DNA of 64,000 bases, taken from assembly GCF_023016805.1 (NCBI RefSeq), contig NZ_JALKCH010000002.1:124001-188000 (forward strand), read 5' to 3'. Shown here one piece after another: positions 1 to 64,000 of the stretch. The notes under the pieces were generated by a model. It saw only the letters and a list, made by a program, of their open reading frames with translations, was not told the origin of the DNA and made no database searches. This DNA is from Ancylobacter crimeensis (lineage in GTDB: Bacteria > Pseudomonadota > Alphaproteobacteria > Rhizobiales > Xanthobacteraceae). The stretch's first letter is position 1. Every line of letters starts with the position of its first letter. The position numbers were made by a program, and so were the translations under genes.

Positions 1-419
1 AGCAGCCGCTCATCGGTGAACATCAGCCGTGGCGTCTCGAACGGTTCCGGCGCGAAATCCTCGGCGAGACGGGTGCGCAACATGTCGAGATCGAAATGCA
101 CGTCGAGATGCCGCAGATAAGTCGGCCGGGTGAAGCGCGACCAGAGCGGCACGCCGGCCGGGATGAAGCTGATCTGCCGGGGCGCATGACGCTTGCCAAG
201 GTTCGCCTCGTTCGGCGCGAGCCGCAGTTCGAATTCGCCGCCGGACTGGTCGAGCAGGACGAAGAGGCGCGGATTGGCCGAGACATATTCGCCGCGCGAA
301 CCGAGACCGCCTTCGGCCTCCCAAAGCTCCACGAACACCCCGCCCCACATCCGGCGGTGCCCGTCATTCAGCACCGAGATGCCCTCGCGCCGTGCGGTCA
401 TGTTGGGAATGAAGCCCAC
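1..419 (-). CDS. AraC-type transcriptional regulator, N-terminal part (cut by window edge)
   Basis: The minus-strand frame stays open from about 458 to the first base of the window, so this is the 5' part of a gene whose C-terminal DNA-binding half lies outside. I chose GTG at 419 because a GGGAGG ribosome-binding site sits seven bases upstream; ATGs at 440 and 458 are in frame but have no such site. The visible part reads as the ligand-sensing half of an AraC family activator, with stretches such as QISFIPAGVPLW and LRHLDVHFDLDM (cupin-like strands followed by a segment typical of regulators beside siderophore receptors). It is divergent from the TonB receptor, which suggests it activates siderophore uptake in response to the ligand. 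The helix-turn-helix itself cannot be seen, so the family call rests on the N-terminal domain and context. Confidence 0.65.
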   Translation of the reverse strand, partial: MGFIPNMTARREGISVLNDGHRRMWGGVFVELWEAEGGLGSRGEYVSANPRLFVLLDQSGGEFELRLAPNEANLGKRHAPRQISFIPAGVPLWSRFTRPTYLRHLDVHFDLDMLRTRLAEDFAPEPFETPRLMFTDERL

Positions 420-567
420 GCGATCGCCTCCCTGCCGCATGTGTTGCCGCGGATGCATGGCGCATCGGCAACACTGTGTATCTTTCTGCCTTTCGCCGGA
501 TGCGATGAGCCAAAAACATACAAGGTTTGACAAGGCAGAACAATCATCGGGAAACGGTGATTGCTAA

Positions 568-586
568 CAGATGTCATGCACATCTG
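568..586. promoter_or_regulatory. Inverted repeat upstream of TonB receptor
   Basis: CAGATGT (568-574) and ACATCTG (580-586) form a perfect 7-base inverted repeat with a 5-base spacer in the divergent araC-type/TonB receptor gap. It could be an operator or an mRNA hairpin in the receptor leader. A weaker imperfect repeat (AATCA/TGATT, 542-562) lies just before it. Confidence 0.35.
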
Positions 587-661
587 AGGTAATATCGGGG
601 TTCTACCTTTGAATATCTCTGAGGAGTGCGTGCCGGGCGGATCTTATTTGGAATCATTGCA

Positions 662-2908
662 ATGTATCGCGCGCCATTCACGTTGCTGCTGCTGAGCACT
701 GCCCTCGGAGCGACGCTACCCCTGACGGGCGTGGCGATCGCCCAGCAGGCGCAGACCGGAGCCAGCGTCGACCTCGATGCCGTTTCGGTCGAGACTCAGG
801 GCGATGCGGGGACCAGCCCGGTCAACGGCTATGTCGCCACCGCCACCTCAACCGGCATGAAGTCGGACGTGCCGGTCACCGAGATTCCGCAGTCGGTGTC
901 GGTGATCGGCCGCAACGAAATCGACGACCGCAAGGCGCTGAAGGTCGACGAGGCGCTGCGCTACACAGCCGGTGTCCGGGCCGAGCCCTTCGGCGGTCCC
1001 GACCCGGACACCGACTGGTTCTACATCCGCGGCTTCAACGCCACGCAGACCGGCATCTTCCTCGATAATCTGTCTCTCTACAGCTATGCCTTCGGCGGCT
1101 TCCAGGTCGATCCGTTCATGCTGGAGCGTGTCGAGGTGCTGAAGGGCCCGGCCTCCGTGCTCTATGGCGGGTCGAGCCCGGGCGGCCTCGTCAATCTCGT
1201 GCGCAAGCGCCCGCAGGATACGAATTCCGGCTATGCCGAGATCGGCGTCAACAATTTCGGTAATGCTTATTTCGCCTTCGACATCAATCAGGTGTTCGGT
1301 GCCGCCGATCCGCTTCACGGCGGCCTTGCCACCAAGGCGCCGGTTGCCTCCGACCCCACCTGGATGGTCCGCGTCACCGGTCGCATCGCCGGTGGCGACC
1401 AGTACACGGACGAAAGCCACGACTTCCGCGGCGTGGTGATGCCGCAGATCACCTATCGCCCGTCGAAGGAAACCGAGCTGACCGTCTATGCGCAGATCGC
1501 TGCGCTGGACCAGGTCAATGTCGGCGGCAGCTTCCTGCCTTACTACGGCACGGTGAAGGATGCCCCCTTCGGCCGAATCCGCAGCGACGCCTATTTCGGC
1601 GAGCCTAGCCTCGACAACAGCCGCTACACCCAGACCATGGTGGGCTACGAGTTCTCGCATCTGTTCGAGAACGACTGGAAGTTCAGCTCCAGCGCCCGCT
1701 ACGGCTATCTGAACAAGCGCGAGATCGGGCCCTATCCCTACGGCTATTACGACCCCTCGACCGGCTATGGCGGCCTCGCCCTGCCGGTGACGCCCGACAA
1801 TCTGCTCTACCGCATCGGCTTCGAGGGCAAGAGCTACGTCAACAGCTTCGCCACCGACAACCGGGTGGAACATGAATTCGACACTGGCCCGGTTGCCCAC
1901 AAGGTGGTCATCGGCACCGACTACACACTCTACAAGCTCGACAACTGGCAGGCTTCCGGCGGCGGCACGCCTATCAGCGCCAACAACCCGGTCTTCGGCG
2001 TGCCGCAGGGGCCGACCTTCGTCTATCTCGACCAGACCCTGACCCAGCAGCAGCTCGGCGCTTATCTGCAGGACCAGATGCGTTTCGGCGATGGCTGGAT
2101 CCTGACGCTCAACGGCCGCTACGACTATGTGAACACCAGGTCCGAAAGCCCGGCCACCCTCACCTTTTCGCCGAACTACAAGATGGACGATACCGCCGCC
2201 ACCGGCCGCGCCGGCCTCGGCTATGAGTTCGCCAACGGCGTCACGCCCTATGTCGCGGTGGCAAGCTTCTTCAATCCCGTGGTCGGGGTGAACGCCACCA
2301 ATACCGGCTTCAAGCCGGAAGAGGGCTACCAGTACGAAGCCGGCGTGAAGATCCAGCCGATTGGCCTCGACGCGCTGATCACCGCATCGGTGTTCCAGAT
2401 CACCCGGCAGAACGTCACCGTGCCGGATGTCAACAACATCTTCTTCAGCACCCAGCTCGGCGAGGTGCGTTCCTCCGGCTTCGAGCTGGAGGCCAAGGCG
2501 AACATCACCCGCAATCTCCGCCTGATCGGCACCTTCACGGCGCTCGACATGGAGATCACCAAGGACACCGACACCGCGATCATCGGCAATGAGCCCATGC
2601 TGGTGCCGAAGACCATGGCCTCGGCCTGGGCGGACTACAAGTTCGACACCGGCCCGCTCACCGGCTTCAGCGTCGGCGGCGGCGTGCGCTATATCGGTTC
2701 GAGCTGGGTGGACGACGAAAACACGCTGAAGGTGCCCGACGTGACGCTGTTCGATGCCGCCATTCGTTACGAGCGCGACCGCTGGGGCGTGGCCCTCAAC
2801 GTCAACAACGTGTTCGACAAGCTCTATGTCTCCGGCTGCCAGGGCATCTCGACCTGCGGCTATGGCGACCGGCGGACCATCACCCTGTCGGCCCACTACA
2901 AGTGGTGA
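662..2908 (+). CDS. TonB-dependent siderophore receptor
   Basis: Outer-membrane receptor for ferric siderophores, energised by TonB-ExbBD. ATG 662 is preferred over an in-frame GTG at 626 because it places a clean Sec signal peptide at the very N-terminus (hydrophobic core LLLLSTALG, likely cleavage after AIA near residue 27). The mature protein begins with a TonB-box-like segment DLDAVSVET (about residues 37-45). The plug domain follows (EIPQSVSVIGR, LKGPASVLYGGSSPGG), then a 22-strand-type barrel ending in HYKW, the aromatic C-terminus expected for outer-membrane insertion. At 748 aa it has normal length for the FhuA/FpvA-like siderophore family. It leads a fhu-type operon and is divergent from an AraC regulator. 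The cognate siderophore cannot be read from sequence; hydroxamates are likely given the FhuB/FhuD neighbours. Confidence 0.93.
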   Translation: MYRAPFTLLLLSTALGATLPLTGVAIAQQAQTGASVDLDAVSVETQGDAGTSPVNGYVATATSTGMKSDVPVTEIPQSVSVIGRNEIDDRKALKVDEALRYTAGVRAEPFGGPDPDTDWFYIRGFNATQTGIFLDNLSLYSYAFGGFQVDPFMLERVEVLKGPASVLYGGSSPGGLVNLVRKRPQDTNSGYAEIGVNNFGNAYFAFDINQVFGAADPLHGGLATKAPVASDPTWMVRVTGRIAGGDQYTDESHDFRGVVMPQITYRPSKETELTVYAQIAALDQVNVGGSFLPYYGTVKDAPFGRIRSDAYFGEPSLDNSRYTQTMVGYEFSHLFENDWKFSSSARYGYLNKREIGPYPYGYYDPSTGYGGLALPVTPDNLLYRIGFEGKSYVNSFATDNRVEHEFDTGPVAHKVVIGTDYTLYKLDNWQASGGGTPISANNPVFGVPQGPTFVYLDQTLTQQQLGAYLQDQMRFGDGWILTLNGRYDYVNTRSESPATLTFSPNYKMDDTAATGRAGLGYEFANGVTPYVAVASFFNPVVGVNATNTGFKPEEGYQYEAGVKIQPIGLDALITASVFQITRQNVTVPDVNNIFFSTQLGEVRSSGFELEAKANITRNLRLIGTFTALDMEITKDTDTAIIGNEPMLVPKTMASAWADYKFDTGPLTGFSVGGGVRYIGSSWVDDENTLKVPDVTLFDAAIRYERDRWGVALNVNNVFDKLYVSGCQGISTCGYGDRRTITLSAHYKW

Positions 2909-3001
2909 ACCCTCCCTGATGCACGACACGCCCGCCGCCTCCATCGTCACGACGTCGGATCACCTCCGGCGTCGTGCCGTGCCCGCACCTGGCCGGGGAG
3001 G

Positions 3002-3895
3002 GTGCGCGTGAGGCGGGGAGGGACGCTCAGCCGCCGTCTTTTGCTCGCCGCCGGCGTGGCGATGGCTGCGGCGCCTCGCGGTCGAGCGGCCCCGTCCACG
3101 CGCGTCGCGACGCTCGACTGGGCGATCCTCGAGACGCTGCTCGCGCTCGGCGCTCCCCCCGTTGCCGCGGCAGAATTGGTGCAGTTCCGCGCCATTGCGG
3201 GGGAGGCGCTGCCGGCTGGAATTGCCGATCTCGGCCTGCGTGGCCTGCCCAATCTCGAAACGCTGCTGCTGGCGCGGCCCAGGCTGATCTTCAATTCGAA
3301 TTTCTACGCCGCTCTGGGGCCGCGTCTTGCCGCCATCGCGCCGGTGGAGAGCTTCACGCTTTATCTGCCCGGACAGGCGCCTTGGGCGCCGATGGAGGCG
3401 ATGACGCGCGCCGTCGCCGCGCGGCTCGGCCGTGCCGAGGCGGCCGAAAGCTACCTCGACAGCGTCGAGGCGGCGTTCAGCGGGCTGAGAGCGCAGCTTG
3501 GCATGCCGGGAGAGACGGTGCTGCCGATCAATCTGGGAGATACCGGGCACTATCGCAGCTTCGGCTTCGACAGCATGATCGGCGAGGCGTTGCCTCGGCT
3601 CGGCCTCGTCAATGCGTCGCCCGGGTCGACCCGCTATTCCGCCGCCGCCCCGCTCGGCATCGAGTCGCTCGCCGGCTACGGAACCGCGTCGCTGGCGATC
3701 ATCGGTCCCACTGCACCGGACATCCGGGCGCGGCTCGATGCCAGCCCGTTCTGGCAGGACCTGCCGCCGGTGCGGGCCGGACGTGTGCTCTGGCTGCCGC
3801 CGGTCGATCCGTTCGGCGCCATCCCGTCCTCCCTGCGGTTCGCCCGGCTTCTGGTCGAGGCGCTGTGTGCCGCGCGGATGTCCGCCCGTGGCTGA
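3002..3895 (+). CDS. fhuD: FhuD-like ferric siderophore ABC transporter substrate-binding protein
   Basis: Periplasmic binding protein of the iron-siderophore ABC family (297 aa). The N-terminus has a twin-arginine-like signal (SRRLLLAAG then an alanine-rich stretch), consistent with the Tat-exported members of the family. The body has the two-lobe pattern of FhuD/FecB proteins: GLPNLETLLLARPRLIF in the first lobe, GLVNASPG and RAGRVLWLPP in the second. Start codons GTG 3002 and GTG 3008 are both possible. The stop codon overlaps the GTG start of fhuB by eight bases, so the two are translationally coupled. It should hand ferric siderophore delivered by the TonB receptor to FhuB. The substrate class is inferred from context. 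Confidence 0.85.
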   Translation: MRVRRGGTLSRRLLLAAGVAMAAAPRGRAAPSTRVATLDWAILETLLALGAPPVAAAELVQFRAIAGEALPAGIADLGLRGLPNLETLLLARPRLIFNSNFYAALGPRLAAIAPVESFTLYLPGQAPWAPMEAMTRAVAARLGRAEAAESYLDSVEAAFSGLRAQLGMPGETVLPINLGDTGHYRSFGFDSMIGEALPRLGLVNASPGSTRYSAAAPLGIESLAGYGTASLAIIGPTAPDIRARLDASPFWQDLPPVRAGRVLWLPPVDPFGAIPSSLRFARLLVEALCAARMSARG

Positions 3896-5891
3896 CCTTC
3901 GTCACCTGCCCGGAACAGGAGCGGCACTGCCAGGCGCGGTCTTGCCCACCGCGGTCTTGCCCGCCGCGCTGCTGCTGGTGGGCGGAATGCTCGCCGCCAG
4001 CCTCGCCTTGCGTCCGCATCTGCCGGGGCTGGATGAGGTGCTGCTCTGGCAAGTGGCTCTGCCCCGCGCCGTCATCGCGCTGATCGCCGGAGCCTCGCTC
4101 GGCCTTTCCGGCGCCCTGCTGCAGGCCGTGCTGCGCAACCCGATCGCCGATCCCTCCACTCTCGGAATCGCCGCGGGCGCCCAGCTCGCCCTCGTGCTCG
4201 GCGAGACGTTGCTGCCCGGCCTCCTGATCGCCGGGCGCGAGGCACTGGCCTTCGCCGGCGGCGCGGGGGCTGCGGCGCTGGTGCTGATGCTCGGCTGGAA
4301 GCGCGAGCTGGACCCGGTCACGCTCGTCATTTCGGGCATGATGGTCGCGCTGGCCGCGGGGGCGCTCGGCGCGACGCTGATCCTTGCCGGCGGCGACTAC
4401 GTCATGTCGCTATTCATCTGGGGAGCGGGCGCGCTCAATCAGCAGGGCTGGGGCGGCACCGCACATCTCGCGCTGCGCCTCGTGCCCGCAATGCTGGCTG
4501 CGGCGCTCCTCCTCCGGCCGCTGGCGGTGCTGGGGCTCGACGATCGCGGCGCCCGCAGCCTCGGTGTCGGCGTTATGGGCGTGCGCGTTGCCGGCATCGC
4601 CATAGCGGTGTGGCTCGCCGCCGGGGTGACGGCGGAGGTCGGGGTTATCGGCTTCATCGGGCTGGCCGCGCCTGCCCTTGCCCGGCTGTCGGGGGCGCGG
4701 ACGATGCGGCATATGCTCGTTGCCGCCCCGCTTGCCGGCGCGCTCATCCTGTCGGCGACGGACAGCCTCGTGCAGATCGCCGGCGCCCTTTTCGACGCGC
4801 CCGGCCATGACCTCGCCCCCACCGGCGCGGCGACCGCGCTGATCGGCGGCCCGCTGCTGCTCCTGTTGCTGCCGCGGCTGAAGGGGCGTGACCGGATCCG
4901 CCCCGCGGCGGGACTTGCCGTCACCCAGCGGCGGGCGCGGCCTACCCGGATGCTGTGCGCGCTCGCCGGTCTCGTCGTGCTGCTTGCCATCGTCGGGCTC
5001 ACCGTGGGGCGCAGCGGCGAGGGCTGGCATCTCGCGGTGGGTGCCGATTTCATCGAGCTTTTCCCGATGCGCGCGCCGCGCCTGCTCGCCGCCGGGGCGG
5101 CCGGTGCCATGCTGGCGGCGGCGGGCCTGGTGCTGCAGCGCCTGACCGGAAATCCGATGGCGGGGCCCGAGGTGCTGGGTGTTAGCGCGGGCGGCGGCGT
5201 CGGGCTCGCGGCGGCGCTGCTGGCCGGCGCCGGTGCTGGCATGCTCGTCATGGCAGGCATGATCACCGGCGCGTTCATCGTGGTGGCGATCATGCTGCTG
5301 GTCTCGGCACGCACCGGTTTCGGCCCGGAACGGCTGCTGCTGGCCGGCCTCGCTGCCGGCTCCTTCGCCATGGCGCTCCTGTCCATCGTACTCGCCGGCG
5401 GCGGCATGGCGGCCTATCTGCTGCTCGTCTGGATGTCCGGCTCGACCGCAAATGTCGGCCCGGCCGAGGCGGTCGCGGTGGCATTGGGCGGCGCGGTTCT
5501 CATCGCTCCGCTCACTTTGCTCACGCGCTGGATGACCGTGCTGCCGCTCGGCGCCGCAGCAAGCCGCGCGCTCGGCCTGCCACTCGCGCCGGTGCGGCTG
5601 GTGCTCGCGCTGCTGGCTGCGGCGTTGACCGCACTCGCCTCCTTCGTGGTCGGGCCTCTCAGCCTGGTCGGCCTGATGGCGCCGCATATGGCCCGGCTGA
5701 TGGGCTTCGCGCGGATCGGCACGCAACTGGGCGCGACGCTTCTGATCGGCGCGGCGCTGCTGATCGGCGCAGATTGGTTGTCGCGGATCGTGGTGTTTCC
5801 CTATCAGGTGCCGACCGGTCTTTTCGCCGCCCTTGCCGGTGCACCCTATCTGGCCTGGCTGCTGAGCCGCGCGCCGGATCCGCAGTCCTGA
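3888..5891 (+). CDS. fhuB: Fe(3+)-hydroxamate ABC transporter permease FhuB (fused double permease)
   Basis: Inner-membrane permease built of two tandem FecCD-type halves, the FhuB architecture, so one chain replaces a permease pair. GTG 3888 overlaps the end of fhuD and gives 667 aa, close to the usual ~660; the frame stays open upstream but that part is read-through of fhuD in another frame. The first half shows LPRAVIALIAGASLGLSGALLQ and LRNPIADPSTLGI; the second repeats the pattern with MRAPRLLAAGAAGAM, LQRLTGNPMAGPEVLGVS and GLMAPHMARL. About 18-20 hydrophobic segments are visible. No FhuC ATPase gene follows: the next gene is convergent and unrelated. Confidence 0.93.
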   Translation: MADLRHLPGTGAALPGAVLPTAVLPAALLLVGGMLAASLALRPHLPGLDEVLLWQVALPRAVIALIAGASLGLSGALLQAVLRNPIADPSTLGIAAGAQLALVLGETLLPGLLIAGREALAFAGGAGAAALVLMLGWKRELDPVTLVISGMMVALAAGALGATLILAGGDYVMSLFIWGAGALNQQGWGGTAHLALRLVPAMLAAALLLRPLAVLGLDDRGARSLGVGVMGVRVAGIAIAVWLAAGVTAEVGVIGFIGLAAPALARLSGARTMRHMLVAAPLAGALILSATDSLVQIAGALFDAPGHDLAPTGAATALIGGPLLLLLLPRLKGRDRIRPAAGLAVTQRRARPTRMLCALAGLVVLLAIVGLTVGRSGEGWHLAVGADFIELFPMRAPRLLAAGAAGAMLAAAGLVLQRLTGNPMAGPEVLGVSAGGGVGLAAALLAGAGAGMLVMAGMITGAFIVVAIMLLVSARTGFGPERLLLAGLAAGSFAMALLSIVLAGGGMAAYLLLVWMSGSTANVGPAEAVAVALGGAVLIAPLTLLTRWMTVLPLGAAASRALGLPLAPVRLVLALLAAALTALASFVVGPLSLVGLMAPHMARLMGFARIGTQLGATLLIGAALLIGADWLSRIVVFPYQVPTGLFAALAGAPYLAWLLSRAPDPQS

Positions 5892-5905
5892 CGGCTCCTT
5901 GCGCG

Positions 5906-6298
5906 TCAATTGTCGAACTTGCCCTCATATGTGAAGGCCGGCAGCCCCTTGATCTGGTCGCGGCTGAGGGCCGTGGTGCCGATCCATTTCTTGGCGTTGG
6001 CATCGAAACGCATGTTCAACGCGTCGGAGGGCACGACGACATAACGGTCACCCAGCCCAAGGAACCCGCCGACCGAGAGCACGAGGCCCTTCACCTTCAG
6101 CGAGCTATCGAGCACGAGATCCTTGATCTCGCCGACATCCTCATTGGCGGCATTGTGGATGTCCAGTCCGATGAGGTTCGACGCCATTGCGTCCGACTGC
6201 GCGACGGAGACGCCGGCGATGTCGGGAGCCGCGATCTGCGCGCTTGCGGGCAGGGCGAGCAGCGCCGTGGCAGCAAGGCCGAGAAGAAGAGCACGCAT
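5906..6298 (-). CDS. PRC-barrel domain protein, exported
   Basis: Small exported protein of 130 aa with a Sec signal peptide (LLLGLAATALLALPASA) and a single PRC-barrel-like domain. The core reads NLIGLDIHNAANEDVGEIKDLVLD and VVPSDALNM, the usual pattern of photosynthetic-reaction-centre-H-like barrels found in many exported stress or envelope proteins of this group. ATG 6298 follows a GGGAGAA site. It is convergent with fhuB (14 bases between stops) and divergent from the betaine-type binding protein gene. Its function is not known; partners cannot be inferred from the neighbours. Confidence 0.8.
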   Translation of the reverse strand: MRALLLGLAATALLALPASAQIAAPDIAGVSVAQSDAMASNLIGLDIHNAANEDVGEIKDLVLDSSLKVKGLVLSVGGFLGLGDRYVVVPSDALNMRFDANAKKWIGTTALSRDQIKGLPAFTYEGKFDN

Positions 6299-6564
6299 GG
6301 GGTTCTCCCACGAAAGGGTGCGCGGACGGCGCCTGAGCTGGGAAGTGAACGCGAGGCGCGCGCCGCTGTTCCCCGATGGTGCTCCGATCCGCACGGGCTG
6401 CGGCGGGTCCTTCCGGCGGACGGGACACCGGAAGGATCCGTTTCCGGTCCTGCGCATTCGGTTATTTACGCTTCATAACAGGTCAAGCAGGAGGGTAGGG
6501 CGAGCGTACGCTTCCTCCTGCGGCGCCCGCGCCAGCGGCAGACCGTGAACCGAGGGAAACAGCC

Positions 6565-7509
6565 ATGATTGTACGCCATCTCCTTGCCTGCGCCGGTCTT
6601 GCGGCCGCACTCGTCGCCTCGCCCGTCTATGCCGCGGAGTCCGCTACCTGCGCCAAGCCGCGCTTCTCCGATGTCGGCTGGACCGACATCACCGCCACCA
6701 CCGCCATGGCGGGCCAGATCCTCACCGCGCTCGGCTACAAGCCCGACATCGCGCTGCTGTCCGTGGCTATCACCTTCAAGACGCTGGAGAACGGCGACCG
6801 CGACATCTTCCTCGGCAACTGGATGCCGCTGCAGGAGCCGACGCAGGTGCCGCTGGTGAAGGCCGGCAAGATCGAGGTCGCGGCGACCAATCTCAAGGAC
6901 GCCAAGATCGGCTTCGCCACCTCCAAGGCCGCCCGTGATGCCGGGCTGAAGACCTATGCCGACATTGCGAAGTTCAAGGACCAGCTCGGCGGCAAGATCT
7001 ACGGGATCGAGGCCGGATCGAGCGCGAACAGCACCATTTCCAAGATGATCGCCGACAACACGTTCGGCCTCGGAACCATGACGCTGGTCGAGTCCAGCGA
7101 GCAGGCGATGCTCTCGCAGGTGGCGAGCCGCATAAAGCGCAACGAGCCGGTGGTGTTCTTCGGCTGGCGTCCGCACCCGATGAACGTCAACCTGCCCATC
7201 GCCTATCTGGAAAACGGCAATGACGTGTTCGGCCCGAATGATGGCGGTGCCACGGTGCTGACCCTCACCCGGCCCGGCTATGCCAAGGACTGCCCGAATG
7301 TCGCGCATTTCCTCTCCAACCTTGTCTTCGATGTGCCGATGGAAGACCGGCTGATGAGCGACATCCTCGACAAGGGCATGCAGCCCGAGGCGGCCGTGAA
7401 GGCGTGGATGAAGGAAAACCCCGCCCGCGTCGCGGTCTGGCTGGAGGGCGTCACGACCCTCGACGGCAAGCCTGGCATCGACGCAGTGAAGAGCGGGCTT
7501 GGTCTCTGA
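6565..7509 (+). CDS. Choline/carnitine/betaine ABC transporter substrate-binding protein (ChoX/CaiX-like)
   Basis: Periplasmic binding protein of the OpuAC family (314 aa) for quaternary amines. The signal peptide ends near VYAAES. Candidate aromatic-box residues that cage a trimethylammonium group are W39 (VGWTD), W86 (GNWMP), Y146 (IYGIE) and W201 (FGWRPHP), in the spacing seen in choline-binding ChoX. No permease or ATPase gene accompanies it. Pseudomonas has orphan binding proteins (CaiX, BetX) that share one core transporter, and the L-carnitine degradation genes lie only 3 kb away, so a carnitine role is plausible. Choline or glycine betaine remain equally possible from sequence alone. 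Confidence 0.85.
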   Translation: MIVRHLLACAGLAAALVASPVYAAESATCAKPRFSDVGWTDITATTAMAGQILTALGYKPDIALLSVAITFKTLENGDRDIFLGNWMPLQEPTQVPLVKAGKIEVAATNLKDAKIGFATSKAARDAGLKTYADIAKFKDQLGGKIYGIEAGSSANSTISKMIADNTFGLGTMTLVESSEQAMLSQVASRIKRNEPVVFFGWRPHPMNVNLPIAYLENGNDVFGPNDGGATVLTLTRPGYAKDCPNVAHFLSNLVFDVPMEDRLMSDILDKGMQPEAAVKAWMKENPARVAVWLEGVTTLDGKPGIDAVKSGLGL

Positions 7510-7550
7510 GGCGAGCCGCTCGCTCGAACGGGTTCGCGTGTCCCGCATCT

Positions 7551-7589
7551 GCGGTGTCCCGGCCGGCATTGTGCCGTCCGGGACACCGC
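7551..7589 (+). terminator. Long stem-loop after binding-protein gene
   Basis: GCGGTGTCCCGG (7551-7562) pairs perfectly with CCGGGACACCGC (7578-7589), and the loop itself contains CGGCA/TGCCG, so about 17 base pairs can form around a three-base loop. There is no T-tract, so it may act as a 3' mRNA-stabilising or Rho-dependent element for the upstream binding protein. Confidence 0.6.
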
Positions 7590-7638
7590 GCTAGGGATTG
7601 AGACGACAGGAATCCGCTTCGCAGGCTGACGGTGCCGG

Positions 7639-9666
7639 ATGAGCCTCGATTCGGTTAACCCGCAGCGCCCCCTCTGGTGGTTGCGCCTTCTGCCGGACAG
7701 CATCACCTGGGCCGCCCTCGGCTTCGCTCTGCGCACCACGGCCGCATCGCTGGTCGCGCTCTACATTGCGTTCCGGCTGGATCTCGAAGACCCGAAATGG
7801 GCGGCGATGACCGTCTGGGTGGTCGCCCAGAACAGTCGCGGCATGAGTCTGGCGAAGAGCCGGTACCGGATCCTCGGCACGCTTGTCGGCGCAGTGGTGG
7901 CGGTGACGCTGATCGCCCTGTTCGCCCAGTCGCCGGGCCTGTTCATCCCGGCCATGGCCGGCTGGCTCGGCCTGTGCACGGCGGTCTCGACCGGGCTGCG
8001 CAATTTCCGCTCCTATGGCGCGGTGCTCGCCGGCTACACTGCCGCGATCATCGCCTTCGACGCGGTCGCTCGTCCACAGGACGTGTTCGACATCGCGGTG
8101 GCGCGGGTGATCTATATCGGCCTCGGCATCCTCACCGAGAGCGTCTTCACCACCGTTCTCGCCCCGGGCTCTCCGCTGGCCGAAGTTCAGGCGCGGCTCG
8201 ACGCCTATCTGCGCCGCACCGCGGAGATCTGCGCGCGGGCCGTGCAGGACGAGGTGAACACCGCCGCCTTCCAGCGCCTCTTTGCCAATGCGCTGGACCT
8301 CGATGTCGCCGCCGAATATGCCGCCGCGGCCTCGGCGACGGTGCGCCGGCGCTTCGGTCATCTGCGCGGGGCCAGCATCGCCGCCATGACGCAGCTCGCC
8401 GCGGCGCAGTCGCTCAGGATGCAGCGGGTGAGCCATGCGACCGACCATGCCGAGCCGCTGGCCGGGGAGACCGCCGACCTGCTCGCCGCCGCCTCGCGCA
8501 CCCTTGACGTCGCGCCGGCCGCCTTGTCGCTGCGCGGGCGGGTGGAGGAAGCGCTGGCGCTGGAAGCCGCGTGCGAACCGCATTCCCGGCAGAGGCTCTT
8601 CGTCCTCGACCGGCTGGCCGGGCTGCTGGGCGGGCTGCACGAGGGCATCGTCCGCTACCGGCTATTCGGCGACGAGAACGCGCCGGCCTCGCGGCTGAGC
8701 TTTTCCTTCCACGTCGATCATCTCGCCGCGCTCCATAATGGCATTCGCGCCTTTGTCGGCGTGGCGCTCGGCTCCCTGTTCTGGATCGTGACGGCATGGT
8801 CGTCGGGGCCGACCTTCGTGGTGATATTGAGCGTCATCTGCGCTCTCTATGCAACGCGGCCCGATCCGGTGGGCGGCGGCATGGGGTTTCTCAAGGGGGG
8901 CTGCGCGGCGGTCTGCGCCGCGGCGCTGTGCAATTTCGCGATCCTGCCGCACATGACGACCTTCGCCGAACTGGCGAGCGTCATCGCCGTTTTCATGGTC
9001 GGAACGGGACTTGCCATGCGCCATCCCGGCACCGCGGCGCCGGCCACCAGCTTCGCCTTCCTGTTCCTCGACCTGATCGGCCCGGACAACAGCAGCCGGC
9101 CCGATCCCGCCGCCTTCTTCAACGGCGCGGTGGCGCTGCTCATGGGCGTCGGCTTTGGCATCGTGGTGTTCATGGTGCTGTTTCCGGCCGATCCGGCGGC
9201 TCAGCGGGCGCGGCTGCGCGCGGCGGCGCGGCGCGACCTTGCCCGCATCGGCCGCAACCCCGCGCGCTTTACGACCGAGCATTGGCTGAGCCGCATGGCG
9301 GATCGCCTGCGCCTTCAGGCCGCCGCCGACCGCGGTCTGCCGGAAGAGGAGGTGGAGGCCAATCTGCGGGACATGATCGCCGCGCTGACCATCGGCCAGG
9401 CCGTCCTTGCCCTCGCCGGGCTGGCCCGGCAGGTGCCGACGCTTCGGGACGCCATGGACCCTGTGCTCCGGCGGCTCGGCGCCCGCGACGGGCCGGGCAT
9501 GGCGGAGGCGGCCCGGCGCGCAGCCGACCGGCTCGGCGCCGCCCTTATCGACCCTTCCCTGCACGATCCCGGCAGCATCGCGCGGCCGGCGTTGATCCGC
9601 GGCATCGTGCTGCTTCAGGACATGTCCGACGCCGTGTCGGCCCGCCCGCGCAGCCTCGCCCCCTGA
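7639..9666 (+). CDS. FUSC family membrane protein (AaeB/YccS-like putative efflux protein)
   Basis: Inner-membrane protein of 675 aa with the two-block layout of the fusaric-acid-resistance/aromatic acid exporter group: a first set of membrane helices (residues about 20-170, containing WAAMTVWVVAQ and YRILGTLVGAVV), a cytoplasmic helical region, a second membrane set (about 365-510, FVGVALGSLFWIVTAW) and a C-terminal cytoplasmic tail. The K-S-x-Y-R-x-L-G-T-x-x-G segment near residue 75 is characteristic of the family. Characterised relatives export p-hydroxybenzoate or fusaric acid, often with an AaeA-type membrane fusion protein; none is encoded next to it here. The substrate is unknown. It is convergent with the GlxA-type regulator, whose stop codon is adjacent. 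Confidence 0.87.
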   Translation: MSLDSVNPQRPLWWLRLLPDSITWAALGFALRTTAASLVALYIAFRLDLEDPKWAAMTVWVVAQNSRGMSLAKSRYRILGTLVGAVVAVTLIALFAQSPGLFIPAMAGWLGLCTAVSTGLRNFRSYGAVLAGYTAAIIAFDAVARPQDVFDIAVARVIYIGLGILTESVFTTVLAPGSPLAEVQARLDAYLRRTAEICARAVQDEVNTAAFQRLFANALDLDVAAEYAAAASATVRRRFGHLRGASIAAMTQLAAAQSLRMQRVSHATDHAEPLAGETADLLAAASRTLDVAPAALSLRGRVEEALALEAACEPHSRQRLFVLDRLAGLLGGLHEGIVRYRLFGDENAPASRLSFSFHVDHLAALHNGIRAFVGVALGSLFWIVTAWSSGPTFVVILSVICALYATRPDPVGGGMGFLKGGCAAVCAAALCNFAILPHMTTFAELASVIAVFMVGTGLAMRHPGTAAPATSFAFLFLDLIGPDNSSRPDPAAFFNGAVALLMGVGFGIVVFMVLFPADPAAQRARLRAAARRDLARIGRNPARFTTEHWLSRMADRLRLQAAADRGLPEEEVEANLRDMIAALTIGQAVLALAGLARQVPTLRDAMDPVLRRLGARDGPGMAEAARRAADRLGAALIDPSLHDPGSIARPALIRGIVLLQDMSDAVSARPRSLAP

Positions 9667-10632
9667 TCAGCGCCGGCCGCGCCGCGCCGCCGAGGGCGGG
9701 GTGCCGAACTGCCGGCGGAAGGCGCGCGACAGCGAGGCGATGGCGGAAAATCCGGTGCGCTCGGCGATGTCGGCAATGGGAAGATGGGTGTCCAGCACCA
9801 GCCGCCGCGCCGCATTGAGCCGCAGCGCGACGTAATAGGCGCCCGGCGACACCTCGACGATCTTGAGGAACAGCGTCTCCAGCGCCCGGGTCGATATCCC
9901 GACCCGGCGGGCGATGGCGGCGATGGTGAGCGGGCGGTCGATATGGGTTTCCATCATGCGGATCGCCTCCGCGATGCGCGGTTCATGCTGGCGGATGCGG
10001 CCCAGCGAGACGATGGGCTGCACGTCGGAGCCCGTGCGCACCTCCTCATAGATGTAGAGGCTGGCCACATCGAGCGCGGTGGAATAGCCGTTGCGGGCCC
10101 GGATCATCGACAGCATGCAGTCGAGCGCGGGGGTTGCCCCGCCGGTGGTGAAGATCGGTTCATCCACCACGAAGCGGTCCGGGTGCACGTCGGCCTGCGG
10201 GAAGCGGGCGGCGAAGTCCTCGAGGTCTTCCCAATGGGTGGTGGCGCGCCTTCCGTCGAGCAGGCCGGCAAAGCCCAGCAGCCATGAGCCGGATTCGATA
10301 CCCCCCGTCACCGCCGACCGCCGCGCGCCCGCCTTTATCGCCCGCAGGATCTTCGGCGTCGCATAGCTCGACGCTTCGAAGGCGGCGATGACGATGAGCA
10401 CGTCCTGCCGGGCGGAAGGATCGAAGGTGCCGTCCACCGGGATCGGCAGGCCGCAGCTCGCCATCGGCATGCCCCCGTCCATCGACACCAGCTTCCAGCG
10501 ATAGGCCGGGCGGCCGAGAATGCGGTTGGCGCCGCGCAGGGGGTCGAGCGTGGCGGCCAGCGAGAGCAGCGACAACCCTGGAAAGAGCAGCAGCGTGACG
10601 TCGAGCGGCGCGTCGGAATGGGCGAAGATCAT
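9667..10632 (-). CDS. GlxA/AraC-type regulator with DJ-1/PfpI-like domain (CdhR-like)
   Basis: Transcription factor of 321 aa: an N-terminal DJ-1/PfpI glutamine-amidotransferase-like sensor domain (LLLFPGLSLLSLAATLDPLRGANR; no catalytic Cys is evident in the nucleophile-elbow stretch GGIESGSWLLG) and a C-terminal AraC domain with two helix-turn-helix units (LTIAAIARRVGIS and LPIADIAERTGFS). ATG 10632 is chosen because the DJ-1 fold starts directly after it and GAGG lies nine bases upstream; an in-frame extension to 10731 looks non-coding. It is divergent from the carnitine cleavage and dehydrogenase genes. In Pseudomonas the same regulator type, CdhR, controls carnitine dehydrogenase genes, so it very probably activates 10780-13259. 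Confidence 0.88.
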   Translation of the reverse strand: MIFAHSDAPLDVTLLLFPGLSLLSLAATLDPLRGANRILGRPAYRWKLVSMDGGMPMASCGLPIPVDGTFDPSARQDVLIVIAAFEASSYATPKILRAIKAGARRSAVTGGIESGSWLLGFAGLLDGRRATTHWEDLEDFAARFPQADVHPDRFVVDEPIFTTGGATPALDCMLSMIRARNGYSTALDVASLYIYEEVRTGSDVQPIVSLGRIRQHEPRIAEAIRMMETHIDRPLTIAAIARRVGISTRALETLFLKIVEVSPGAYYVALRLNAARRLVLDTHLPIADIAERTGFSAIASLSRAFRRQFGTPPSAARRGRR

Positions 10633-10689
10633 CGCGGCGGGCCTCGTCTGCGGGTCGTTTCCGCGCGTCGGAAAGGGTTGTGAAGGGTG

Positions 10690-10731
10690 CTTCGTGAAAT
10701 GAAAAAGCAGCTTCGTAAAAAGTGACGTCAC
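10690..10731. promoter_or_regulatory. Candidate CdhR-type operator: direct repeat plus palindrome
   Basis: CTTCGT occurs at 10690-10695 and 10711-10716, spaced 21 bases start to start (two helical turns), each followed by an A-rich stretch. It is followed by the perfect palindrome GTGACGTCAC (10722-10731). This lies between the divergent regulator and the carnitine genes; direct repeats two turns apart suit an AraC-type dimer. Confidence 0.45.
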
Positions 10732-10779
10732 GCTTCCGCTTTGCCGTCAAGCTCTCCTCATCCACCTGGGAGAGCCTCC

Positions 10780-11682
10780 ATGCCTTTGTCGATGAACCGG
10801 GACGTCTTCATCACCTGCGCCGTCACGGGGGCGGGGGACACCACGGGACGCTCGCCGCATGTGCCGATCACGCCGCAGCAGATCGCGGAATCAGCGATCG
10901 ATGCCGCGAAGGCCGGCGCCGCCGTGGTGCACTGCCATGTGCGCGATCCGAAGACCGGCGCCGCCTCGCGCCGTCGCGACCTGTTCCGCGAAGTGACGGA
11001 CCGCATCCGCTCGGCCGAAGTCGACGTGGTGCTGAACCTCACCGCCGGCATGGGCGGCGACCTCGTCTTCGGTTCGGTCGAGGCACCGTTCCCGGTGAAT
11101 CCGGCCGGCACCGACATGGCGGGCGCCACCGAGCGCGTCGCCCATGTGGCCGAGTGCCTGCCGGAGATCTGCACGCTCGATTGCGGCACGATGAACTTCA
11201 ATCTCGGCGATTACGTCATGACCAACACGCCCTCCATGCTACGCGAGATGGCGCGGCAGATGACGGCGCTCGGCGTGCGCCCGGAGATCGAGGCCTTCGA
11301 CACCGGGCACCTCTGGTTCGCCAAGCAGCTCGCCGAGGAGGGGCTGATCGAGGACCCGGTGCTGATCCAGCTGTGCATGGGCATTCCGTGGGGCGCGCCG
11401 GACGACCTCAACACCTTCATGGCGATGGTCAACAACGTGCCGGCGAGCTGGACCTTCTCCGCCTTCTCCATCGGCCGCAACGCGATGGCCTATCCCGCGG
11501 CGGCGGTGCTGGCGGGCGGCAATGTCCGCGTCGGACTGGAGGATAACCTCTATGCCGGCAAGGGCCAGCTCGCGACCAACGCCCAGCTCGTCGAGAAGGC
11601 CGCGACCGTGGTGACGAACATGGGTGCGCGCATCATCGGCCCGGCCGAGGTCCGCGAGAAGCTGAAGCTGGTGAAGCGTTGA
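10780..11682 (+). CDS. BKACE family 3-keto-acid cleavage enzyme (dehydrocarnitine cleavage, CdhC-like)
   Basis: Beta-keto acid cleavage enzyme (DUF849, 300 aa, TIM barrel). In carnitine degradation the family member condenses 3-dehydrocarnitine with acetyl-CoA to give betainyl-CoA and acetoacetate. The metal-binding H-x-H is present (VVHCHVRDP, H51 and H53), and the late-barrel Glu lies in VGLEDNLY (E254). Other family landmarks are LNLTAGMGG and MNFNLGDYV. ATG 10780 is chosen for its GGGAGAG site; TTG 10741 upstream is unlikely. Twelve bases separate its stop from the next ATG, so it forms an operon with the carnitine dehydrogenase fusion. Substrate assignment rests on this pairing, since BKACE enzymes accept many beta-keto acids. 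Confidence 0.9.
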   Translation: MPLSMNRDVFITCAVTGAGDTTGRSPHVPITPQQIAESAIDAAKAGAAVVHCHVRDPKTGAASRRRDLFREVTDRIRSAEVDVVLNLTAGMGGDLVFGSVEAPFPVNPAGTDMAGATERVAHVAECLPEICTLDCGTMNFNLGDYVMTNTPSMLREMARQMTALGVRPEIEAFDTGHLWFAKQLAEEGLIEDPVLIQLCMGIPWGAPDDLNTFMAMVNNVPASWTFSAFSIGRNAMAYPAAAVLAGGNVRVGLEDNLYAGKGQLATNAQLVEKAATVVTNMGARIIGPAEVREKLKLVKR

Positions 11683-11693
11683 GGAGCGGGGCC

Positions 11694-13259
11694 ATGAACG
11701 GAACAACGAACGGGACATCCGACGCCATGACCCACACGACCGCTTCGACCACGGCCTTCGCCCCGATCACGCGGGCCGCCTGCATCGGCGGCGGCGTCAT
11801 CGGCGGCGGCTGGATCGCACGCTTCCTGCTCGCCGGCATCGATGTGAAGGTCTTCGATCCGCACCCGGATGCCCAGCGCATCGTCGGCGAGGTGCTGGCC
11901 AATGCGGAGCGTGCCTATGGCCTGCTCACCAGCGTGCCGCTGCCCCCGCGCGGCCGGCTCACCTTCTGCGCGACGCTGGAAGAAGCGGTGCGGGATGCCG
12001 AGTGGGTGCAGGAGAGCGTGCCGGAGCGCCTCGATCTCAAGCAGCGCGTGCTCGGGGAGATCGACGCGACCTGTCCGGCGCAGGCCCTGATCGGTTCCTC
12101 CACCTCGGGCCTGCTGCCCTCCGAGCTGCAGACGACGCTCACTCACCCGGAGCGCCTCTTCGTCGCCCATCCCTACAACCCGGTCTATCTGCTCCCGCTG
12201 GTCGAGATCGTCGGCGGCAGGGCGACCGCGCCGGCCACCATTGCGCGGGCCAAGGCGGTGCTCGATGCGATCGGCATGAAAGGGGTCGTGATCGCTCGCG
12301 AGATCGAGGCCTTTGTCGGCGACCGGCTGCTGGAGGCGCTGTGGCGCGAGGCGCTGTGGCTCATCAAGGACGACATTTGCGACGTCGAGACGCTCGATGA
12401 CGTGATCCGCTATTCCTTCGGCCTGCGCTGGGCGCAGATGGGCCTGTTCCAGACCTATCGCATCGCCGGCGGCGAGGCCGGGATGCGCCATTTCCTCGCC
12501 CAGTTCGGGCCCTGCCTGCAATGGCCGTGGACGAAGCTGACCGATGTGGTCGACCTCGACGACGCCCTGGTCGAGAAGATTGGCGCCCAGTCCGATGAAC
12601 AGGCGGCGGGCCTCTCCATCCGCGAGCTGGAGCGCATCCGCGACGAGAATCTCGTCGGCATCCTGCAGGCGCTCAAGACCGGGCATGGCGACAGGGGCTG
12701 GGGTGCAGGCAAGCTGCTCGGCGACTTCGAGGCGCGCCTTGCCGCGCAGGTCGCGCCGGCGCCGGCGCTCGACATCACCGCGCCGCTGGAGTTGGTGGAA
12801 ACGAGGGTTTCACCGGCCTGGGTCGACTATAACGGGCACATGACGGAGCACCGCTATCTGCAGGTGTTCGGCGACACCACCGACGCGCTGCTGCGCCTCA
12901 TCGGGGTGGACATCGCTTATGTCCAGGCCGGCCATAGCTACTATACGGTCGAGACGCATCTGCGGCATCTCGACGAAGGCAAGCTTGGCGAGGAACTGCG
13001 CTCCACCTGCCAGATCATCGCCGTGGACGACAAGCGTCTGCATGTCTTCTACCGGTTGTTCGCCGGCCCGGAGCGCCGCGAGATCGCGACCGCGGAACAG
13101 ATGATGCTTCATGTCGACACCAAGGCCGGGCGGGCGAGTCCGTCACCCGAGCCGGTCATGGCACGCCTGCGGCCGATCGCGCTGGCACACGCCCGGCTCG
13201 AGCCGCCGGCGGGAGCGGGAGGCATCCCGGCCCGACGCAAGGAAACCGCCGCGGCGTGA
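11694..13259 (+). CDS. L-carnitine dehydrogenase fused to betainyl-CoA thioesterase
   Basis: Bifunctional protein of 521 aa. Residues about 27-350 are a 3-hydroxyacyl-CoA-dehydrogenase-fold carnitine dehydrogenase: NAD site GGGVIGGGW (32-40), S-T-S-G-L near 136-140, and the catalytic His-Glu pair in HPYNPVYLLPLVEIV (H159, E171). Residues about 364-480 are a hotdog thioesterase (TRVSPAWVDYNGHM, D378). The first part oxidises L-carnitine to 3-dehydrocarnitine; after the BKACE step the second should hydrolyse betainyl-CoA to glycine betaine. Rhizobial carnitine dehydrogenases with this fusion are known, whereas Pseudomonas has separate genes. ATG 11694 has GAGGAG seven bases upstream. The N-terminus has a Thr-rich extension of about 25 residues before the Rossmann fold. 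Confidence 0.93.
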   Translation: MNGTTNGTSDAMTHTTASTTAFAPITRAACIGGGVIGGGWIARFLLAGIDVKVFDPHPDAQRIVGEVLANAERAYGLLTSVPLPPRGRLTFCATLEEAVRDAEWVQESVPERLDLKQRVLGEIDATCPAQALIGSSTSGLLPSELQTTLTHPERLFVAHPYNPVYLLPLVEIVGGRATAPATIARAKAVLDAIGMKGVVIAREIEAFVGDRLLEALWREALWLIKDDICDVETLDDVIRYSFGLRWAQMGLFQTYRIAGGEAGMRHFLAQFGPCLQWPWTKLTDVVDLDDALVEKIGAQSDEQAAGLSIRELERIRDENLVGILQALKTGHGDRGWGAGKLLGDFEARLAAQVAPAPALDITAPLELVETRVSPAWVDYNGHMTEHRYLQVFGDTTDALLRLIGVDIAYVQAGHSYYTVETHLRHLDEGKLGEELRSTCQIIAVDDKRLHVFYRLFAGPERREIATAEQMMLHVDTKAGRASPSPEPVMARLRPIALAHARLEPPAGAGGIPARRKETAAA

Positions 13260-13275
13260 GGGCCGCGAGGGCGCT

Positions 13276-14727
13276 TTATCCATCGAGGGCGTTCCGCAGC
13301 ACGCGGAACGCCGCATCGTTCATCTGCGCCACGTTGAAGCGCATCAGGCCAGTGGCCGACTGCGCCAGGCTGAACACATTGCCGGGCGCCAGCACCACGC
13401 CCTCCCGCAAGGCGGCCCGCGCCACGTCGGCGGCGTCCCGCTGCCCCGGCAGGCGACACCACAGATAGAAGCCGCCGCGCGGCACCGTCCATGGCACGAT
13501 GCCGAGCGTTCCAAGCCTTGCGGCGACGTCCTGCCGCTGACGGGCCAGCCGCGTGCGCAATTCGGCGAGGTGCCGGCGATAGCAACCATCGGCGAGCGTG
13601 GTGGCAACGATCTCCGCGGCCATCGGACCCGGTCCGCCGAACTGGGTCGCCACCTGCAGGTCGATCAGGCGCTCGACGATGTCGGGTCGCGCCACGACAT
13701 AGCCGCAGCGGATCGAGGCCGAGAGCGTCTTCGAAAAGCTGCCGATACGGATCACCCGCGCCAGCCCGTCCAGCGCGGCGAGGCGCGGGGTAGGATCCGG
13801 CTCGAAATCGGCGAAGATTTCATCCTCCACGATGGTCAGGTGATGCGCGGCCGCCAGAGATAGCAGGCGGTGCGCGACGGCGGGCGCGAGCGTCGCGCCG
13901 GTCGGGTTGTGGAGCGCGGTATTGGTCAGATAGAGCCGTGGCCGGTGGCGGGCGAGCGCCTCGGCAAAGGCGTCGAGGTCCGGTCCGGTCGGGCTGTAGG
14001 GCACGCTGACGAGCTGCATCCGGTGGGTGCGCAGCGTCGCGAGGAAGTTGAAGTAGCAGGGATCGTCGACCAGCACCGTGTCGCCCGGCTCAAGCAGCAG
14101 CCGGCAGACCAGGTCGACCGCCTGCGTGCCCGAGGAGGTGAGCAGCACCTGCTCGGCGCCGATCTCGATCCCATCCGCCACGCTGCGCCGGGCGATGAGG
14201 GCGCGCAACGCCGGCGACCCCCGCGTTGCGCCGTAGTCGGCCAGCACACCGGGCTCGGCCCGCGCCAGCGTGCGCAGGGCGCGGCGGATCACCGGCGCCG
14301 GCATCCAGTCCGGCGGCAGCCAGCCGCAGCCGGGCCGAAGCGTGCCGGGCGCGGCGTCGAGCGACTGGCGCGATACCCAGAAGGGGTCGATGGCGCGGTC
14401 GCGCGGCGGGGCCGGCTCGGCATGCAGCGCCGCCGGGGCGAAGCCGGCGACATAGAAGCCGGAGCCGGGGCGGGCGCGCACCAGCCCTTCCGCCACCAGC
14501 CGGTCATAGGCCTCCACCACCGTGGAGGGCGACACCTGCATCTGCCGCGCGAGCGCGCGGATCGAAGGCAGCTTCTCGCCCGCCGCGAGGCCGCGGCTCG
14601 CAACCCGCCGGCGGATGACCGCCATCACGGCCTCGGTGCGGGTTGCCGCGGGCGGCGCGGATGCGTGTTCACCTTCGCCCGGCATTGGCGGCGCCGGGAA
14701 GGCATCGTCGCTCGCGCGTTCCGTCAT
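13276..14727 (-). CDS. MocR/PdxR-type PLP-dependent GntR family regulator
   Basis: Regulator of 483 aa joining an N-terminal winged helix of the GntR type (LPSIRALARQMQVSPSTVVEAYDRL, about residues 55-80) to a fold-type I aminotransferase-like domain. The PLP region includes LLTSSGTQAVDLVCRLLL, HNPTGATL, EDEIFADF and the Schiff-base Lys in GSFSKTLSASIRCGY. ATG 14727 is chosen; an in-frame ATG at 14778 would add 17 residues and overlap the putative operator. It is divergent from an EamA-family transporter, which it probably regulates, as is common for MocR proteins. The effector (PLP-linked amino acid or vitamin B6) is unknown. Confidence 0.9.
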   Translation of the reverse strand: MTERASDDAFPAPPMPGEGEHASAPPAATRTEAVMAVIRRRVASRGLAAGEKLPSIRALARQMQVSPSTVVEAYDRLVAEGLVRARPGSGFYVAGFAPAALHAEPAPPRDRAIDPFWVSRQSLDAAPGTLRPGCGWLPPDWMPAPVIRRALRTLARAEPGVLADYGATRGSPALRALIARRSVADGIEIGAEQVLLTSSGTQAVDLVCRLLLEPGDTVLVDDPCYFNFLATLRTHRMQLVSVPYSPTGPDLDAFAEALARHRPRLYLTNTALHNPTGATLAPAVAHRLLSLAAAHHLTIVEDEIFADFEPDPTPRLAALDGLARVIRIGSFSKTLSASIRCGYVVARPDIVERLIDLQVATQFGGPGPMAAEIVATTLADGCYRRHLAELRTRLARQRQDVAARLGTLGIVPWTVPRGGFYLWCRLPGQRDAADVARAALREGVVLAPGNVFSLAQSATGLMRFNVAQMNDAAFRVLRNALDG

Positions 14728-14767
14728 GGCTGCGCCCCGTTCTCCGGCGTTGATGTTTTTCGAAACT

Positions 14768-14809
14768 GTATGGGTCATCAGGCCCATACTGTTTGGCCCA
14801 ACCGTATGG
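14768..14809. promoter_or_regulatory. Candidate MocR operator (three half-sites)
   Basis: GTATGGG (14768-14774) and CCCATAC (14783-14789) form a perfect inverted repeat; a third half-site CGTATGG (14803-14809) repeats the first in direct orientation about 35 bases away. Mixed inverted and direct half-sites are typical of MocR operators, and these lie in the gap between the divergent regulator and transporter genes. Confidence 0.55.
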
Positions 14810-14871
14810 AAGCGTTTCTGTCGCTTGCGCGCAAGCCGCGCTATCGCGGGTGCTGCGTCAGGAGGAATGTC

Positions 14872-15732
14872 ATGCGCGAGGGAATGGATGGCTGGGGCAG
14901 CGGGCTGCTCGGCGTGGTGATCTTCAGCGGCTCGCTGCCGGCGACACGGCTCGCGGTGGGCGGCTTCTCGCCCCTCTTCCTCACCTCGGCCCGTGCCGTC
15001 ATCGCCGGGCTGATCGGCGCGGCGCTGCTTGTCCTGCTGCGCCAGCGCCGGCCGGCGACCTCGGACCTGCCCTCGCTCGTCATCGTCGCCTTCGGCGTGG
15101 TGATCGGCTTCCCGCTGCTCACCGCCTTTGCCCTCCAGCACATCACGGCGGCCCATTCGGTGGTGTTCATCGGCCTGCTGCCGCTGGCGACAGCGCTGTT
15201 CGGCGTGCTGCGCGGCGGGGAACGGCCGAAGCCGGCCTTCTGGCTGTTCTCGCTGGTGGGAGCGGGCGCGGTGGCCGGCTTCGCGCTGGCGAACAGCGCG
15301 GGCGCCTCGCTCTCCGGCGACCTGCCGATGCTCGCGGCGATCCTGGTGTGCGGGCTCGGCTATGCGGAAGGAGCGAAGCTCTCGCGCCGGCTCGGCGGCT
15401 GGCAGGTCATTTCCTGGGCACTGGTGGTGGCTCTGCCGGTCATGGCGGTGCTGGCGCTGGCGACTCACCCCGCAGGATGGACCGGCATCGGCATGCCGGC
15501 GTGGCTGGGCCTCGGCTATGTCTCGGTGTTCTCCATGCTGGTCGGCTTCGTGTTCTGGTATCGCGGCCTTGCCCGCGGGGGCATCGCCGGCGTGGGGCAG
15601 CTCCAGCTGCTGCAGCCGTTCTTCGGCCTCGCCCTGGCGGCGCTGCTTCTCGGCGAGCCGATTGCCTGGCCGATGGTCGCGGTGACCGGGCTCGTGGTGG
15701 TCTGCGTCGCGGGCGCCCGCCGCTTCGCCTGA
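14872..15732 (+). CDS. EamA/DMT family transporter
   Basis: Inner-membrane protein of 286 aa with ten predicted helices in two EamA repeats, the drug/metabolite transporter layout. The first repeat runs from ATRLAVGGFSPLFLTSARAVIAG to PLATALFGVL; the second ends with LQLLQPFFGLALAALLLGEP. ATG 14872 has a GGAGGAAT ribosome-binding site; the frame is open far upstream but that part is antisense to the MocR gene. Substrates of this family are mostly amino acids or metabolites and cannot be named here. The divergent MocR regulator suggests a role in export or import of an amine or amino acid related to PLP chemistry. Confidence 0.88.
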   Translation: MREGMDGWGSGLLGVVIFSGSLPATRLAVGGFSPLFLTSARAVIAGLIGAALLVLLRQRRPATSDLPSLVIVAFGVVIGFPLLTAFALQHITAAHSVVFIGLLPLATALFGVLRGGERPKPAFWLFSLVGAGAVAGFALANSAGASLSGDLPMLAAILVCGLGYAEGAKLSRRLGGWQVISWALVVALPVMAVLALATHPAGWTGIGMPAWLGLGYVSVFSMLVGFVFWYRGLARGGIAGVGQLQLLQPFFGLALAALLLGEPIAWPMVAVTGLVVVCVAGARRFA

Positions 15733-15801
15733 AGGGCCCGTGGTCTCGCTTGTGTCGCGGCAGCGGGGCATGCTGCCGCAGGCCTTGCCGCGCCCTTGCG
15801 C

Positions 15802-15839
15802 ATATACCCCCGGCAGTATATCAGGTACTCCCATGAGTA
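15802..15839. promoter_or_regulatory. Candidate FrmR operator (tandem inverted repeats)
   Basis: ATATAC (15802-15807) and GTATAT (15816-15821) flank a C-rich core, and TACT-CCCATG-AGTA (15826-15839) follows directly. The TACT-N6-AGTA shape and the run of five C resemble sites bound by RcnR/FrmR/CsoR proteins. The element ends 27 bases before the GTG of frmR, placing it at the promoter for autoregulation. Confidence 0.6.
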
Positions 15840-15866
15840 TAGGATCGCCGCTGCCCGGAGGGTTCC

Positions 15867-16172
15867 GTGCCGCATTCCCCGGATGACAAGAAGCGCGCTC
15901 TGGCGCGCCTTCGCCGCATCAAGGGCCAGGCCGAGGGCCTCGAGCGCGCGATCGAGGCGGGGGCGGCCTGCTCGGTTCTGCTACAGCAGATCGCGGCCCT
16001 GCGCGGTGCCGCTGGCGGCCTCATGGCCGAGGTGCTGGAGAGCCATCTGCGCGACACCTTCGGTCCGCCGCCCGTCAGCGACAGCGCCGCCACCGCCACA
16101 CCCGCCTTCACCGTGCCGCCCGCCGAAGAGATGGACGAACTCGTCAGGATCCTGCGCACCTATCTGAAATAG
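15867..16172 (+). CDS. frmR: Formaldehyde-responsive repressor FrmR (CsoR/RcnR family)
   Basis: All-helical DUF156 repressor of 101 aa. The conserved N-terminal P-H (P2, H3), C35 (GAACSVLL) and H60 (LESHLRD) are present; position 64 is Thr rather than the His of nickel-sensing RcnR, which fits a formaldehyde sensor better than a metal sensor. In FrmR proteins formaldehyde cross-links P2 and C35 and releases DNA. The GTG start has a GGAGGG site. Directly downstream are the glutathione-dependent formaldehyde dehydrogenase and formylglutathione hydrolase genes, which supports the FrmR assignment. A loop with [15 protein letters not shown] makes the C-terminal part slightly longer than in the enterobacterial protein. 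Confidence 0.9.
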
Positions 16173-16206
16173 CCGCCGATCCTGCCCCTTTCTGGAGAGA
16201 ACCGAC

Positions 16207-17334
16207 ATGAAGTCCCGCGCTGCCGTCGCCTGGGAGGCGAAGAAGCCGCTCACCATCGAGACTATCGAGATCGGCGGGCCGAAGCCCGGCGAGGTGCTGG
16301 TCGAGATCATGGCAACCGGCGTGTGCCACACCGACGCCTATACGCTGGAAGGGCTGGATTCGGAGGGCAAGTTCCCGGCGATTCTCGGCCATGAGGGCGC
16401 GGGCATCGTGCGCGAGGTCGGCGCCGGCGTCACCTCGCTGAAGGTCGGCGACCACGTCATTCCGCTCTACACGCCGGAATGTCGCAACTGCAAGACCTGC
16501 CTCTCGCAGCGCTCGAACCTGTGCACCTCGATCCGCGCCACCCAGGGCCAGGGCCTGATGCCGGACCACACCTCCCGCTTCTCCTGCGATGCAATCGGTG
16601 GGAAAAGCTCGGAGATCTTCCACTATATGGGCTGCTCGACCTTCTCCAACTTCACCGTGCTGCCGGAGATCGCGCTCGCCAAGGTCCGCGAGGACGCGCC
16701 CTTCGACAAGATTTGCTACATCGGCTGCGGCGTCACCACCGGCATCGGCGCGGTGGTCTATACCGGCAAGGTCTGGCCCGGCGCGAATGTCGTGGTGTTC
16801 GGTCTCGGCGGCATCGGCCTCAACGTGATCCAGGGTGCCCGCATGGTGGGCGCGGATCGGATCATCGGCGTCGACATCAACCCGGCCAAGGTCGAGATGG
16901 CGAGGAAGTTCGGCATGACCGACTTCATCAACCCCAAGGATGTCGGCAACGACAAGGTGGTGCAGGCGATCCAGGACCTCACCGATGGCGGCGCCGACTT
17001 CACCTTCGACTGCACTGGCAATGTGAACGTGATGCGCCAGGCGCTGGAAGCCTGCCACCGCGGCTGGGGCACCTCCATCGTCATCGGCGTGGCGCCGGCG
17101 GGGGCGGAAATCTCCACCCGCCCGTTCCAGCTCGTCACCGGCCGCAACTGGCGGGGCAGCGCGTTCGGCGGCGCGCGCGGGCGCACCGACGTGCCGAAGA
17201 TCGTGGACTGGTACATGGAGGGCAAGATCAACATCGACGACCTGATCACCCACACCATGCCACTCGACCAGATCAACACCGCCTTCGACCTGATGCACGA
17301 GGGCAAGTCGATCCGCTCGGTCGTGATCTACTGA
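16207..17334 (+). CDS. frmA: S-(hydroxymethyl)glutathione dehydrogenase / class III alcohol dehydrogenase
   Basis: Zinc-dependent medium-chain dehydrogenase (375 aa) that oxidises S-hydroxymethylglutathione, formed from formaldehyde and glutathione, to S-formylglutathione; class III enzymes also reduce S-nitrosoglutathione. Catalytic zinc ligands are visible at C40 (TGVCHTD) and H62 (GHEGAG), and the structural zinc Cys set at C92, C95, C98 and C106. The NAD site is VFGLGGIGL, and the class III signature [10 protein letters not shown] is present. It lies 34 bases after frmR and 11 bases before the hydrolase, forming a complete detoxification operon. Confidence 0.97.
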
Positions 17335-17345
17335 GGGCAAGCGCG

Positions 17346-18182
17346 ATGGAAACCGTCTCCAAGGCCAAGTCCCATGGCGGCGTGCAGGGCGTGTATAGGC
17401 ACGACTCCGCCGCCACCGGCACCGCCATGACCTTTGCCGTCTTCGTGCCGCCGCAGGCGGAAGCGGGGCCGGTGCCGGTCGTGTGGTATCTGTCCGGCCT
17501 CACCTGCACCCATGCCAATGTCATGGAGAAGGGCGAGTACCGGGCGGCGGCGGCCGAGCATGGCGTCATCATTGTGTGCCCGGACACCAGCCCGCGCGGC
17601 GAGGGGGTGCCGGACGAGACGGACAACTGGCAGTTCGGCTCGGGCGCGGGTTTCTATCTCGACGCCACCGAGGCGCCCTATGCGGCCAATTACCGGATGT
17701 CGTCCTACATCCTCGACGAACTGACCGGGCTGATCGCCGCCGAATTCCCGGCCGATATGACCCGGCAGGGCATCTTCGGCCATTCCATGGGTGGACACGG
17801 CGCGCTCACCATGGCGCTGAAGAATCCGGGCCGTTTCAGAAGCTGCTCCGCCTTCGCGCCTATCGTCGAGCCCTCCACCGCCGACTGGTCGCGTCCCGCG
17901 CTCGAAAAATACCTCGGCGCCGATCCGGCGAGCTGGCGTGCCTATGACGCGGTGGCGCTGATGGCGGATGGCAGGCGCTTCCCGGAATTCCTGGTGGATC
18001 AGGGCACGGCCGACCCGTTCCTCACCACCGGCCTGCGCCCGGAACTGCTGGAGGCGGCCTGCGCCCGCGCCGGCATCCCCCTCACGCTCAACATGCGCGA
18101 AGGCTACGACCACTCCTACTACTTCATCTCGACCTTCATGGCCGACCACCTCGCCTGGCACGCCAGGCGGCTCTCGGCATAA
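17346..18182 (+). CDS. fghA: S-formylglutathione hydrolase
   Basis: Alpha/beta hydrolase of the esterase D family (278 aa), hydrolysing S-formylglutathione to formate and glutathione, the second step after FrmA. The nucleophile elbow is GHSMGG (S147), the acid lies in LVDQGTADPF (about 217-225) and the base in YDHSYYF (H256). The oxyanion region LSGLTCTHANVMEKG is fully conserved. ATG 17346 is taken as start, 11 bases after the frmA stop; the upstream open frame is frmA read in another phase. Formate would need a separate formate dehydrogenase, not encoded here. Confidence 0.96.
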   Translation: METVSKAKSHGGVQGVYRHDSAATGTAMTFAVFVPPQAEAGPVPVVWYLSGLTCTHANVMEKGEYRAAAAEHGVIIVCPDTSPRGEGVPDETDNWQFGSGAGFYLDATEAPYAANYRMSSYILDELTGLIAAEFPADMTRQGIFGHSMGGHGALTMALKNPGRFRSCSAFAPIVEPSTADWSRPALEKYLGADPASWRAYDAVALMADGRRFPEFLVDQGTADPFLTTGLRPELLEAACARAGIPLTLNMREGYDHSYYFISTFMADHLAWHARRLSA

Positions 18183-18383
18183 GGAGCTGCCGAGCGCTTC
18201 GCTCGACTGGCGGCCTCGGCGCGAGATTTCCGTGCGCCGCATGGTCGGAACATGAGCGGACATAAGCGCGGCGGCGAAATAATCTCTCAGCACGAGAGCC
18301 GGTTTCGCCGCCGTTTCGTTTGCGCCCGCGGGCGAACGGGGAGGGGTGGCCGGGCGTACCCTGTTGGCAAGGAGAGCCCCCGC

Positions 18384-19595
18384 GTGGCGGTCCAGACCTT
18401 TCCCCCGATGCGTGCCCTTTCTTTGACCGGAGGCGCCGTCCCGCAGCGCGGCTTCACGCCGGCCGAGTTCGAGCACCGCCTCGCGCGGGCGCAGCGCATC
18501 CTCCATGCGCACTGGCTCGATGCGGTGTTCGTTACCTCGCCGCCGAATGTCCGCTACTTCACCGGGTTCGATTCCCAATTCTGGGAGAGCCCGACCCGCC
18601 CGTGGTTCGTCGTGGTGCCGGCGCAGGGCAAGCCGATCGCGGTGGTGCCCGAGATCGGTGCGCCGGAAATGGCGCGCACCTGGCTGGACGATGTCCGCAG
18701 CTGGCCGGCCCCGGTCCCTTCGGATGACGGCATCTCGCTGCTGCGCGCGACGCTGGAGGCCATTCCCGCCCGGTTCGGGCGCATCGGCGCCGAGCTTGGC
18801 CGGGAGATGAGCCTGCGTATGCCGGTGACCGACTTTCTCACCCTGCGCGACACCCTGTCCCGCGAAATCGTGGACGGCTCGCCGGCGATCTGGGAGATGC
18901 GGCTGGTCAAGACGGACGCCGAGATCGCCCACATCGCCCATATCTGCGCGATCGCCAGCGACGCCTATGAGGCGCTGCCCGCCGCCATCTCCGTCTGCGA
19001 GAGCGAGCGCGAGGCGGTGCGCAAGCTGCGCATCGACATCGCCCGCCGCGGTGCGGATTCCACGCCCTTCATGCCGGCCATCTCCGGTCCCGGCGGGGTG
19101 GACCAGATCGTGTGCGGACCCGGCGACCGGATTCTCGAGGAGGGCGACATCCTCTTCATCGACACCGGCTCGACCTTCGACGGCTATTTCTGCGACTTCG
19201 ACCGCAATTACGCGATCGGCACCCTGTCGAGCGAGGCGGCGCGGGTGCATGAGGCGCTCTGGCTCGCCACCGAGGCGGGCATCGCCGCCGCCGTGCCGGG
19301 CGCGACGACGGACGAGGTGTGGCGCACGATGAATGCGTATCTCGAAGAGGCCGGTGCCATCGGCAACAATGTCGGCCGGCTCGGCCACGGCCTCGGGCTG
19401 CAACTCACCGAGCCGCCCTCGCATCGCCCGGGCGACGGCACGATCATCGTCGAGAACATGGTTCTCACCATCGAGCCCGGCATGGAATACGCTCCCGGCA
19501 AGATGATCGTGCATGAGGAGAACATCGTCGTGACCGGCGACGGGCCGCGCCTTCTGACCTCACGGGCGCCCCGCGACATGCCGGTCATCCGCTGA
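18384..19595 (+). CDS. M24 family metallopeptidase-like hydrolase (Xaa-Pro peptidase/creatinase fold)
   Basis: Pita-bread fold protein of 403 aa with the creatinase N-terminal domain (residues about 25-165, DAVFVTSPPNVRYFTGFDSQFW) and the M24 catalytic domain. All five metal ligands of true M24 metalloenzymes are present: two Asp in FIDTGSTFDGYFCDF, His in GRLGHGLGL, Glu in LTIEPGMEY and Glu in HEENIVV. This argues for a metal-dependent hydrolase rather than creatinase, which lacks some of them. Family members include Xaa-Pro dipeptidases and ectoine hydrolase DoeA. No ectoine genes are near, so the substrate is unknown. GTG 18384 is chosen for AAGGAGAG eight bases upstream; ATG 18408 is an alternative. 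Confidence 0.85.
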   Translation: MAVQTFPPMRALSLTGGAVPQRGFTPAEFEHRLARAQRILHAHWLDAVFVTSPPNVRYFTGFDSQFWESPTRPWFVVVPAQGKPIAVVPEIGAPEMARTWLDDVRSWPAPVPSDDGISLLRATLEAIPARFGRIGAELGREMSLRMPVTDFLTLRDTLSREIVDGSPAIWEMRLVKTDAEIAHIAHICAIASDAYEALPAAISVCESEREAVRKLRIDIARRGADSTPFMPAISGPGGVDQIVCGPGDRILEEGDILFIDTGSTFDGYFCDFDRNYAIGTLSSEAARVHEALWLATEAGIAAAVPGATTDEVWRTMNAYLEEAGAIGNNVGRLGHGLGLQLTEPPSHRPGDGTIIVENMVLTIEPGMEYAPGKMIVHEENIVVTGDGPRLLTSRAPRDMPVIR

Positions 19596-19792
19596 GCCGG
19601 GAACGGGAAGGCGGGCGGCAGGGAGCCGCAGATCCCCGGAATCGGGAAGGACCTCCGCGCTCTCCGCTTCCGGGCCCGCCGCTTGCCCGCATGCAGACCT
19701 ATTCGAAAGAGGCCACGACAGTTCGGCTCTCCTGGATCATCCTGTAGCCGCCCGGCCCGTTCGTCCGGGAGCACGGTACGAGGGGAGGCTCC

Positions 19793-20854
19793 ATGGCTCG
19801 TCAGCCGGTGCCGCGCGGCGCCATAGGATCGCTCATCCTCATCGCGGGCATCGTCGCGGGTTCTGTCGCGGCGTTCTCCTATACCGGCGGGTTCCTGTCG
19901 CCCGGTCGACTGACGCCGGAGAAGCTGCTCGCCGGGCTGGCGCCGTCGGGCGGCGCGATTCCCGGGCACAGGCGCAACCACGCCAAGGGCATCTGCTTCA
20001 CCGGCACCTTCCGGGCCAGCGGGGCGGCTGCATCGCTGTCGCAGGCCCGGGTCTTTGCCGCGGGCGACTATCCCGTCATCGGCCGCTTCAATCTCGGCAC
20101 GCCCGATCCGCAGGCGGCGGACGGAACGGTGCGGGTGCGCGGCCTCGGGCTCCAGATCACCACGCCGGACCGGCGGCAATGGCGTTCGGCCATGATCGAT
20201 GCGCCGGTCTTCCCCGTCGCGACCCCGCAGGCCTTCTACGGATTGCTTCAGGCGGCTGGCAGCAAGGATCCGGACGCGATGAAGAGCTTCATCGCCGGCC
20301 ATCCCGAATTCCCGGCCTTCGCCGGCTGGGCGGGAAGCGCGCCGTACCCCGCCAGCTATGCCGGAACCGCCTTCAACAGTCTCAATTCCTTCCTGCTGAC
20401 CGATGCCGCCGGCCGGCAGCAGGCGGTGCGCTGGTCGTTCCGGCCGGAGGCGCCGCCGGAACCGATGAGCGCGGCGGATTTCGCCGGGCTCGGGCCGAAC
20501 CATCTCGCCGAGGAGATCACCAAGCGGGTCGCGCAGGGGCCGCAGCGCTGGACGCTGGTGCTGACCCTCGCCGAGCCGGGCGACCCGACCGCCGATCCCA
20601 GCCGGCCGTGGCCGGAGGACCGGCGCAGGGTGGAGGCCGGGACCCTGACCGTCGAGCGGATCCAGCCCGAGCCGGACGGACCGTGCCGCGACATCAATTT
20701 CGATCCCACCATCCTTCCCGCGGGCATCTCGCTGTCCGACGACCCATTCCCTGCCGCGCGCTCGGCCGCCTATGCGCGCTCCTTCAACCTGCGCACCTCG
20801 GAATGGAAGGACTATCCCCGCGAAGCCGGGGCGACGGGAGCGCCCCGACCATGA
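19793..20854 (+). CDS. Membrane-anchored catalase-like heme peroxidase (SrpA type)
   Basis: Catalase-fold protein of 353 aa, much shorter than true catalases (~480 aa or more), with an N-terminal hydrophobic segment (IGSLILIAGIVAGSVAAFSY) acting as signal anchor, so the domain should sit in the periplasm. The distal heme His is H63 in RRNHAKGICF and the proximal ligand pair R-x3-Y is R323/Y327 in ARSAAYARSFN. Related small catalase-like proteins work as organic-hydroperoxide peroxidases rather than as catalases. The next gene, a cytochrome b561, overlaps by four bases; this pairing recurs in proteobacteria and suggests electrons are supplied from the quinone pool. Confidence 0.9.
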   Translation: MARQPVPRGAIGSLILIAGIVAGSVAAFSYTGGFLSPGRLTPEKLLAGLAPSGGAIPGHRRNHAKGICFTGTFRASGAAASLSQARVFAAGDYPVIGRFNLGTPDPQAADGTVRVRGLGLQITTPDRRQWRSAMIDAPVFPVATPQAFYGLLQAAGSKDPDAMKSFIAGHPEFPAFAGWAGSAPYPASYAGTAFNSLNSFLLTDAAGRQQAVRWSFRPEAPPEPMSAADFAGLGPNHLAEEITKRVAQGPQRWTLVLTLAEPGDPTADPSRPWPEDRRRVEAGTLTVERIQPEPDGPCRDINFDPTILPAGISLSDDPFPAARSAAYARSFNLRTSEWKDYPREAGATGAPRP

Positions 20855-21486
20855 GCGACACTCTCCGCGATCGTTCGCGTGCCCCGCGCCCGGCGCGGTT
20901 CAGCCGGCTCCAGCGCAGCCTGCACTGGCTGATGGCGGTGGCCGTCATCGCCATGCTGTTCATCGGCGTCGGCATGGTGTCCACCGTCTCGCCGGCCTAT
21001 GTGCCGCTGCTGACCACCCACAGGACGCTCGGCATCGCCATACTGGTGCTGGCGGTGCTGCGGCTGGCGGTGCGCGCCGCTCGCGGCACCCCGCCGCTTC
21101 CGGTCGACCTGCCGCGGCCGATGAAGATCGCGGCGAAGCTCTCGCATGTCGCCCTCTACGGGCTGATGATCATGATGCCGCTGATCGGCTGGGCGATGGT
21201 ATCGAGCGCCGGCAATCCGGTGCTGCTGTTGGGGGGCGTCCAGCTACCCCCCATCCTGCCGGCGAACGGCGCGATGCACGCGGCGCTGTGGAAGGCCCAT
21301 GCCGCGCTGGCCTTCTGCTTCTTCGCGCTGATCCTGCTGCACCTCGCCGCCGGGCTGTTCCATGGGCTGCTACGGCGCGACGGCGTGTTCGAAAGCATGG
21401 CGCCGGTGTCGTCGGAGCGGAGGCGGGAAGCGCCCGTTATGTCTGAATCCGCCACACGGTCCCGCCGGTCGGATGATTCCGCCTGA
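20851..21486 (+). CDS. Cytochrome b561 family protein
   Basis: Four-helix inner-membrane diheme cytochrome (211 aa). Heme-ligand His residues are visible in the expected places: H25 (QRSLHWLMA), H57 (TTHRTLG), one in AKLSHVALYG and one in KAHAALAFCF. It starts with ATG overlapping the stop of the peroxidase gene (ATGA), so both are made together. In such pairs the cytochrome oxidises quinol and passes electrons to the periplasmic peroxidase. The C-terminal tail of about 35 residues is polar and cytoplasmic. It is convergent with a GNAT gene. Confidence 0.92.
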   Translation: MSDTLRDRSRAPRPARFSRLQRSLHWLMAVAVIAMLFIGVGMVSTVSPAYVPLLTTHRTLGIAILVLAVLRLAVRAARGTPPLPVDLPRPMKIAAKLSHVALYGLMIMMPLIGWAMVSSAGNPVLLLGGVQLPPILPANGAMHAALWKAHAALAFCFFALILLHLAAGLFHGLLRRDGVFESMAPVSSERRREAPVMSESATRSRRSDDSA

Positions 21487-21500
21487 TCGGAAACGGCTCC

Positions 21501-21550
21501 AGAGCATTTTCGAGCGAAGCGGATACCGGTTCGCGTGAAGAAAATGCGAC
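21501..21550. repeat. Intergenic palindromic repeat of Hyphomicrobiales type
   Basis: The stretch contains GCATTTT (21504-21510) facing AAAATGC (21541-21547), with the inner segment GAGCGAAGCGGATACCGG then TTCGCGTGAAG. I recognise this wording as a dispersed repeat common between genes in Rhizobium-related genomes. It sits in the convergent gap between cytochrome b561 and the GNAT gene. Confidence 0.65.
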
Positions 21551-21562
21551 CAGTCAGTATGT

Positions 21563-21603
21563 TAGAGCCGTTCATCGAGCCCGTTAAACGATGAATGGCT
21601 CTA
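21563..21603. terminator. Bidirectional stem-loop between convergent genes
   Basis: A 15-base stem pairs 21563-21577 (TAGAGCCGTTCATCG) with 21589-21603 (CGATGAATGGCTCTA), with one wobble and an 11-base loop. The stem overlaps the stop codon of the minus-strand GNAT gene (21601-21603). Its position between convergent genes suits a terminator for both strands. Confidence 0.6.
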
Positions 21604-22182
21604 GCGGGTCGAGAGCGGCAAAGGCGGCGGCGGCGCGCCGCTTCCTGCGCCCAGCGAGCGCTGCACCATCACGCTGTCGGCCCAGCGGCCATAGCGATAG
21701 GCGACGCCCGGCAGATAGCCCACGCGCTGGAAGCCGAAGCGCTCGTGCAGGCCGAGCGAGGCGGCGTTGTCGGCGTCGATATAGCCGATCATCTGCCGGA
21801 AGCCGGTGGCGGCGCAGGCGTCGATGAGCTCGCCGATCAGGCGGCTGCCCACCCCGCGCCCGACATGGTCGTGATGCACGTAGATCGAGTGCTTGACCGT
21901 GTAGCGATAGGCCGGCCGCTTGCGGAACAGCACGACATAGGCATAGCCGACCACCACCCCGTCCACCGTCGCGGCGAGGTGGGGAAAGCGACGGTTCTTC
22001 AGGTTCTTGCGCCGGTCGCGCAGATCGTCCGGCTCCGGGCTGCCGTCCTCCATCCCCGCTTCCACGCCGCGATTGATGTGGCGGCGATAGATGGCGAGCA
22101 TGGCGTCGACGTCGCTGTCGCGGGTCGGGCGGATGACGATGGCGCCGGGGTCGTGGCCGGTGCGGGCGTGGGGCTGCTCCAT
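21601..22182 (-). CDS. GNAT family N-acetyltransferase (phosphinothricin acetyltransferase-like)
   Basis: Acetyl-CoA-dependent N-acetyltransferase of 193 aa. The fold reads from VIRPTRDSDVDAMLAIYRRHI through the acetyl-CoA pocket HHDHVGRGVGSRLIGELI (R/Q-x-x-G-x-G/A motif) to NAASLGLHERFGFQRVGYLPGV, the order seen in the Pat/MddA group that acetylates phosphinothricin or methionine sulfoximine-like compounds. The true substrate is not known. It has an N-terminal polar extension of about 12 residues and a Pro-rich C-terminus. ATG 22182 has AGGA eight bases upstream. Confidence 0.85.
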   Translation of the reverse strand: MEQPHARTGHDPGAIVIRPTRDSDVDAMLAIYRRHINRGVEAGMEDGSPEPDDLRDRRKNLKNRRFPHLAATVDGVVVGYAYVVLFRKRPAYRYTVKHSIYVHHDHVGRGVGSRLIGELIDACAATGFRQMIGYIDADNAASLGLHERFGFQRVGYLPGVAYRYGRWADSVMVQRSLGAGSGAPPPPLPLSTR

Positions 22183-22255
22183 GGGCGAATCCTAAAGCAT
22201 CTTCATGCCGCGCCGATACCCGTCCGGCCGGCAAAAGGCGGCGAGACCGGCGGCC

Positions 22256-24622
22256 TCAGACCGCCGGTTCAGCCACCACATAGGTGTAGAGCCGCACCCG
22301 TCCCGCCACGTCGGTCTCGCGATAGACGCCCTGGATCTCGACATCGAAGCCGGGGAAGGTGTTGAAGCAGGCCTCGAACATGCGCAGATAGTCGATCATC
22401 GGCTTCGCCCGTTCGGTCAGCCGCTCGCCCGGCACCACGGTCGCGATGCCCGGCGGGTAGACCACGAAGGGCGTGGTCGCGATGCGCCCGGCGATCTCCC
22501 CGATCGGCAGGTAGTCCACGTCGTTGCGCACCAGTGCGCGGGCGGCGTCGTGCGGCGACATCGCGATCTCCGGCAGGTGCGCGGCGCCGAACTGGCGGGC
22601 CTGCAGGGCGCTGACATCGGCGTCGCGGAAGAAGCGATGCATCTGCCCGCACAGGTCGCGCAGGCGTATTCCGGCATAGCGGGCCGGCCGGCGGCGGACG
22701 AATTCCGGGATCACCTCCTCCAGCAGCGCATTGTCGTCATGCAGCTTCTTGAAGGCGACGAGGCCCGAGATGAGCGTGCCCGCCTTGGAGGCCTCGACGC
22801 CCGGTGTGAGCAGGAAGAGCAGCGAGTTGAGGTCGTTCTTCTCCGCCACGATGCGATTCTCGCGCAGATATTGAGCCACCACCGGCGCAGGGACGCCGTG
22901 CTCGGCATAGGCGCCGGTGGCGCGGTCGAAGCCGGGGGTCAGCAGGGTCAGCTTGTTGGGGTCGGTCATGGCGAAGCCGGGCGCCATATCCTTGAAACCG
23001 TGCCACGCCGCGCCGGGCGTCAGCTCCCAGAAGGCGGGATCGCTGGCCAGAAGATCGGTCGCGACGTTCTCCCACGCCACCTCATGGGCGCCGCCGGGGC
23101 GCGCGGCGTCCGGGATCGCCACCCGGTCGGGCACGAAGGGCTCGAAGAACCAGCGCCGCTCGGGCCGCTGCTCCTTCTCCTCGAATTCGCGGCGCACGGC
23201 GCGGATCTTCTTCCGCAATTCGATGCCGAGCCGGATGGTGTCGTCCCACAGCACCTCGCCGGAGCGGCCCTTCATCATCTGCGCCCCGACATCCAGCGAG
23301 GCGAAGAGCGGATAGAAGGGCGAGGTCGAGGCGTGCTGCATGAAGCTCTCGTTGAAGCGCCGGTGCTCCACGCGGCGCTTCTGGCCCTTGATGTGGCGAT
23401 CCTTCATGTGAATCTGCGAGGCCTGGCTGAAGCTTGCGAGCTGCTTGTGGGTGGACTGGGTGGCGATGATGCCCGGCGAATCCGGCCCGAGCGCCTTCAA
23501 TCCCATGGCGAAGCGCCGGGCATAGAGCGGGTGGAACTTCATGAAGCCGGCCCAGGCCTCATCGAACAGGATGTAGTCGGCGAGGTGCCCGATCCGCTCC
23601 AGGATCATCTCGGCATTGTGGATGGTGCCGTCATAGGTGCACTGCTCAACCACCGCGACGCGGAAGGGGCGGGGCTTCTTCCAGGCCTCGGGATCGGTCA
23701 CCAGCGGATGGGTACGGATGGCCTCGCGCAGCGCGGTCTCGTCCAGCGCGGCGAAGTCCATCGGCCCTATCAGGCCGTGGGCGTTGCGCTGCGTGGGCAC
23801 ATAGACCGGGATGCCGCCGGAGATCAGCAGCGCGCCGTGATGGGCCGCCTTGTGGTTGTTGCGGTCGAACAGCACGAGGTCGCCGTCGGTGACGAGCGCG
23901 CCCAGCGCCACCTTGTTGGAGGTGGAGGTGCCGTTCAGCACGAAATAGGTCTTCTCCGCGCCGAAGATCTTGGCCGCCTCCTTCTGCGCGGCCAGCGCCG
24001 GGCCTTCGTGGGTCAGCAGGTCGCCGAGGTCGAGCACGGAATTGTCGAGGTCGTCGCGGAACACCGCCTCGCCCAGATGCTCCATGAACACCCGGCCGAT
24101 CGGGCTGCGCGAATAGAACACCCCGCCATTGTGACCGGGGCAGGTCCAGAGCTGGTTGCCTTCCTCCGCGTAGTCCACCAGCGCGCCGAAGAACGGCGTC
24201 TTCAGCGTCTCGGCATATTGCTTCAGCCGGCTGATGAGGTTGCGGGCGATGAAGGTGGGCGTCTCCTCGGCGAGGAACACATAGCCGTCTATGAAATCGA
24301 GCACCTCGACCGGCACGTCCTCCAGCCGCTTGCGGCGGATCAGCAGGATGATGGGGAAGTCGAGCCCGCGCCGGCGCATCAGGTTGATGAGGGCGGAGGT
24401 CTTGCCCTCAAGTCCCTTCTTGCCCCAGTCCACCATCATGCAGCCGATGGCGGCGTCGGTCTGCACCGCGATCTCGGCATCCTCGAGATTGCGGGCATGC
24501 ACCACCTCGAAGCCCGAACGCTCGATCTCGGACACGATCTGCCCGTAGCGCGCGCCCTCCAGATCGGCGGAATCGAAGGCCGGGGTGGCGAACAGGAAGG
24601 TGAAGCGGCGAAAATAATCCAT
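22256..24622 (-). CDS. Orn/Lys/Arg decarboxylase, PLP-dependent (ornithine/arginine decarboxylase type)
   Basis: Fold-type I basic amino acid decarboxylase of 788 aa, similar in length to inducible AdiA/SpeF enzymes. The N-terminal response-regulator-like wing domain spans about residues 10-135, the PLP domain about 155-450. The family PLP attachment pattern is intact (TQSTHKQLASFSQAS, Lys393), as are FDEAWAGF (D354) and the substrate entry stretch WTCPGHNGG. It removes the carboxyl group to make putrescine, cadaverine or agmatine; the sequence alone does not decide which, although ornithine is the usual substrate in this order. ATG 24622 has GGGGGA upstream. It is divergent from the PPK2 gene, with a 230-base gap. 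Confidence 0.9.
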   Translation of the reverse strand: MDYFRRFTFLFATPAFDSADLEGARYGQIVSEIERSGFEVVHARNLEDAEIAVQTDAAIGCMMVDWGKKGLEGKTSALINLMRRRGLDFPIILLIRRKRLEDVPVEVLDFIDGYVFLAEETPTFIARNLISRLKQYAETLKTPFFGALVDYAEEGNQLWTCPGHNGGVFYSRSPIGRVFMEHLGEAVFRDDLDNSVLDLGDLLTHEGPALAAQKEAAKIFGAEKTYFVLNGTSTSNKVALGALVTDGDLVLFDRNNHKAAHHGALLISGGIPVYVPTQRNAHGLIGPMDFAALDETALREAIRTHPLVTDPEAWKKPRPFRVAVVEQCTYDGTIHNAEMILERIGHLADYILFDEAWAGFMKFHPLYARRFAMGLKALGPDSPGIIATQSTHKQLASFSQASQIHMKDRHIKGQKRRVEHRRFNESFMQHASTSPFYPLFASLDVGAQMMKGRSGEVLWDDTIRLGIELRKKIRAVRREFEEKEQRPERRWFFEPFVPDRVAIPDAARPGGAHEVAWENVATDLLASDPAFWELTPGAAWHGFKDMAPGFAMTDPNKLTLLTPGFDRATGAYAEHGVPAPVVAQYLRENRIVAEKNDLNSLLFLLTPGVEASKAGTLISGLVAFKKLHDDNALLEEVIPEFVRRRPARYAGIRLRDLCGQMHRFFRDADVSALQARQFGAAHLPEIAMSPHDAARALVRNDVDYLPIGEIAGRIATTPFVVYPPGIATVVPGERLTERAKPMIDYLRMFEACFNTFPGFDVEIQGVYRETDVAGRVRLYTYVVAEPAV

Positions 24623-24852
24623 CTGGGTCCCCCGGCTCTGAAGTGGCTGCGAGATGTCCTTCGCCTTCATGACAGGACGACGACATCGCCCCGACAACGC
24701 GGCGCATGCCGATCCTTTCCGCGAGGGCGGAGGGAACATGCACAGATCGGGGCACGTTCATGGGCGGCGTTGCAAGGGGCAGCCGCCTGTTGCAGCCTGC
24801 CCGTCAGGTCCGCAGGTGCCGCGATCCTCGCGGCTGCGGCAGGAGGTGCCCG

Positions 24853-25695
24853 ATGGATTTGCGCCAGAAGCTGATGATCAAGCCGGGATCGAAGGTGAAG
24901 CTCAAGAAGATCGATCCGGGCTGGCATGGCGCATTCACCTCCGACGACGAGGCGAAGGAGGAACTGGCGCGCAACGGCAAGCGGCTCGCCGACCTGCAGC
25001 AGCTGCTCTATGCCGACCGCCGCCATGCTTTGCTCATCGTGCTGCAGGGCATCGACGCCGCCGGCAAGGACGGCATCTGCTGGCGGGTGATGGGGGCGAT
25101 GAACCCGCAGGGCACCTATGTGAAGAGCTTCAAGGTTCCCACCGAGGAGGAGCGCTCTCACGATTTCCTGTGGCGGGTGCATGCCTTCACCCCCGGTCTC
25201 GGGCAGGTCGCGGTGTTCAACCGTTCGCATTACGAGGACGTGCTGGTCGCCCGCGTGCACAATCTGGTGCCGAAGAAGGTGTGGTCCGCCCGCTATGAGC
25301 AGATCAACGCCTTCGAGGAGACTCTCGCCGCCGCCGGCGTCACCATCCTTAAGTTCTTCCTCTATATTTCGCCGGAAGAGCAGCTGGAGCGGTTCCGCGA
25401 CCGGCTGGACGATCCGACCCGGCAGTGGAAGATCAGCGAGTCGGACTATACCGAGCGCGAGCGGTGGGGCGACTATATGGACGCCTATGAGGCGATGCTG
25501 GAGAAATGCTCCACCGACATCGCCCCGTGGTACGTCATCCCCTCGAACCACAAGTGGTTCCGCAACCTCGCCGTGTCGGAGATCATCGAGCAGGCACTGG
25601 TCGGCATGAAGCTGGAGCCGCCCAAGCCGAGCGTCGATATCGCCCGCATTCGCGCCGCCTACCACAGCGCGGTGAAGAACGGCACGCCGGGCTGA
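24853..25695 (+). CDS. Polyphosphate kinase 2 (PPK2) family nucleotide phosphotransferase
   Basis: P-loop kinase of 280 aa that transfers phosphate between polyphosphate and nucleotides. Walker A is GIDAAGKDG (66-74), Walker B lies in QVAVFNRSHYEDV (118-130), and a lid module runs near 190-215 (RLDDPTRQWKISESD). The stretches MNPQGTYVKSFKVPTEEE and HDFLWRVH match the class of PPK2 enzymes that use AMP or ADP as acceptor. ATG 24853 follows a perfect AGGAGG site by six bases; the open frame upstream lacks coding character. It stands alone between the decarboxylase and the polyol operon, so no pathway partner is evident. Confidence 0.92.
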   Translation: MDLRQKLMIKPGSKVKLKKIDPGWHGAFTSDDEAKEELARNGKRLADLQQLLYADRRHALLIVLQGIDAAGKDGICWRVMGAMNPQGTYVKSFKVPTEEERSHDFLWRVHAFTPGLGQVAVFNRSHYEDVLVARVHNLVPKKVWSARYEQINAFEETLAAAGVTILKFFLYISPEEQLERFRDRLDDPTRQWKISESDYTERERWGDYMDAYEAMLEKCSTDIAPWYVIPSNHKWFRNLAVSEIIEQALVGMKLEPPKPSVDIARIRAAYHSAVKNGTPG

Positions 25696-25782
25696 CGGCA
25701 CGCGGGGATGGCGGCGCGGCGCACGCCGGGCTCGCGACGCGTCGCACTGGACGGGGCGGCGAGCCGGGGTTAGACCGCTGGC

Positions 25783-26502
25783 ATGTCCGGCGAGCCCTTC
25801 CACCCCGCTCTTGTCATCTTCGACTGCGACGGCGTGCTGATCGACAGCGAGGTCATCAGCGCGCGCGCGCTGATCGCGGAGCTGGCCGGCCATGGGGTCG
25901 TGGTGGACCTGCCCTTCGTGGCGCGCCATTTCATCGGCCGGGCCTTCCCCGTAATCCTGTCCGACGTGGCCGCACGCTTCGCCGTCACCCTGCCGCCGGG
26001 ATTCGAGGAGGCCTACCGCACCCGCCTGCTCGCCGCTTTCGAGGCCGAGCTCGAGGTGATGGAAGGTGCGGCGGAAACGGTGGCGGCGCTGGCCGTGCCC
26101 TTTTGCCTCGCCACCTCGTCGAGCCCGGCGCGGCTCGCGCGTTCGCTGGCCATTTCCGGGCTGGCCCCGCTTTTCGCCGGGCGCTCCTTCACCTCCAGCG
26201 AGGTCGCGCGCGGCAAGCCGGCGCCCGACCTCTTCCTGCATGCCGCGGCACGGATGGGCGTGGACCCGGCCGCGTGCCTCGTGGTCGAGGACAGCGCGGC
26301 GGGCGTCGAGGCGGGACGGCGCGCGGGCATGCGGGTCTGGCACTTCACCGGCGGTTCCCATATGGCATACATGCCGGCCACAATGGCGGAACCTGCGGCT
26401 CCGCATCGCAGTGTCGCAAGCTTCAAAGCGTTCCGGGCGCAGTTGCCCGGCCTGTTCCAGGAGGAAACGAGCGTGACCCACCCCGTGGCGGATCCGGCAT
26501 GA
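25783..26502 (+). CDS. HAD family phosphatase (beta-phosphoglucomutase-like)
   Basis: Haloacid dehalogenase hydrolase of 239 aa with all four motifs: DCDGVLIDS (nucleophile D14 and acid D16), LATSSSP, the Lys in RGKPAPDLF, and [12 protein letters not shown]. The cap between motifs 1 and 2 is helical, as in sugar-phosphate phosphatases and phosphoglucomutases. Its stop overlaps the start of the SorC regulator by four bases, and the polyol transport and catabolic operon follows. A sugar-phosphate phosphatase role in polyol metabolism is therefore likely, for instance clearing toxic sugar phosphates. The exact substrate is not visible. Confidence 0.87.
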
Positions 26503-27458
26503 GCGCCGGCCCCGAGATCGAGGCATCCACGGACGACCAGGCCGCCCGCGCGGCGTGGCTCTATTATGTCGGCGGCCTGACGCAGGACCAGATCGCGACC
26601 GAGATGGGTGTGTCGCGCCAGCGGGCGCAGCGCCTCGTCAGCCGCGCCGTGGCCCTCGGTCTCATCCATGTGCGGCTCAACCACCATCTCGCCAGCTCGC
26701 AGGAGCTGGAGGCCGCGCTGCGCGAGCGCTTCGGGCTGGTGCGCTGCCGGGTGGTGCCGGGCCTCGGTGCCGACCGCGATCCCGTGCGCGCCATCGCTCC
26801 TGCGGCGGCGGCGGAGATGGAGCGCGTGCTGCGCGAGCCGAAGCCCCTCGTCATCGCGCTCGGCACCGGGCGGGCCATGCGGGGAATGGTTGAGGCCCTG
26901 AGCGCGGTCGAGGCGCCGCAGCACCGGCTGGTCTCGCTGATCGGCAACATCGCGCCCGATGGCTCGGCCTCCTATTTCGACGTCATCATGCGGCTCGCCG
27001 AGAAGGTGCATGCCCCGCATTACCCGATGCCGGTGCCGGTCATCTCCGACACGGCGGAGGAGAACGCGACGTTCCAGTCGCTCGGCCCGGTGCGCAAGGT
27101 GCGCGAACTCGCCCGCACGGCGGACGTCACCTTCGTCGGCGTCGGCCAGATGAGCGACGACGCCCCGCTGCTGAAGGACGGCTTCCTGAAGCCCGCCGAG
27201 CTGCACGAGGTTCAGGAAGCCGGCGCGGTGGGCGAGGTCGCGGGGCGCATCTTCGATGGCGAAGGACGCTATCTCGAACTCACCATCAATCGCCGGCTCG
27301 GCGGCATGCACGCTCCGCCGACCAGCCCGGACAAGCCGGTGATCGGCATCGCCGCGGGCACGTCGAAGGTGGTGGCGATGGGCGCGGCGCTGCGGGCGCG
27401 GATCATCAACGGCCTCGTCACCGACGAGCCGACCGCGCGCGCCATCCTCGCCTCCTGA
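26499..27458 (+). CDS. SorC/DeoR-type sugar-binding transcriptional regulator
   Basis: Regulator of 319 aa with an N-terminal helix-turn-helix (about residues 27-50, [24 protein letters not shown]) and a C-terminal SorC sugar-phosphate-binding domain ([27 protein letters not shown]). SorC proteins usually sense phosphorylated sugars or polyols and control adjacent catabolic operons. ATG 26499 overlaps the HAD stop codon; the upstream open frame is HAD read in another phase. It stands directly before the mannitol/sorbitol ABC transporter operon and probably regulates it through the inverted repeat at 27551-27582. Confidence 0.9.
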
Positions 27459-27473
27459 CCGGTCGGCTTTTTT
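27428..27473 (+). terminator. Rho-independent terminator overlapping the end of the SorC gene
   Basis: GCCGACCG (27428-27435) pairs perfectly with CGGTCGGC (27460-27467), followed at once by six T (27468-27473). The loop of 24 bases contains the SorC stop codon. It should separate the HAD-SorC transcript from the transporter operon. Confidence 0.75.
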
Positions 27474-27550
27474 CGTCCCATTCCGTTATTGCCGCGTGCA
27501 ACTTCGCAAGGGAAACGGCGTTGTCGGTCGAGCCGGCATGCGACGAATTG

Positions 27551-27582
27551 TGCGATTGCACTCATGTCCTCTCGCAATCGCA
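27551..27582. promoter_or_regulatory. Candidate SorC operator upstream of polyol operon
   Basis: TGCGATTGC (27551-27559) and GCAATCGCA (27574-27582) form a perfect 9-base inverted repeat with a 14-base spacer, about 90 bases before the binding-protein start. The centre-to-centre distance of 23 bases suits a dimer or tetramer on one DNA face. The likely binder is the adjacent SorC protein. Confidence 0.6.
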
Positions 27583-27673
27583 GCACATCAGGGGGATTGA
27601 CGGGCTCAAGGGGAGCGTGAATATTTGCCCGCAAGGCGATGAATTGCTCAAGTCGCCATATGGGAGGACATCG

Positions 27674-28993
27674 ATGACCGTGACGATCCGCACCCTCGTG
27701 GGCGCGTCGCTCGTGCTTGCGCTGACCGGCGCCGCATCGGCCGAGACGACCATCACCGTGGCGACGGTGAACAATGGCGACATGATCCGCATGCAGCGCC
27801 TCATGCCCGACTTCAACGCCAAGCATCCCGACATCAAGGTCAACTGGGTGACGCTGGAAGAGAACGTGCTGCGCCAGCGCGTGACCACCGACATCGCCTC
27901 CAAGGGCGGCCAGTACGACGTGCTGACCATCGGCAATTACGAGGTGCCGATCTGGGCCAAGCAGAACTGGCTCCTCCCGCTCGACAATCTGGGCGCCGAC
28001 TACAACCAGGCCGACCTGATGCCGCAGGTGGCGACCGCGCTCACCGTGGACGGCAAGCTCTATGCGGCGCCCTTCTACGCCGAGAGCTCGATGCTGATGT
28101 ACCGCACCGACCTGTTCGAGAAGGCCGGGCTCAAGATGCCCGAGAATCCCGATTGGGACTTCATCCTGCAGGCCGCCTCCAAGATCACCGACAAGGCCGC
28201 CGGCGTGTACGGGATCTGCCTGCGCGGCAAGGCCGGCTGGGGCGAGAACATGGCCTTCCTCTCGGCCATGAACAACACCATGGGCGGCGCCTGGTTCGAC
28301 AAGGGCTGGAAGGCCCAGTTCGACGGGCCGGAGTGGAAGAAGACCCTCTCCACCTATCTCGAGCTGATGAACAAATACGGCCCGCCCGGCGCCTCCTCGA
28401 ACGGCTTCAACGAGAATCTCGCGCTGTTCCAGACCGGCAAGTGCGGCATGTGGATCGACGCCACCGTCGCCGCCTCCTTCATCTCCGACCCCAAGGAATC
28501 GAAGGTCGCCGACAAGGTCGGCTTCGCACCCACCCCGACCCGCGCCGGCGGCAGCAACCATGGCAACTGGCTGTGGTCGTGGAACCTCGCCATCCCCGCC
28601 TCGTCCAAGAAGGCGGATGCGGCCAAGACCTTCGTCGCCTGGGCGACCTCGCCGGACTATCTGAAGCTGGTCGCGGAGAAGGACGGCATCGCCAATGTGC
28701 CTCCCGGCACCCGCGTCTCGCTCTATCAGAACCCGGAATATCTGAAGGTCGCGCCCTTCGCCAAGATGACGCTGACCGCGATCCAGTCCGCCAACACCGC
28801 GCACCCCTCCGAGAAGGAGGTGCCCTATACGGGCGGGCAGTTCGTGGCGATCCCTGAATTCCAGGCGATCGGCACCGCGGTTGGCCAGCAGTTCTCGGCC
28901 GCGCTCGCCGGCAAGGCGACCGCCGACCAGGCGCTTGCCGCCGCGCAGGCCCTGACCACCCGCGAGATGACCCGCGCGGGCTATCCGAAGTAA
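27674..28993 (+). CDS. smoE: Sorbitol/mannitol ABC transporter substrate-binding protein
   Basis: Family 1 extracellular solute-binding protein of 439 aa (MalE-like fold) with a Sec signal peptide ending at ASAETT. Landmarks are LMPDFNAKHPDIKVNWVTLEEN, ERSS-like AESSMLMYRTDLFEKAGLK, and the hinge stretch NGFNENLALFQTGKCGMWIDAT. The gene order binding protein, two permeases, ATPase, polyol dehydrogenase and fructokinase is that of the rhizobial smoEFGK and Pseudomonas mtlEFGK operons, which import mannitol, sorbitol and arabitol. ATG 27674 has GGGAGGA upstream. The substrate call rests on operon context. Confidence 0.92.
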   Translation: MTVTIRTLVGASLVLALTGAASAETTITVATVNNGDMIRMQRLMPDFNAKHPDIKVNWVTLEENVLRQRVTTDIASKGGQYDVLTIGNYEVPIWAKQNWLLPLDNLGADYNQADLMPQVATALTVDGKLYAAPFYAESSMLMYRTDLFEKAGLKMPENPDWDFILQAASKITDKAAGVYGICLRGKAGWGENMAFLSAMNNTMGGAWFDKGWKAQFDGPEWKKTLSTYLELMNKYGPPGASSNGFNENLALFQTGKCGMWIDATVAASFISDPKESKVADKVGFAPTPTRAGGSNHGNWLWSWNLAIPASSKKADAAKTFVAWATSPDYLKLVAEKDGIANVPPGTRVSLYQNPEYLKVAPFAKMTLTAIQSANTAHPSEKEVPYTGGQFVAIPEFQAIGTAVGQQFSAALAGKATADQALAAAQALTTREMTRAGYPK

Positions 28994-29002
28994 TCCGCGT
29001 TC

Positions 29003-29030
29003 GTCCGGGTCGGCACCCGCCGGCCCGGAC
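29003..29030 (+). terminator. Hairpin between binding-protein and permease genes
   Basis: GTCCGGG (29003-29009) pairs with CCCGGAC (29024-29030). It follows the binding-protein stop by 9 bases, without a T-tract. Such hairpins often protect or partly terminate the message so that the binding protein is made in excess over the membrane parts; the 251-base gap to the permease gene fits this. Confidence 0.4.
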
Positions 29031-29244
29031 GCCCGACCTGTTCCCGCCGGCCCTTCCACCCCGGCGCAGAGGGCTGGCCGGACCCGTAACCTCCGCGAGC
29101 CTTGGCGGATACGGACGGAATATCTTCGCGCCTGCCGTATTTTACGGCCCTCTCCTCTTCGCTCCCGCAGCGTGACCTGCTTTTCCGCCCGTCGTACAGT
29201 CCGCGGCGCGTTTCTCGCGACCGGCTCCAGCCAAGGTACTGCCC

Positions 29245-30117
29245 ATGGCGACGCAAGCCTCCCGCACCGCAGGCCGGCTCATGCTGTCCCCGGCGGTCGT
29301 GCTTCTCTTCCTGTGGATGATCGTGCCCTTGGCAATGACCATCTACTTCTCGTTCCTGCGCTACAACCTGCTGATGCCGGGCACCGAGGAATGGGCGGGG
29401 TTCGACAATTACCACTACTTCTTCACCGATCCCGCCTTCTGGCCGGCGCTGGTCAACACGCTGACGCTGGTGATCGGCGTGCTGGTCATCACCGTGGTGG
29501 GCGGGGTCGCGCTGGCGGTGCTGCTGGACCAGCCGATGTGGGGGCAGGGGATCGTGCGCATCCTCGTCATCGCACCGTTCCTCGTCATGCCCAGCGTCTC
29601 GGCGCTGGTGTGGAAGAACATGCTGATGAACCCGGTGAACGGCCTGTTCGCGGCCATGGCCCGCGGCCTCGGCCTTCCGCCCTATGACTTCTTCGCCGAC
29701 GCCCCGCTCGCCTCGATCATCCTCATCGTGGCCTGGCAGTGGCTGCCCTTCGCCACGCTGATCCTGCTCACCGCGATGCAGAGCCTCGACCAGGAGCAGA
29801 TGGAAGCGGCGGAGATGGACGGAGCGGGGGTGTTCTGGCGCTTCTGGCACCTCACCATCCCGCATCTGATGCGCGCCATCACCGTGGTGGTGCTGATCCA
29901 GACGATCTTCCTGCTCTCGGTCTTCGCCGAGATCCTGGTGACCACCAATGGCGGCCCCGGCACCGCGTCCACCACGCTCACCTTCCTCGTCTATGTGCAG
30001 TCCATGCTGCAATTCGACGTGGGGCTCGGCTCGGCGGGCGGCATCGTCGCGGTCATCCTCGCCAACATCGTCGCGATCTTCCTGATGCGGATGATCGGCA
30101 AGAACCTGGAGACGTGA
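29245..30117 (+). CDS. smoF: Sorbitol/mannitol ABC transporter permease 1
   Basis: MalF-type inner-membrane permease of 290 aa with six helices. The first helix is LSPAVVLLFLWMIVPLAM, and the EAA loop that contacts the ATPase is recognisable as EQMEAAEMDGAGVFWRFWHLTIP. The late stretch TNGGPGTASTTLTFLVY is shared by this sugar-alcohol subfamily. The gene is followed after one base by the second permease, and it belongs to the smoEFGK-type unit. Confidence 0.93.
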   Translation: MATQASRTAGRLMLSPAVVLLFLWMIVPLAMTIYFSFLRYNLLMPGTEEWAGFDNYHYFFTDPAFWPALVNTLTLVIGVLVITVVGGVALAVLLDQPMWGQGIVRILVIAPFLVMPSVSALVWKNMLMNPVNGLFAAMARGLGLPPYDFFADAPLASIILIVAWQWLPFATLILLTAMQSLDQEQMEAAEMDGAGVFWRFWHLTIPHLMRAITVVVLIQTIFLLSVFAEILVTTNGGPGTASTTLTFLVYVQSMLQFDVGLGSAGGIVAVILANIVAIFLMRMIGKNLET

Positions 30118-30118
30118 C

Positions 30119-30949
30119 ATGGCGCGCGAGGCCACCAAGGGCCGCAAGGCCGTCACCACCCTCGTCGCCTGGGGGATCGGGCTCGTCATCTTCTTCCCGA
30201 TCCTCTGGACGGTGCTGACCTCCTTCAAGACCGAGGTGGAGGCGGTGAACCCGCACCCCTCCTTCCTGTTCTTCGACTGGACCTTCGAGAACTACCGGAC
30301 GGTCAATGAGCGTTCGGACTATTTCGTCCACTTCGCCAATTCCTCGGCGATCGCGCTGGGCTCGACGCTGCTCGGCCTCATCATCGCGATCCCAGCCGCC
30401 TGGTCGATGGCCTTCGTGCCCGGCAAGCGGACCAAGGACCTCCTGATGTGGATGCTTTCCACCAAGATGATGCCGGCGGTCGGCGTGCTGGTGCCGATCT
30501 ACATGCTGGCGCGCGACAGCGGCCTGCTCGATACCCGCACCGGCCTCATCATCGTGCTGACGCTGGTGAACCTGCCGATCATCGTGTGGATGCTCTACAC
30601 CTACTTCAAGGAGATCCCCGGCGAGATCCTCGAGGCCGCCCGGATGGACGGCGCGACGCTCTCCTCCGAGATCCTCTACGTGCTCACCCCGATGGCGGTG
30701 CCGGGCATCGCCTCGACGCTGCTGCTCAACATCATCCTCGCCTGGAACGAGAGCTTCTGGACCCTGAACCTGACGGCGGCCAACGCGGCCCCGCTCACGG
30801 CCTTCATCGCCAGTTATTCCAGCCCGGAAGGGCTGTTCTACGCCAAGCTCTCGGCGGCGAGCACCATGGCGATCGCCCCGATTCTGATCCTCGGCTGGTT
30901 CAGCCAGAAGCAGCTCGTGCGCGGCCTCACCTTCGGCGCTGTGAAGTAA
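30119..30949 (+). CDS. smoG: Sorbitol/mannitol ABC transporter permease 2
   Basis: MalG-type permease of 276 aa with six helices, pairing with the preceding MalF-type protein. The EAA motif is GEILEAARMDGATLSSEILYVLTPMAVPG. The stretch MLSTKMMPAVGVLVPIYM is typical of polyol transporters. Its ATG comes one base after the preceding stop codon, and the ATPase gene follows after 12 bases with a GGAAAG site. Confidence 0.93.
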   Translation: MAREATKGRKAVTTLVAWGIGLVIFFPILWTVLTSFKTEVEAVNPHPSFLFFDWTFENYRTVNERSDYFVHFANSSAIALGSTLLGLIIAIPAAWSMAFVPGKRTKDLLMWMLSTKMMPAVGVLVPIYMLARDSGLLDTRTGLIIVLTLVNLPIIVWMLYTYFKEIPGEILEAARMDGATLSSEILYVLTPMAVPGIASTLLLNIILAWNESFWTLNLTAANAAPLTAFIASYSSPEGLFYAKLSAASTMAIAPILILGWFSQKQLVRGLTFGAVK

Positions 30950-30961
30950 GGAAAGAACCCA

Positions 30962-31948
<987 letters not shown>

Positions 31949-31957
<9 letters not shown>

Positions 31958-31993
31958 GATCGCCGCCTGAGATCGCCGCCTGAGATCGCCGCC
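31949..31993 (+). repeat. Tandem 13-base repeat with stop codons in all three frames
   Basis: The unit GCCGCCTGAGATC occurs three times in tandem (31949-31961, 31962-31974, 31975-31987), followed by a partial GCCGCC. Because 13 is not a multiple of three, the TGA codons at 31955, 31968 and 31981 fall in three different frames. The first is the stop of the ATPase gene. Confidence 0.9.
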
Positions 31994-32176
31994 CGACACG
32001 ACGGTCCCAAGAGACGGGCACCACCCGTCGCACCGATCCTCCGCCGCGAGGCGCGGCGTCCCTCGCGGGCGTGGCGCAGACTCCGCGGCGCGACGCGGGC
32101 CGAGCCCGGCCCAGCGCCCCTGATGCACAGACTTCGTCGCCCGCCGCAGGAGTGCGGGCGGCGTCAACCGGATGGC

Positions 32177-33619
32177 ATGAAGATGACAGAGCCTGCCGCA
32201 ACGCTCCCCGCCTATGACCGCGCCGCCCTGACGCCCGGCATCGTCCATATCGGGCTCGGCAATTTCCACCGCGCCCATCAGGCGGTCTATCTCGACGACC
32301 TGTTCGCCCTCGGCGAGAGCCATGACTGGGCGATCATCGGCGCCGGCGTGCGCGCCCCGGATGCGGCGATGCGCGAGGCGCTCAAGGCGCAGGACTATCT
32401 CTCCACCGTCATCGAGCTGGACCCGTCCGGCCGCCGCGCCCGCCGGGTCGGGTCGATGATCGACTTCGTGCCGGTCGAGGCGGGCAACGGCCCGCTGATC
32501 GCCGCCCTGTCGCGCCCCGAGATCCGCATCGTCTCCCTCACGGTGACCGAGGGCGGCTATTTCATGGATTCGGCCGGTCGCTTCGATGCCACCGCCACCG
32601 AGATCCGGGCCGATGCCGCCAACCCCGAAGCGCCCGGCACCGCCTTCGGCGCCATCCTCGCCGCGCTGAAGGCCCGCCGCGCCGCCGGCATCCCGGCCTT
32701 CACCGTCATGTCCTGCGACAACCTTCCCGGCAACGGCCATGTCACGCGGCAGGTCGTGGTCGGGCTGGCGAAGCTGTTCGACCCAGAGCTCGCGAGCTGG
32801 GTGGAGGCCAATGTCGCCTTTCCGAACGGCATGGTCGACCGCATCACCCCCGCGACCGGGGAGCGCGAGCGGGCCATGGCCAGGGCGTTCGGCCTGGACG
32901 ATCCGGTGCCGGTGACCTGCGAGCCGTTCCGCCAGTGGGTGCTGGAGGATCATTTCCCCGCCGGGCGGCCGGCGCTGGAGAAGGTGGGCGTCATCTTCAC
33001 CGAGCATGTCCACGCCTATGAGACGATGAAGATCCGCATCCTCAATGGCGGCCACGCCATCATCGCCTATCCGGGCGGGCTGATGGACATCGACCTCGTG
33101 CATGAGGACATGGCCGAGCCGCTGGTCTCCGCCTTCCTCGACAAGGTGGAGCGCGAGGAGATCATCCCGATCGTGCCTCCGGTACCGGACACCGACCTTA
33201 ACGCCTATTACGCCATCATCCGCGAGCGCTTCTCCAACCCGGAGGTCGCCGACACGGTGCGCCGGCTCTGCCTCGACGGCTCGAACCGGCAGCCGAAATT
33301 CATCGTGCTGTCGATCCGCGACAACCTCGCCCGCGGCGTGGTGCCGAAGGGGCTGATCCTCGAATCCGCGCTCTGGGCCCGCTACTGCGCGGGGGTCACC
33401 GATTCCGGCGCCGTGATCGCACCGAACGATCCGAACTGGGACGCGCTCACCGCCCGGGCGAAGGCGGCGAAGGACGATCCGGCGGCGTGGCTGGCGATGA
33501 GCGAGGTCTATGGCGATCTCGGGCAGAATCCCGACGTCGTTTCCGCCTTCACCGAAGCGCTGAACGCGCTCTATGCCAGGGGGGCGCGCGCGGTGATCAC
33601 GGAGTATCTCGCGAGCTGA
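32177..33619 (+). CDS. mtlK: Mannitol 2-dehydrogenase (polyol-specific long-chain dehydrogenase)
   Basis: Long-chain polyol dehydrogenase of 480 aa that oxidises D-mannitol to D-fructose with NAD, and often also D-arabitol or sorbitol. The N-terminal Rossmann site is GIVHIGLGNFHRAHQ; the family signature region includes SCDNLPGNGHVT, PNGMVDRITPATG and KIRILNGGHAIIAY with the catalytic Lys. ATG 32177 is chosen, with ATG 32183 also possible and no strong ribosome-binding site to decide. It follows the transporter genes after a 219-base gap with the tandem repeat and precedes fructokinase, giving the full route mannitol to fructose to fructose 6-phosphate. Confidence 0.94.
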   Translation: MKMTEPAATLPAYDRAALTPGIVHIGLGNFHRAHQAVYLDDLFALGESHDWAIIGAGVRAPDAAMREALKAQDYLSTVIELDPSGRRARRVGSMIDFVPVEAGNGPLIAALSRPEIRIVSLTVTEGGYFMDSAGRFDATATEIRADAANPEAPGTAFGAILAALKARRAAGIPAFTVMSCDNLPGNGHVTRQVVVGLAKLFDPELASWVEANVAFPNGMVDRITPATGERERAMARAFGLDDPVPVTCEPFRQWVLEDHFPAGRPALEKVGVIFTEHVHAYETMKIRILNGGHAIIAYPGGLMDIDLVHEDMAEPLVSAFLDKVEREEIIPIVPPVPDTDLNAYYAIIRERFSNPEVADTVRRLCLDGSNRQPKFIVLSIRDNLARGVVPKGLILESALWARYCAGVTDSGAVIAPNDPNWDALTARAKAAKDDPAAWLAMSEVYGDLGQNPDVVSAFTEALNALYARGARAVITEYLAS

Positions 33620-33738
33620 CCCGCCGGTCCGGGCCCCATCCGGCGGCCCGGTCCGCCTCTTGTTTCCCCTTTGCCCCCTTGCCAGCCGGCCGGCGCCATG
33701 GACATCTGCGCGGGCCGCCCGCTACCCGAGGATCTGCC

Positions 33739-34710
33739 ATGCCCGACAGCCTTCCGACCGCGTCTCCGGCCATCCTCTGCGCGGGCGAGGCCCTGATCGA
33801 CATGGTGCCGCGCGAGACGCCGGAAGGGCAGGCCTTCCTGCCGCTGCCCGGCGGGGCGGTGTTCAACACCGCCATAGCGGCCGCCCGGCTGGGAGCGCCG
33901 ACGCTGTTCTGGTACGGACTGTCGACCGACCTGTTCGGCGACCGGCTGCGCGCCGCGCTCACCGAGGCAGGGGTCGACGCCCGGCTCTGCCGCCCCTCCG
34001 AGCGGCCGAGCACGCTCGCCTTCGTCACGCTGGTGGGCGGGCAGGCGCGCTATCTCTTCCTCGACGAGAACACCGCCGGCCGGATGCTGGCCGAGGACGA
34101 CATTCCCGAGGTGCCGGCCGAGGTGGGCGCGCTGTTCTTCGGCGGCATCAGCCTGGTGAACGAGCCGGTCGGTGCCACCATGGAGGCGCTGGCGGAGCGG
34201 GTGGCGAGCGACGGGCGGGGCCGGCTGATCATGCTGGACCCCAACATCCGGCCCGGCTTCATCCGCGACGAGGCGACCTATCGCGCCCGGATCCGGCACC
34301 TCCTCGGCCTCGCCCATGTGGTGAAGCTGTCCGACGAGGACCTGTTCTGGCTCACCGGGCCGGGCGATCTCGAGACGCAGGTGCGCGCCATCCGCGAGAT
34401 GGGCCCGCAACTCGTGCTGATCACCCTGGGCGCCAGGGGCGCGCGGGCCTTCGCCGCCGGCATCGACGTTTCGGCCAACGCTCCGGCGGTAACGGTGGCG
34501 GACACGGTGGGAGCGGGGGACACCTTCAATGCCGGCTTCCTCGCCGCGCTCGCCGCGCAGGACGCGCTGAACCCCGCCGCGCTGGCCGCCCTGACCTCCG
34601 CCGCCATCGGCGAAGCGCTGTCCTTCGCCACCCGGGCCGCCGCGATCTCGGTGACGCGGGCCGGCGCAAACCCGCCGTGGCGGCACGAGATGGACGCTGC
34701 GACCTCATAA
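33739..34710 (+). CDS. Fructokinase (PfkB family)
   Basis: Ribokinase-fold sugar kinase of 323 aa. The N-terminal part has the substrate motif LPGGAVFNTAIAAARLGAP, and the C-terminal PfkB signature DTVGAGDTFNAGFLAAL carries the catalytic Asp and anion hole. LDPNIRPGF and the ATP-site stretch VLITLGARGARAF also match bacterial fructokinases. It should phosphorylate the fructose made by the preceding mannitol dehydrogenase, corresponding to mtlZ/frk of other polyol operons. ATG 33739 has GAGGAT upstream; the frame open upstream overlaps the dehydrogenase end and is not coding. Confidence 0.93.
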   Translation: MPDSLPTASPAILCAGEALIDMVPRETPEGQAFLPLPGGAVFNTAIAAARLGAPTLFWYGLSTDLFGDRLRAALTEAGVDARLCRPSERPSTLAFVTLVGGQARYLFLDENTAGRMLAEDDIPEVPAEVGALFFGGISLVNEPVGATMEALAERVASDGRGRLIMLDPNIRPGFIRDEATYRARIRHLLGLAHVVKLSDEDLFWLTGPGDLETQVRAIREMGPQLVLITLGARGARAFAAGIDVSANAPAVTVADTVGAGDTFNAGFLAALAAQDALNPAALAALTSAAIGEALSFATRAAAISVTRAGANPPWRHEMDAATS

Positions 34711-34859
34711 GCCTTTGACTTTGCCGCCGCGCGCCCTTTCTTTGCCTGAAGGGCAGGTGAGTGCGAGCGTCAGATGGTCAGCATCCGGGAGGACGGGCGA
34801 GATGTGCGGGACATGACCGGAAGCAGCATGGGGCAGCCCCGCGCCGAGGTCGAAGCCCG

Positions 34860-35939
34860 ATGAGCCCCCCGGCGGACGCGGCGACCGACCTTCCCGCTTC
34901 GGTCCTCACGCTTTCACCGGCCGCGCTTTATGAGCGGATCGCCGCCGCCGTCGTCGCTTCGGCCGGCGAGGCGGTGCTGGTGTGCGCGCGCGAAGGCATC
35001 GTCACCCACGCCAATGCCGCGGCCCGACAGCTCGCCGCGCAGGATCCCGTCGGCCGCCCGTTCGCCGAGGCGGTGCCGCTGGTGTTTCCCGGCGCCAACG
35101 GCCTGATGGCGCCCGACGAGATCGTCGCGATGGCGTTGCGCGGCACGCCGCTGCAGGGCCTCGCGGCACAGTTGCCCAATGCCGAGGGGGCCGAGGCTTC
35201 GCAGAACAGGGACCTGCTCGTCAACGCGGTGCCGCTGGAGCTTATACCCGGCGAGGCCGGCGAGGCTGGCAGAGCCGGCGGCGCCATCGTCACGCTGGTG
35301 GACCTCACCCCGCGCCGGGAGGCCGAGCGGCAGCGCCTGCTGCTCATGCGCGAACTCGACCACCGGGTGAAGAACACGCTGGCGCTGGTGCTCTCCATCG
35401 GCAGCCGCACCGCCCATCACGAGGAGACGCTGGAAGGCTTCCAGCGCGCCTTTGCCGGCCGAATCCAGGCGCTGGCTGCGGCACACAACCTGCTGGCCGA
35501 CAATTCCTGGAGCAACCTGACGCTCGAGGATCTGGTGCGCACCGAAATCGCGCCCTCGTCTGGAACCGCGGCCGCCCGGGTGCGCACGGAAGGGCTCGAC
35601 ATCGCGGTGGCGCCGCGTGCGGCCATCGCCTTCGGGCTTGTCGTGCACGAGCTCACCACCAATGCGGTGAAGTTCGGCGCGCTGTCGGTGGCCGATGGCA
35701 CGGTAAGCCTCACGCGCGTCGCCATGCCGAGCGAGGCGCGCAACGCGCTGGTGCTGGAATGGCGGGAGCAGGGCGGGCCGCCGGTCACCGCGCCGGGGCG
35801 CAGGGGCTTCGGCCAGACCGTCATCAGCCGCAGCCTGCGCTATTCGGGCGAAGGCGGTGCCGAACTCAGCTTCGAGCCGGACGGGGTCCGCTGCGAGATC
35901 CGTATCCCGGCCGAGGATCTGCGCGAGCGCGTCGGCTGA
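34860..35939 (+). CDS. HWE-family sensor histidine kinase with PAS-like domain
   Basis: Cytoplasmic sensor kinase of 359 aa without membrane segments. An N-terminal PAS-like sensor covers about residues 25-150 (AVLVCAREGIVTHANAAARQLAA and GAIVTLVDLTPRREAE). The dimerisation/phosphoacceptor stretch is MRELDHRVKNTLALV with H168, and the W-x-E element LEWREQGGP gives the HWE family, common in Hyphomicrobiales. The ATP domain includes ELTTNAVKFGAL and GFGQTVISRSL. No response regulator is adjacent, so it is an orphan kinase; HWE kinases often feed the general stress response. ATG 34860 is chosen because the conserved fold starts soon after it. Confidence 0.88.
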   Translation: MSPPADAATDLPASVLTLSPAALYERIAAAVVASAGEAVLVCAREGIVTHANAAARQLAAQDPVGRPFAEAVPLVFPGANGLMAPDEIVAMALRGTPLQGLAAQLPNAEGAEASQNRDLLVNAVPLELIPGEAGEAGRAGGAIVTLVDLTPRREAERQRLLLMRELDHRVKNTLALVLSIGSRTAHHEETLEGFQRAFAGRIQALAAAHNLLADNSWSNLTLEDLVRTEIAPSSGTAAARVRTEGLDIAVAPRAAIAFGLVVHELTTNAVKFGALSVADGTVSLTRVAMPSEARNALVLEWREQGGPPVTAPGRRGFGQTVISRSLRYSGEGGAELSFEPDGVRCEIRIPAEDLRERVG

Positions 35940-36256
35940 GCATATCGCGGGTGAGCTGCGGGTGGCCCTGCAGCAACTATCGTCCCCCATCGAAGGGTTG
36001 GGAGGCATCCCGGTGCCGTCGCGGCCGATCCCGCCGCCGCCGCGGGTTGCGCATGCGGGGAATGCGCCTAAGACACTTCGATGACACGGTGACCTTTTGC
36101 GGGAAAGGCTATCATGATCGGGGTGCAGTCCAGCCGCCGGCAGGCCAGCGTGCCGCGCGGGGATGTCTGTCGTGCAGGGGGCGCGGCGAAGGAGCGCCCC
36201 GGCGGGGATGGTGCCGTTGACCGCACGCGCGGTCCCATGCGCGGTCGCACCCAGGC
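35940..36256. other. Intergenic region, 317 bases
   Basis: Between the HWE kinase and the diguanylate cyclase. A 52-codon open frame starts at ATG 36114 and ends at 36272, but it has an Arg/Gly-rich composition, no ribosome-binding site and overlaps the next gene, so I do not call it. No clear promoter, terminator or repeat is visible. Confidence 0.5.
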
Positions 36257-37948
36257 GTGGGGGCTCCGCTGAGGGGCCGGTCGCGTATCGCGGGCTCCGA
36301 CCGGAGCGTGCGCCTTTTCGGGTGGCTGCTCATCGCCGGCAGCATCGCGGCGGCGGTCGGCCTGGTCCTGACGGTCGTGCTGGTGCTCTGGGAGGCCCGC
36401 AACGACGCCTGGGCCCGTGCCGAGATTTCCGAAACCAACCTCGCCCGGGCCTTCGCCACCCATGTCGAACGCCATCTCCAGCTTTATCAGGCCGGGCTGG
36501 ATTTCGTCGTCCTGCAGCTCGATGACGGTCTGCTCGGCACCGGGTCCGGTCCGCGGCTGAACCGGCTGCTCACCAATGTCGCCGGCAGCATGCAGTTCGA
36601 CGGCTCGATCCTGGTGCTCGACGCGCAGGGCCGGGTGATCGGCGACTCCATGCCGGGGCCGAAGAGTACCGATCTGTCCGACCGCGACTATTTCCGCGTC
36701 CATGTCGAGGACGCCGCGCTGGGCATCTATCTCAGCCAGCCCTTCCTGAGCCGCGTGCGCCACGGCGACTGGAGCATCGCCCTCAGCCAGCGGCTGAACC
36801 GGCCAGACGGCAGCTTCGGCGGGGTCGCGGCCATCGTCATCAGCCTCGATTTCGTGCGCGAGTTCATGCGTGTCATCCACATGCAGACCGGCGACGTGAT
36901 GACATTGCTCAACACCTCGGCGCGGGTGCTGGTGCGCCAGCCGCCGGTGCGCGACGAAGAGAAGATGAGCCTGCTGGGCTCGCCGGTCTTCGAGCGGATG
37001 ATGGCGGAGCGCACCGGCAGCGTGGTGGGCGTCAGCGTGGTGGACGGCGTGGAGCGGCTCTACAGTTTCACGCCGGTCGCCCGCACCGACCTCGTGGTCA
37101 CCGTCGGCACCTCGACGAGCGAGATCCTCGCGGCCTGGCGCTGGCGCAGCCTCGTCATCGGCTCGATGGCCGGCCTCATCGGGGTGATGCTGGTCGGCCT
37201 CGCTCTGCTGCTTCGGATCTCGCTGCGCCGGCAGGGCCTTGCCGAGCGCGAGCTGAAGCGCCTCGCCACCACCGACCCGCTCACTGGTCTCGCAAACCGC
37301 CGCCGCTTCGACGAGGCGCTGGAAATGGAGTGGCTGCGCGCCCGTGCCGATCGCGCGCCGCTGACGGTGATGATGGTGGACGCCGACCATTTCAAGCAGC
37401 TCAATGACCATTACGGCCACGCCGCCGGCGACGCCATGCTGCGGACCATGGCCGGTCTCATCCTGCGCGCGGGACACGAGGCCCAGCAGGGGGCGCAGCG
37501 GGCGGGGCGGCCCGATGCGCGCGAGCGCCACATCCTCGCGGCGCGGATCGGCGGCGACGAATTCGCGGTGATCGCGCCGCGCTGCAACCGCGTGGAAGGC
37601 GAGGCGCTGGCCTGGGCGATCCGCGAGCACATCCGCGAGATCACCGCCGCGCAGGGCGAGGGCGCGCCGCCCTGCAGCGTCAGCGTCGGCGTCGCCACCG
37701 ACATGGGCGGCGAGAGCGCATCGGCCGCGGCGCTGCTGGCTGCGGCGGACGCCGCCGTCTATGCCGCGAAGGCGGCCGGGCGGGATCGTGTGGCGGGCGC
37801 CGTGCGCAACCCGTCCGACGTGCTGTCCGCGGGGGAGGTCGTGATCGTGGGCCGCGGCGTGCTCTCCCCGCCGCCGGCCTCCGACACGCCCGCCGGAGAG
37901 CCGGCCGCCGGAGAACCGGACGCCGGAGAACCGGACGCCGCCTCCTGA
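36257..37948 (+). CDS. Membrane diguanylate cyclase with dCACHE-type sensor and GGDEF domain
   Basis: Makes cyclic di-GMP. One helix near residues 20-42 (LFGWLLIAGSIAAAVGLVLTVVLVLW), a periplasmic double-CACHE-like sensor (about 45-295, with DRDYFRVHVEDAALGIYLSQPF), a second helix near 300-325, and a GGDEF domain. The active-site GGDEF is intact at 432-436, and TTDPLTGLANRRRF precedes it. The product-inhibition R-x-x-D is not at its usual place, and an insertion of about 20 residues (QQGAQRAGRPDARERH) lies just before the active site. GTG 36257 is tentative; GTG 36308 is an alternative and neither has a good ribosome-binding site. The C-terminus carries the repeat AGEPD. Confidence 0.87.
   Translation: MGAPLRGRSRIAGSDRSVRLFGWLLIAGSIAAAVGLVLTVVLVLWEARNDAWARAEISETNLARAFATHVERHLQLYQAGLDFVVLQLDDGLLGTGSGPRLNRLLTNVAGSMQFDGSILVLDAQGRVIGDSMPGPKSTDLSDRDYFRVHVEDAALGIYLSQPFLSRVRHGDWSIALSQRLNRPDGSFGGVAAIVISLDFVREFMRVIHMQTGDVMTLLNTSARVLVRQPPVRDEEKMSLLGSPVFERMMAERTGSVVGVSVVDGVERLYSFTPVARTDLVVTVGTSTSEILAAWRWRSLVIGSMAGLIGVMLVGLALLLRISLRRQGLAERELKRLATTDPLTGLANRRRFDEALEMEWLRARADRAPLTVMMVDADHFKQLNDHYGHAAGDAMLRTMAGLILRAGHEAQQGAQRAGRPDARERHILAARIGGDEFAVIAPRCNRVEGEALAWAIREHIREITAAQGEGAPPCSVSVGVATDMGGESASAAALLAAADAAVYAAKAAGRDRVAGAVRNPSDVLSAGEVVIVGRGVLSPPPASDTPAGEPAAGEPDAGEPDAAS
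37892..37936 (+). repeat. Three tandem 15-base units in the 3' end of the diguanylate cyclase gene
   Basis: GCCGGAGAGCCGGCC (37892-37906) is followed by two copies of GCCGGAGAACCGGAC (37907-37921, 37922-37936). They encode AGEPA-AGEPD-AGEPD. As an in-frame 15-base repeat it could vary in copy number without changing the reading frame. Confidence 0.9.
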
Positions 37949-38058
37949 GCGACCCGTTCCGATTGCCGGAGGCCGCGCCATATGGGCTGCCATACGGGCT
38001 GGCCATGCGGCCTCCGGCTACCTATCCTGCGGCGTCATTTCCTCTCCGGGCCTTCCGA

Positions 38059-38949
38059 ATGGACACACGGCATCTCGAAGCCTTCCGCGCGGTCTACGAG
38101 AACGGCTCGATGAGTGCGGCGGCGGCGGTGCTGAAGAAGTCGCAGCCGGCGATCAGCAATCTCATCGCCCGGCTGGAGGACGAGATCGGGCTGAAGCTGT
38201 TCCACCGCGCCCATGGCCGGCTGGAGCCGACCCAGGAGGCCGCCACCTTCTTCGCCGTCATCACCCGGACGCTCGACGCGATGGAGCGCACCCTCGCCGT
38301 GTCGCGCAACCTCCGGGGCCTGTCCTCGGCGACGCTGCAGATCGCCAGCCCGCCGGGCCTCGCCACCTATCTGCTGCCGCCCATCGTCTCGCAGGTGCTG
38401 ACCGAAAATCCCGGCGCGACCTGCCGCTTCATCACGCGCTCCTCCTATGCGGTGCGCGATCTCGGCGCGGTCGGCGCCTTCGATGTGGGCTTCGCCGAGC
38501 TGCCCATCGACATCCATGTCGCCTCGCTCGAACTGTTCGAGGTGGCCTGCATGTGCGTGATGCGCCCGGACCATCCGCTCGCCGCTGCGGACCGGGTGAC
38601 GCCGGCGCTGCTCGATTCCTCGCCCTTCGTCACGCTCTTCCCCGAGCACATCACCCATATCGCGGCGGCGGAGGCGTTCTTCGAGGCGGGGGTGCACTGG
38701 AACGTGGTCGCCGAGGTCGAGTTCTTCGGCACTGCCTGCATGCTGGTGCAGGAACTCGGCGCGGTGACGCTGGTGGACCCGGCGACCGCTCGCATCTTCA
38801 CGCGCTACGGGCTGGTGGCGCGGCCCTTCGAGCCCGCGGTACCCTACCGCTTCGGCATGTTCCGCCCCTCCACCCGCGCACCGGCGCGGATCGCGGTGGA
38901 GTTCATGGAGCGCTTCCGCCGCGCCATGGCCGGGCAGGGCGCGCGCTGA
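38059..38949 (+). CDS. LysR family transcriptional regulator
   Basis: LysR-type regulator of 296 aa: winged helix-turn-helix at the N-terminus (about 5-62, GSMSAAAAVLKKSQPAISNLIARLEDEIGLKLFHR) and a two-lobe inducer-binding domain (about 90-290, LQIASPPGLATYLLPPIVSQVL). ATG 38059 gives the standard distance from start to helix-turn-helix; an in-frame extension to 37963 has repeated low-complexity codons. It is oriented with, and 264 bases upstream of, the RidA and ABC transporter genes, and is the only regulator next to that catabolic cluster, so it is the best candidate to control it. The inducer is unknown. Confidence 0.9.
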   Translation: MDTRHLEAFRAVYENGSMSAAAAVLKKSQPAISNLIARLEDEIGLKLFHRAHGRLEPTQEAATFFAVITRTLDAMERTLAVSRNLRGLSSATLQIASPPGLATYLLPPIVSQVLTENPGATCRFITRSSYAVRDLGAVGAFDVGFAELPIDIHVASLELFEVACMCVMRPDHPLAAADRVTPALLDSSPFVTLFPEHITHIAAAEAFFEAGVHWNVVAEVEFFGTACMLVQELGAVTLVDPATARIFTRYGLVARPFEPAVPYRFGMFRPSTRAPARIAVEFMERFRRAMAGQGAR

Positions 38950-39213
38950 ACAGCGTTTCTGGTGCCATGGAACCGGTGCAGGCACGCCGCACAAATTTGA
39001 AGCAATCGAGAGTGCCGCCTACCCGCTTCACGCGCACTGTTTTTTCCGGTGCGGTGGGAAAGGGTGGTGACGACCGTGCGGGGTGGTCAGTCTATAACTT
39101 TGCTTTATGGATTTCCCTCTATTTCCGGTTTGACCGCGCCCGCGTTCCGGCGCGTGATCGGCGCCGGGATCGCCCCTGATCGGAGGTGGACCTGCGTTGT
39201 GAGGGAGTTGGAC

Positions 39214-39699
39214 ATGTCGGCGACGAGGCGGTTCGAGCAGCTTGGGATCACCCTGCCGGGCCGGGGCGGCGGGCCGGATTACTACGGCAAGCTCTACGGC
39301 AAGATGAAGCCGCATTATCTCAGCGACAAGCTGCTCTTCCTCTCCGGCCAGACCGCCGGCATCCGCGACGGGCGGGTGCTGTATCCCGGCCGGCTCGGCC
39401 GCGACGTGTCCATCGAAGAGGGCTACGAGGCCGCGCGCCTCACCGGGCTGAACTGCCTTGCCGCCATCGTCGATGCGGTGGGCGACCTCGACCGGGTGAA
39501 GGGGCTGGTCCGTTCGCTGAACTTCATTGCCTGCGCGCCGGACTTCACCGAGCCGCACAAGGTGGCGAGCGGCCTGACCGACCTGTTCGAGCAGGTCTTC
39601 GGCGAGGAGATCGGGGTCGGCGGGCGCGCCTCCATCGGCGTCATGTCGCTGGCCGACGATTACTGCTTCGAGACCTGGATGACCGTCGAGATTCACTGA
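39214..39699 (+). CDS. RidA (YjgF/YER057c/UK114) family protein
   Basis: Small trimeric-type RidA protein of 161 aa, with FLSGQTAGIRDGRVLYPGRLGRDVSIEEGYEAARLTGLNCLAAI and GGRASIGVMSLADD. It belongs to the longer variant with KLYGKMKPHYLS before the core, and it has R in the expected late strand only as GRASIGV, so deaminase competence is uncertain. RidA proteins hydrolyse reactive enamine/imine intermediates made by amino acid or amine metabolism. ATG 39214 has GAGGGAG seven bases upstream. It precedes the LIV-type ABC transporter and unusual catabolic genes, which suggests that an imine or enamine appears in that pathway. Confidence 0.88.
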   Translation: MSATRRFEQLGITLPGRGGGPDYYGKLYGKMKPHYLSDKLLFLSGQTAGIRDGRVLYPGRLGRDVSIEEGYEAARLTGLNCLAAIVDAVGDLDRVKGLVRSLNFIACAPDFTEPHKVASGLTDLFEQVFGEEIGVGGRASIGVMSLADDYCFETWMTVEIH

Positions 39700-39838
39700 C
39701 CGCGCCCGGCGCTCCCGCGCCGGCGTCACGTGCCTGCATCAAGGCGCCCGATCAGAGGCGCCGGCTTGCCTTCCACGATCCGGTTTCCGGCCGCCGCCGG
39801 CGCGCAGCCCGGCGAGCGACCTTCAGAGGGAGTTCACG

Positions 39839-40972
39839 ATGACGATCAAAGCCATCGCGGCGGCCGCCTTCGGGCTCGGCCTCGCGCTCGCGCCGCTGAC
39901 CGGGGCGAGCCCGGCCCGCGCCGAGGACATCACGATCGGCTTCACCGCCGCGCTGTCCGGCGATTTCGCCGCCTTCGGCCTCAACATGCGCAAGGGCCTC
40001 GACCTCGCGCTGAAGGAGCTGAACGCGAAGGGCGGCCCGGCCTATGCGATCGACGCGGTGGACGACCGTGGCGAAGCCCGCGAGGGCGTGCTGATCGCGC
40101 AGCGCTTCTGCTCCGACAGCAAGATCGACGTGGTGATGGGCTATTCCTTCTCCTCCATCGCCCTTGCCGCGGTGCCGGTGTTCGACCAGTGCAAGCTCCC
40201 CGTTCTCGCCTCGGCGGTGACCAGCCCGGCGCTGAGCAATGCCAGCCCCTATTTCCGCCGCAACGTGCTGACCGACGCGGTGCAGGGCGAGATGATGGGC
40301 ACCTATGCGGCGAAGACGCTGGGCCTCAAGAACATCTATGTGCTGAACCAGCAGGATGATTACGGCATCGGCGTCGCCAAGGCCTTCTCCGCGGCGGCCG
40401 GGAAGGACGGCGCCAAGATCGCCGGCTCGGAATCCTACATGCTCGGCACCAAGGATTTCCGCACCCTGCTGACCAAGGTGCGCGCGGCCCAGCCGGACGC
40501 CATCTTCATCGGCGGATTCTACACCGAGGCGGCCAAGATCGCCGAGCAGGCCCGCGGCCTCGGCATCAAGGCGCAGCTCCTGTCCACCGACGGCGCGCTC
40601 AATGTCGAGCTGATGAAGCTCGGCCGCAGCGCGGTCGAGGGCATGATCGTCTACGGCATGTTCGACCCCTCGGTCGCGACCCCGGCAACGGAGGCGTTCC
40701 TCAAGGCCTATCAGGCGGCCTATAACGAAGCGCCCAGCGCCTGGGCCGCGCTCGGCTACGACGCCGGCATGACGCTCGGCGCCGCGGTCGAGCTGGCCGG
40801 CAAGGGCGGGAAGGTCGATCGCGAGAGCCTCAACGCCGCCTTCGGCAAGCTCAAGGACGTGCCCGGCGTGACCGGCCCCACCACCTTCCTGCCCTCCGGC
40901 GACCGCAACGGTGCCTTGTATTTCCTCACCGTGAAGGACGGCAAATTCACCCTGGCGCCCAAGCAGCCCTGA
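39839..40972 (+). CDS. Branched-chain amino acid-type ABC transporter substrate-binding protein
   Basis: Leu/Ile/Val-binding-protein-fold receptor (Peripla_BP_6, 377 aa) with a Sec signal peptide ending in SPARAED. The first strand ITIGFTAALSGDFAAFGLNMRKGLDLALKE and the hinge NQQDDYGIGVAKAFSAAAG are typical. Members bind amino acids, amides, urea, aromatic acids or other small carboxylates, so the family name does not fix the ligand. It heads a transporter-enzyme cluster with a ureohydrolase-like protein, a Rieske oxygenase, a dehydrogenase and an amidohydrolase, and the ligand is probably their substrate. ATG 39839 follows GAGGGAG. Confidence 0.92.
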   Translation: MTIKAIAAAAFGLGLALAPLTGASPARAEDITIGFTAALSGDFAAFGLNMRKGLDLALKELNAKGGPAYAIDAVDDRGEAREGVLIAQRFCSDSKIDVVMGYSFSSIALAAVPVFDQCKLPVLASAVTSPALSNASPYFRRNVLTDAVQGEMMGTYAAKTLGLKNIYVLNQQDDYGIGVAKAFSAAAGKDGAKIAGSESYMLGTKDFRTLLTKVRAAQPDAIFIGGFYTEAAKIAEQARGLGIKAQLLSTDGALNVELMKLGRSAVEGMIVYGMFDPSVATPATEAFLKAYQAAYNEAPSAWAALGYDAGMTLGAAVELAGKGGKVDRESLNAAFGKLKDVPGVTGPTTFLPSGDRNGALYFLTVKDGKFTLAPKQP

Positions 40973-41434
40973 CGGGCGCCAGCGACGGCTGGCCGGCCGG
41001 GGACCCGGTGCGGCGATCGAACCGGCCCTTTCCTGCCCAGCCCAGTCGCGGGACAGGTGCCGGCCCTGGCGGTCCGATCCGGCTCCCCCTCGGACCGGGT
41101 CGGACCGCCGGTCGGTTTCACAAAAACGTCCTCCCGGTTCCTCCCCGCTCTTCGGGAGGGACTCCTTACTTCCTCTCCCCGTCGGGGAGAGGTGGCCTGC
41201 GCAGCAGGTCGGTAAGGGGCCGGGCGGCTGGGGAGTCATGGGGCGTTCCGGCCCCTCACCCTGACCCTCTCCCCGACGGGGAGAGGGAGACGATGCCGCC
41301 CGGGGACGGGTGGTGCGGTCTTTCCCTTCCGCGGGGCGGGGCAGACGATGCCGGATCAGGGGCCGGCGGCAGGTGACATCGTGGGACGGCACGCCGCCGC
41401 CCCATGGCAGGAACGGTCGAACGACAGGGTGGAC
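40973..41434. other. Intergenic region of 462 bases carrying an inverted pair of palindromic repeats
   Basis: Separates the binding-protein gene from the fused permease gene. It holds the inverted repeat pair annotated at 41172-41289 and otherwise GC-rich sequence without a credible gene. Open frames here on both strands are low-complexity Arg/Pro/Gly strings. Confidence 0.7.
41172..41289. repeat. Two inverted copies of a CCTCTCCCC-GTC-GGGGAGAGG element (BIME-like)
   Basis: Copy one is 41172-41220: palindrome CCTCTCCCCGTCGGGGAGAGG, then GTGGCCTGCGCAGCAGG and GTAAGGGGC. Copy two is 41251-41289 on the opposite strand with the same palindrome and GTGAGGGGC tail. The palindrome plus GAGGGGC tail is a dispersed intergenic element I recognise from many alpha- and betaproteobacterial genomes. 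The facing arrangement can fold into one large structure and may modulate expression between the binding protein and permease. Confidence 0.85.
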
Positions 41435-43489
41435 ATGGATTATTTCGGGCAGCTTCTGGCGAACGGACTCGTTCTCGGGGCGATCTATGCGCTGGCGGCG
41501 GTCGCCTTCACCCTCGTCTATGGCGTGGTGCGGCTGGTGAACTTCGCCTTCGGCGAGCTGTTCATGATCGGCGCCTTCCTCACCACCTCGCTGATGCTGG
41601 ACGAGGTCAGCCTGTTCGGGACGCCGGTGCCGATGCCGGGCCTGTCCTTCCCGCTCGCGGCGCTGCTCGCCATCGTCCTCACCGCCGGGCTCGGCGTGGT
41701 GGTGGATCGCATCGCCTACCGGCCGCTGCGCAAGGCGCCGCGGCTGGCCCCGCTCATCACCTCCATCGCGGTGTCGGTGGTGCTCCAGAGCCTCGCCCAG
41801 ACCATCTGGGGCGCCGAGGAGCTGCGCTTTCCCGAATTCAGCCTCGCCGCCTATCCCCCGGTGGTGCTGTTCGGCTCGATCTATCTCAGCGTGATGGATC
41901 TCGTGGTCATGGCGGCTGCCCTGCTCGCCATGATCGGGCTCACCCTGTTCGTGTCCCGCTCCAGCCTCGGCCGCGCCATGCGGGCGAGCGCGGAGGACCA
42001 GACCGCGGCGCTGCTGGTCGGCATCCCGGTCGACCGGGTCGTGGGCGCGGCCTTCGCCATCGGCTCGGGCTTTGCCGCGCTGGCGGGACTGCTCTATGCG
42101 CAGACCTATGGCTTCGCCCACGCCACCATGGGCTTCCTGCCCGGCCTCAAGGCGCTGACCGCCGCGGTGCTGGGCGGCATCGGCTCCACCCCCGGCGCGG
42201 CGCTGGGCGGGGTCGTGCTCGGCCTCGTCGAAGCGCTCGGCTCCGGCTACCTGCCGAACGGCTCGGCCTGGAAGGATGCCATCTCCTTCGTGCTGCTGGT
42301 CGGGCTGCTCTATGTGCGCCCACAGGGCCTGCTCGGCCGGCCGGAACTCAATTCCGCAGGGCGCGGCAGCCTGCTGGGCGGGGCGGTGGAGATGCAGGGC
42401 TGGCTGCGCGGCCTGTTCGGCCGGTTCGACCACGCGCTGGAAAAGAGCGCCGGCCATGGCGGCAAGGTCGCGCTCGCGGCGCTGGCGGCGGCGCTCGTCA
42501 TCGGCGCGCTGGTGCCCTCCGACTACTGGCTGCGCATCCTCACCACGGTCGTCATCTACGGCATGCTGGCCAGCGGGCTGAACGTCATCGTCGGCTTTGC
42601 CGGCCTGCTCGACCTCGGCTTCGTTGCCTTCTGGGCGGTGGGCTCCTACCTCACCTCGATCCTGTTCGTGCTGGTGCTGAAGGACGGCTTCGGCATCGCC
42701 CCGCAGGAGATGTGGTGGCTGTTCTATCTCAACCTGCCGCTCGGCGGGTTGCTGGCGGCGGGTTTCGCCGTGCTGCTCGGCACCCCGACCTTGCGGCTGC
42801 GCGGCGACTATCTCGCCATCATGACGCTCGGCTTCGGCGAGATCGTGCGCGTCGTCGCCATCAACTGGGTGGGGCTCACCAACGGGCCGATGGGCATTCG
42901 CGGCATCCCGCTGCCGGAGATCTTCGGCATCCCGCTCGCCTCCCCGCGCGTGCTCTTCTTCTTCGCGGTGGCGCTGGCGGGGGTGGTGCTGTTCCTTGTG
43001 GCGCGGCTGGTGCGCTCCTATGTCGGGCGCGCCTGGGTGGCGATCCGGGAAGACGAGGAGGCCGCCGAGGCGATGGGCGTGCCGACCGCGCGCTACAAGC
43101 TCTACGCCTATGCGACAAGCGGTTTCGTCGGCGGCTTCGTCGGCGTGTTTTATGCCCACTACCAGCAATATATCAGCCCGCTGAACTTCTCACTGTTCGA
43201 GAACATCATCCTGTTGATGCTCATCGTGCTCGGCGGCCTCGGAACCTTCATCGGGCCCTTCATCGGCGCGGTGATCTGGATCGTGTTCCTGCAGCTCGCC
43301 ATCGACATCCCCTTCGTGCAGGCCCACCCGGAAACCCGCTTCGCGCTGCTCGGGGTTATCCTCATCGCGCTGATGCTGTTCCGTCCGCAGGGGCTGGCGG
43401 CGAGCGCGCGGGTCGACCTCACCATGCGCGGAGCGCGGGCGAAGGAGGGGGCTTCGGACGAACCTCTCGGACGGAGGGCGCAGGCATGA
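41435..43489 (+). CDS. Fused LivH-LivM branched-chain amino acid-type ABC permease
   Basis: One chain of 684 aa containing both inner-membrane permeases. Residues about 1-305 are LivH-like (NGLVLGAIYALAAVAFTLVYGVVRLVNFAFGELFM; SAEDQTAALLVGIPVDRV; LGGIGSTPGAALGG). A linker of about 45 residues with GRFDHALEKSAGHGGK joins residues about 355-670, which are LivM-like (GLNVIVGFAGLLDLGFVAFWAVGSY; IREDEEAAEAMGVPTARYKLYAYATSGFVGG). Usually these are two genes. The continuous frame with no internal start at the junction supports a real fusion. ATG 41435 is chosen; the upstream open frame is not coding. The stop overlaps the LivG start (ATGA). Confidence 0.93.
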   Translation: MDYFGQLLANGLVLGAIYALAAVAFTLVYGVVRLVNFAFGELFMIGAFLTTSLMLDEVSLFGTPVPMPGLSFPLAALLAIVLTAGLGVVVDRIAYRPLRKAPRLAPLITSIAVSVVLQSLAQTIWGAEELRFPEFSLAAYPPVVLFGSIYLSVMDLVVMAAALLAMIGLTLFVSRSSLGRAMRASAEDQTAALLVGIPVDRVVGAAFAIGSGFAALAGLLYAQTYGFAHATMGFLPGLKALTAAVLGGIGSTPGAALGGVVLGLVEALGSGYLPNGSAWKDAISFVLLVGLLYVRPQGLLGRPELNSAGRGSLLGGAVEMQGWLRGLFGRFDHALEKSAGHGGKVALAALAAALVIGALVPSDYWLRILTTVVIYGMLASGLNVIVGFAGLLDLGFVAFWAVGSYLTSILFVLVLKDGFGIAPQEMWWLFYLNLPLGGLLAAGFAVLLGTPTLRLRGDYLAIMTLGFGEIVRVVAINWVGLTNGPMGIRGIPLPEIFGIPLASPRVLFFFAVALAGVVLFLVARLVRSYVGRAWVAIREDEEAAEAMGVPTARYKLYAYATSGFVGGFVGVFYAHYQQYISPLNFSLFENIILLMLIVLGGLGTFIGPFIGAVIWIVFLQLAIDIPFVQAHPETRFALLGVILIALMLFRPQGLAASARVDLTMRGARAKEGASDEPLGRRAQA

Positions 43490-44291
43490 TCACACGCACG
43501 GCAAGCGCTGCCCGCGCGGTGGCGGTCGGTGGCCCCATCCTCGCCGCGGAAGGGCTCAGGGTCCGCTTCGGCGGGCTGGAGGCGATCGGCGGACTCGATC
43601 TCGCGGTGGCGCGCGGGGCCATCCACGGGCTGATCGGGCCGAACGGGGCGGGCAAGACCACGGTGCTGAACGCGCTCACCGGGTTCGTGCGCCCCAGCGC
43701 CGGGCGCCTCACCTTCGACGGCGTGGAGACCGCGGGCAAGGGCGTCGCCGAAATCGCCAGCCTGGGTCTGGCGCGCACCTTCCAGAACATCCGGCTGTTC
43801 GGCGCCATGACGGTGCTGGAGAGCGTGCTGGTCGGCGCGCATCGCCGATTCCACGCCGGTCCGCTGGCCCTCGTCTTCGGGGCCCGCAAGGCCAGGGAGG
43901 CGGAGCGTGCGGCCATTGCCGAGGCGGCCGAGCTGCTCGATTTCGTCGGACTCGGCCCCGAGGTGGCGGCCCGGGTGGCGACGACGCTGTCCTATGGCCA
44001 CCAGCGGCGTGTGGAAATCGCCCGCGCCCTGATGAGCCGGCCGAAGCTGCTGCTGCTCGACGAGCCGCTGGCGGGGATGAACGCGGTCGAGAAGGTCGAG
44101 ATCGCCGACCTCGTCCGGCAGGTGCGGGAGCGGGGCATCAGCGTGCTGCTGATCGAGCACGACATGGCGGTGATGCGCGCGCTCTGCGACCGGCTGACGG
44201 TTCTGGAGTACGGCAAGCGCCTCGCCGATGGCGACCCGGAGGCGGTGCTCGCCGACCCTGCCGTGCAGGCTGCCTATCTGGGGAGGGCGCG

Positions 44292-44295
<4 letters not shown>
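43486..44295 (+). CDS. livG: LivG-type ABC transporter ATP-binding protein
   Basis: ATPase of 269 aa. Walker A GPNGAGKTT, Q-loop TFQNIRLF, signature LSYGHQRRVEIARAL, Walker B LLLLDEPLAGMN and switch His in LIEHDMAVM. The Y in LSYG and the C-terminal tail ADPAVQAAYLG are LivG hallmarks. Starts with ATG overlapping the permease stop and ends with ATGA into livF. The frame is open for about 2 kb upstream inside the permease gene, but that is an out-of-phase artefact of GC-rich codon use. Confidence 0.95.
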
Positions 44296-45055
<760 letters not shown>

Positions 45056-45059
<4 letters not shown>

Positions 45060-46033
45060 TGGATTCCTCCGACACCGAGAGCCGCCCGCTCATGAGGCGC
45101 GGCACCTTTCTCGGGGTGCCGCCGGCCAGCGCCGCCCAGCCGGGCCAGATCGCCGTGCTGGGACTTCCCTTCGACTGCGGCACCCACGCCACCCGGATCG
45201 GCTCGCGGCAGGGCCCGGCGTCGTTCCGCGCCATGTCGAGCGAGGTGCGGCCCTTCTATCCGCCGCTGGCCGACATCGATCCGCGCGCCGGCAACCGGGT
45301 GGTCGATCTCGGCGACGTGGATGTGGTGGCTTCCGCCATCGGTCCCTCTCTGGCAGCGATGGAGCACGCCGTTCTCGACATCGTGCGGGCCGATGCGGTG
45401 CCGCTCTGCGTGGGTGGCGACGGCACGGTGACGCTTCCGGTTCTGCGAGCGTTGTCAAAGCGTTATCCGGAGCTGGTGCTGGTCCATATCGATGCCCACA
45501 CCGACGCCTATCCGGGCGAGGACGTGAACACCGGCACGACCTTCACCCGCGCCGCCGCCGAGGGACTGATCGACACGCGCCGCTCCTTCCACATCGGTGC
45601 GCGCGGCACCATGCCGGTGGGCGGGGCGTATGACCACACGCGCGCGCTCGGCTACCGGCTGATCAGCGGAGATGACGTGCGCCGCCGCGGGCCTGCCGCC
45701 ATCGCCGCCGAGGTGCGCGAGGTCGTCGGCAATCGGCCTGTGCACCTGTCCTTCGACATGGATTATTTCGACCCATCCGCCGCGCCCGGCGTCGCCACCC
45801 CGACCTGGGGCGGCCCGCAGGTGGCGGAGGTGTTCGACCTGCTGCATGGCCTCAGGGGCCTTGATCTCGTCGGCGTCGACATCAACACGTTGAGTCCGCC
45901 GCACGACGTGCAGGGCATGGCGGCGATGCTCGCCGGCCATGTCGCCGTCATCGCTCTTCATCTCGTCCAGCTCGGCCAGGCGGAACATCGCCTCAATGCC
46001 GGCCATCGCCAGAACGGAGGAACGCGTCCATGA
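45056..46033 (+). CDS. Ureohydrolase (agmatinase/arginase) family protein with altered active site
   Basis: Arginase-fold protein of 325 aa. The second and third manganese motifs are intact: HIDAHTD (D146, H148, D150) and SFDMDYFDP (D234, D236). The first motif, normally G-G-D-H-S, is GGDGTVT, so the metal-ligand His is Gly123. The guanidinium-binding Glu of the late motif (normally D-x-x-E-x-x-P) is replaced in VDINTLSPPHD by Thr. Hydrolysis of agmatine or arginine is therefore doubtful, and a different substrate or a one-metal site is possible. ATG 45056 overlaps the livF stop; ATG 45059 is the next codon. It lies between the ATPases and a Rieske oxygenase in the same coupled operon. Confidence 0.88.
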
Positions 46034-47181
46034 GCTCGTCCGCAACCACGCTCGTTCCGGAACCCTATGTGTGGACCGAGCCGCCGCTCGGCGACGCCAA
46101 GAGCGCTCCGACCAGCTTCTACACCGACCCCGAGGTCTTTCGCGCGGAGATCGAGCACATCCATCTCAAGACCTGGTTCTTCGCCGGGCGGGTCGAGGAG
46201 GTGGCGAGCCCCGGCGACTACAAGGCGCTCGGGACGGTCGGAGGTCCCGCGCTGCTGGTGCGCGGCGAGGACGGCGTGCTGCGCGCCTTCGCCAATGTGT
46301 GCCGGCACCGCGCCTCCATCCTGCTGGAAGGCTGCGGGCATGCCAGCAACATCATCTGCCCTTACCATGCCTGGAACTACCGCCTCGACGGCACCCTTGC
46401 GGGCGCGCCCGGCATGCGCGAGGTGCCGAAATTCGAAAAGCCCCCGCACGGCCTCATCCCGATCCGCATGGAGGTCTGGGAAGGCAACATCTTCCTGAAC
46501 TATGACGAGGACGCGCCTGATCTGACGACCCATCTCGGCAACATGCCGGATCTGGTGGGCAGCCATCGGATGGGCGACATGGTGCGCACCTGGCACATCG
46601 AGATCGAGACGAAATGCAACTGGAAGTTGCTTCTCGAAAACGCCATGGAGACCTACCACACCGGCATCGTCCACGCTGCTACCGTCGGTGCCCAGCGTTC
46701 CGTGAGCTTTCCGACCAGCGGGGAATGGCATTGCATCCAGGTGCAGTCGAACCGTTCCATCGCGGTGCTGGGCCAGGAGCCGCCCTTCCCGGTGATCGAG
46801 GGGTTGTCCGAACAGTCGCGCAAGGGCACCTATTTCACGGTGGTCGAGCCAACCACCCAGTTCGCGCTGGCGCAGGACTGCATGTGGTGGCTGGCGGTCC
46901 GGCCGGTCGCGGTGGACCGCTCCGTGCTCTCCGTGGGTGGCTGCTTCCCGGAGTCCTACACCCGGGTGCCGGATTTCGAAGCGCGTGCCGAGCCCTATTA
47001 CAAGCGGTGGGAGGCGGTGGCGCTGGAGGATGTCGGCATCCTCGAGAAGCAGCAGGTCGGCCTTTCCTCCCTGCTGGCGCGTCCGGGGCCGCTGTCCTGG
47101 CGCGACGACATGGTGCTGGCCATGAACCGCTGGGTAATGGCGCATCTGCCAGCCCATATCGTCGATCGGATGGGTGCATGA
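46030..47181 (+). CDS. Rieske non-heme iron oxygenase, alpha subunit
   Basis: Ring-hydroxylating-type oxygenase of 383 aa. The Rieske [2Fe-2S] ligands are C91, H93 (CRHRAS), C110 and H113 (CPYHAWNY). The mononuclear iron site is NAMETYHTGIVH with H210 and H215, and D334 as likely third ligand. The bridging residue between the two centres is Glu207, not the Asp of naphthalene dioxygenase; Glu here is known from carnitine monooxygenase CntA and relatives acting on quaternary amines. No ferredoxin or reductase gene is nearby, so electrons must come from elsewhere. It overlaps the ureohydrolase-like stop and the dehydrogenase start by four bases each. Confidence 0.92.
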   Translation: MSSSATTLVPEPYVWTEPPLGDAKSAPTSFYTDPEVFRAEIEHIHLKTWFFAGRVEEVASPGDYKALGTVGGPALLVRGEDGVLRAFANVCRHRASILLEGCGHASNIICPYHAWNYRLDGTLAGAPGMREVPKFEKPPHGLIPIRMEVWEGNIFLNYDEDAPDLTTHLGNMPDLVGSHRMGDMVRTWHIEIETKCNWKLLLENAMETYHTGIVHAATVGAQRSVSFPTSGEWHCIQVQSNRSIAVLGQEPPFPVIEGLSEQSRKGTYFTVVEPTTQFALAQDCMWWLAVRPVAVDRSVLSVGGCFPESYTRVPDFEARAEPYYKRWEAVALEDVGILEKQQVGLSSLLARPGPLSWRDDMVLAMNRWVMAHLPAHIVDRMGA

Positions 47182-48170
47182 TGCGCGTCCTGCTGACCCA
47201 CAACCGCGATCTGCTGAAGCATTTCTATGGCTACCGCGCGGTGGATGAACTCAAGAAGCTGCCAATCGAGCTCGTCATGAACGACAGCGACGAGCCGCTG
47301 GTGGGCGACGCGCTGGTGAGGGCGGCGGAAGGCTGCGAGGTCGTCATTTCCGACCGCCTCGCCGCAGGGCCGCGCGCGGTGATGTCGAAACTGCGGGGGG
47401 TGAAGCTCTTCACCCGCTGTGCCGTCGACATGCGCAACATTGATGTCGACGCGGCCTCGGAGGCCGGCATCCTCGTCTGCAATTGCGGATCGGGTTATGC
47501 CGATGCGGTGGGCGAGCACGCGCTGGCGCTGATGCTGGATCTCGCACGGAACATCACGCGCGACGCCGAGCGCTACCACGCCGGAGACGACGCGCATCCC
47601 ATGGTGTTCGGCCGGCAGCTTGCCGGCGCCCATGTCGGGGTGATCGGCTATGGCTCGATCGGCCGGCGCATCGTCGATCTCGCCATCGCCTTCCGCATGA
47701 AGGTGTCGGTCCATGACCCCTATGCGCGAATCGACCACGGCGCAGTGGATGCGGTCGATCTGGACACGGTTCTCGCGACGCCCGATTTCGTGGTTTGCGC
47801 CGCCTATGCGACGCCGCAGACGGAGCGGATGATGAACGCCTCCGCCTTCGCCCGAATGCGCCGGGACGCTTTCTTCATCAACATCTCGCGCGGCATATTA
47901 GTGGACGAGGCGGCATTGGAGCACGCGCTGGTCACGGGCGAGATCGCTGGAGCCGGCCTCGATGTCGGTGACGGTCGGGACCAGCAGCCCTCGCTACGGC
48001 TGGCGCGCCTGCCGAACGTCGTCGCCACCCCGCACTCGGCCGCGCTGATGATCGAACCGTCCGAGTTCCAAGCACTGGAGACGGTGGAGCAGGTCAAGGC
48101 GATGCTGGAAGGCCGCCTGCCGATCCACGCCAAGAACCCGCATCGTATCGGCGGGCGGGTGGCAGCATGA
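47178..48170 (+). CDS. D-isomer-specific 2-hydroxyacid dehydrogenase family protein
   Basis: NAD-dependent dehydrogenase fold of 330 aa. The nucleotide site is VGVIGYGSIGRR (G157-G162), the substrate Arg is R238 (INISRGILVDE) and the catalytic His is H286 (ATPHSAA). The Glu that normally pairs with this His, in a D-V-F-x-x-E-P stretch, is missing: the sequence is LDVGDGRDQQP with Asp265/Asp268 nearby. Activity may therefore be altered or depend on Asp. It probably reduces or oxidises a 2-oxo/2-hydroxy acid intermediate of the pathway encoded around it. ATG 47178 overlaps the Rieske stop; ATG 47181 follows directly. Confidence 0.9.
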   Translation: MMRVLLTHNRDLLKHFYGYRAVDELKKLPIELVMNDSDEPLVGDALVRAAEGCEVVISDRLAAGPRAVMSKLRGVKLFTRCAVDMRNIDVDAASEAGILVCNCGSGYADAVGEHALALMLDLARNITRDAERYHAGDDAHPMVFGRQLAGAHVGVIGYGSIGRRIVDLAIAFRMKVSVHDPYARIDHGAVDAVDLDTVLATPDFVVCAAYATPQTERMMNASAFARMRRDAFFINISRGILVDEAALEHALVTGEIAGAGLDVGDGRDQQPSLRLARLPNVVATPHSAALMIEPSEFQALETVEQVKAMLEGRLPIHAKNPHRIGGRVAA

Positions 48171-49033
48171 GCGGGCTGATGCCGGACCGGTCGCCGGTCT
48201 TCCGCATGCCGCCGGGAGCCTGCGACTGCCACATGCACGCCTATGGCCCGTCGGACCGCTATCCGCCGGCGCCGGATTCGCCGTTCCCGCCGGTCGCGGG
48301 CGGCGACATCGAGAGCTACCGGCGTGCGCGCGACCGGCTCGGGCTGGCGCGCGCCGTGGTCGTGCAGCCTTCGGTCTACGGCTTCGACAACCGCGCGACG
48401 CTCGATGCCATGGCGGCGCTGGGGGAGGGCGCGCGCGGCGTCGCCGTGGTGCCGCCGGAGGTGAGCGAGGACGAGCTCGATCGGCTGACGAAGCTCGGCG
48501 TGCGTAGCATCCGTTTCTTCATGATCGGCGGCGGGGCGCTCGGATGGGACGCTCTGGAGACGCTGGCCGCGAAGACCGCCGCCTTCGGCTGGCACGTGCA
48601 GATGCAGATGGATGGCCGCCTGCTGCACGAGGCCGAACACCGGCTGGCGGCGCTGCCGGGCGGGCTGGTGATCGACCACAACGGCAAGTTTCTTGAGCCG
48701 GTCGGCACCGATCATCCCGGCTTTGCCGCCTTGTTGCGGTTGATCGAGGCGGGGCGCACCTTCGTGAAGACCTCCGGTGTCTACGAGACCTCGCGCCTCG
48801 GGCCGCCGGATTATGCCGACGTGGCACGGCTCGCCCGCACCCTGATCGCAGAAGCGCCCGAACGCTGCCTGTTCGCGACCAACTGGCCGCATCCCTCCAA
48901 GCCCGGAAACCCGCCCGACGACGCGCAACTGGTCGATCTATTTGCAGAGTGGTGCGGTGGCGGGGAGGTTGCCCGTCGCATCCTCGTCGACAATCCCGAG
49001 GAGGTCTACGGTTTCCCGAAGGCGGGCGCCTGA
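48167..49033 (+). CDS. Amidohydrolase-2 family hydrolase (2-pyrone-4,6-dicarboxylate lactonase-like)
   Basis: TIM-barrel hydrolase of 288 aa of the LigI/cog3618 group, which open lactone rings, often without metal. The H-x-H motif is H22/H24 (CDCHMHAYG) and H171 lies in VIDHNGKF. The strand-8 position, Asp in LigI (G-T-D-W-P-H), is Asn239 in FATNWPHP; Asn also occurs in some relatives as far as I recall. This last gene of the coupled operon suggests a lactone or cyclic amide intermediate. The next gene, regA, is convergent with no space between. Confidence 0.9.
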   Translation: MSGLMPDRSPVFRMPPGACDCHMHAYGPSDRYPPAPDSPFPPVAGGDIESYRRARDRLGLARAVVVQPSVYGFDNRATLDAMAALGEGARGVAVVPPEVSEDELDRLTKLGVRSIRFFMIGGGALGWDALETLAAKTAAFGWHVQMQMDGRLLHEAEHRLAALPGGLVIDHNGKFLEPVGTDHPGFAALLRLIEAGRTFVKTSGVYETSRLGPPDYADVARLARTLIAEAPERCLFATNWPHPSKPGNPPDDAQLVDLFAEWCGGGEVARRILVDNPEEVYGFPKAGA

Positions 49034-49567
49034 TCAGGGCACCTGCTTCTTTTCCAGCTTGCGCGCCAGTGTGCGCCGGTGCATGCCCAACCGGCGCGCG
49101 GCCTCGGAGATGTTGAAGTCCGTCTCTACCAGCGTCTCGTGGATCCGCTCCCATTCGAGGTTCTTAAGCGACGTCGGGCGTCCGGCCAGCGCGATGGAGG
49201 TGTCGCCCTCTTCGGCTCGGCCGAAGGCGGCCTCGATATCGTCGGTGTTGGCCGGCTTGGCGAGATAGTGCAGCGCTCCGAGCTTAATCGCCTCGACCGC
49301 GGTGGCGATGCTGGCGAAGCCGGTGAGGACGACGATCTTCGTCGCCGGGTCGTGCTCATGAAGCAGCTTCACGCATTCGAGCCCGGAACTGCCGGCGAGC
49401 TTGAGATCGACCACGGCATGGTCGGGCGTGACCTCGTCCAGCACCGCCCTGACGCCATCGAGCCCGTCGCTCACCCGCACGCCATAGCCGCGGCGCTCGA
49501 AGGAGCGGCGCAGGGCCTTGGCGAAGGCGGCATCGTCCTCGACGATCAGCAGAAGGGAGTCAGGCAT
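49034..49567 (-). CDS. regA: Redox response regulator RegA/ActR/PrrA
   Basis: Response regulator of 177 aa with receiver domain (acidic pocket E10-D11-D12, phosphoacceptor D54 in VVDLKLAGSSG, T82, K104) and a C-terminal Fis-type helix-turn-helix (ISEAARRLGMHRRTLARKLEKK). This short form is characteristic of the RegA group, which controls respiration, nitrogen and carbon fixation genes in response to redox. Its ATG 49567 overlaps the end of the RegB gene by eight bases. The usual targets include terminal oxidases, such as the cyo operon immediately upstream on the same strand. Confidence 0.95.
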   Translation of the reverse strand: MPDSLLLIVEDDAAFAKALRRSFERRGYGVRVSDGLDGVRAVLDEVTPDHAVVDLKLAGSSGLECVKLLHEHDPATKIVVLTGFASIATAVEAIKLGALHYLAKPANTDDIEAAFGRAEEGDTSIALAGRPTSLKNLEWERIHETLVETDFNISEAARRLGMHRRTLARKLEKKQVP

Positions 49568-50855
49568 GGGTCTCCTCGGGCGAAAGCGAGGCCAGCGGCA
49601 GGGAGATGATGACGCTCGCGCCGCGCGGCTCGTTGAGCGGCACGACCGTTCCTCCCAGCTTGCGGACCACATTGACGACGAGGAACAGGCCGAGTCCGCC
49701 GCCGGGCCGGTTCTTCGTCGAACGATAGGGTGAGCCGAATTCTTCCAGAATCTGCGGGGCAAATCCCGGCCCGTGATCCCGCACCGTTATCACGATCATG
49801 TCGGAGCGTGGTGCGGCCTGTCGTTCCACCGAGATGCCGACCCAGCCTGGCGATGCTTCCAGCGCGTTGTCGAACACATTGAACAGCACCTGCTTCAGGG
49901 CGGGATCTGAGATGATGACCTCATCCGAGTCCGGCCCGCGATAGGCGAGGGCGGCCGGCGAGCGGCTGACCTTCCATTCCGCAACGAGTTCGTCGAAGAA
50001 GTCGCCGAGCGAGGTTCGCAGCGTGCCCTCGCCACGCGCCTCGCCGGACGACATCAGGATGCCGGAGACGATCGCCTTGCAGCGGCCGATCTGGTTCTGC
50101 ATCTCGGCGAGGTCGTCCGCCAGCTCGGCGTCCGCCGCGATGGCGCGCAGCCGCCGCCAGTCGTTCAGGATGACCGAAATGGTCGCAAGGGGCGTGCCGA
50201 GCTCATGGGCGGCGCCGGAGGCCAGCAGGCCGAGCCGGACGATGTGGTCTTCCTCCGCCGCGCGTTGGCGAAGCGCCGCGAGATGCGCATCGCGCGCCCT
50301 CAGGTTCCGGCTGATCTGGTGTATGAAGGCCACCAGCAGGCTCGCCGCCAGCACGAAGCAGACGAACATGCCGGTGATGTGCAGTTGCAGCAGTGGTCCG
50401 TGGTGGGGATCGGGTACGGCAAGCGGGCGATAGACCGTGGCCAGCAGCACGAAACAGGCGCTGGCGATGGCGACCAGGATCCACGCCCCCCATCCCTCCA
50501 GAAGCACGGCGCCGAGGCTGACCTGCAGAAGATAGAGCGTGATGAAGGGATTGGTCGCGCCGCCGCTGAGATAAAGCTGGATGGTGAGGGCGGTAACGTC
50601 GAGCAGCAGTTCAAGGAAGATTTCCGCTTGGTTCACCGGGGTCGACCGGCGCCCGCGGAACTGGCTGGCGAGGTTGAGCACCACGAGGAACGCCACCACC
50701 CCGATCATGTCCTGCAGCGGCAGTTCGATCCCCATCCAGGAGTGGACGATGAAAATCGTGACGATCTGCCCGAGCACCGCCAGCCAGCGGAGCTGGATCA
50801 GCAGCGTCAGATTGTCGGCATCGGCGGCTTCCGGCGGCGGCAGGGTTCGAGGCAT
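49560..50855 (-). CDS. regB: Redox sensor histidine kinase RegB/ActS/PrrB
   Basis: Membrane kinase of 431 aa with six helices between residues about 20 and 185. The conserved quinone-sensing heptapeptide GGATNPF is at 98-104. The phosphoacceptor is H217 in the H-box GAAHELGTPLATISV, and the redox-active Cys is C259 (QIGRCKAIVSG), both in the positions known from Rhodobacter RegB. Kinase N, G1 and G2 boxes follow (NVFDNALEAS, DHGPGF, GGGLGLFL). ATG 50855 is chosen as it starts just before the first helix. It phosphorylates RegA, encoded next. Confidence 0.95.
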   Translation of the reverse strand: MPRTLPPPEAADADNLTLLIQLRWLAVLGQIVTIFIVHSWMGIELPLQDMIGVVAFLVVLNLASQFRGRRSTPVNQAEIFLELLLDVTALTIQLYLSGGATNPFITLYLLQVSLGAVLLEGWGAWILVAIASACFVLLATVYRPLAVPDPHHGPLLQLHITGMFVCFVLAASLLVAFIHQISRNLRARDAHLAALRQRAAEEDHIVRLGLLASGAAHELGTPLATISVILNDWRRLRAIAADAELADDLAEMQNQIGRCKAIVSGILMSSGEARGEGTLRTSLGDFFDELVAEWKVSRSPAALAYRGPDSDEVIISDPALKQVLFNVFDNALEASPGWVGISVERQAAPRSDMIVITVRDHGPGFAPQILEEFGSPYRSTKNRPGGGLGLFLVVNVVRKLGGTVVPLNEPRGASVIISLPLASLSPEETHA

Positions 50856-50866
50856 CGACTCATGCT

Positions 50867-51622
50867 CTAGGGGCGGCGAAGCGCGTAGAACGCTCCGGCA
50901 GCCACCATGCCCGCGAGGGCGAACCATGTCAGCGCATAGACGAGGTGATTGTTGGGAAAGTGGATGACGGTGAGCCCACCGCGCGGCCAGCCTCCGGGAT
51001 TCGGCGTGGCGTCCGCGTCGATGAAATAGGGGGCCACGGATTGGAGGCCTCGCGCCGTTGCGATCGCCGTGACGTCGCGTGAATACCAGCGGTCCGCGGC
51101 GGGATCGTTGCTGCGCAGGAAGCCGCCTCCGGGTTCGGTGAGACGCAGCAGGCCGGTGATGCGAACCGCGCCCGCCGGCAGGCCTTCGGCGCGCGCATCG
51201 GCATTGCGCCGGTCGGCCGGCACGAAGCCGCGATTCACCAGCACGGTGAAGCCCTCATCGGTCACGAAGGGCGTGACGACCCAGAAGCCGCCGCCGAGAT
51301 CGGTGACGGCCTGGACCAGCGTCTCGCGGTCGTTGAGGAAGTGGCCGGCCGCCGTGCTGCGGCGGTACTCGTCGCGGGCGGCGCTCACCTCCGGCCAGTC
51401 CGCCGGACCGGGGAAGGGCCGGGCCTCGCCGTTCACGCGGGCCTCGACGCGGGCGATGAGGTCGAGCTTCCACGCCCGGCGAATGACCTGCCAACTGCCG
51501 AGGGCCAGCAGCACCGCGACGAGACACGTCGCCACAAGTGCGAGGACGATACGGAAGCGGGGTGAACGCGGCGCCGCTGCAGCGTCGAGGTTCACCCCAT
51601 CCGGTTGGTCAGCGGGACGCAT
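50867..51622 (-). CDS. SURF1 family cytochrome oxidase assembly protein
   Basis: Assembly factor of 251 aa with two terminal membrane helices (IVLALVATCLVAVLLALGSWQV and LVYALTWFALAGMVAAGAFYAL) around a periplasmic loop, the SURF1 layout. Family motifs include LGSWQVIRRAWKLDLI, VTPFVTDEGFTVLVNRGFVP and NNHLVYALTWF. It helps insert heme into subunit I of heme-copper oxidases. Here it lies between cyoD and regB on the same strand, so it probably serves the cyo bo3-type oxidase. Confidence 0.93.
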   Translation of the reverse strand: MRPADQPDGVNLDAAAAPRSPRFRIVLALVATCLVAVLLALGSWQVIRRAWKLDLIARVEARVNGEARPFPGPADWPEVSAARDEYRRSTAAGHFLNDRETLVQAVTDLGGGFWVVTPFVTDEGFTVLVNRGFVPADRRNADARAEGLPAGAVRITGLLRLTEPGGGFLRSNDPAADRWYSRDVTAIATARGLQSVAPYFIDADATPNPGGWPRGGLTVIHFPNNHLVYALTWFALAGMVAAGAFYALRRP

Positions 51623-51643
51623 CGGCGCCCCGCGCAGGCTGGA

Positions 51644-52045
51644 TCATGGAGTGTCGCTCGGCATGCTTTCCATGTCGTGCTGGCCGGGCATCATGTTGGC
51701 ATTCATGTGGTACATGACCCACAGCGAACCGGTCAGCGTGATGACCACCAGGATGATGGTGAAGATCATCGCCAGCATGCTCCACCCGCCTTCCGACCGG
51801 AAGTTCATGTGGAGGAAGAAGATCATGTGCACGACGATCTGCACCGCCGCGAACACCATGATGGTGATCGCGGTGACGGTGGCGCTCTCGATCGGACGCG
51901 CCATCACCAGCCAGAACGGAATGGCGGTAAGGATGACCGAGAGGATGAAGCCGGTCAGGTAGCTGCCGAACGTGCCGTGGGCGTGGCCGTCGTCATGCCC
52001 GTGATGGTCATGGCCGTGGGTGTGGGCGTGGCCGTTCGCGCTCAT
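51644..52045 (-). CDS. cyoD: Cytochrome o ubiquinol oxidase subunit IV
   Basis: Small membrane subunit of 133 aa with three helices ([68 protein letters not shown]). The N-terminal tail is a His/Gly/Asp-rich string ([19 protein letters not shown]), longer than in E. coli CyoD and able in principle to bind metal. ATG 52045 overlaps the stop of cyoC by four bases. Confidence 0.94.
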
Positions 52046-52668
52046 CGCAGCATTCCCATCAGATAGACGAAGGTGAACACGCCGATCCAGATCACGTCGA
52101 GGAAGTGCCAGAACATCGAGAGGCACATCAGCCGACGGCGATTGGCAGTGATGAGGCCATGCCGCGCCACCTGCACCATCAGCGTGATCAGCCAGATGAT
52201 GCCGAAGGTGACGTGCAGGCCGTGGGTGCCGACCAGCGTGAAGAAGGAGGAGAGGAAGGCGCTGCGCTGCGGCGTCGCACCTTCCGCGATCATGTGGTGG
52301 AACTCGTAGAGTTCGATGAACAGGAACGCGGCACCGAACAGGCCGGTGACGACCAGCCAGAACTGGGTCGCGGACACCCGGTCTTTCTCCATCGCCAGCA
52401 TGGCGAAGCCATAGGTGATGGAGGAGAGCAGCAGCATGGTGGTGTTCACCGCCACCAGCGTGAGATCGAACAGATCCTTCGGTCCGGGCCCCGCCGCATA
52501 GTTCCTGCCCAGAACGCCGTAGACGGCGAACAGGCAGGCGAAGATGAGGCAGTCGCTCATCAGGTAGATCCAGAACCCCAGCGACGTGCTGTGGCCCTCG
52601 GGATGCGCGTGCTCCTCGACTTCGTAGAAGACGGGTGAGTCGCTCGCCTGTGTCGTCGCCGTGCTCAT
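52042..52668 (-). CDS. cyoC: Cytochrome o ubiquinol oxidase subunit III
   Basis: Five-helix heme-copper oxidase subunit III of 208 aa. Landmarks are [53 protein letters not shown] and [23 protein letters not shown] 52668 overlaps the end of cyoB by four bases, and its stop overlaps the start of cyoD, so the subunits are translationally coupled. Confidence 0.95.
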
Positions 52669-54674
52669 GCCTGCACCTTGCCGGCCAGCTGACGGGTGCG
52701 CTCGCTCTCGGTGCGGGCGACCACGTCGGCCGGGATGAAGAAGTCGCGGTGATAGTTGAAGGTGTGGCCGATCGCCGTCGCCAGCAGGGTCACGAAGCTC
52801 AGCGCCGCCAGCCACCAGATGTACCAGATCATGGCGAAGCCGAAGGTGATCGCGATGCCGGCAAGGATGATGCCGGTGCCGGTGTTGCTCGGCATGTGGA
52901 TCGGCCGGAAGCCTTCCAGCGGACGCTTGTAGCCGCGCGCCTTCATGTCCCACCAGGCGTCATTGTCGTGAACGACCGGCGTGAAGGCGAAGTTGTAGTC
53001 CGGCGGCGGGGAGGAGGTCGCCCATTCCAGGGTGCGGCCGTCCCACGGGTCGCCGGTCACGTCGCGCAGCTTGTCGCGCTGCAGGATGCTGATCGCGATC
53101 TGGATCAGGAAGCAGCCGATGCCGAGCGCGATGAGGAACGCGCCGAAGGCCGCAATGATGAACCAGATATGCAGCGAGGGGTCGTCGAACACGCGCAGGC
53201 GGCGGGTGACGCCCATCAGGCCGAGCACATAGAGCGGCATGAAGGCGAAGTAGAAGCCGACCACCCAGAACCAGAACGAGCACTTGCCCCAGAACTCGTT
53301 GAGTCGGAAGCCGAATGCCTTCGGGAACCAGTAGGAGATGCCGGCGAACAGGCCGAACACCACGCCGCCGATGATCACGTTATGGAAATGCGCGATCAGG
53401 AACAGCGAGTTGTGCAGCACGAAGTCGGCGGGAGGTACCGCGAGCATCACGCCGGTCATGCCGCCGATGACGAAGGTCAGCATGAAGGCGATGGTCCACA
53501 TCATCGGGAGCTCGAAGCGGATGCGGCCGCGATACATCGTGAATAGCCAGTTGAACATCTTCGCGCCCGTCGGGATCGAGATGATCATCGTGGTGATGCC
53601 GAAGAACGAGTTGACGCTCGCGCCCGAGCCCATGGTGAAGAAGTGGTGCAGCCACACGAGGTATGACAGGATGGTGATGACCACCGTGGCGTAGACCATC
53701 GAGGTGTAGCCGAACAGCTTCTTGCCGGAGAAGGTCGAGGTGACTTCGGAGAAGATTCCGAAGATCGGCAGGATCAGGATGTAGACCTCCGGGTGGCCCC
53801 AGATCCAGATCAGGTTCACGTACATCATCGGGTTGCCCCCGAAGTCGTTCGTGAAGAAGTTGGTGCCGACATAGCGGTCCAGGCTGAGCAGGGCGAGAAC
53901 GGCGGTCAGCACCGGGAAGGCCGCGACGATCAGCACATTGGTGCAGAGCGCGGTCCAGGTGAAGACCGGCATCTTCATCATGGTCATGCCAGGGGCGCGC
54001 ATCTTGACGATCGTGCAGATCAGGTTGACGCCCGACAGCAAGGTGCCCACGCCGGCGATCTGCAATGCCCAGATGTAGTAGTCCATACCTGGATCCGGGC
54101 TATATGCAATGCCGGACAGCGGGGGATAGGCCAGCCAGCCAGTGCGGGCGAACTCGCCGACGAACAGCGACATCATCACCAGCACGGCGCCGGCGACCGT
54201 CATCCAGAAGCTGAAATTGTTGAGGAAGGGGAAGGAGACGTCGCGCGCGCCGATCTGCAGCGGCACCACGAAGTTCATCAGACCCGTGACCAGCGGCATG
54301 GCCACGAAGAAGATCATGATGACGCCGTGGGCGGTGAAGACCTGGTCGTAATGGTGCGCGGGAAGGTAGCCTTCCGAGCCATTGAAGGCGAGAGCCTGTT
54401 GGAGGCGCATCATGACCGCGTCGGCGAAGCCGCGCAGCAGCATGATGATGCCCAGCACCATGTACATGATGCCGATCTTCTTGTGGTCCACGCTGGTGAA
54501 CCACTCCTTCCAGAGATAGCCCCAGAGCCGGAAATAGGTGAGCGCGCCCAACACCACCAGACCGCCGAGGCAGACCGCGGCGAAGGTGGCGACGAGGATC
54601 GGCTCGTGAAGCGGCAGGGCGCCGAGCGTCAGGCGCCCGAAGATGGCGCTTGTGGGAACGGGATATTCGGTCAT
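52665..54674 (-). CDS. cyoB: Cytochrome o ubiquinol oxidase subunit I
   Basis: Catalytic heme-copper subunit of 669 aa that reduces oxygen and pumps protons. Visible ligands and channel residues: low-spin heme His in [11 protein letters not shown], CuB ligand His and cross-linked Tyr in [12 protein letters not shown], the CuB His pair in WLHHFFTMG, and the two heme His in [11 protein letters not shown]. The extra helices at both ends compared with aa3 oxidases are typical of quinol-oxidising CyoB. ATG 54674 is chosen from the MTEYPVPTS start; upstream open frame is non-coding. Confidence 0.97.
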
Positions 54675-54688
54675 GGCGCGTCCCGGCG

Positions 54689-55858
54689 TCAGATGTTGGA
54701 AGGAGCGCGTGCGGCGGGCTGCGCGCCCGCCTTCAGGCTGATCGGGGTAAAGCCCGGCAGGCCCGCGGGGGCCGTCTTTGCGGACGGTACCGCAAGCGGC
54801 GCACGGGCGCCGGCCACCGACAGGGTGCGCCCCGTCAGTTCCTCCGGCGTGCACAGGCCCAGGACATAGCCCGCACCGGTGCCGAACACGGCGCCGCGGC
54901 GGGCATATTTGTCATGGGTGAGCTTGAGAACGTTGTTCGCGCCTTCGCGGCCGAGGCCGCCCTTGGCGTCGATCGCCATCATCTCCTTCATGCACATCTT
55001 GCCGGTCTCGACGCACATGTTGAGCACGGCGTCGAACAGCACCGGGTCGACGGTGGCGAATCGCTGCACCGGCGCATTCTCGCTGGGCTTCTCGAGTTCG
55101 AGATAAACCTCCTTGGTGAGGTTGCCCTGGCTCGTCTTTGCCTTGGCGATCCAACCGTCGAAATCGCCGTCGGACAGCGCCATGAAACCGAACTTCATGC
55201 CGGAGAAGCCCGCGCCGGAATAGTTCGCCGAGAAGCCGGTCGAGGTGACCGGGGCATTGGCGACGGCATGCAGCTTCGTCTCCATGCCGGGCATGGCGTA
55301 GATCATGCCCGCCAGCGTCGGCACGTAGAAGGCGTTCATCACCGAGGAGGCGGTGATGCGGAAGGTGATCGGCCGGTCAACCGGCACGGCGAGTTCGTTG
55401 ACCGTCGCCACACCCTGCTCTGGGTAGATGAAGAGCCACTTCCAGTCGAGCGCGACGACATCGACCTCGAGCGGCCTTACATCCGCCGCCACGGGCTTGC
55501 CGGGCGCGATGCGGTCCAGCGGCCGGTAGGGATCGAGCAAATGGGTGCCGATCCAGGTCAGGGCGCCGAGGCAGATGATGATCAGCAGCGGGGCCGACCA
55601 GATCACCAGCTCGAGCTGGGTGGAGTGGTCCCAGTCCGGCGCATAGTCCGCGGCGGTGTTGGACTGCCTGTATTTCCACGCGAAGAACGCGGTCAGCGCC
55701 ATCACCGGTATGATGATGAGCAGCATCAGCAGCGTGGAGATGACGAGCATGTCTCGCTGCTGTGCAGCGATGTCGCCGGTGGGAGCGAGAACAACGAAGT
55801 TGCAGCCGCCGAGAGCCAGCAAAAGCGGCAGGACGGCGATCAGACGGAAGCGGCTCAA
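54689..55858 (-). CDS. cyoA: Cytochrome o ubiquinol oxidase subunit II (lipoprotein)
   Basis: Quinol oxidase subunit II of 389 aa, against about 315 in E. coli; the excess is a C-terminal extension (about 305-389, Ala/Pro-rich at its end). A lipoprotein signal is clear: LLLALGGC with lipidated C19, then two helices ([45 protein letters not shown]). The periplasmic cupredoxin domain lacks the CuA Cys-His set at its ligand loop ([14 protein letters not shown]), as expected for quinol oxidases. TTG 55858 with AGCAGG upstream puts the signal at the N-terminus; no good ATG exists. It heads cyoABCD and is divergent from an MFS gene. Confidence 0.93.
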
Positions 55859-55925
55859 GGGAAAACCTGCTTTCAGAACGGTCGCATGGTCGCGAAGCGG
55901 TAGCTGCAGTGCAGCATGGGTACCA

Positions 55926-55942
55926 TTGGACAATTTGTCCAA
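55926..55942. promoter_or_regulatory. Perfect 17-base palindrome in the cyoA promoter region
   Basis: TTGGACAATTTGTCCAA is a perfect inverted repeat of 8 bases around a single T, 68 bases upstream of the cyoA start and about 100 upstream of the divergent MFS start. It looks like a dimeric repressor or activator site. It is not the FNR/FixK consensus (TTGAT-N4-ATCAA), so the binding protein is unknown. Confidence 0.6.
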
Positions 55943-56041
55943 GCCGGGCAATCCTTGTCGCAGGCTCCGCGGGCCATAGACCAATCGGAAGGGACTTCTT
56001 TTCCGACACATGCCAACCTGTTGTTTTAGCGAGCGGACATA

Positions 56042-57367
56042 ATGGCTCAGGTCGTTTCCAGCCTTGAAAGAGACGCACGGCGCATCCATGCGAGTGGGCA
56101 CGCGCACGGCGAGGTTCAGCCGGGCGAGATCGCCGTTGGCGTGGTGATCGGTCGCGCCTCGGAATTTTTCGATTTCTTCGTCTACGCCATCGCCTCCGTC
56201 ATCGTGTTCCCGAAGCTCATTTTTCCCTTCGTGGATCCACTGACCGGCACGCTGTACTCCTTCGGCATCTTCGCGCTCGCCTTCATCGCGCGCCCCTTCG
56301 GCACAGCGCTTTTCCTCGCGGTAGACCGGAGCTCGGGCCGCGGCGCCAAACTCGGCCTCGCCCTGTTCCTGCTCGGCACCTCGACGGTTCTGATCGCGTT
56401 CCTGCCGGGCTATGATCAGATCGGCATATCCGCGGCCTGGCTGCTCGCAGCCTTCCGCATCGGGCAGGGCGTCGCCTGGGGCGGCACGTGGGACGGCCTC
56501 GCCCCACTGCTCTCGCTGACCGCACCGGAGGATCGCCGCGGTTGGTACGCCATGCTGCCGCAGCTCGGCGCACCCATCGGGCTCATCATCGCGAGCGCCC
56601 TGTTCGCCTTCTTCGTCGGGAATCTGTCGCATTACGACTTCTTCTCCTGGGGCTGGCGGTATCCCTTCTTCGTGGCCTTCGCGATCAATGTGGTGGCGTT
56701 GTTCGCCCGCCTCCGCATGGCCGTGACGCCAGAATACACCGAATTGTTCCGTCGCGGCGACCTTGAACCCGCCAAGGTTTCCGAGACCCTCGCCGCTGAG
56801 GGGCGCGGCATTGCGATCGGCGCGTTCGCTCCCCTCGCCACCTTCGCGCTGTTCCACATGGTGACGGTGTTCCCGCTCTCCTGGGTGTTCCTCTTCACCG
56901 ATGAAGGCCCGACCCGGTTCCTGATGATCGAGGTGATCGCCGCCTTTTTCGGGCTGGTCGCCGTGGTCGCGTCGGGCGCGGTTGCGGACAAGGTCGGCCG
57001 ACGAAACCTGCTCGGCGGCACGGCGGCGGCGATCGCGGTGTTCAGCGGCTTCGCTCCCCAGCTGCTCAATGGCGGCGTGGTCGGCGAGAGCGTCTTCATG
57101 CTGCTGGCCTTTACCCTGCTGGGGCTGTCCTTCGGCCAGGCCTCCGGCGTGGTGGCCTCGAACTTCCAGCGTCGCTATCGCTATACCGCCTCGGCCTTGA
57201 CCAACGACTTCGCGTGGCTGTTCGGCGCGGGCTTCGCCCCGCTCGCGGCATTGCTGCTGTCCAGCCATTTCGGGCTCATCGCCTCGGGGGCCTATCTGCT
57301 CTCCGGAGCCCTGTGCACCCTGGCGGCACTGCTGCTCAACAAGAGGCTGGAACTGGCGTCCGGCTGA
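56042..57367 (+). CDS. MFS transporter, metabolite:H+ symporter (MHS) type
   Basis: Twelve-helix transporter of 441 aa. The N-terminal half carries VVIGRASEFFDFFVYAIASVIVFPKLIFP, the signature of the MHS group (relatives of ShiA/ProP/KgtP), and GIFALAFIARPFGTALF. A second half begins near residue 245. The usual inter-domain motif G-x3-D-x2-G-R-R is recognisable as VADKVGRRNLLGG. It is divergent from cyoA, sharing the promoter region with the palindrome at 55926-55942, an arrangement suggesting common control with the quinol oxidase. The substrate is unknown. Confidence 0.9.
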   Translation: MAQVVSSLERDARRIHASGHAHGEVQPGEIAVGVVIGRASEFFDFFVYAIASVIVFPKLIFPFVDPLTGTLYSFGIFALAFIARPFGTALFLAVDRSSGRGAKLGLALFLLGTSTVLIAFLPGYDQIGISAAWLLAAFRIGQGVAWGGTWDGLAPLLSLTAPEDRRGWYAMLPQLGAPIGLIIASALFAFFVGNLSHYDFFSWGWRYPFFVAFAINVVALFARLRMAVTPEYTELFRRGDLEPAKVSETLAAEGRGIAIGAFAPLATFALFHMVTVFPLSWVFLFTDEGPTRFLMIEVIAAFFGLVAVVASGAVADKVGRRNLLGGTAAAIAVFSGFAPQLLNGGVVGESVFMLLAFTLLGLSFGQASGVVASNFQRRYRYTASALTNDFAWLFGAGFAPLAALLLSSHFGLIASGAYLLSGALCTLAALLLNKRLELASG

Positions 57368-57370
57368 GTC

Positions 57371-58822
57371 TCAACCGCTCGCACCGGGCTCTTCCGCGCC
57401 CGGCGCGAGCGGCAGCGTCACACATTGCTCCAGTCCGCCTCCGCTGCGGTTGCGCAGCGTGAGGCGGCCGCCGTTACGGCCGACGATCTCATGGGCGATG
57501 GCAAGGCCCAGACCTGCTCCCGGCACGGCCTGGGTGCGGGCGGGGTCGATACGGAAGAAGGGTTCGAAGGCCCGTGCCATCAGTTCCTCCGGGATGCCCG
57601 GTCCGCGATCCATGATGATGATGACGGCCTGTCGCCTTTCGCGCGTCACCCGCACCTGCGCGCCCCGGCCGTGAGTCGCCGCGTTGATGACGAGATTGCG
57701 CACCGCGCGTTTCAGGGACAGCGGGCGGCCGAAGACGAGGGTGGGCACGGTGCCCTCCAGCTCGACGGCGAGCCCCTGATGGGCGAGGTCGCTGGCGACG
57801 TCGCGCACCAGCACGTCGAGAGCGATGGCGGTACGGGAAGACGGCTCCACCTCCTCCCGGACGAGGCGAATCGCACTGTCGGCGATGCGGTCGAGCTCGT
57901 CGAGGTCGGAGATCCAGCTGTCCTTGTCTTCGCTGTCGAGGAATTCGGCGCGCAGTCGCATCCGGGTCATCGGCGTACGTAGATCGTGGCCCGCGGCCGC
58001 GACGAGGCGCATCCGGCTCTCCATCGCCCCGCGCAACCGGGCCGACAGGCGGTTCACCGCGCTCGCTGCCGCACGCACCTCCGCTGGCCCGTCCTCGGGC
58101 AGCGGAGCAAATTCACCATCGGGCCCGACGGCGGCGACGGAGCGCTCGATCAGCGCCAGCGGCTCGGTGAGACGCCGCACCATCACGACTGCGACCGCCG
58201 TGGCGCCGAGCGCGATAAGCATGGCCCAGGCGATCAGCGCCATGCCCCTGTCCTCCTGAGGGGGGACGATGGGCAGGGGCACGGTGAGCCAGCGCCCGTC
58301 GGCGATCCGCATGGAAATGACGGGAGTGGGATAGGAGGGGCGATCATGCACCTCGACCCGTTCGCTGCGTCCCAGCCTCTGCAACGCTGCGTTCACGCCG
58401 CGTGCCGGGGGACTCTCATTGCCGAAATGGGGCGGGGGAGGCGGCGGTCCGAAAATGGCGTCGAGCGCGCGTCGTAGCGGCCCGGGGCCCATTCCTGGCC
58501 GTTCGTCGGGCGGCGGAGGTCCGGGAGGCCCGGAAGGCTCGTCGGGAGCTGCCGCCGGCGGCTTGGTGCGCAGACCGAATTGGCCGAGTCTCAGCTCGGT
58601 CGCTTCCCCGTTGTCGGGAATATGGGCTGCGAGATCGGCCAGGAGGGCGAGTTGAATCGCGGTCGCATCTTCAGCCAGTTGAAAGCGCGGGGGCGCCAGG
58701 AACAGGAAGGATAGCCAGGTGGCCAGCGCCACGACCAGCAGCACCGCACCCACCATCAGCAAGGTGAGCTTGGCGCGCAGGGTTTTCATGGCGCCGAGCG
58801 AGCCGATCCGGCCGCGGCTCAT
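57371..58822 (-). CDS. Sensor histidine kinase with proline-rich periplasmic loop
   Basis: Two-component kinase of 483 aa: first helix about residues 18-43, periplasmic domain about 45-192, second helix 195-216, HAMP domain, dimerisation domain with H279 (AAAGHDLRTPMTRMRLR) and ATPase domain (NLVINAATHG, DRGPGIP, GAGLGLAIAHEIVGRNGG). It resembles the EnvZ/CpxA-like kinases. The periplasmic loop has long proline runs (GPPGPPPP near 98-105, FGPPPPPPHFG near 124-134), unusual for a sensor. ATG 58822 overlaps the regulator stop (ATGA); ATG 58789 is an alternative. It probably senses an envelope signal for the adjacent regulator. Confidence 0.92.
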   Translation of the reverse strand: MSRGRIGSLGAMKTLRAKLTLLMVGAVLLVVALATWLSFLFLAPPRFQLAEDATAIQLALLADLAAHIPDNGEATELRLGQFGLRTKPPAAAPDEPSGPPGPPPPDERPGMGPGPLRRALDAIFGPPPPPPHFGNESPPARGVNAALQRLGRSERVEVHDRPSYPTPVISMRIADGRWLTVPLPIVPPQEDRGMALIAWAMLIALGATAVAVVMVRRLTEPLALIERSVAAVGPDGEFAPLPEDGPAEVRAAASAVNRLSARLRGAMESRMRLVAAAGHDLRTPMTRMRLRAEFLDSEDKDSWISDLDELDRIADSAIRLVREEVEPSSRTAIALDVLVRDVASDLAHQGLAVELEGTVPTLVFGRPLSLKRAVRNLVINAATHGRGAQVRVTRERRQAVIIIMDRGPGIPEELMARAFEPFFRIDPARTQAVPGAGLGLAIAHEIVGRNGGRLTLRNRSGGGLEQCVTLPLAPGAEEPGASG

Positions 58823-59616
58823 GCGTTGCTTCCCTTGTCGGGGAGGGTTGCCGGCTGGCGCTCATGGCGGGTCTCGACCGGCACGGCGAGCTGATAGCCG
58901 CCATTGCGCAGGGTCTTGAGCAGGTTGAAATTTCCGGCATCGCCCAGTTTGCGGCGTACCCGGCTCACGAGCACGTCGATCGAGCGATCGAAGGCACCTG
59001 CCCCACGCCCCTGCGTGATGTCGAGCAACTGCTCGCGCGAGAGGAGACGGCCCGGTCGCTCGAGAAAGGCCAGCAACAGGTCGAATTCCGCGCCGGTGAG
59101 GGCGATCTCTCCGCCGTCCCGGCCCACGACGCGCCGTGTCGCCGGATCGGCGAGGAAGCCGGCAAAGGCGTAGGCTGTGGACGGCGTGGCGCCGGGCGCG
59201 GTCGTGGTCTCGCCCGTCCGGCGCAGCACGGCACGGATGCGGGCGACCAGCTCGCGGGGGTTGAAGGGCTTGCCGAGGTAATCGTCAGCCCCGACCTCCA
59301 GCCCTATGATGCGGTCGACATCCTCTTTGAGTGCAGTGAGGAGGATGATGGAAACACGTGAACGGGCGCGCAGAGCGCGGCACAGGTCGAGGCCGGAAAT
59401 ATCCGGCAGCATCAGGTCAAGGACCACGAGGTCGATGCGCTGGGTGGCGAGGCACTTCTCGGCCTCGCGGCCATTTTCGGCGAGACTGACGCGGAAACCC
59501 TGCCCCTGGAGATACCGGCCGAGGAGCTTGCGGATTTCCTGATCGTCGTCGACGACCAATATATGCGCGCTGTTCTCCACGGCCCTGTCCTGTGTTCCGG
59601 TCTTTCCGTTCCTCAT
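58819..59616 (-). CDS. OmpR-family response regulator
   Basis: Response regulator of 265 aa with receiver (acidic residues D23-D25, phosphoacceptor D67 in VVLDLMLPDISG, Lys in GKPFNPREL) and a C-terminal winged helix (LTGAEFDLLLAFLERPGRLLSREQLLD; DRSIDVLVSRVRRKLGD). ATG 59616 is tentative; in-frame ATGs at 59637 and 59727 would lengthen the polar N-terminus, and none has a strong ribosome-binding site. It is coupled to the kinase gene and divergent from the proline/glycine-rich exported protein, its likely target. Confidence 0.93.
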   Translation of the reverse strand: MRNGKTGTQDRAVENSAHILVVDDDQEIRKLLGRYLQGQGFRVSLAENGREAEKCLATQRIDLVVLDLMLPDISGLDLCRALRARSRVSIILLTALKEDVDRIIGLEVGADDYLGKPFNPRELVARIRAVLRRTGETTTAPGATPSTAYAFAGFLADPATRRVVGRDGGEIALTGAEFDLLLAFLERPGRLLSREQLLDITQGRGAGAFDRSIDVLVSRVRRKLGDAGNFNLLKTLRNGGYQLAVPVETRHERQPATLPDKGSNA

Positions 59617-59689
59617 GTCTGGCGATGCATATCGCATCGGCTCGCGGAAGTCCGGGGCATTGGGAAACGAAGGGTTGCCAGCACCGGCT

Positions 59690-59727
59690 GAGACATGTTC
59701 GGCAACAAATTTCCCGCAACGAGACAT
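59690..59727. promoter_or_regulatory. Direct repeat GAGACAT upstream of the proline-rich protein gene
   Basis: GAGACAT occurs at 59690-59696 and 59721-59727, 31 bases apart start to start (three helical turns), in the gap between the divergent regulator and exported-protein genes. OmpR-type regulators bind direct repeats, so this is a weak candidate site. Confidence 0.3.
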
Positions 59728-59811
59728 CTTGGGACACGTCCGGACCTAAGGGCGCAATCCAGCACGCTCATCTTCGGCGGCGTCAAGCGACACCGAACAC
59801 AGGAGATGAGG

Positions 59812-60606
59812 ATGAAGCAAGCCTTCGTCACCCTGGCCGCCACCGCGCTGGGCGCGGTCGTGGTCACGGCCGCCACTGTGGGTGGTACGTCCTGGATGGA
59901 GTCCAGTGCGCAGGCCCAGCCGGTCGACCCGTCCGCGCTCGCGGCTCCGGCAGGGGGGCCTGACGCCCGCGGGCCCTATGCCCAGGGGCCCGGCGGGGAT
60001 CACTGCCGCATGGGTGGAGCCATGCCGCCCTTTGGCGGTCCCGGCCGTCCCGGGCGAGGCTTCCCGCCTCCGCCTCCTCCTGGCGGTCCAATGGGTGGGC
60101 AGATGGCGCTCGCGGCACGATTGAGCGCTGCCGAGACCCTCGTGGGCATCCGCAGTGAGCAGCTTGGCGTCTGGCGCGCCTTCACCGATGCACTGCTGGC
60201 CCTCGCCCCGCCGCGGCGGCCCGGTCCGGGACCGAAGGAGGCCGGCGCGCCTGCCGTTTCGCCGTCGGGCCCGGAAAAGCCGGCTGACGGCGCCGCGCCG
60301 GCCGGGCCGGATCCGTTCCTTCCGTTCGCCGATCTCGCCGCGCGTTCGAGCGAGCGGGCCAAGGCGGCCGAGACGCTGAACAATGCCGCCAATGCGCTGC
60401 GTGCAGCTCTGACTCCTGAGCAGATCGCCCGCTTCGTCGCGGTCGGTCCGCTTGTGCCCCCGCCGCGTGGGTCTGGGCCGGGGCCGCGTGGGCCCCGCTT
60501 CGGCGGTCCCGCTCATGGGCCGGATCGCGGTCCGGGTTGCGAGGGACCTGAAGCCCCGCCATCCGATGCAGGCCCCGACGCTTCACCTTCGCCCGACATG
60601 GAGTGA
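59812..60606 (+). CDS. Exported proline/glycine-rich protein, possible Spy/CpxP-like LTxxQ protein
   Basis: Exported protein of 264 aa with a signal peptide (VTLAATALGAVVVTAATVGG). The mature part opens with a Pro/Gly-rich tract (PPPPPPGGPMGG), then a helical core (about 100-215) with RLSAAETLVGIRSEQLGVWRAFTDALLALA and TLNNAANALRAALTPEQIARF; L-T-P-E-Q fits the LTxxQ motif of Spy/CpxP periplasmic chaperones and metal-stress proteins. The C-terminus is again Pro/Gly-rich. ATG 59812 has AGGAG six bases upstream; ATG 59806 is in frame but too close to it. It is divergent from an OmpR-type two-component system, matching the Cpx-like arrangement where the kinase's regulator controls the chaperone. 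Low-complexity composition makes the family call moderate. Confidence 0.75.
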   Translation: MKQAFVTLAATALGAVVVTAATVGGTSWMESSAQAQPVDPSALAAPAGGPDARGPYAQGPGGDHCRMGGAMPPFGGPGRPGRGFPPPPPPGGPMGGQMALAARLSAAETLVGIRSEQLGVWRAFTDALLALAPPRRPGPGPKEAGAPAVSPSGPEKPADGAAPAGPDPFLPFADLAARSSERAKAAETLNNAANALRAALTPEQIARFVAVGPLVPPPRGSGPGPRGPRFGGPAHGPDRGPGCEGPEAPPSDAGPDASPSPDME

Positions 60607-60657
60607 CGGGCGGAGCTGACGATCGTCCACATCCGCCCCGCTGGCCGATCGTCAGAC

Positions 60658-60692
60658 GAGCGGGCGCGCTGCCCCACACGGCGCGCCCGCTC
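60658..60692. terminator. Stem-loop terminator between convergent genes
   Basis: GAGCGGGCGCGC (60658-60669) pairs perfectly over 12 bases with GCGCGCCCGCTC (60681-60692), with an 11-base loop and a short pyrimidine tail (ACCTTTCTC). It lies between the exported-protein gene and the convergent GntR gene and can serve both strands. Confidence 0.75.
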
Positions 60693-60720
60693 ACCTTTCT
60701 CAAAGTCGGAATGTGAAGCC

Positions 60721-61425
60721 TCAGCCTTCCGACGGCTGGTCCTGTCGCGCCAGCAGCTTGCGCTCGACCGTTTGCAGATGCGTGCGCATCGCCGTTGCCG
60801 CCCCTGCGACATCGCGATCCTCGATCGCCTGCACGATGCGCTCATGCTCGGCGAAGCTGTGATGGTCAGGTGCCGGTTTCACCGGCTGAACCCGCAGTCG
60901 GCCCCATGTGACGGCCCGGCGCACAGCGTTCAGCGTGTCGAACAGGCCGAGCAGCAGGGCGTTGTGGGTCGCCTCCGCCACCGTGCGGTGCAGGCGGGTA
61001 TCCCAGCCCTCATATTGCCGCCATGTCTCGGCCTGGCGTGAGCGGGCGAGGCACAGGCGCATCTCCGCAATGTCCGCCGGCGTCGCCATGAAAGCGGCGC
61101 TGCGCGCGAGCTCCGGCTCCATGGCAAGCCGGGCGCGCATCACCTCGGTCGGGTTGCTGCGTCGTGCCAGCGCGCCGATATCGGCGAAGGTGTCGAGCGG
61201 GCGGCCGCCGACGAAGGTGCCTTTGCCGACATGGCGCCAGATCTCGCCTTCCTGCTCCAGCACATCCAGCGCCTTTCGCAGCTCGGCCCGCGATACGCCG
61301 ATGAGCCCGGCCAGCTCGCGTTCCGGCGGCAGCCTGCGATCCTCGGGCAGATTCGCCTGCGCGAGATAGGCGCGCAACTGCGTCACGAGGCTGACCTCAG
61401 GCGTGGGACGGTCGGCTGCAAGCAT
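60721..61425 (-). CDS. FadR/GntR family transcriptional regulator
   Basis: Regulator of 234 aa with an N-terminal winged helix (about 20-75, RRLPPERELAGLIGVSRAELRKALDVLEQEGEIWRHVGKGTFV) and a helical FCD ligand-binding domain (about 85-225, with metal-site residues in WDTRLHRTVAEATHN and AEHERIVQAIEDRD). FCD domains usually bind a small carboxylate with a metal ion. ATG 61425 is chosen; an upstream TTG at 61443 would overlap the operator. It is divergent from a SsuABC/TauABC-type transporter, which it probably represses through the AACCAA/TTGGTT sites in the gap. Confidence 0.9.
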   Translation of the reverse strand: MLAADRPTPEVSLVTQLRAYLAQANLPEDRRLPPERELAGLIGVSRAELRKALDVLEQEGEIWRHVGKGTFVGGRPLDTFADIGALARRSNPTEVMRARLAMEPELARSAAFMATPADIAEMRLCLARSRQAETWRQYEGWDTRLHRTVAEATHNALLLGLFDTLNAVRRAVTWGRLRVQPVKPAPDHHSFAEHERIVQAIEDRDVAGAATAMRTHLQTVERKLLARQDQPSEG

Positions 61426-61437
61426 CGAGAAAGATCC

Positions 61438-61457
61438 AACCAAAGAGACGATTGGTT
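61438..61457. promoter_or_regulatory. FadR-type operator, site 1
   Basis: AACCAA (61438-61443) and TTGGTT (61452-61457) form an inverted repeat with an 8-base spacer, right at the start of the GntR gene. It shares half-sites with the second site at 61535-61557. Confidence 0.55.
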
Positions 61458-61534
61458 TGATTTAGACGCGCGATCACGCCGGCGTCAACGGGTGCCGATG
61501 CAATAAAGCCTTGACGTTTCGGTAGAACGTCGCT

Positions 61535-61557
61535 TAAACCAAGATGAAATTGGTTTA
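61535..61557. promoter_or_regulatory. FadR-type operator, site 2
   Basis: TAAACCAA (61535-61542) and TTGGTTTA (61550-61557) form a perfect 8-base inverted repeat with a 7-base spacer, 57 bases before the binding-protein start. The same AACCAA/TTGGTT halves occur in site 1, so one regulator probably binds both and controls both divergent genes. Confidence 0.65.
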
Positions 61558-61613
61558 GCATTGATCGCGAACATCGGAAGCGGATCAACCGCTCCGTCCC
61601 ATGGGAGTCGAAC

Positions 61614-62642
61614 ATGCCCAACGCCAAAGCCTGCCGATCCCTTCCCTCGTCCCGCGCCGGCCGCGTCCTTCGCGGCCCCGGCCTTGCCGCGCTTGTTGCA
61701 GGCCTTCTCGCCTTCGCCGCTCCGGCCGATGCCGGCACGGTCCGCGTCGCCTTGGGTGATATCGCCAGCGCCGAAACCCTGAACCTCTTGGTCGCCTTCG
61801 AGCGTGCCAAGGAGCAGGGCGTCGATGTCCAACTCACCTTCCTGAAGTCCGAGGACATCGCCGCGCAGGCGGTGGTCAGCGGGCAGGCCGATATCGGTGT
61901 CGGCGGTCCCTATGCGCTGATCCAGAAGGTCAAGGTGCCGGTGCGCATGTTCCTGCAGCTCTCGACCCTGCGCTTCTATCCGGTGGTGAATGCGGAGTTC
62001 TACAAGGACTGGAAGGACCTCGACGGACAGGAGATCGCGGTTCATTCACGCGGTTCGGGCACCGAGGCGGTCATGAAGATGATGGCGGACAAGAAGGGTA
62101 TCGCCTTCTCCAAAATCAGCTATGTGCCGGGTTCGGAAGTGCGCGCCGGCGCGCTCCTGCAGGGCAATGTGAAGGCCAGCATCGTGGATGCCGCCGGCCG
62201 ACGCCTGCTGGAAGCCAAGGCGCCCGGCAAGTTCATCGTGCTGCCGATGGAAGGTGTTTCGGCCACCGACGAAGCGCTGTTCGCCCGCGAGGACTTCTTG
62301 AAGGACAATGCCAAGGATGTCGCCACGCTGACCGAGGCGGTGCTGCAGACATGGCGGGATGTGAACGACAATCCGGCCGTGGTCGCGGAATGGCGCGCGA
62401 AATACAAGCTGCTGCCCGACCTGCCGGCCGACCAGGCTGCCGAGATCGTCCCCTATTTCACCGAGCAGGTGAAGGCGGGCGCCTATCCCGAGAATGGCGG
62501 CGGCGAAGCGGCGGCAAAGGACGACTTCGCTTTCTACACACTGTCCGGCCAGCTTCAGGGTGACGCGGCCAGCCTCAAGGTGGCTGATTTCTGGGAACTC
62601 GGGCCGCTGAACACCGCCCTCGGCAAAGTCGGCACCAATTGA
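61614..62642 (+). CDS. SsuA/TauA/NMT1-type ABC transporter substrate-binding protein
   Basis: Periplasmic binding protein of 342 aa with an N-terminal signal (positively charged start, hydrophobic core LAALVAGLLAFAAPADA). The fold is of the nitrate/sulfonate/taurine group: VRVALGDIASAETLNLLVAFERAKEQGVDVQLTFL, then GQADIGVGGPYALIQ. Ligands in this group include alkanesulfonates, taurine, nitrate, thiamine precursors and aromatic acids. No desulfonase or other enzyme is visible in the window, and the FCD-type GntR regulator suggests a carboxylate ligand. The next two genes are the permease and ATPase. Confidence 0.9.
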   Translation: MPNAKACRSLPSSRAGRVLRGPGLAALVAGLLAFAAPADAGTVRVALGDIASAETLNLLVAFERAKEQGVDVQLTFLKSEDIAAQAVVSGQADIGVGGPYALIQKVKVPVRMFLQLSTLRFYPVVNAEFYKDWKDLDGQEIAVHSRGSGTEAVMKMMADKKGIAFSKISYVPGSEVRAGALLQGNVKASIVDAAGRRLLEAKAPGKFIVLPMEGVSATDEALFAREDFLKDNAKDVATLTEAVLQTWRDVNDNPAVVAEWRAKYKLLPDLPADQAAEIVPYFTEQVKAGAYPENGGGEAAAKDDFAFYTLSGQLQGDAASLKVADFWELGPLNTALGKVGTN

Positions 62643-62653
62643 GGCCGGCACCG

Positions 62654-63487
62654 ATGGCGGCACCCCTCGAGGTGAACGGCGCCGTGCGCGTCGCTCCCGA
62701 AGCCGGACCCGCGCGGCGACCGCTGCGCGGACTTCTCGGCGCTCATCCTTCGCTCTGGCGGCTCGCCTCGCTCGGTCTGTTCTTCCTTGTCTGGGAGATC
62801 GCCGGCCGAATCCCGATCAGCTTCGCCTTTCCCACATTCCTGGAGACGGCACGGGCCTTCCTGCGCCTGACCCTCGATGGTTCCTTCGTGACCGCCTATG
62901 CCTCGACCTTGCAGCCGCTGGTCATCGGCATAGGGATTTCCGCGGTGCTCGGCGTCGGGCTCGGTGTGGCGATGGGGTTGTCGCGCACCGCCGAATGGCT
63001 GGCCGCGCCGGTCTTCATCGTATTGCAGGCCGCGCCGATGGCGGCGCTGATCCCGCTCATCACCTTCGTCTACGGCATCGGGCTGCTGTCCAAGACGTTG
63101 GCGGTCATCATGCTGGCGCTGCCGGTGATCGTGCTCAACGGCTACAAGGCCGTGCGCAACGTGAACCCCTCGCTGGTCGACATGTGCCGCTCGTTCCAGG
63201 GGTCGGCCTGGCAGCGTATCGTGAAGATCATCATCCCCGACGCCAGCCCCGTGATCTTCGCCGGACTGCGGCTCGGTCTCGCCGCGGGCTTCATCGGCGT
63301 CATCCTCGCCGAACTCCTCATCACCCCGACCGGCATCGGCGACCTCATCACCTATCACCGCTCGGTGGCGGATTATCCCGAGATGTATGCCGCCGTCGTC
63401 TCCATCATCGTCGTGTCGACCCTGACCCTGGCCGCGCTCGAAGCCTTCGAGCTTCGCGTGCTGCGGCCGGAAAAGCGGAGAGGCTGA
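62654..63487 (+). CDS. SsuC/TauC-type ABC transporter permease
   Basis: Inner-membrane permease of 277 aa with six helices of the BPD_transp_1 family. The loop contacting the ATPase is NPSLVDMCRSFQGSAWQRIVKIIIPDASP (EAA-like), and GLRLGLAAGFIGVILAELLITPTGIGDLI is the characteristic late segment. ATG 62654 is 12 bases after the binding-protein stop with GAGG between them; an in-frame TTG at 62639 overlaps that stop and is less likely. The ATPase gene starts two bases after its stop. Confidence 0.93.
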   Translation: MAAPLEVNGAVRVAPEAGPARRPLRGLLGAHPSLWRLASLGLFFLVWEIAGRIPISFAFPTFLETARAFLRLTLDGSFVTAYASTLQPLVIGIGISAVLGVGLGVAMGLSRTAEWLAAPVFIVLQAAPMAALIPLITFVYGIGLLSKTLAVIMLALPVIVLNGYKAVRNVNPSLVDMCRSFQGSAWQRIVKIIIPDASPVIFAGLRLGLAAGFIGVILAELLITPTGIGDLITYHRSVADYPEMYAAVVSIIVVSTLTLAALEAFELRVLRPEKRRG

Positions 63488-63488
63488 G

Positions 63489-64000
63489 ATGCGCAACATC
63501 ACTGCGGCGGCGCAGGCCGCCATCGACCACGCCGCCATCGACCGTTCAGCTCCCGGCGAGGACATCGCCGTCGAGGTGCGGGGAATTTCCAAAATCTACG
63601 GCGACGTGGAGGCCTTGCGCGGCATCGACCTCGATTTTCCGCGTGGCCGGCTTACCACCCTGCTCGGTCCCTCGGGCTGCGGAAAGACGACGCTGCTCAA
63701 GATCATCGCCGGGCTCAACGAGCCGAGCGCAGGCGAGATCCGGGTGAACGGGCGCCCCGTCACCGGACCGGGGCCGGAACGGGCCTTCGTGTTCCAGGAC
63801 TTCGCGCTGATGCCGTGGGCCACGGTGATGCGCAACGTCGCCTTCGGGCTCGAACTGCGCGGCATGGGCAAGGATGAGCGGCAGGCGATCGCCCGAAAAT
63901 ATATCGCCGAGGTCGGGCTTGCCGGATTCGAGGACAAATATCCGCATGAACTTTCGGGCGGCATGCGCCAGCGCGTGGGCCTTGCACGGGCCTTCGCGGT
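63489..64000 (+). CDS. SsuB/TauB-type ABC transporter ATP-binding protein (cut by window edge)
   Basis: First 170 codons of an ATPase that runs past the end of the window. Walker A is GPSGCGKTT, the Q-loop FVFQDFALMPW (typical of nitrate/sulfonate/taurine transporters) and the signature LSGGMRQRVGLARAF; Walker B lies beyond the edge. An N-terminal extension of about 28 residues precedes the fold. It completes a three-gene importer under the divergent FadR-type regulator. Confidence 0.92.
   Translation, partial: MRNITAAAQAAIDHAAIDRSAPGEDIAVEVRGISKIYGDVEALRGIDLDFPRGRLTTLLGPSGCGKTTLLKIIAGLNEPSAGEIRVNGRPVTGPGPERAFVFQDFALMPWATVMRNVAFGLELRGMGKDERQAIARKYIAEVGLAGFEDKYPHELSGGMRQRVGLARAFA

Follow-up and report, generated by a model that had tools for sequence, protein, structure and literature searches.

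What function is served by ten genes of Ancylobacter crimeensis in which a LysR-type regulator and a Rid-family protein precede a LIV-type importer and four enzymes? The genes lie in the window, that is, the whole stretch of 64,000 nucleotides (64 kb) that was analysed, and are listed in Table 1. A preliminary description had regarded them as a transporter-linked catabolic operon, possibly for a nitrogen-containing aromatic or cyclic compound. All ten genes are present where that description had placed them, each with Pfam support, and their reading frames are intact in the window. From LivHM to the LigI-like gene, seven genes (not six, as previously counted) are chained by six overlaps, the four-base overlap noted before reading ATGA at 6/6 junctions, and we infer from the sequence that the genes from ridA to the LigI-like gene are co-transcribed. 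Scans for sigma-70 promoters and terminators gave no signal exceeding that of shuffled sequences, and Rfam returned a lone, sub-threshold match to mir-1420 at 41057-41118 (31.2 versus 70 bits), ascribed to chance because the stretch is rich in GC.

Table 1. Genes and predicted regulatory features of the cluster in the window.
Feature	Position	Strand	Evidence or remark
LysR-type regulator (LysR)	38059..38949	+	Pfam PF00126 and PF03466
Predicted LysR-type binding site ATAA-N7-TTAT	39094..39108	+	T-N11-A palindrome, upstream of ridA
-35-like element TTGACC	39130..39135	+	First base 29 bp past the centre of the LysR site
Rid-family protein (RidA)	39214..39699	+	Pfam PF14588, 51.1 bits
LivK, periplasmic substrate-binding protein	39839..40972	+	Pfam PF13458, 202 bits
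Two copies of the palindrome CTCTCCCCG(T/A)CGGGGAGAG	41173..41285		LivK-LivHM gap
LivHM, fused permease	41435..43489	+	Two BPD_transp_2 stretches (Pfam)
LivG ATPase	43486..44295	+	ABC_tran and BCA_ABC_TP_C (Pfam); ATGA overlap
LivF ATPase	44292..45059	+	ABC_tran (Pfam); ATGA overlap
Ureohydrolase-like, arginase-family protein (UH)	45056..46033	+	Pfam PF00491, 219 bits
Rieske oxygenase, group-V-like	46030..47181	+	Pfam PF00355 and PF00848
D-2-hydroxyacid dehydrogenase-like NAD enzyme (HADH)	47178..48170	+	Pfam PF02826, 158 bits
LigI-like/GLI-like amidohydrolase (Amidohydro_2)	48167..49033	+	Pfam PF04909, 145 bits

Conservation of the gene set

A genome scan with the Rieske peptides ENAMETY and AQDC[MIA]WW, which carried out the search for conserved co-occurrence suggested at the outset, found the UH, Rieske, HADH and LigI-like genes together with an importer in 25 loci besides the window (L039 was excluded, being apparently the same genome as L072). 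Gene order is identical to that of the window for all ten genes in 15 of these loci, and L114 lacks Rid only; four loci are rearranged (LivKHMGF-UH-HADH-LigI-Rid-Rieske), and the remaining five, from Caballeronia, have Rid and UH a few genes off. The set, intact or rearranged, reaches distantly related bacteria; rearranged clusters occur in Rhizobium/Rhodobacteraceae MAGs, Marivibrio and Caballeronia. Because the set recurs in 25 other loci, it reflects more than chance, and comparison of the loci shows the ten genes to be a single conserved unit that shares a predicted promoter architecture. A transporter-linked catabolic operon is supported, as is conserved co-occurrence. Among 297 genomes sampled from the order, the window genome included, the LigI-like protein was matched in 32 (E<=1e-60), UH in 15 and the Rieske protein in 13 (both at E<=1e-70), and UH and Rieske both reached at least 80% only in the window, G045 and G077.

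For the trees, 11 near-duplicate Ancylobacter, Xanthobacteraceae and Caballeronia loci were removed beforehand, as were matches below 38-40% identity or 80% coverage; the same identity limit was applied to the residue counts given below, and L054-L056 were excluded from both. The clusters form a single clade of 16 rows in the HADH tree (100/100) and likewise in the LigI-like tree (16 rows, 100/99), and both clades include L040, which carries that pair only. The Rieske proteins of L092, L097, L099 and L101 nest in a clade (29 rows, 100/100) whose other members are stand-alone enzymes, the window Rieske protein joins those of Caballeronia and Hydrogenophaga with weak support (89/56), and the Caballeronia UH falls outside the alphaproteobacterial cluster UH clade. 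That four clusters hold a second Rieske lineage, and Caballeronia a second UH lineage, argues for functional linkage.

Parts of the set also occur elsewhere. The HADH and LigI-like pair is annotated beside TRAP importers and LacI regulators in L036 and L037 and was found in further loci, and HADH also occurs without the LigI-like gene, so that the pair may serve a general organic-acid task. In 44 loci of the Rieske scan no UH, HADH or LigI-like gene was detected in the flanks (none at E<=1e-10); the neighbourhoods of 16 of these, inspected by eye, were mixed, with housekeeping genes in L079 and L104, importers in L083 and L095 and amide-hydrolysing types in L077, L087 and L090, and pointed to no substrate.

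Certain genes outside the ten accompany the clusters. A gamma-glutamyltransferase (GGT)-family gene is found with 20/25 clusters and lies elsewhere in the window genome. Its PDB matches include 5hft, which we take to be the oxamate amidohydrolase HpxW, and 2nlz scores higher; an HpxW/oxamate role was not singled out by the PDB or literature search. In both Hydrogenophaga loci, where HADH and the LigI-like gene are absent, an aldehyde-dehydrogenase-like gene follows the Rieske gene, which fits a lactone step for HADH and the GLI-like protein; such a gene stands after Rieske in L078, and its counterpart in L080 is 78% identical. Caballeronia NK8 has the HADH and LigI-like genes plus a more distant aldehyde dehydrogenase, 33% identical to the Hydrogenophaga one. 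Neighbouring genes in Caballeronia and Hydrogenophaga are of amidase, aminotransferase and aldehyde dehydrogenase types.

A predicted LysR switch shared between loci

LysR-type promoters with A-T-A-x-N7-x'-T-A-T sites are known. The window has such a T-N11-A palindrome about 65 bp upstream of the expected start, with an adjoining -35 element, and differs in having A/T as the inner pair. ATAA-N7-TTAT has a single match in the 64 kb, against 0.028 expected by composition. In 23/24 related loci it lies inside, or overlaps the edge of, the gap between LysR and its target; it matched 24 times in 500,021 bases, where seven control patterns gave 0-1 matches each. TTGAC stands exactly 29 bp from the site in 15/15 aligned rows (window plus 14 loci) and also in L038, L039, L114, L160 and L161, giving an identical spacing in 20/20 examined loci with a close LysR, window counted; it is absent at that distance in L035, L175, L099 and L101.

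LysR itself is present in 16/25 clusters at 72-87% identity. The regulator is GntR in Caballeronia and, by eye, GntR/FadR-like in L092 and L097, and since regulators differ between clusters the inducer may differ as well. The same promoter precedes operons of L160 and L161 that comprise a LysR (54-55% identical), an importer (polyamine-type by eye) and UH, and no Rieske, HADH or LigI-like gene lies within the 20-kb stretches fetched. Sharing of the promoter with these UH-only operons suggests that UH is likely an active enzyme acting on an imported compound.

Importer and Rid protein

Binding protein, two permease domains and two ATPases stand together, as in LIV/HAAT importers. The solved structures closest to LivK are 4gnr, 3td9, 4mlc and 3ipc, and S106, T128, Y175, Y228 and D251, presumably the positions that hold the amino acid in amino-acid binders, are conserved in 26-27 of 27; by its sequence LivK resembles a binder of amino acids. 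The LivK-LivHM gap measures 462 bases and contains two of the six exact palindrome sites found genome-wide; in other loci it can be as short as about 47 bases (L092) or reach several hundred (L059, L061, L062). The palindromes were considered as the reason for the long gap, but several Ancylobacter loci have a long gap as well, and this explanation was dropped.

Two of the four PDB matches of RidA, PA0814 and ACIAD3089, are Rid1 proteins. Imine deaminase activity of RidA and Rid1-3 requires an arginine equivalent to RidA Arg105 (PMC4433059, PMC5619798). This residue is R139 in the window, conserved, like E160, in 24/24 relatives at at least 50% identity, in line with the imine intermediate that had been deduced from the presence of RidA.

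Enzymes with substituted key residues

UH shares with guanidinobutyrase and agmatinase the PF00491 fold family and the D-A-H-T-D and D-M-D metal motifs, carries GGDG, TGTTF and D-x-N-T, and has a guanidinobutyrase (3nio) as its closest solved structure, but scores beneath the agmatinase model cut-off (124.5 versus 174.3). The metal ligands and the roles of His163 and Glu274 (E. coli numbering) are named in PMC8125230. UH keeps five of the six ligands, the MnA histidine being replaced by glycine (G123 in 46/46 relatives), and by alignment T159 and T278 stand where agmatinase has its catalytic histidine and the glutamate that binds guanidinium. G123, N277 and T278 are conserved in 25/25 clusters and 21/21 other relatives; T159 is found in 25/25 clusters, and its position is never His in the 21 others. 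The E. coli agmatinase EcAGM retains almost half of its activity without MnA, 3-5% as H163F and 1-2% as E274A (PMC8125230). As UH lacks two key EcAGM residues and one metal ligand, it may have a different activity or none. A Bosea relative (50% identical) adjoins AtzE-family amidase, creatininase-family and polysaccharide-deacetylase genes.

The Rieske oxygenase resembles group V enzymes in overall sequence, Rieske ligands, facial His pair and bridging Glu; its closest solved structure is CntA (6y9c/6y8j) and its nearest curated relatives are CntA and GbcA, although it scores 140 bits against a GbcA model cut-off of 670. In group V, the position of CntA residue 203 is aromatic (Va) or Asn (Vb) (PMC7948474), and some members have a C-X-X-C pair (PMC10952381). 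The window enzyme has instead Ala at the Y203 position (A205, also in 25/25 clusters and 41/43 others) and Thr-x-x-Thr (T208 and T211 in 25/25 clusters), whereas the bridging Glu (CntA E205) is retained as E207 in 25/25 clusters and 42/43 others; conservation of A205, E207 and T208 is partly due to selection, given the peptides used in the scan. No reductase gene is found among the ten genes, another difference from group V.

D-2-hydroxyacid dehydrogenases have an Arg-Glu-His catalytic set. HADH resembles the phosphoglycerate dehydrogenase type in its NAD domain and catalytic Arg and His, and differs in LDVG...D[QE].P, in which D-[QE]-x-P replaces the E-P motif. R238, D268 and H286 are conserved in 25/25 clusters and 13/13 others; the invariant D268 lies 18 residues before the His, and an ungapped alignment with 1wwk places the Glu on R267. 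HADH falls beneath the cut-off of every one of the 22 NCBIfam models matched.

The LigI-like protein is closest to 4mup, presumably a galactarolactone isomerase (GLI), and then to LigI (4d8l), the 2-pyrone-4,6-dicarboxylate hydrolase, in which Asp248 is the general base. It shares with them HxH and a third His (H22, H24 and H171 in 40/40) and with 4mup the TNWPH motif, within ATNWPHP; unlike theirs, its gene lies with those for HADH and a LIV importer. Where 4d8l has Asp it has N239 (25/25 clusters, 12/15 other relatives), and since 4mup also has Asn there, its reaction may be the isomerisation of a lactone and not hydrolysis. A review confirms GLI and its reaction (PMC6353982).

A possible pathway and its alternatives

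The likeliest reading, at about even odds, is that LysR controls an inducible operon for breaking down an amino-acid-like nitrogen compound that is not aromatic and that enters through the operon's own LIV-type importer. LysR would occupy ATAA-N7-TTAT around -65 and, once it carries its ligand, activate ridA-livKHMGF-UH-Rieske-HADH-LigI, and the importer would bring the compound in. UH, probably with one metal at an MnB-type site, and in many relatives the GGT-family amidase, would break a C-N bond; the Rieske enzyme, supplied by an unlinked reductase, would hydroxylate the skeleton to yield a carbonyl and an imine, the latter deaminated by the Rid protein. HADH would oxidise the hydroxyl, as a hydroxy acid or cyclic hemiacetal, and the GLI-like protein would isomerise or open the lactone made via HADH. 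More tentatively, it is possible that this is a new pathway of re-tooled enzymes for one amino-acid-like compound, with a one-metal, non-guanidine UH, a Rieske enzyme acting on a substrate other than a quaternary ammonium, an HADH and GLI-like lactone pair, and a LysR switch that also governs UH-only operons. The open-licence literature, outside which most subscription journals lie, yielded no known pathway that combines these genes, in agreement with the preliminary description.

The kinship of the Rieske enzyme to CntA and GbcA and its retained E207 might suggest a variant of betaine or carnitine breakdown, in which it would demethylate or cleave a betaine and the other enzymes would oxidise the product. 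By eye, one Rieske relative lies beside a ProU-like importer (L083) and another beside a GbcA-like Rieske gene with a GlxA-type regulator (L086), CntA yields an aldehyde (PMC10952381), and in Hydrogenophaga an aldehyde-dehydrogenase-like gene adjoins Rieske. This route is nevertheless rather unlikely, given that Ala, and not the Asn of Vb either, replaces the ammonium-holding aromatic residue of group Va, that both cysteines of C-X-X-C are Thr, and that no dimethylglycine oxidase, sarcosine oxidase or reductase gene is among the ten. We know of no role for UH, GLI-like or HADH proteins in betaine routes. A cyclic ureide or hydantoin-like substrate, whose ring would be hydroxylated by Rieske and opened by the LigI-like protein, with HADH oxidising an alpha-hydroxy amide, UH removing the ureido group and the GGT-family enzyme hydrolysing an oxamate-like amide, would agree with loss of the Glu that binds guanidinium, which an uncharged ureido group might permit, with the neighbours of the Bosea UH, with the hydantoinase/oxoprolinase-like genes near the Rieske relative of L090 (by eye), with the acyl-CoA ligase-like gene that follows in L092 and with the resemblance of the GGT-family partner to 5hft. 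It is unlikely, however, as 5hft is outscored by 2nlz, LivK resembles an amino-acid binder, the Bosea protein belongs to another operon type and no hydantoinase is among the ten genes.

The aromatic substrate suggested initially, for which the Rieske oxygenase would speak, as would kinship to LigI, which opens the ring product of a lignin aromatic, we regard as very unlikely: the Rieske protein is nearest to carnitine and glycine-betaine enzymes and not to ring hydroxylators, the ten genes include neither a ring-cleavage dioxygenase nor a ferredoxin or beta subunit, LivK retains its presumed amino-acid-holding residues, and the Caballeronia and Hydrogenophaga neighbours are of the types named above. 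Least probable of all is a relic cluster with degenerate or moonlighting enzymes, as several missing textbook catalytic residues might indicate. The departures from family-defining residues reported before do exist in UH, HADH and the LigI-like protein, but "altered" describes them poorly, since they are fixed in the relatives examined: they are invariant in 25/25 clusters and, except for UH T159 and LigI-like N239, in other UH and HADH relatives too, so that they look like re-tooling and not decay. Intact frames in the window and a promoter spacing exact to the base in 20 loci, window counted, also speak against a relic. A pantothenate pathway (amidase, 2-hydroxy-acid dehydrogenase and lactonase, with the class III aminotransferase of Caballeronia) was dropped because Rieske and UH would be left over.

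Uncharacterised catabolic operons are common, but this ten-gene operon is unusually testable, because a binding protein of its own could serve to capture the substrate, its candidate promoter is precisely defined, and carriers are known by name (Ancylobacter species, Caballeronia, Marivibrio halodurans). Its solution would assign functions to conserved groups of enzymes that lack key residues of their closest named relatives, foremost the GGDG ureohydrolase group, which is also found in other alphaproteobacterial importer operons.

Organisation and conservation of the cluster

The cluster belongs to a 4.3-Mb genome and encodes, in this order, LysR, a Rid protein, LivK, a fused LivHM, LivG, LivF, a ureohydrolase-like protein (UH), a Rieske oxygenase, a D-2-hydroxyacid-dehydrogenase-like protein (HADH) and a LigI-like amidohydrolase. 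The preliminary description was right that overlaps join the genes from LivHM onward but counted six of them, whereas seven genes are tied together by six four-base overlaps, every one ATGA. The LivK-LivHM gap spans 462 bases, and elsewhere it varies from about 47 bases (locus L092) to several hundred (L059, L061 and L062). It contains two of the only six exact copies in the genome of a palindrome that looks like a small repeated element. A sub-threshold Rfam match to mir-1420 (31.2 versus 70 bits) was taken as chance similarity in a GC-rich stretch. Directly after the cluster there are, by eye, genes for a RegA/RegB-like response regulator and sensor kinase, followed by cytochrome oxidase genes.

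Positions of the features discussed, in window coordinates
Feature	Position	Strand	Remark
Ten-gene cluster	38059-49033	+	LysR to LigI-like
Candidate LysR-type site ATAACTTTGCTTTAT	39094-39108		LysR-ridA gap; T-N11-A palindrome
Palindrome CTCTCCCCGNCGGGGAGAG, copy 1	41173-41191		LivK-LivHM gap
Palindrome CTCTCCCCGNCGGGGAGAG, copy 2	41267-41285		LivK-LivHM gap
Rfam mir-1420 match, rejected	41057-41118		
RegA/RegB-like and cytochrome oxidase genes	49034-54854	-	

A scan of the Rieske alignment against one genome per species (84,980 species), which relied on the peptides ENAMETY and AQDC[MIA]WW, yielded 69 loci, and 23 of these encode UH, HADH, the LigI-like protein and the four importer proteins in the same stretch. 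With L038 (genome G045) and L033 (Caballeronia plasmid pNK83), UH, the Rieske protein, HADH, the LigI-like protein and the importer occur together in 25 other loci, the kind of co-occurrence across genomes that the preliminary description had proposed as a check. Two Hydrogenophaga loci have the importer and the Rieske gene, UH, HADH and LigI-like being absent from the fetched stretch, and in the flanks of the remaining 44 loci, some of them short, none of these three was found at E<=1e-10. In the order sample (297 genomes, our own included), UH matches were present in 15 genomes and Rieske matches in 13, spread over several families, and both reached at least 80% identity only in the window, G077 (marked as the same genus) and G045.

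The ten-gene order is kept in 15 of the 25 loci: eleven named Ancylobacter, two more Xanthobacteraceae, L038 and a Rhodospirillaceae MAG (L069) in which livK reads as two pieces. Acetobacter garciniae (L114) lacks only Rid, and four loci (Rhizobium, Bradyrhizobiaceae and Rhodobacteraceae MAGs and Marivibrio halodurans) have the order LivKHMGF-UH-HADH-LigI-Rid-Rieske. Five Caballeronia loci show LivHMGFK-Rieske-HADH-LigI, Rid and UH being located a short distance of a few genes off. Additional genes in Caballeronia are a second copy of Rid and one for a class III aminotransferase.

A gene for a gamma-glutamyltransferase (GGT)-family protein, by family an Ntn amidase, adjoins 20 of the 25 clusters and both Hydrogenophaga loci. 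No such gene adjoins the cluster in the window, L058 (where the contig ends), L069, L099, L101 or L114. In the window genome a homologue that shares 71-72% identity with the Ancylobacter gene lies on a different contig (C21:244995-246560). UH is found again, by eye, with a ketopantoate-reductase-like protein and a more distant member of the GGT family in an unrelated importer operon (L162, L163 and L164 of G092, G004 and G055), in a conserved order that includes M24-like and Asp/Glu-racemase-like proteins and a NitT/Tau-type importer. In both Hydrogenophaga loci an aldehyde-dehydrogenase-like gene (78% identical between the two) follows the Rieske gene directly, in the place held elsewhere by HADH and LigI-like.

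A predicted LysR-driven promoter upstream of ridA

T-N11-A palindromes are typical of LysR-type sites, and the candidate fits the pattern ATAA-N7-TTAT, found once in the 64-kb window against 0.028 occurrences expected by composition. In 23 of 24 related loci the pattern falls within the interval that separates LysR from its target or runs over the edge of it (by 2-4 bases in L035, L101 and L114); it is absent from L167, and L070 has one additional site elsewhere. These loci (500,021 bases) contain 24 matches in total, and none of seven control patterns matched more than once. The arms are constant and the central seven bases vary, for example in L063 and L069. The window genome gave no further match to the 18-base form at two mismatches or fewer.

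In all 15 aligned rows (the window and 14 loci), the distance from the site centre to the first base of a -35-like TTGAC is exactly 29 bp, and it is the same in L038, L039, L114, L160 and L161, which gives 20 of 20 loci with a close LysR, the window counted. L035, L175, L099 and L101, with a LysR of 32-42% identity, retain the palindrome but have no TTGAC at 29 bp. Even though related loci are not independent of each other, this base-exact spacing across gaps of differing length is strong evidence for a LysR-driven promoter preceding ridA. L160 and L161 (G207 and G294) combine a 54-55% identical LysR with UH and, by eye, a polyamine-type ABC importer; Rieske, HADH and LigI-like were not found within the 20 kb fetched.

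Altered residues and origin of the enzymes

Aligned to guanidinobutyrase and agmatinase, UH has G123 for the MnA His, T159 for the catalytic His and T278 for the guanidinium Glu, the other metal residues being retained. None of G123, N277 and T278 varies among the relatives (25 of 25 from clusters and 21 of 21 others). T159 is kept in all 25 cluster relatives, and in the others this position is variable yet never His. For E. coli agmatinase, the portions of PMC8125230 consulted report that the metal on the His lost in UH is the weak one, its removal leaving almost half of the activity, and that the mutants H163F and E274A retain 3-5% and 1-2%. Taken with the residue pattern, these data make UH a probably active enzyme whose substrates are unlikely to be guanidines. 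A UH relative in L172 (G511) lies near several Rieske-related genes (32-36% identity) and SDR/CoA-transferase-like genes.

The solved structure closest to the Rieske protein is carnitine monooxygenase (CntA), whose bridging Glu is retained, whereas its ammonium-holding Y203 is replaced by Ala and its Cys pair by Thr-Thr; residue counts in this family partly reflect selection by the two scan peptides. A Rieske relative (58%) in L087:9938-12089 is followed, by eye, by a gene resembling N-formylglutamate amidohydrolase, and since homarine breakdown pairs a Rieske protein with N-formylglutamate deformylase, this relative may point to a homarine-type route.

HADH retains the Arg and His and has the E-P motif replaced; in 38 of 38 sequences Asp stands 18 positions, and Gln or Glu 17 positions, ahead of the His. 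The LigI-like protein retains all three His and has Asn at the position of LigI Asp248 (25/25 cluster members and 12/15 others), as does 4mup, which we take to be galactarolactone isomerase (GLI). The reaction of GLI is confirmed by the parts of a review consulted (PMC6353982). The HADH and LigI-like pair is also present in L036, L037, L041, L042 and L044-L048, with a TRAP importer and a LacI regulator beside it where annotated (L036 and L037), and the Asn recurs in L036, L037, L041 and L042. In L040:11908-13772 (G004) the pair (75-78% to the window), without the rest of the cluster, is upstream, by eye, of Amidohydro_2-like genes, a small Rieske ferredoxin-like gene and another LIV importer.

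In phylogenetic trees, cluster HADH and LigI-like each form a single clade (16 rows, 100/100 and 100/99), and L040 sits within both. Alpha-proteobacterial cluster UH is one clade (12 rows, 100/100, and 9 rows, 100/99, in two trees), with that of Caballeronia forming a lineage of its own. The Rieske proteins of L092, L097, L099 and L101 nest, apart from the window's group, in a 29-row clade (100/100) in which the other 25 sequences belong to loci lacking the cluster; the window's group is joined weakly with Caballeronia and Hydrogenophaga (89/56). That one functional slot is filled by proteins of two lineages speaks for a joint requirement for the activities.

Proposed pathway

Of 27 relatives, 26 or all 27 retain LivK S106, T128, Y175, Y228 and D251, and because in LivJ and Atu2422 these positions bind the amino acid, our best guess is an amino-acid-like ligand. 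Rid R139, retained in 24 of 24 relatives, corresponds to the Arg tied to imine deamination in the sections of PMC4433059 and PMC5619798 consulted. In the most likely scheme, of which we infer both the steps and their order, the compound would be imported, UH and the amidase of the GGT family would cleave C-N bonds, the Rieske protein would hydroxylate with an unlinked reductase, the Rid protein would remove the imine, and oxidation and lactone handling would then fall to HADH and the GLI-like protein. In agreement with the preliminary description, which knew of no described pathway with this set, no match turned up in the open-licence full texts searched. The minimal UH operon of G207 and G294 could give up the UH substrate more easily. 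The parts of the cluster are known families; what is new is the variant, with conserved enzyme groups of unassigned function.
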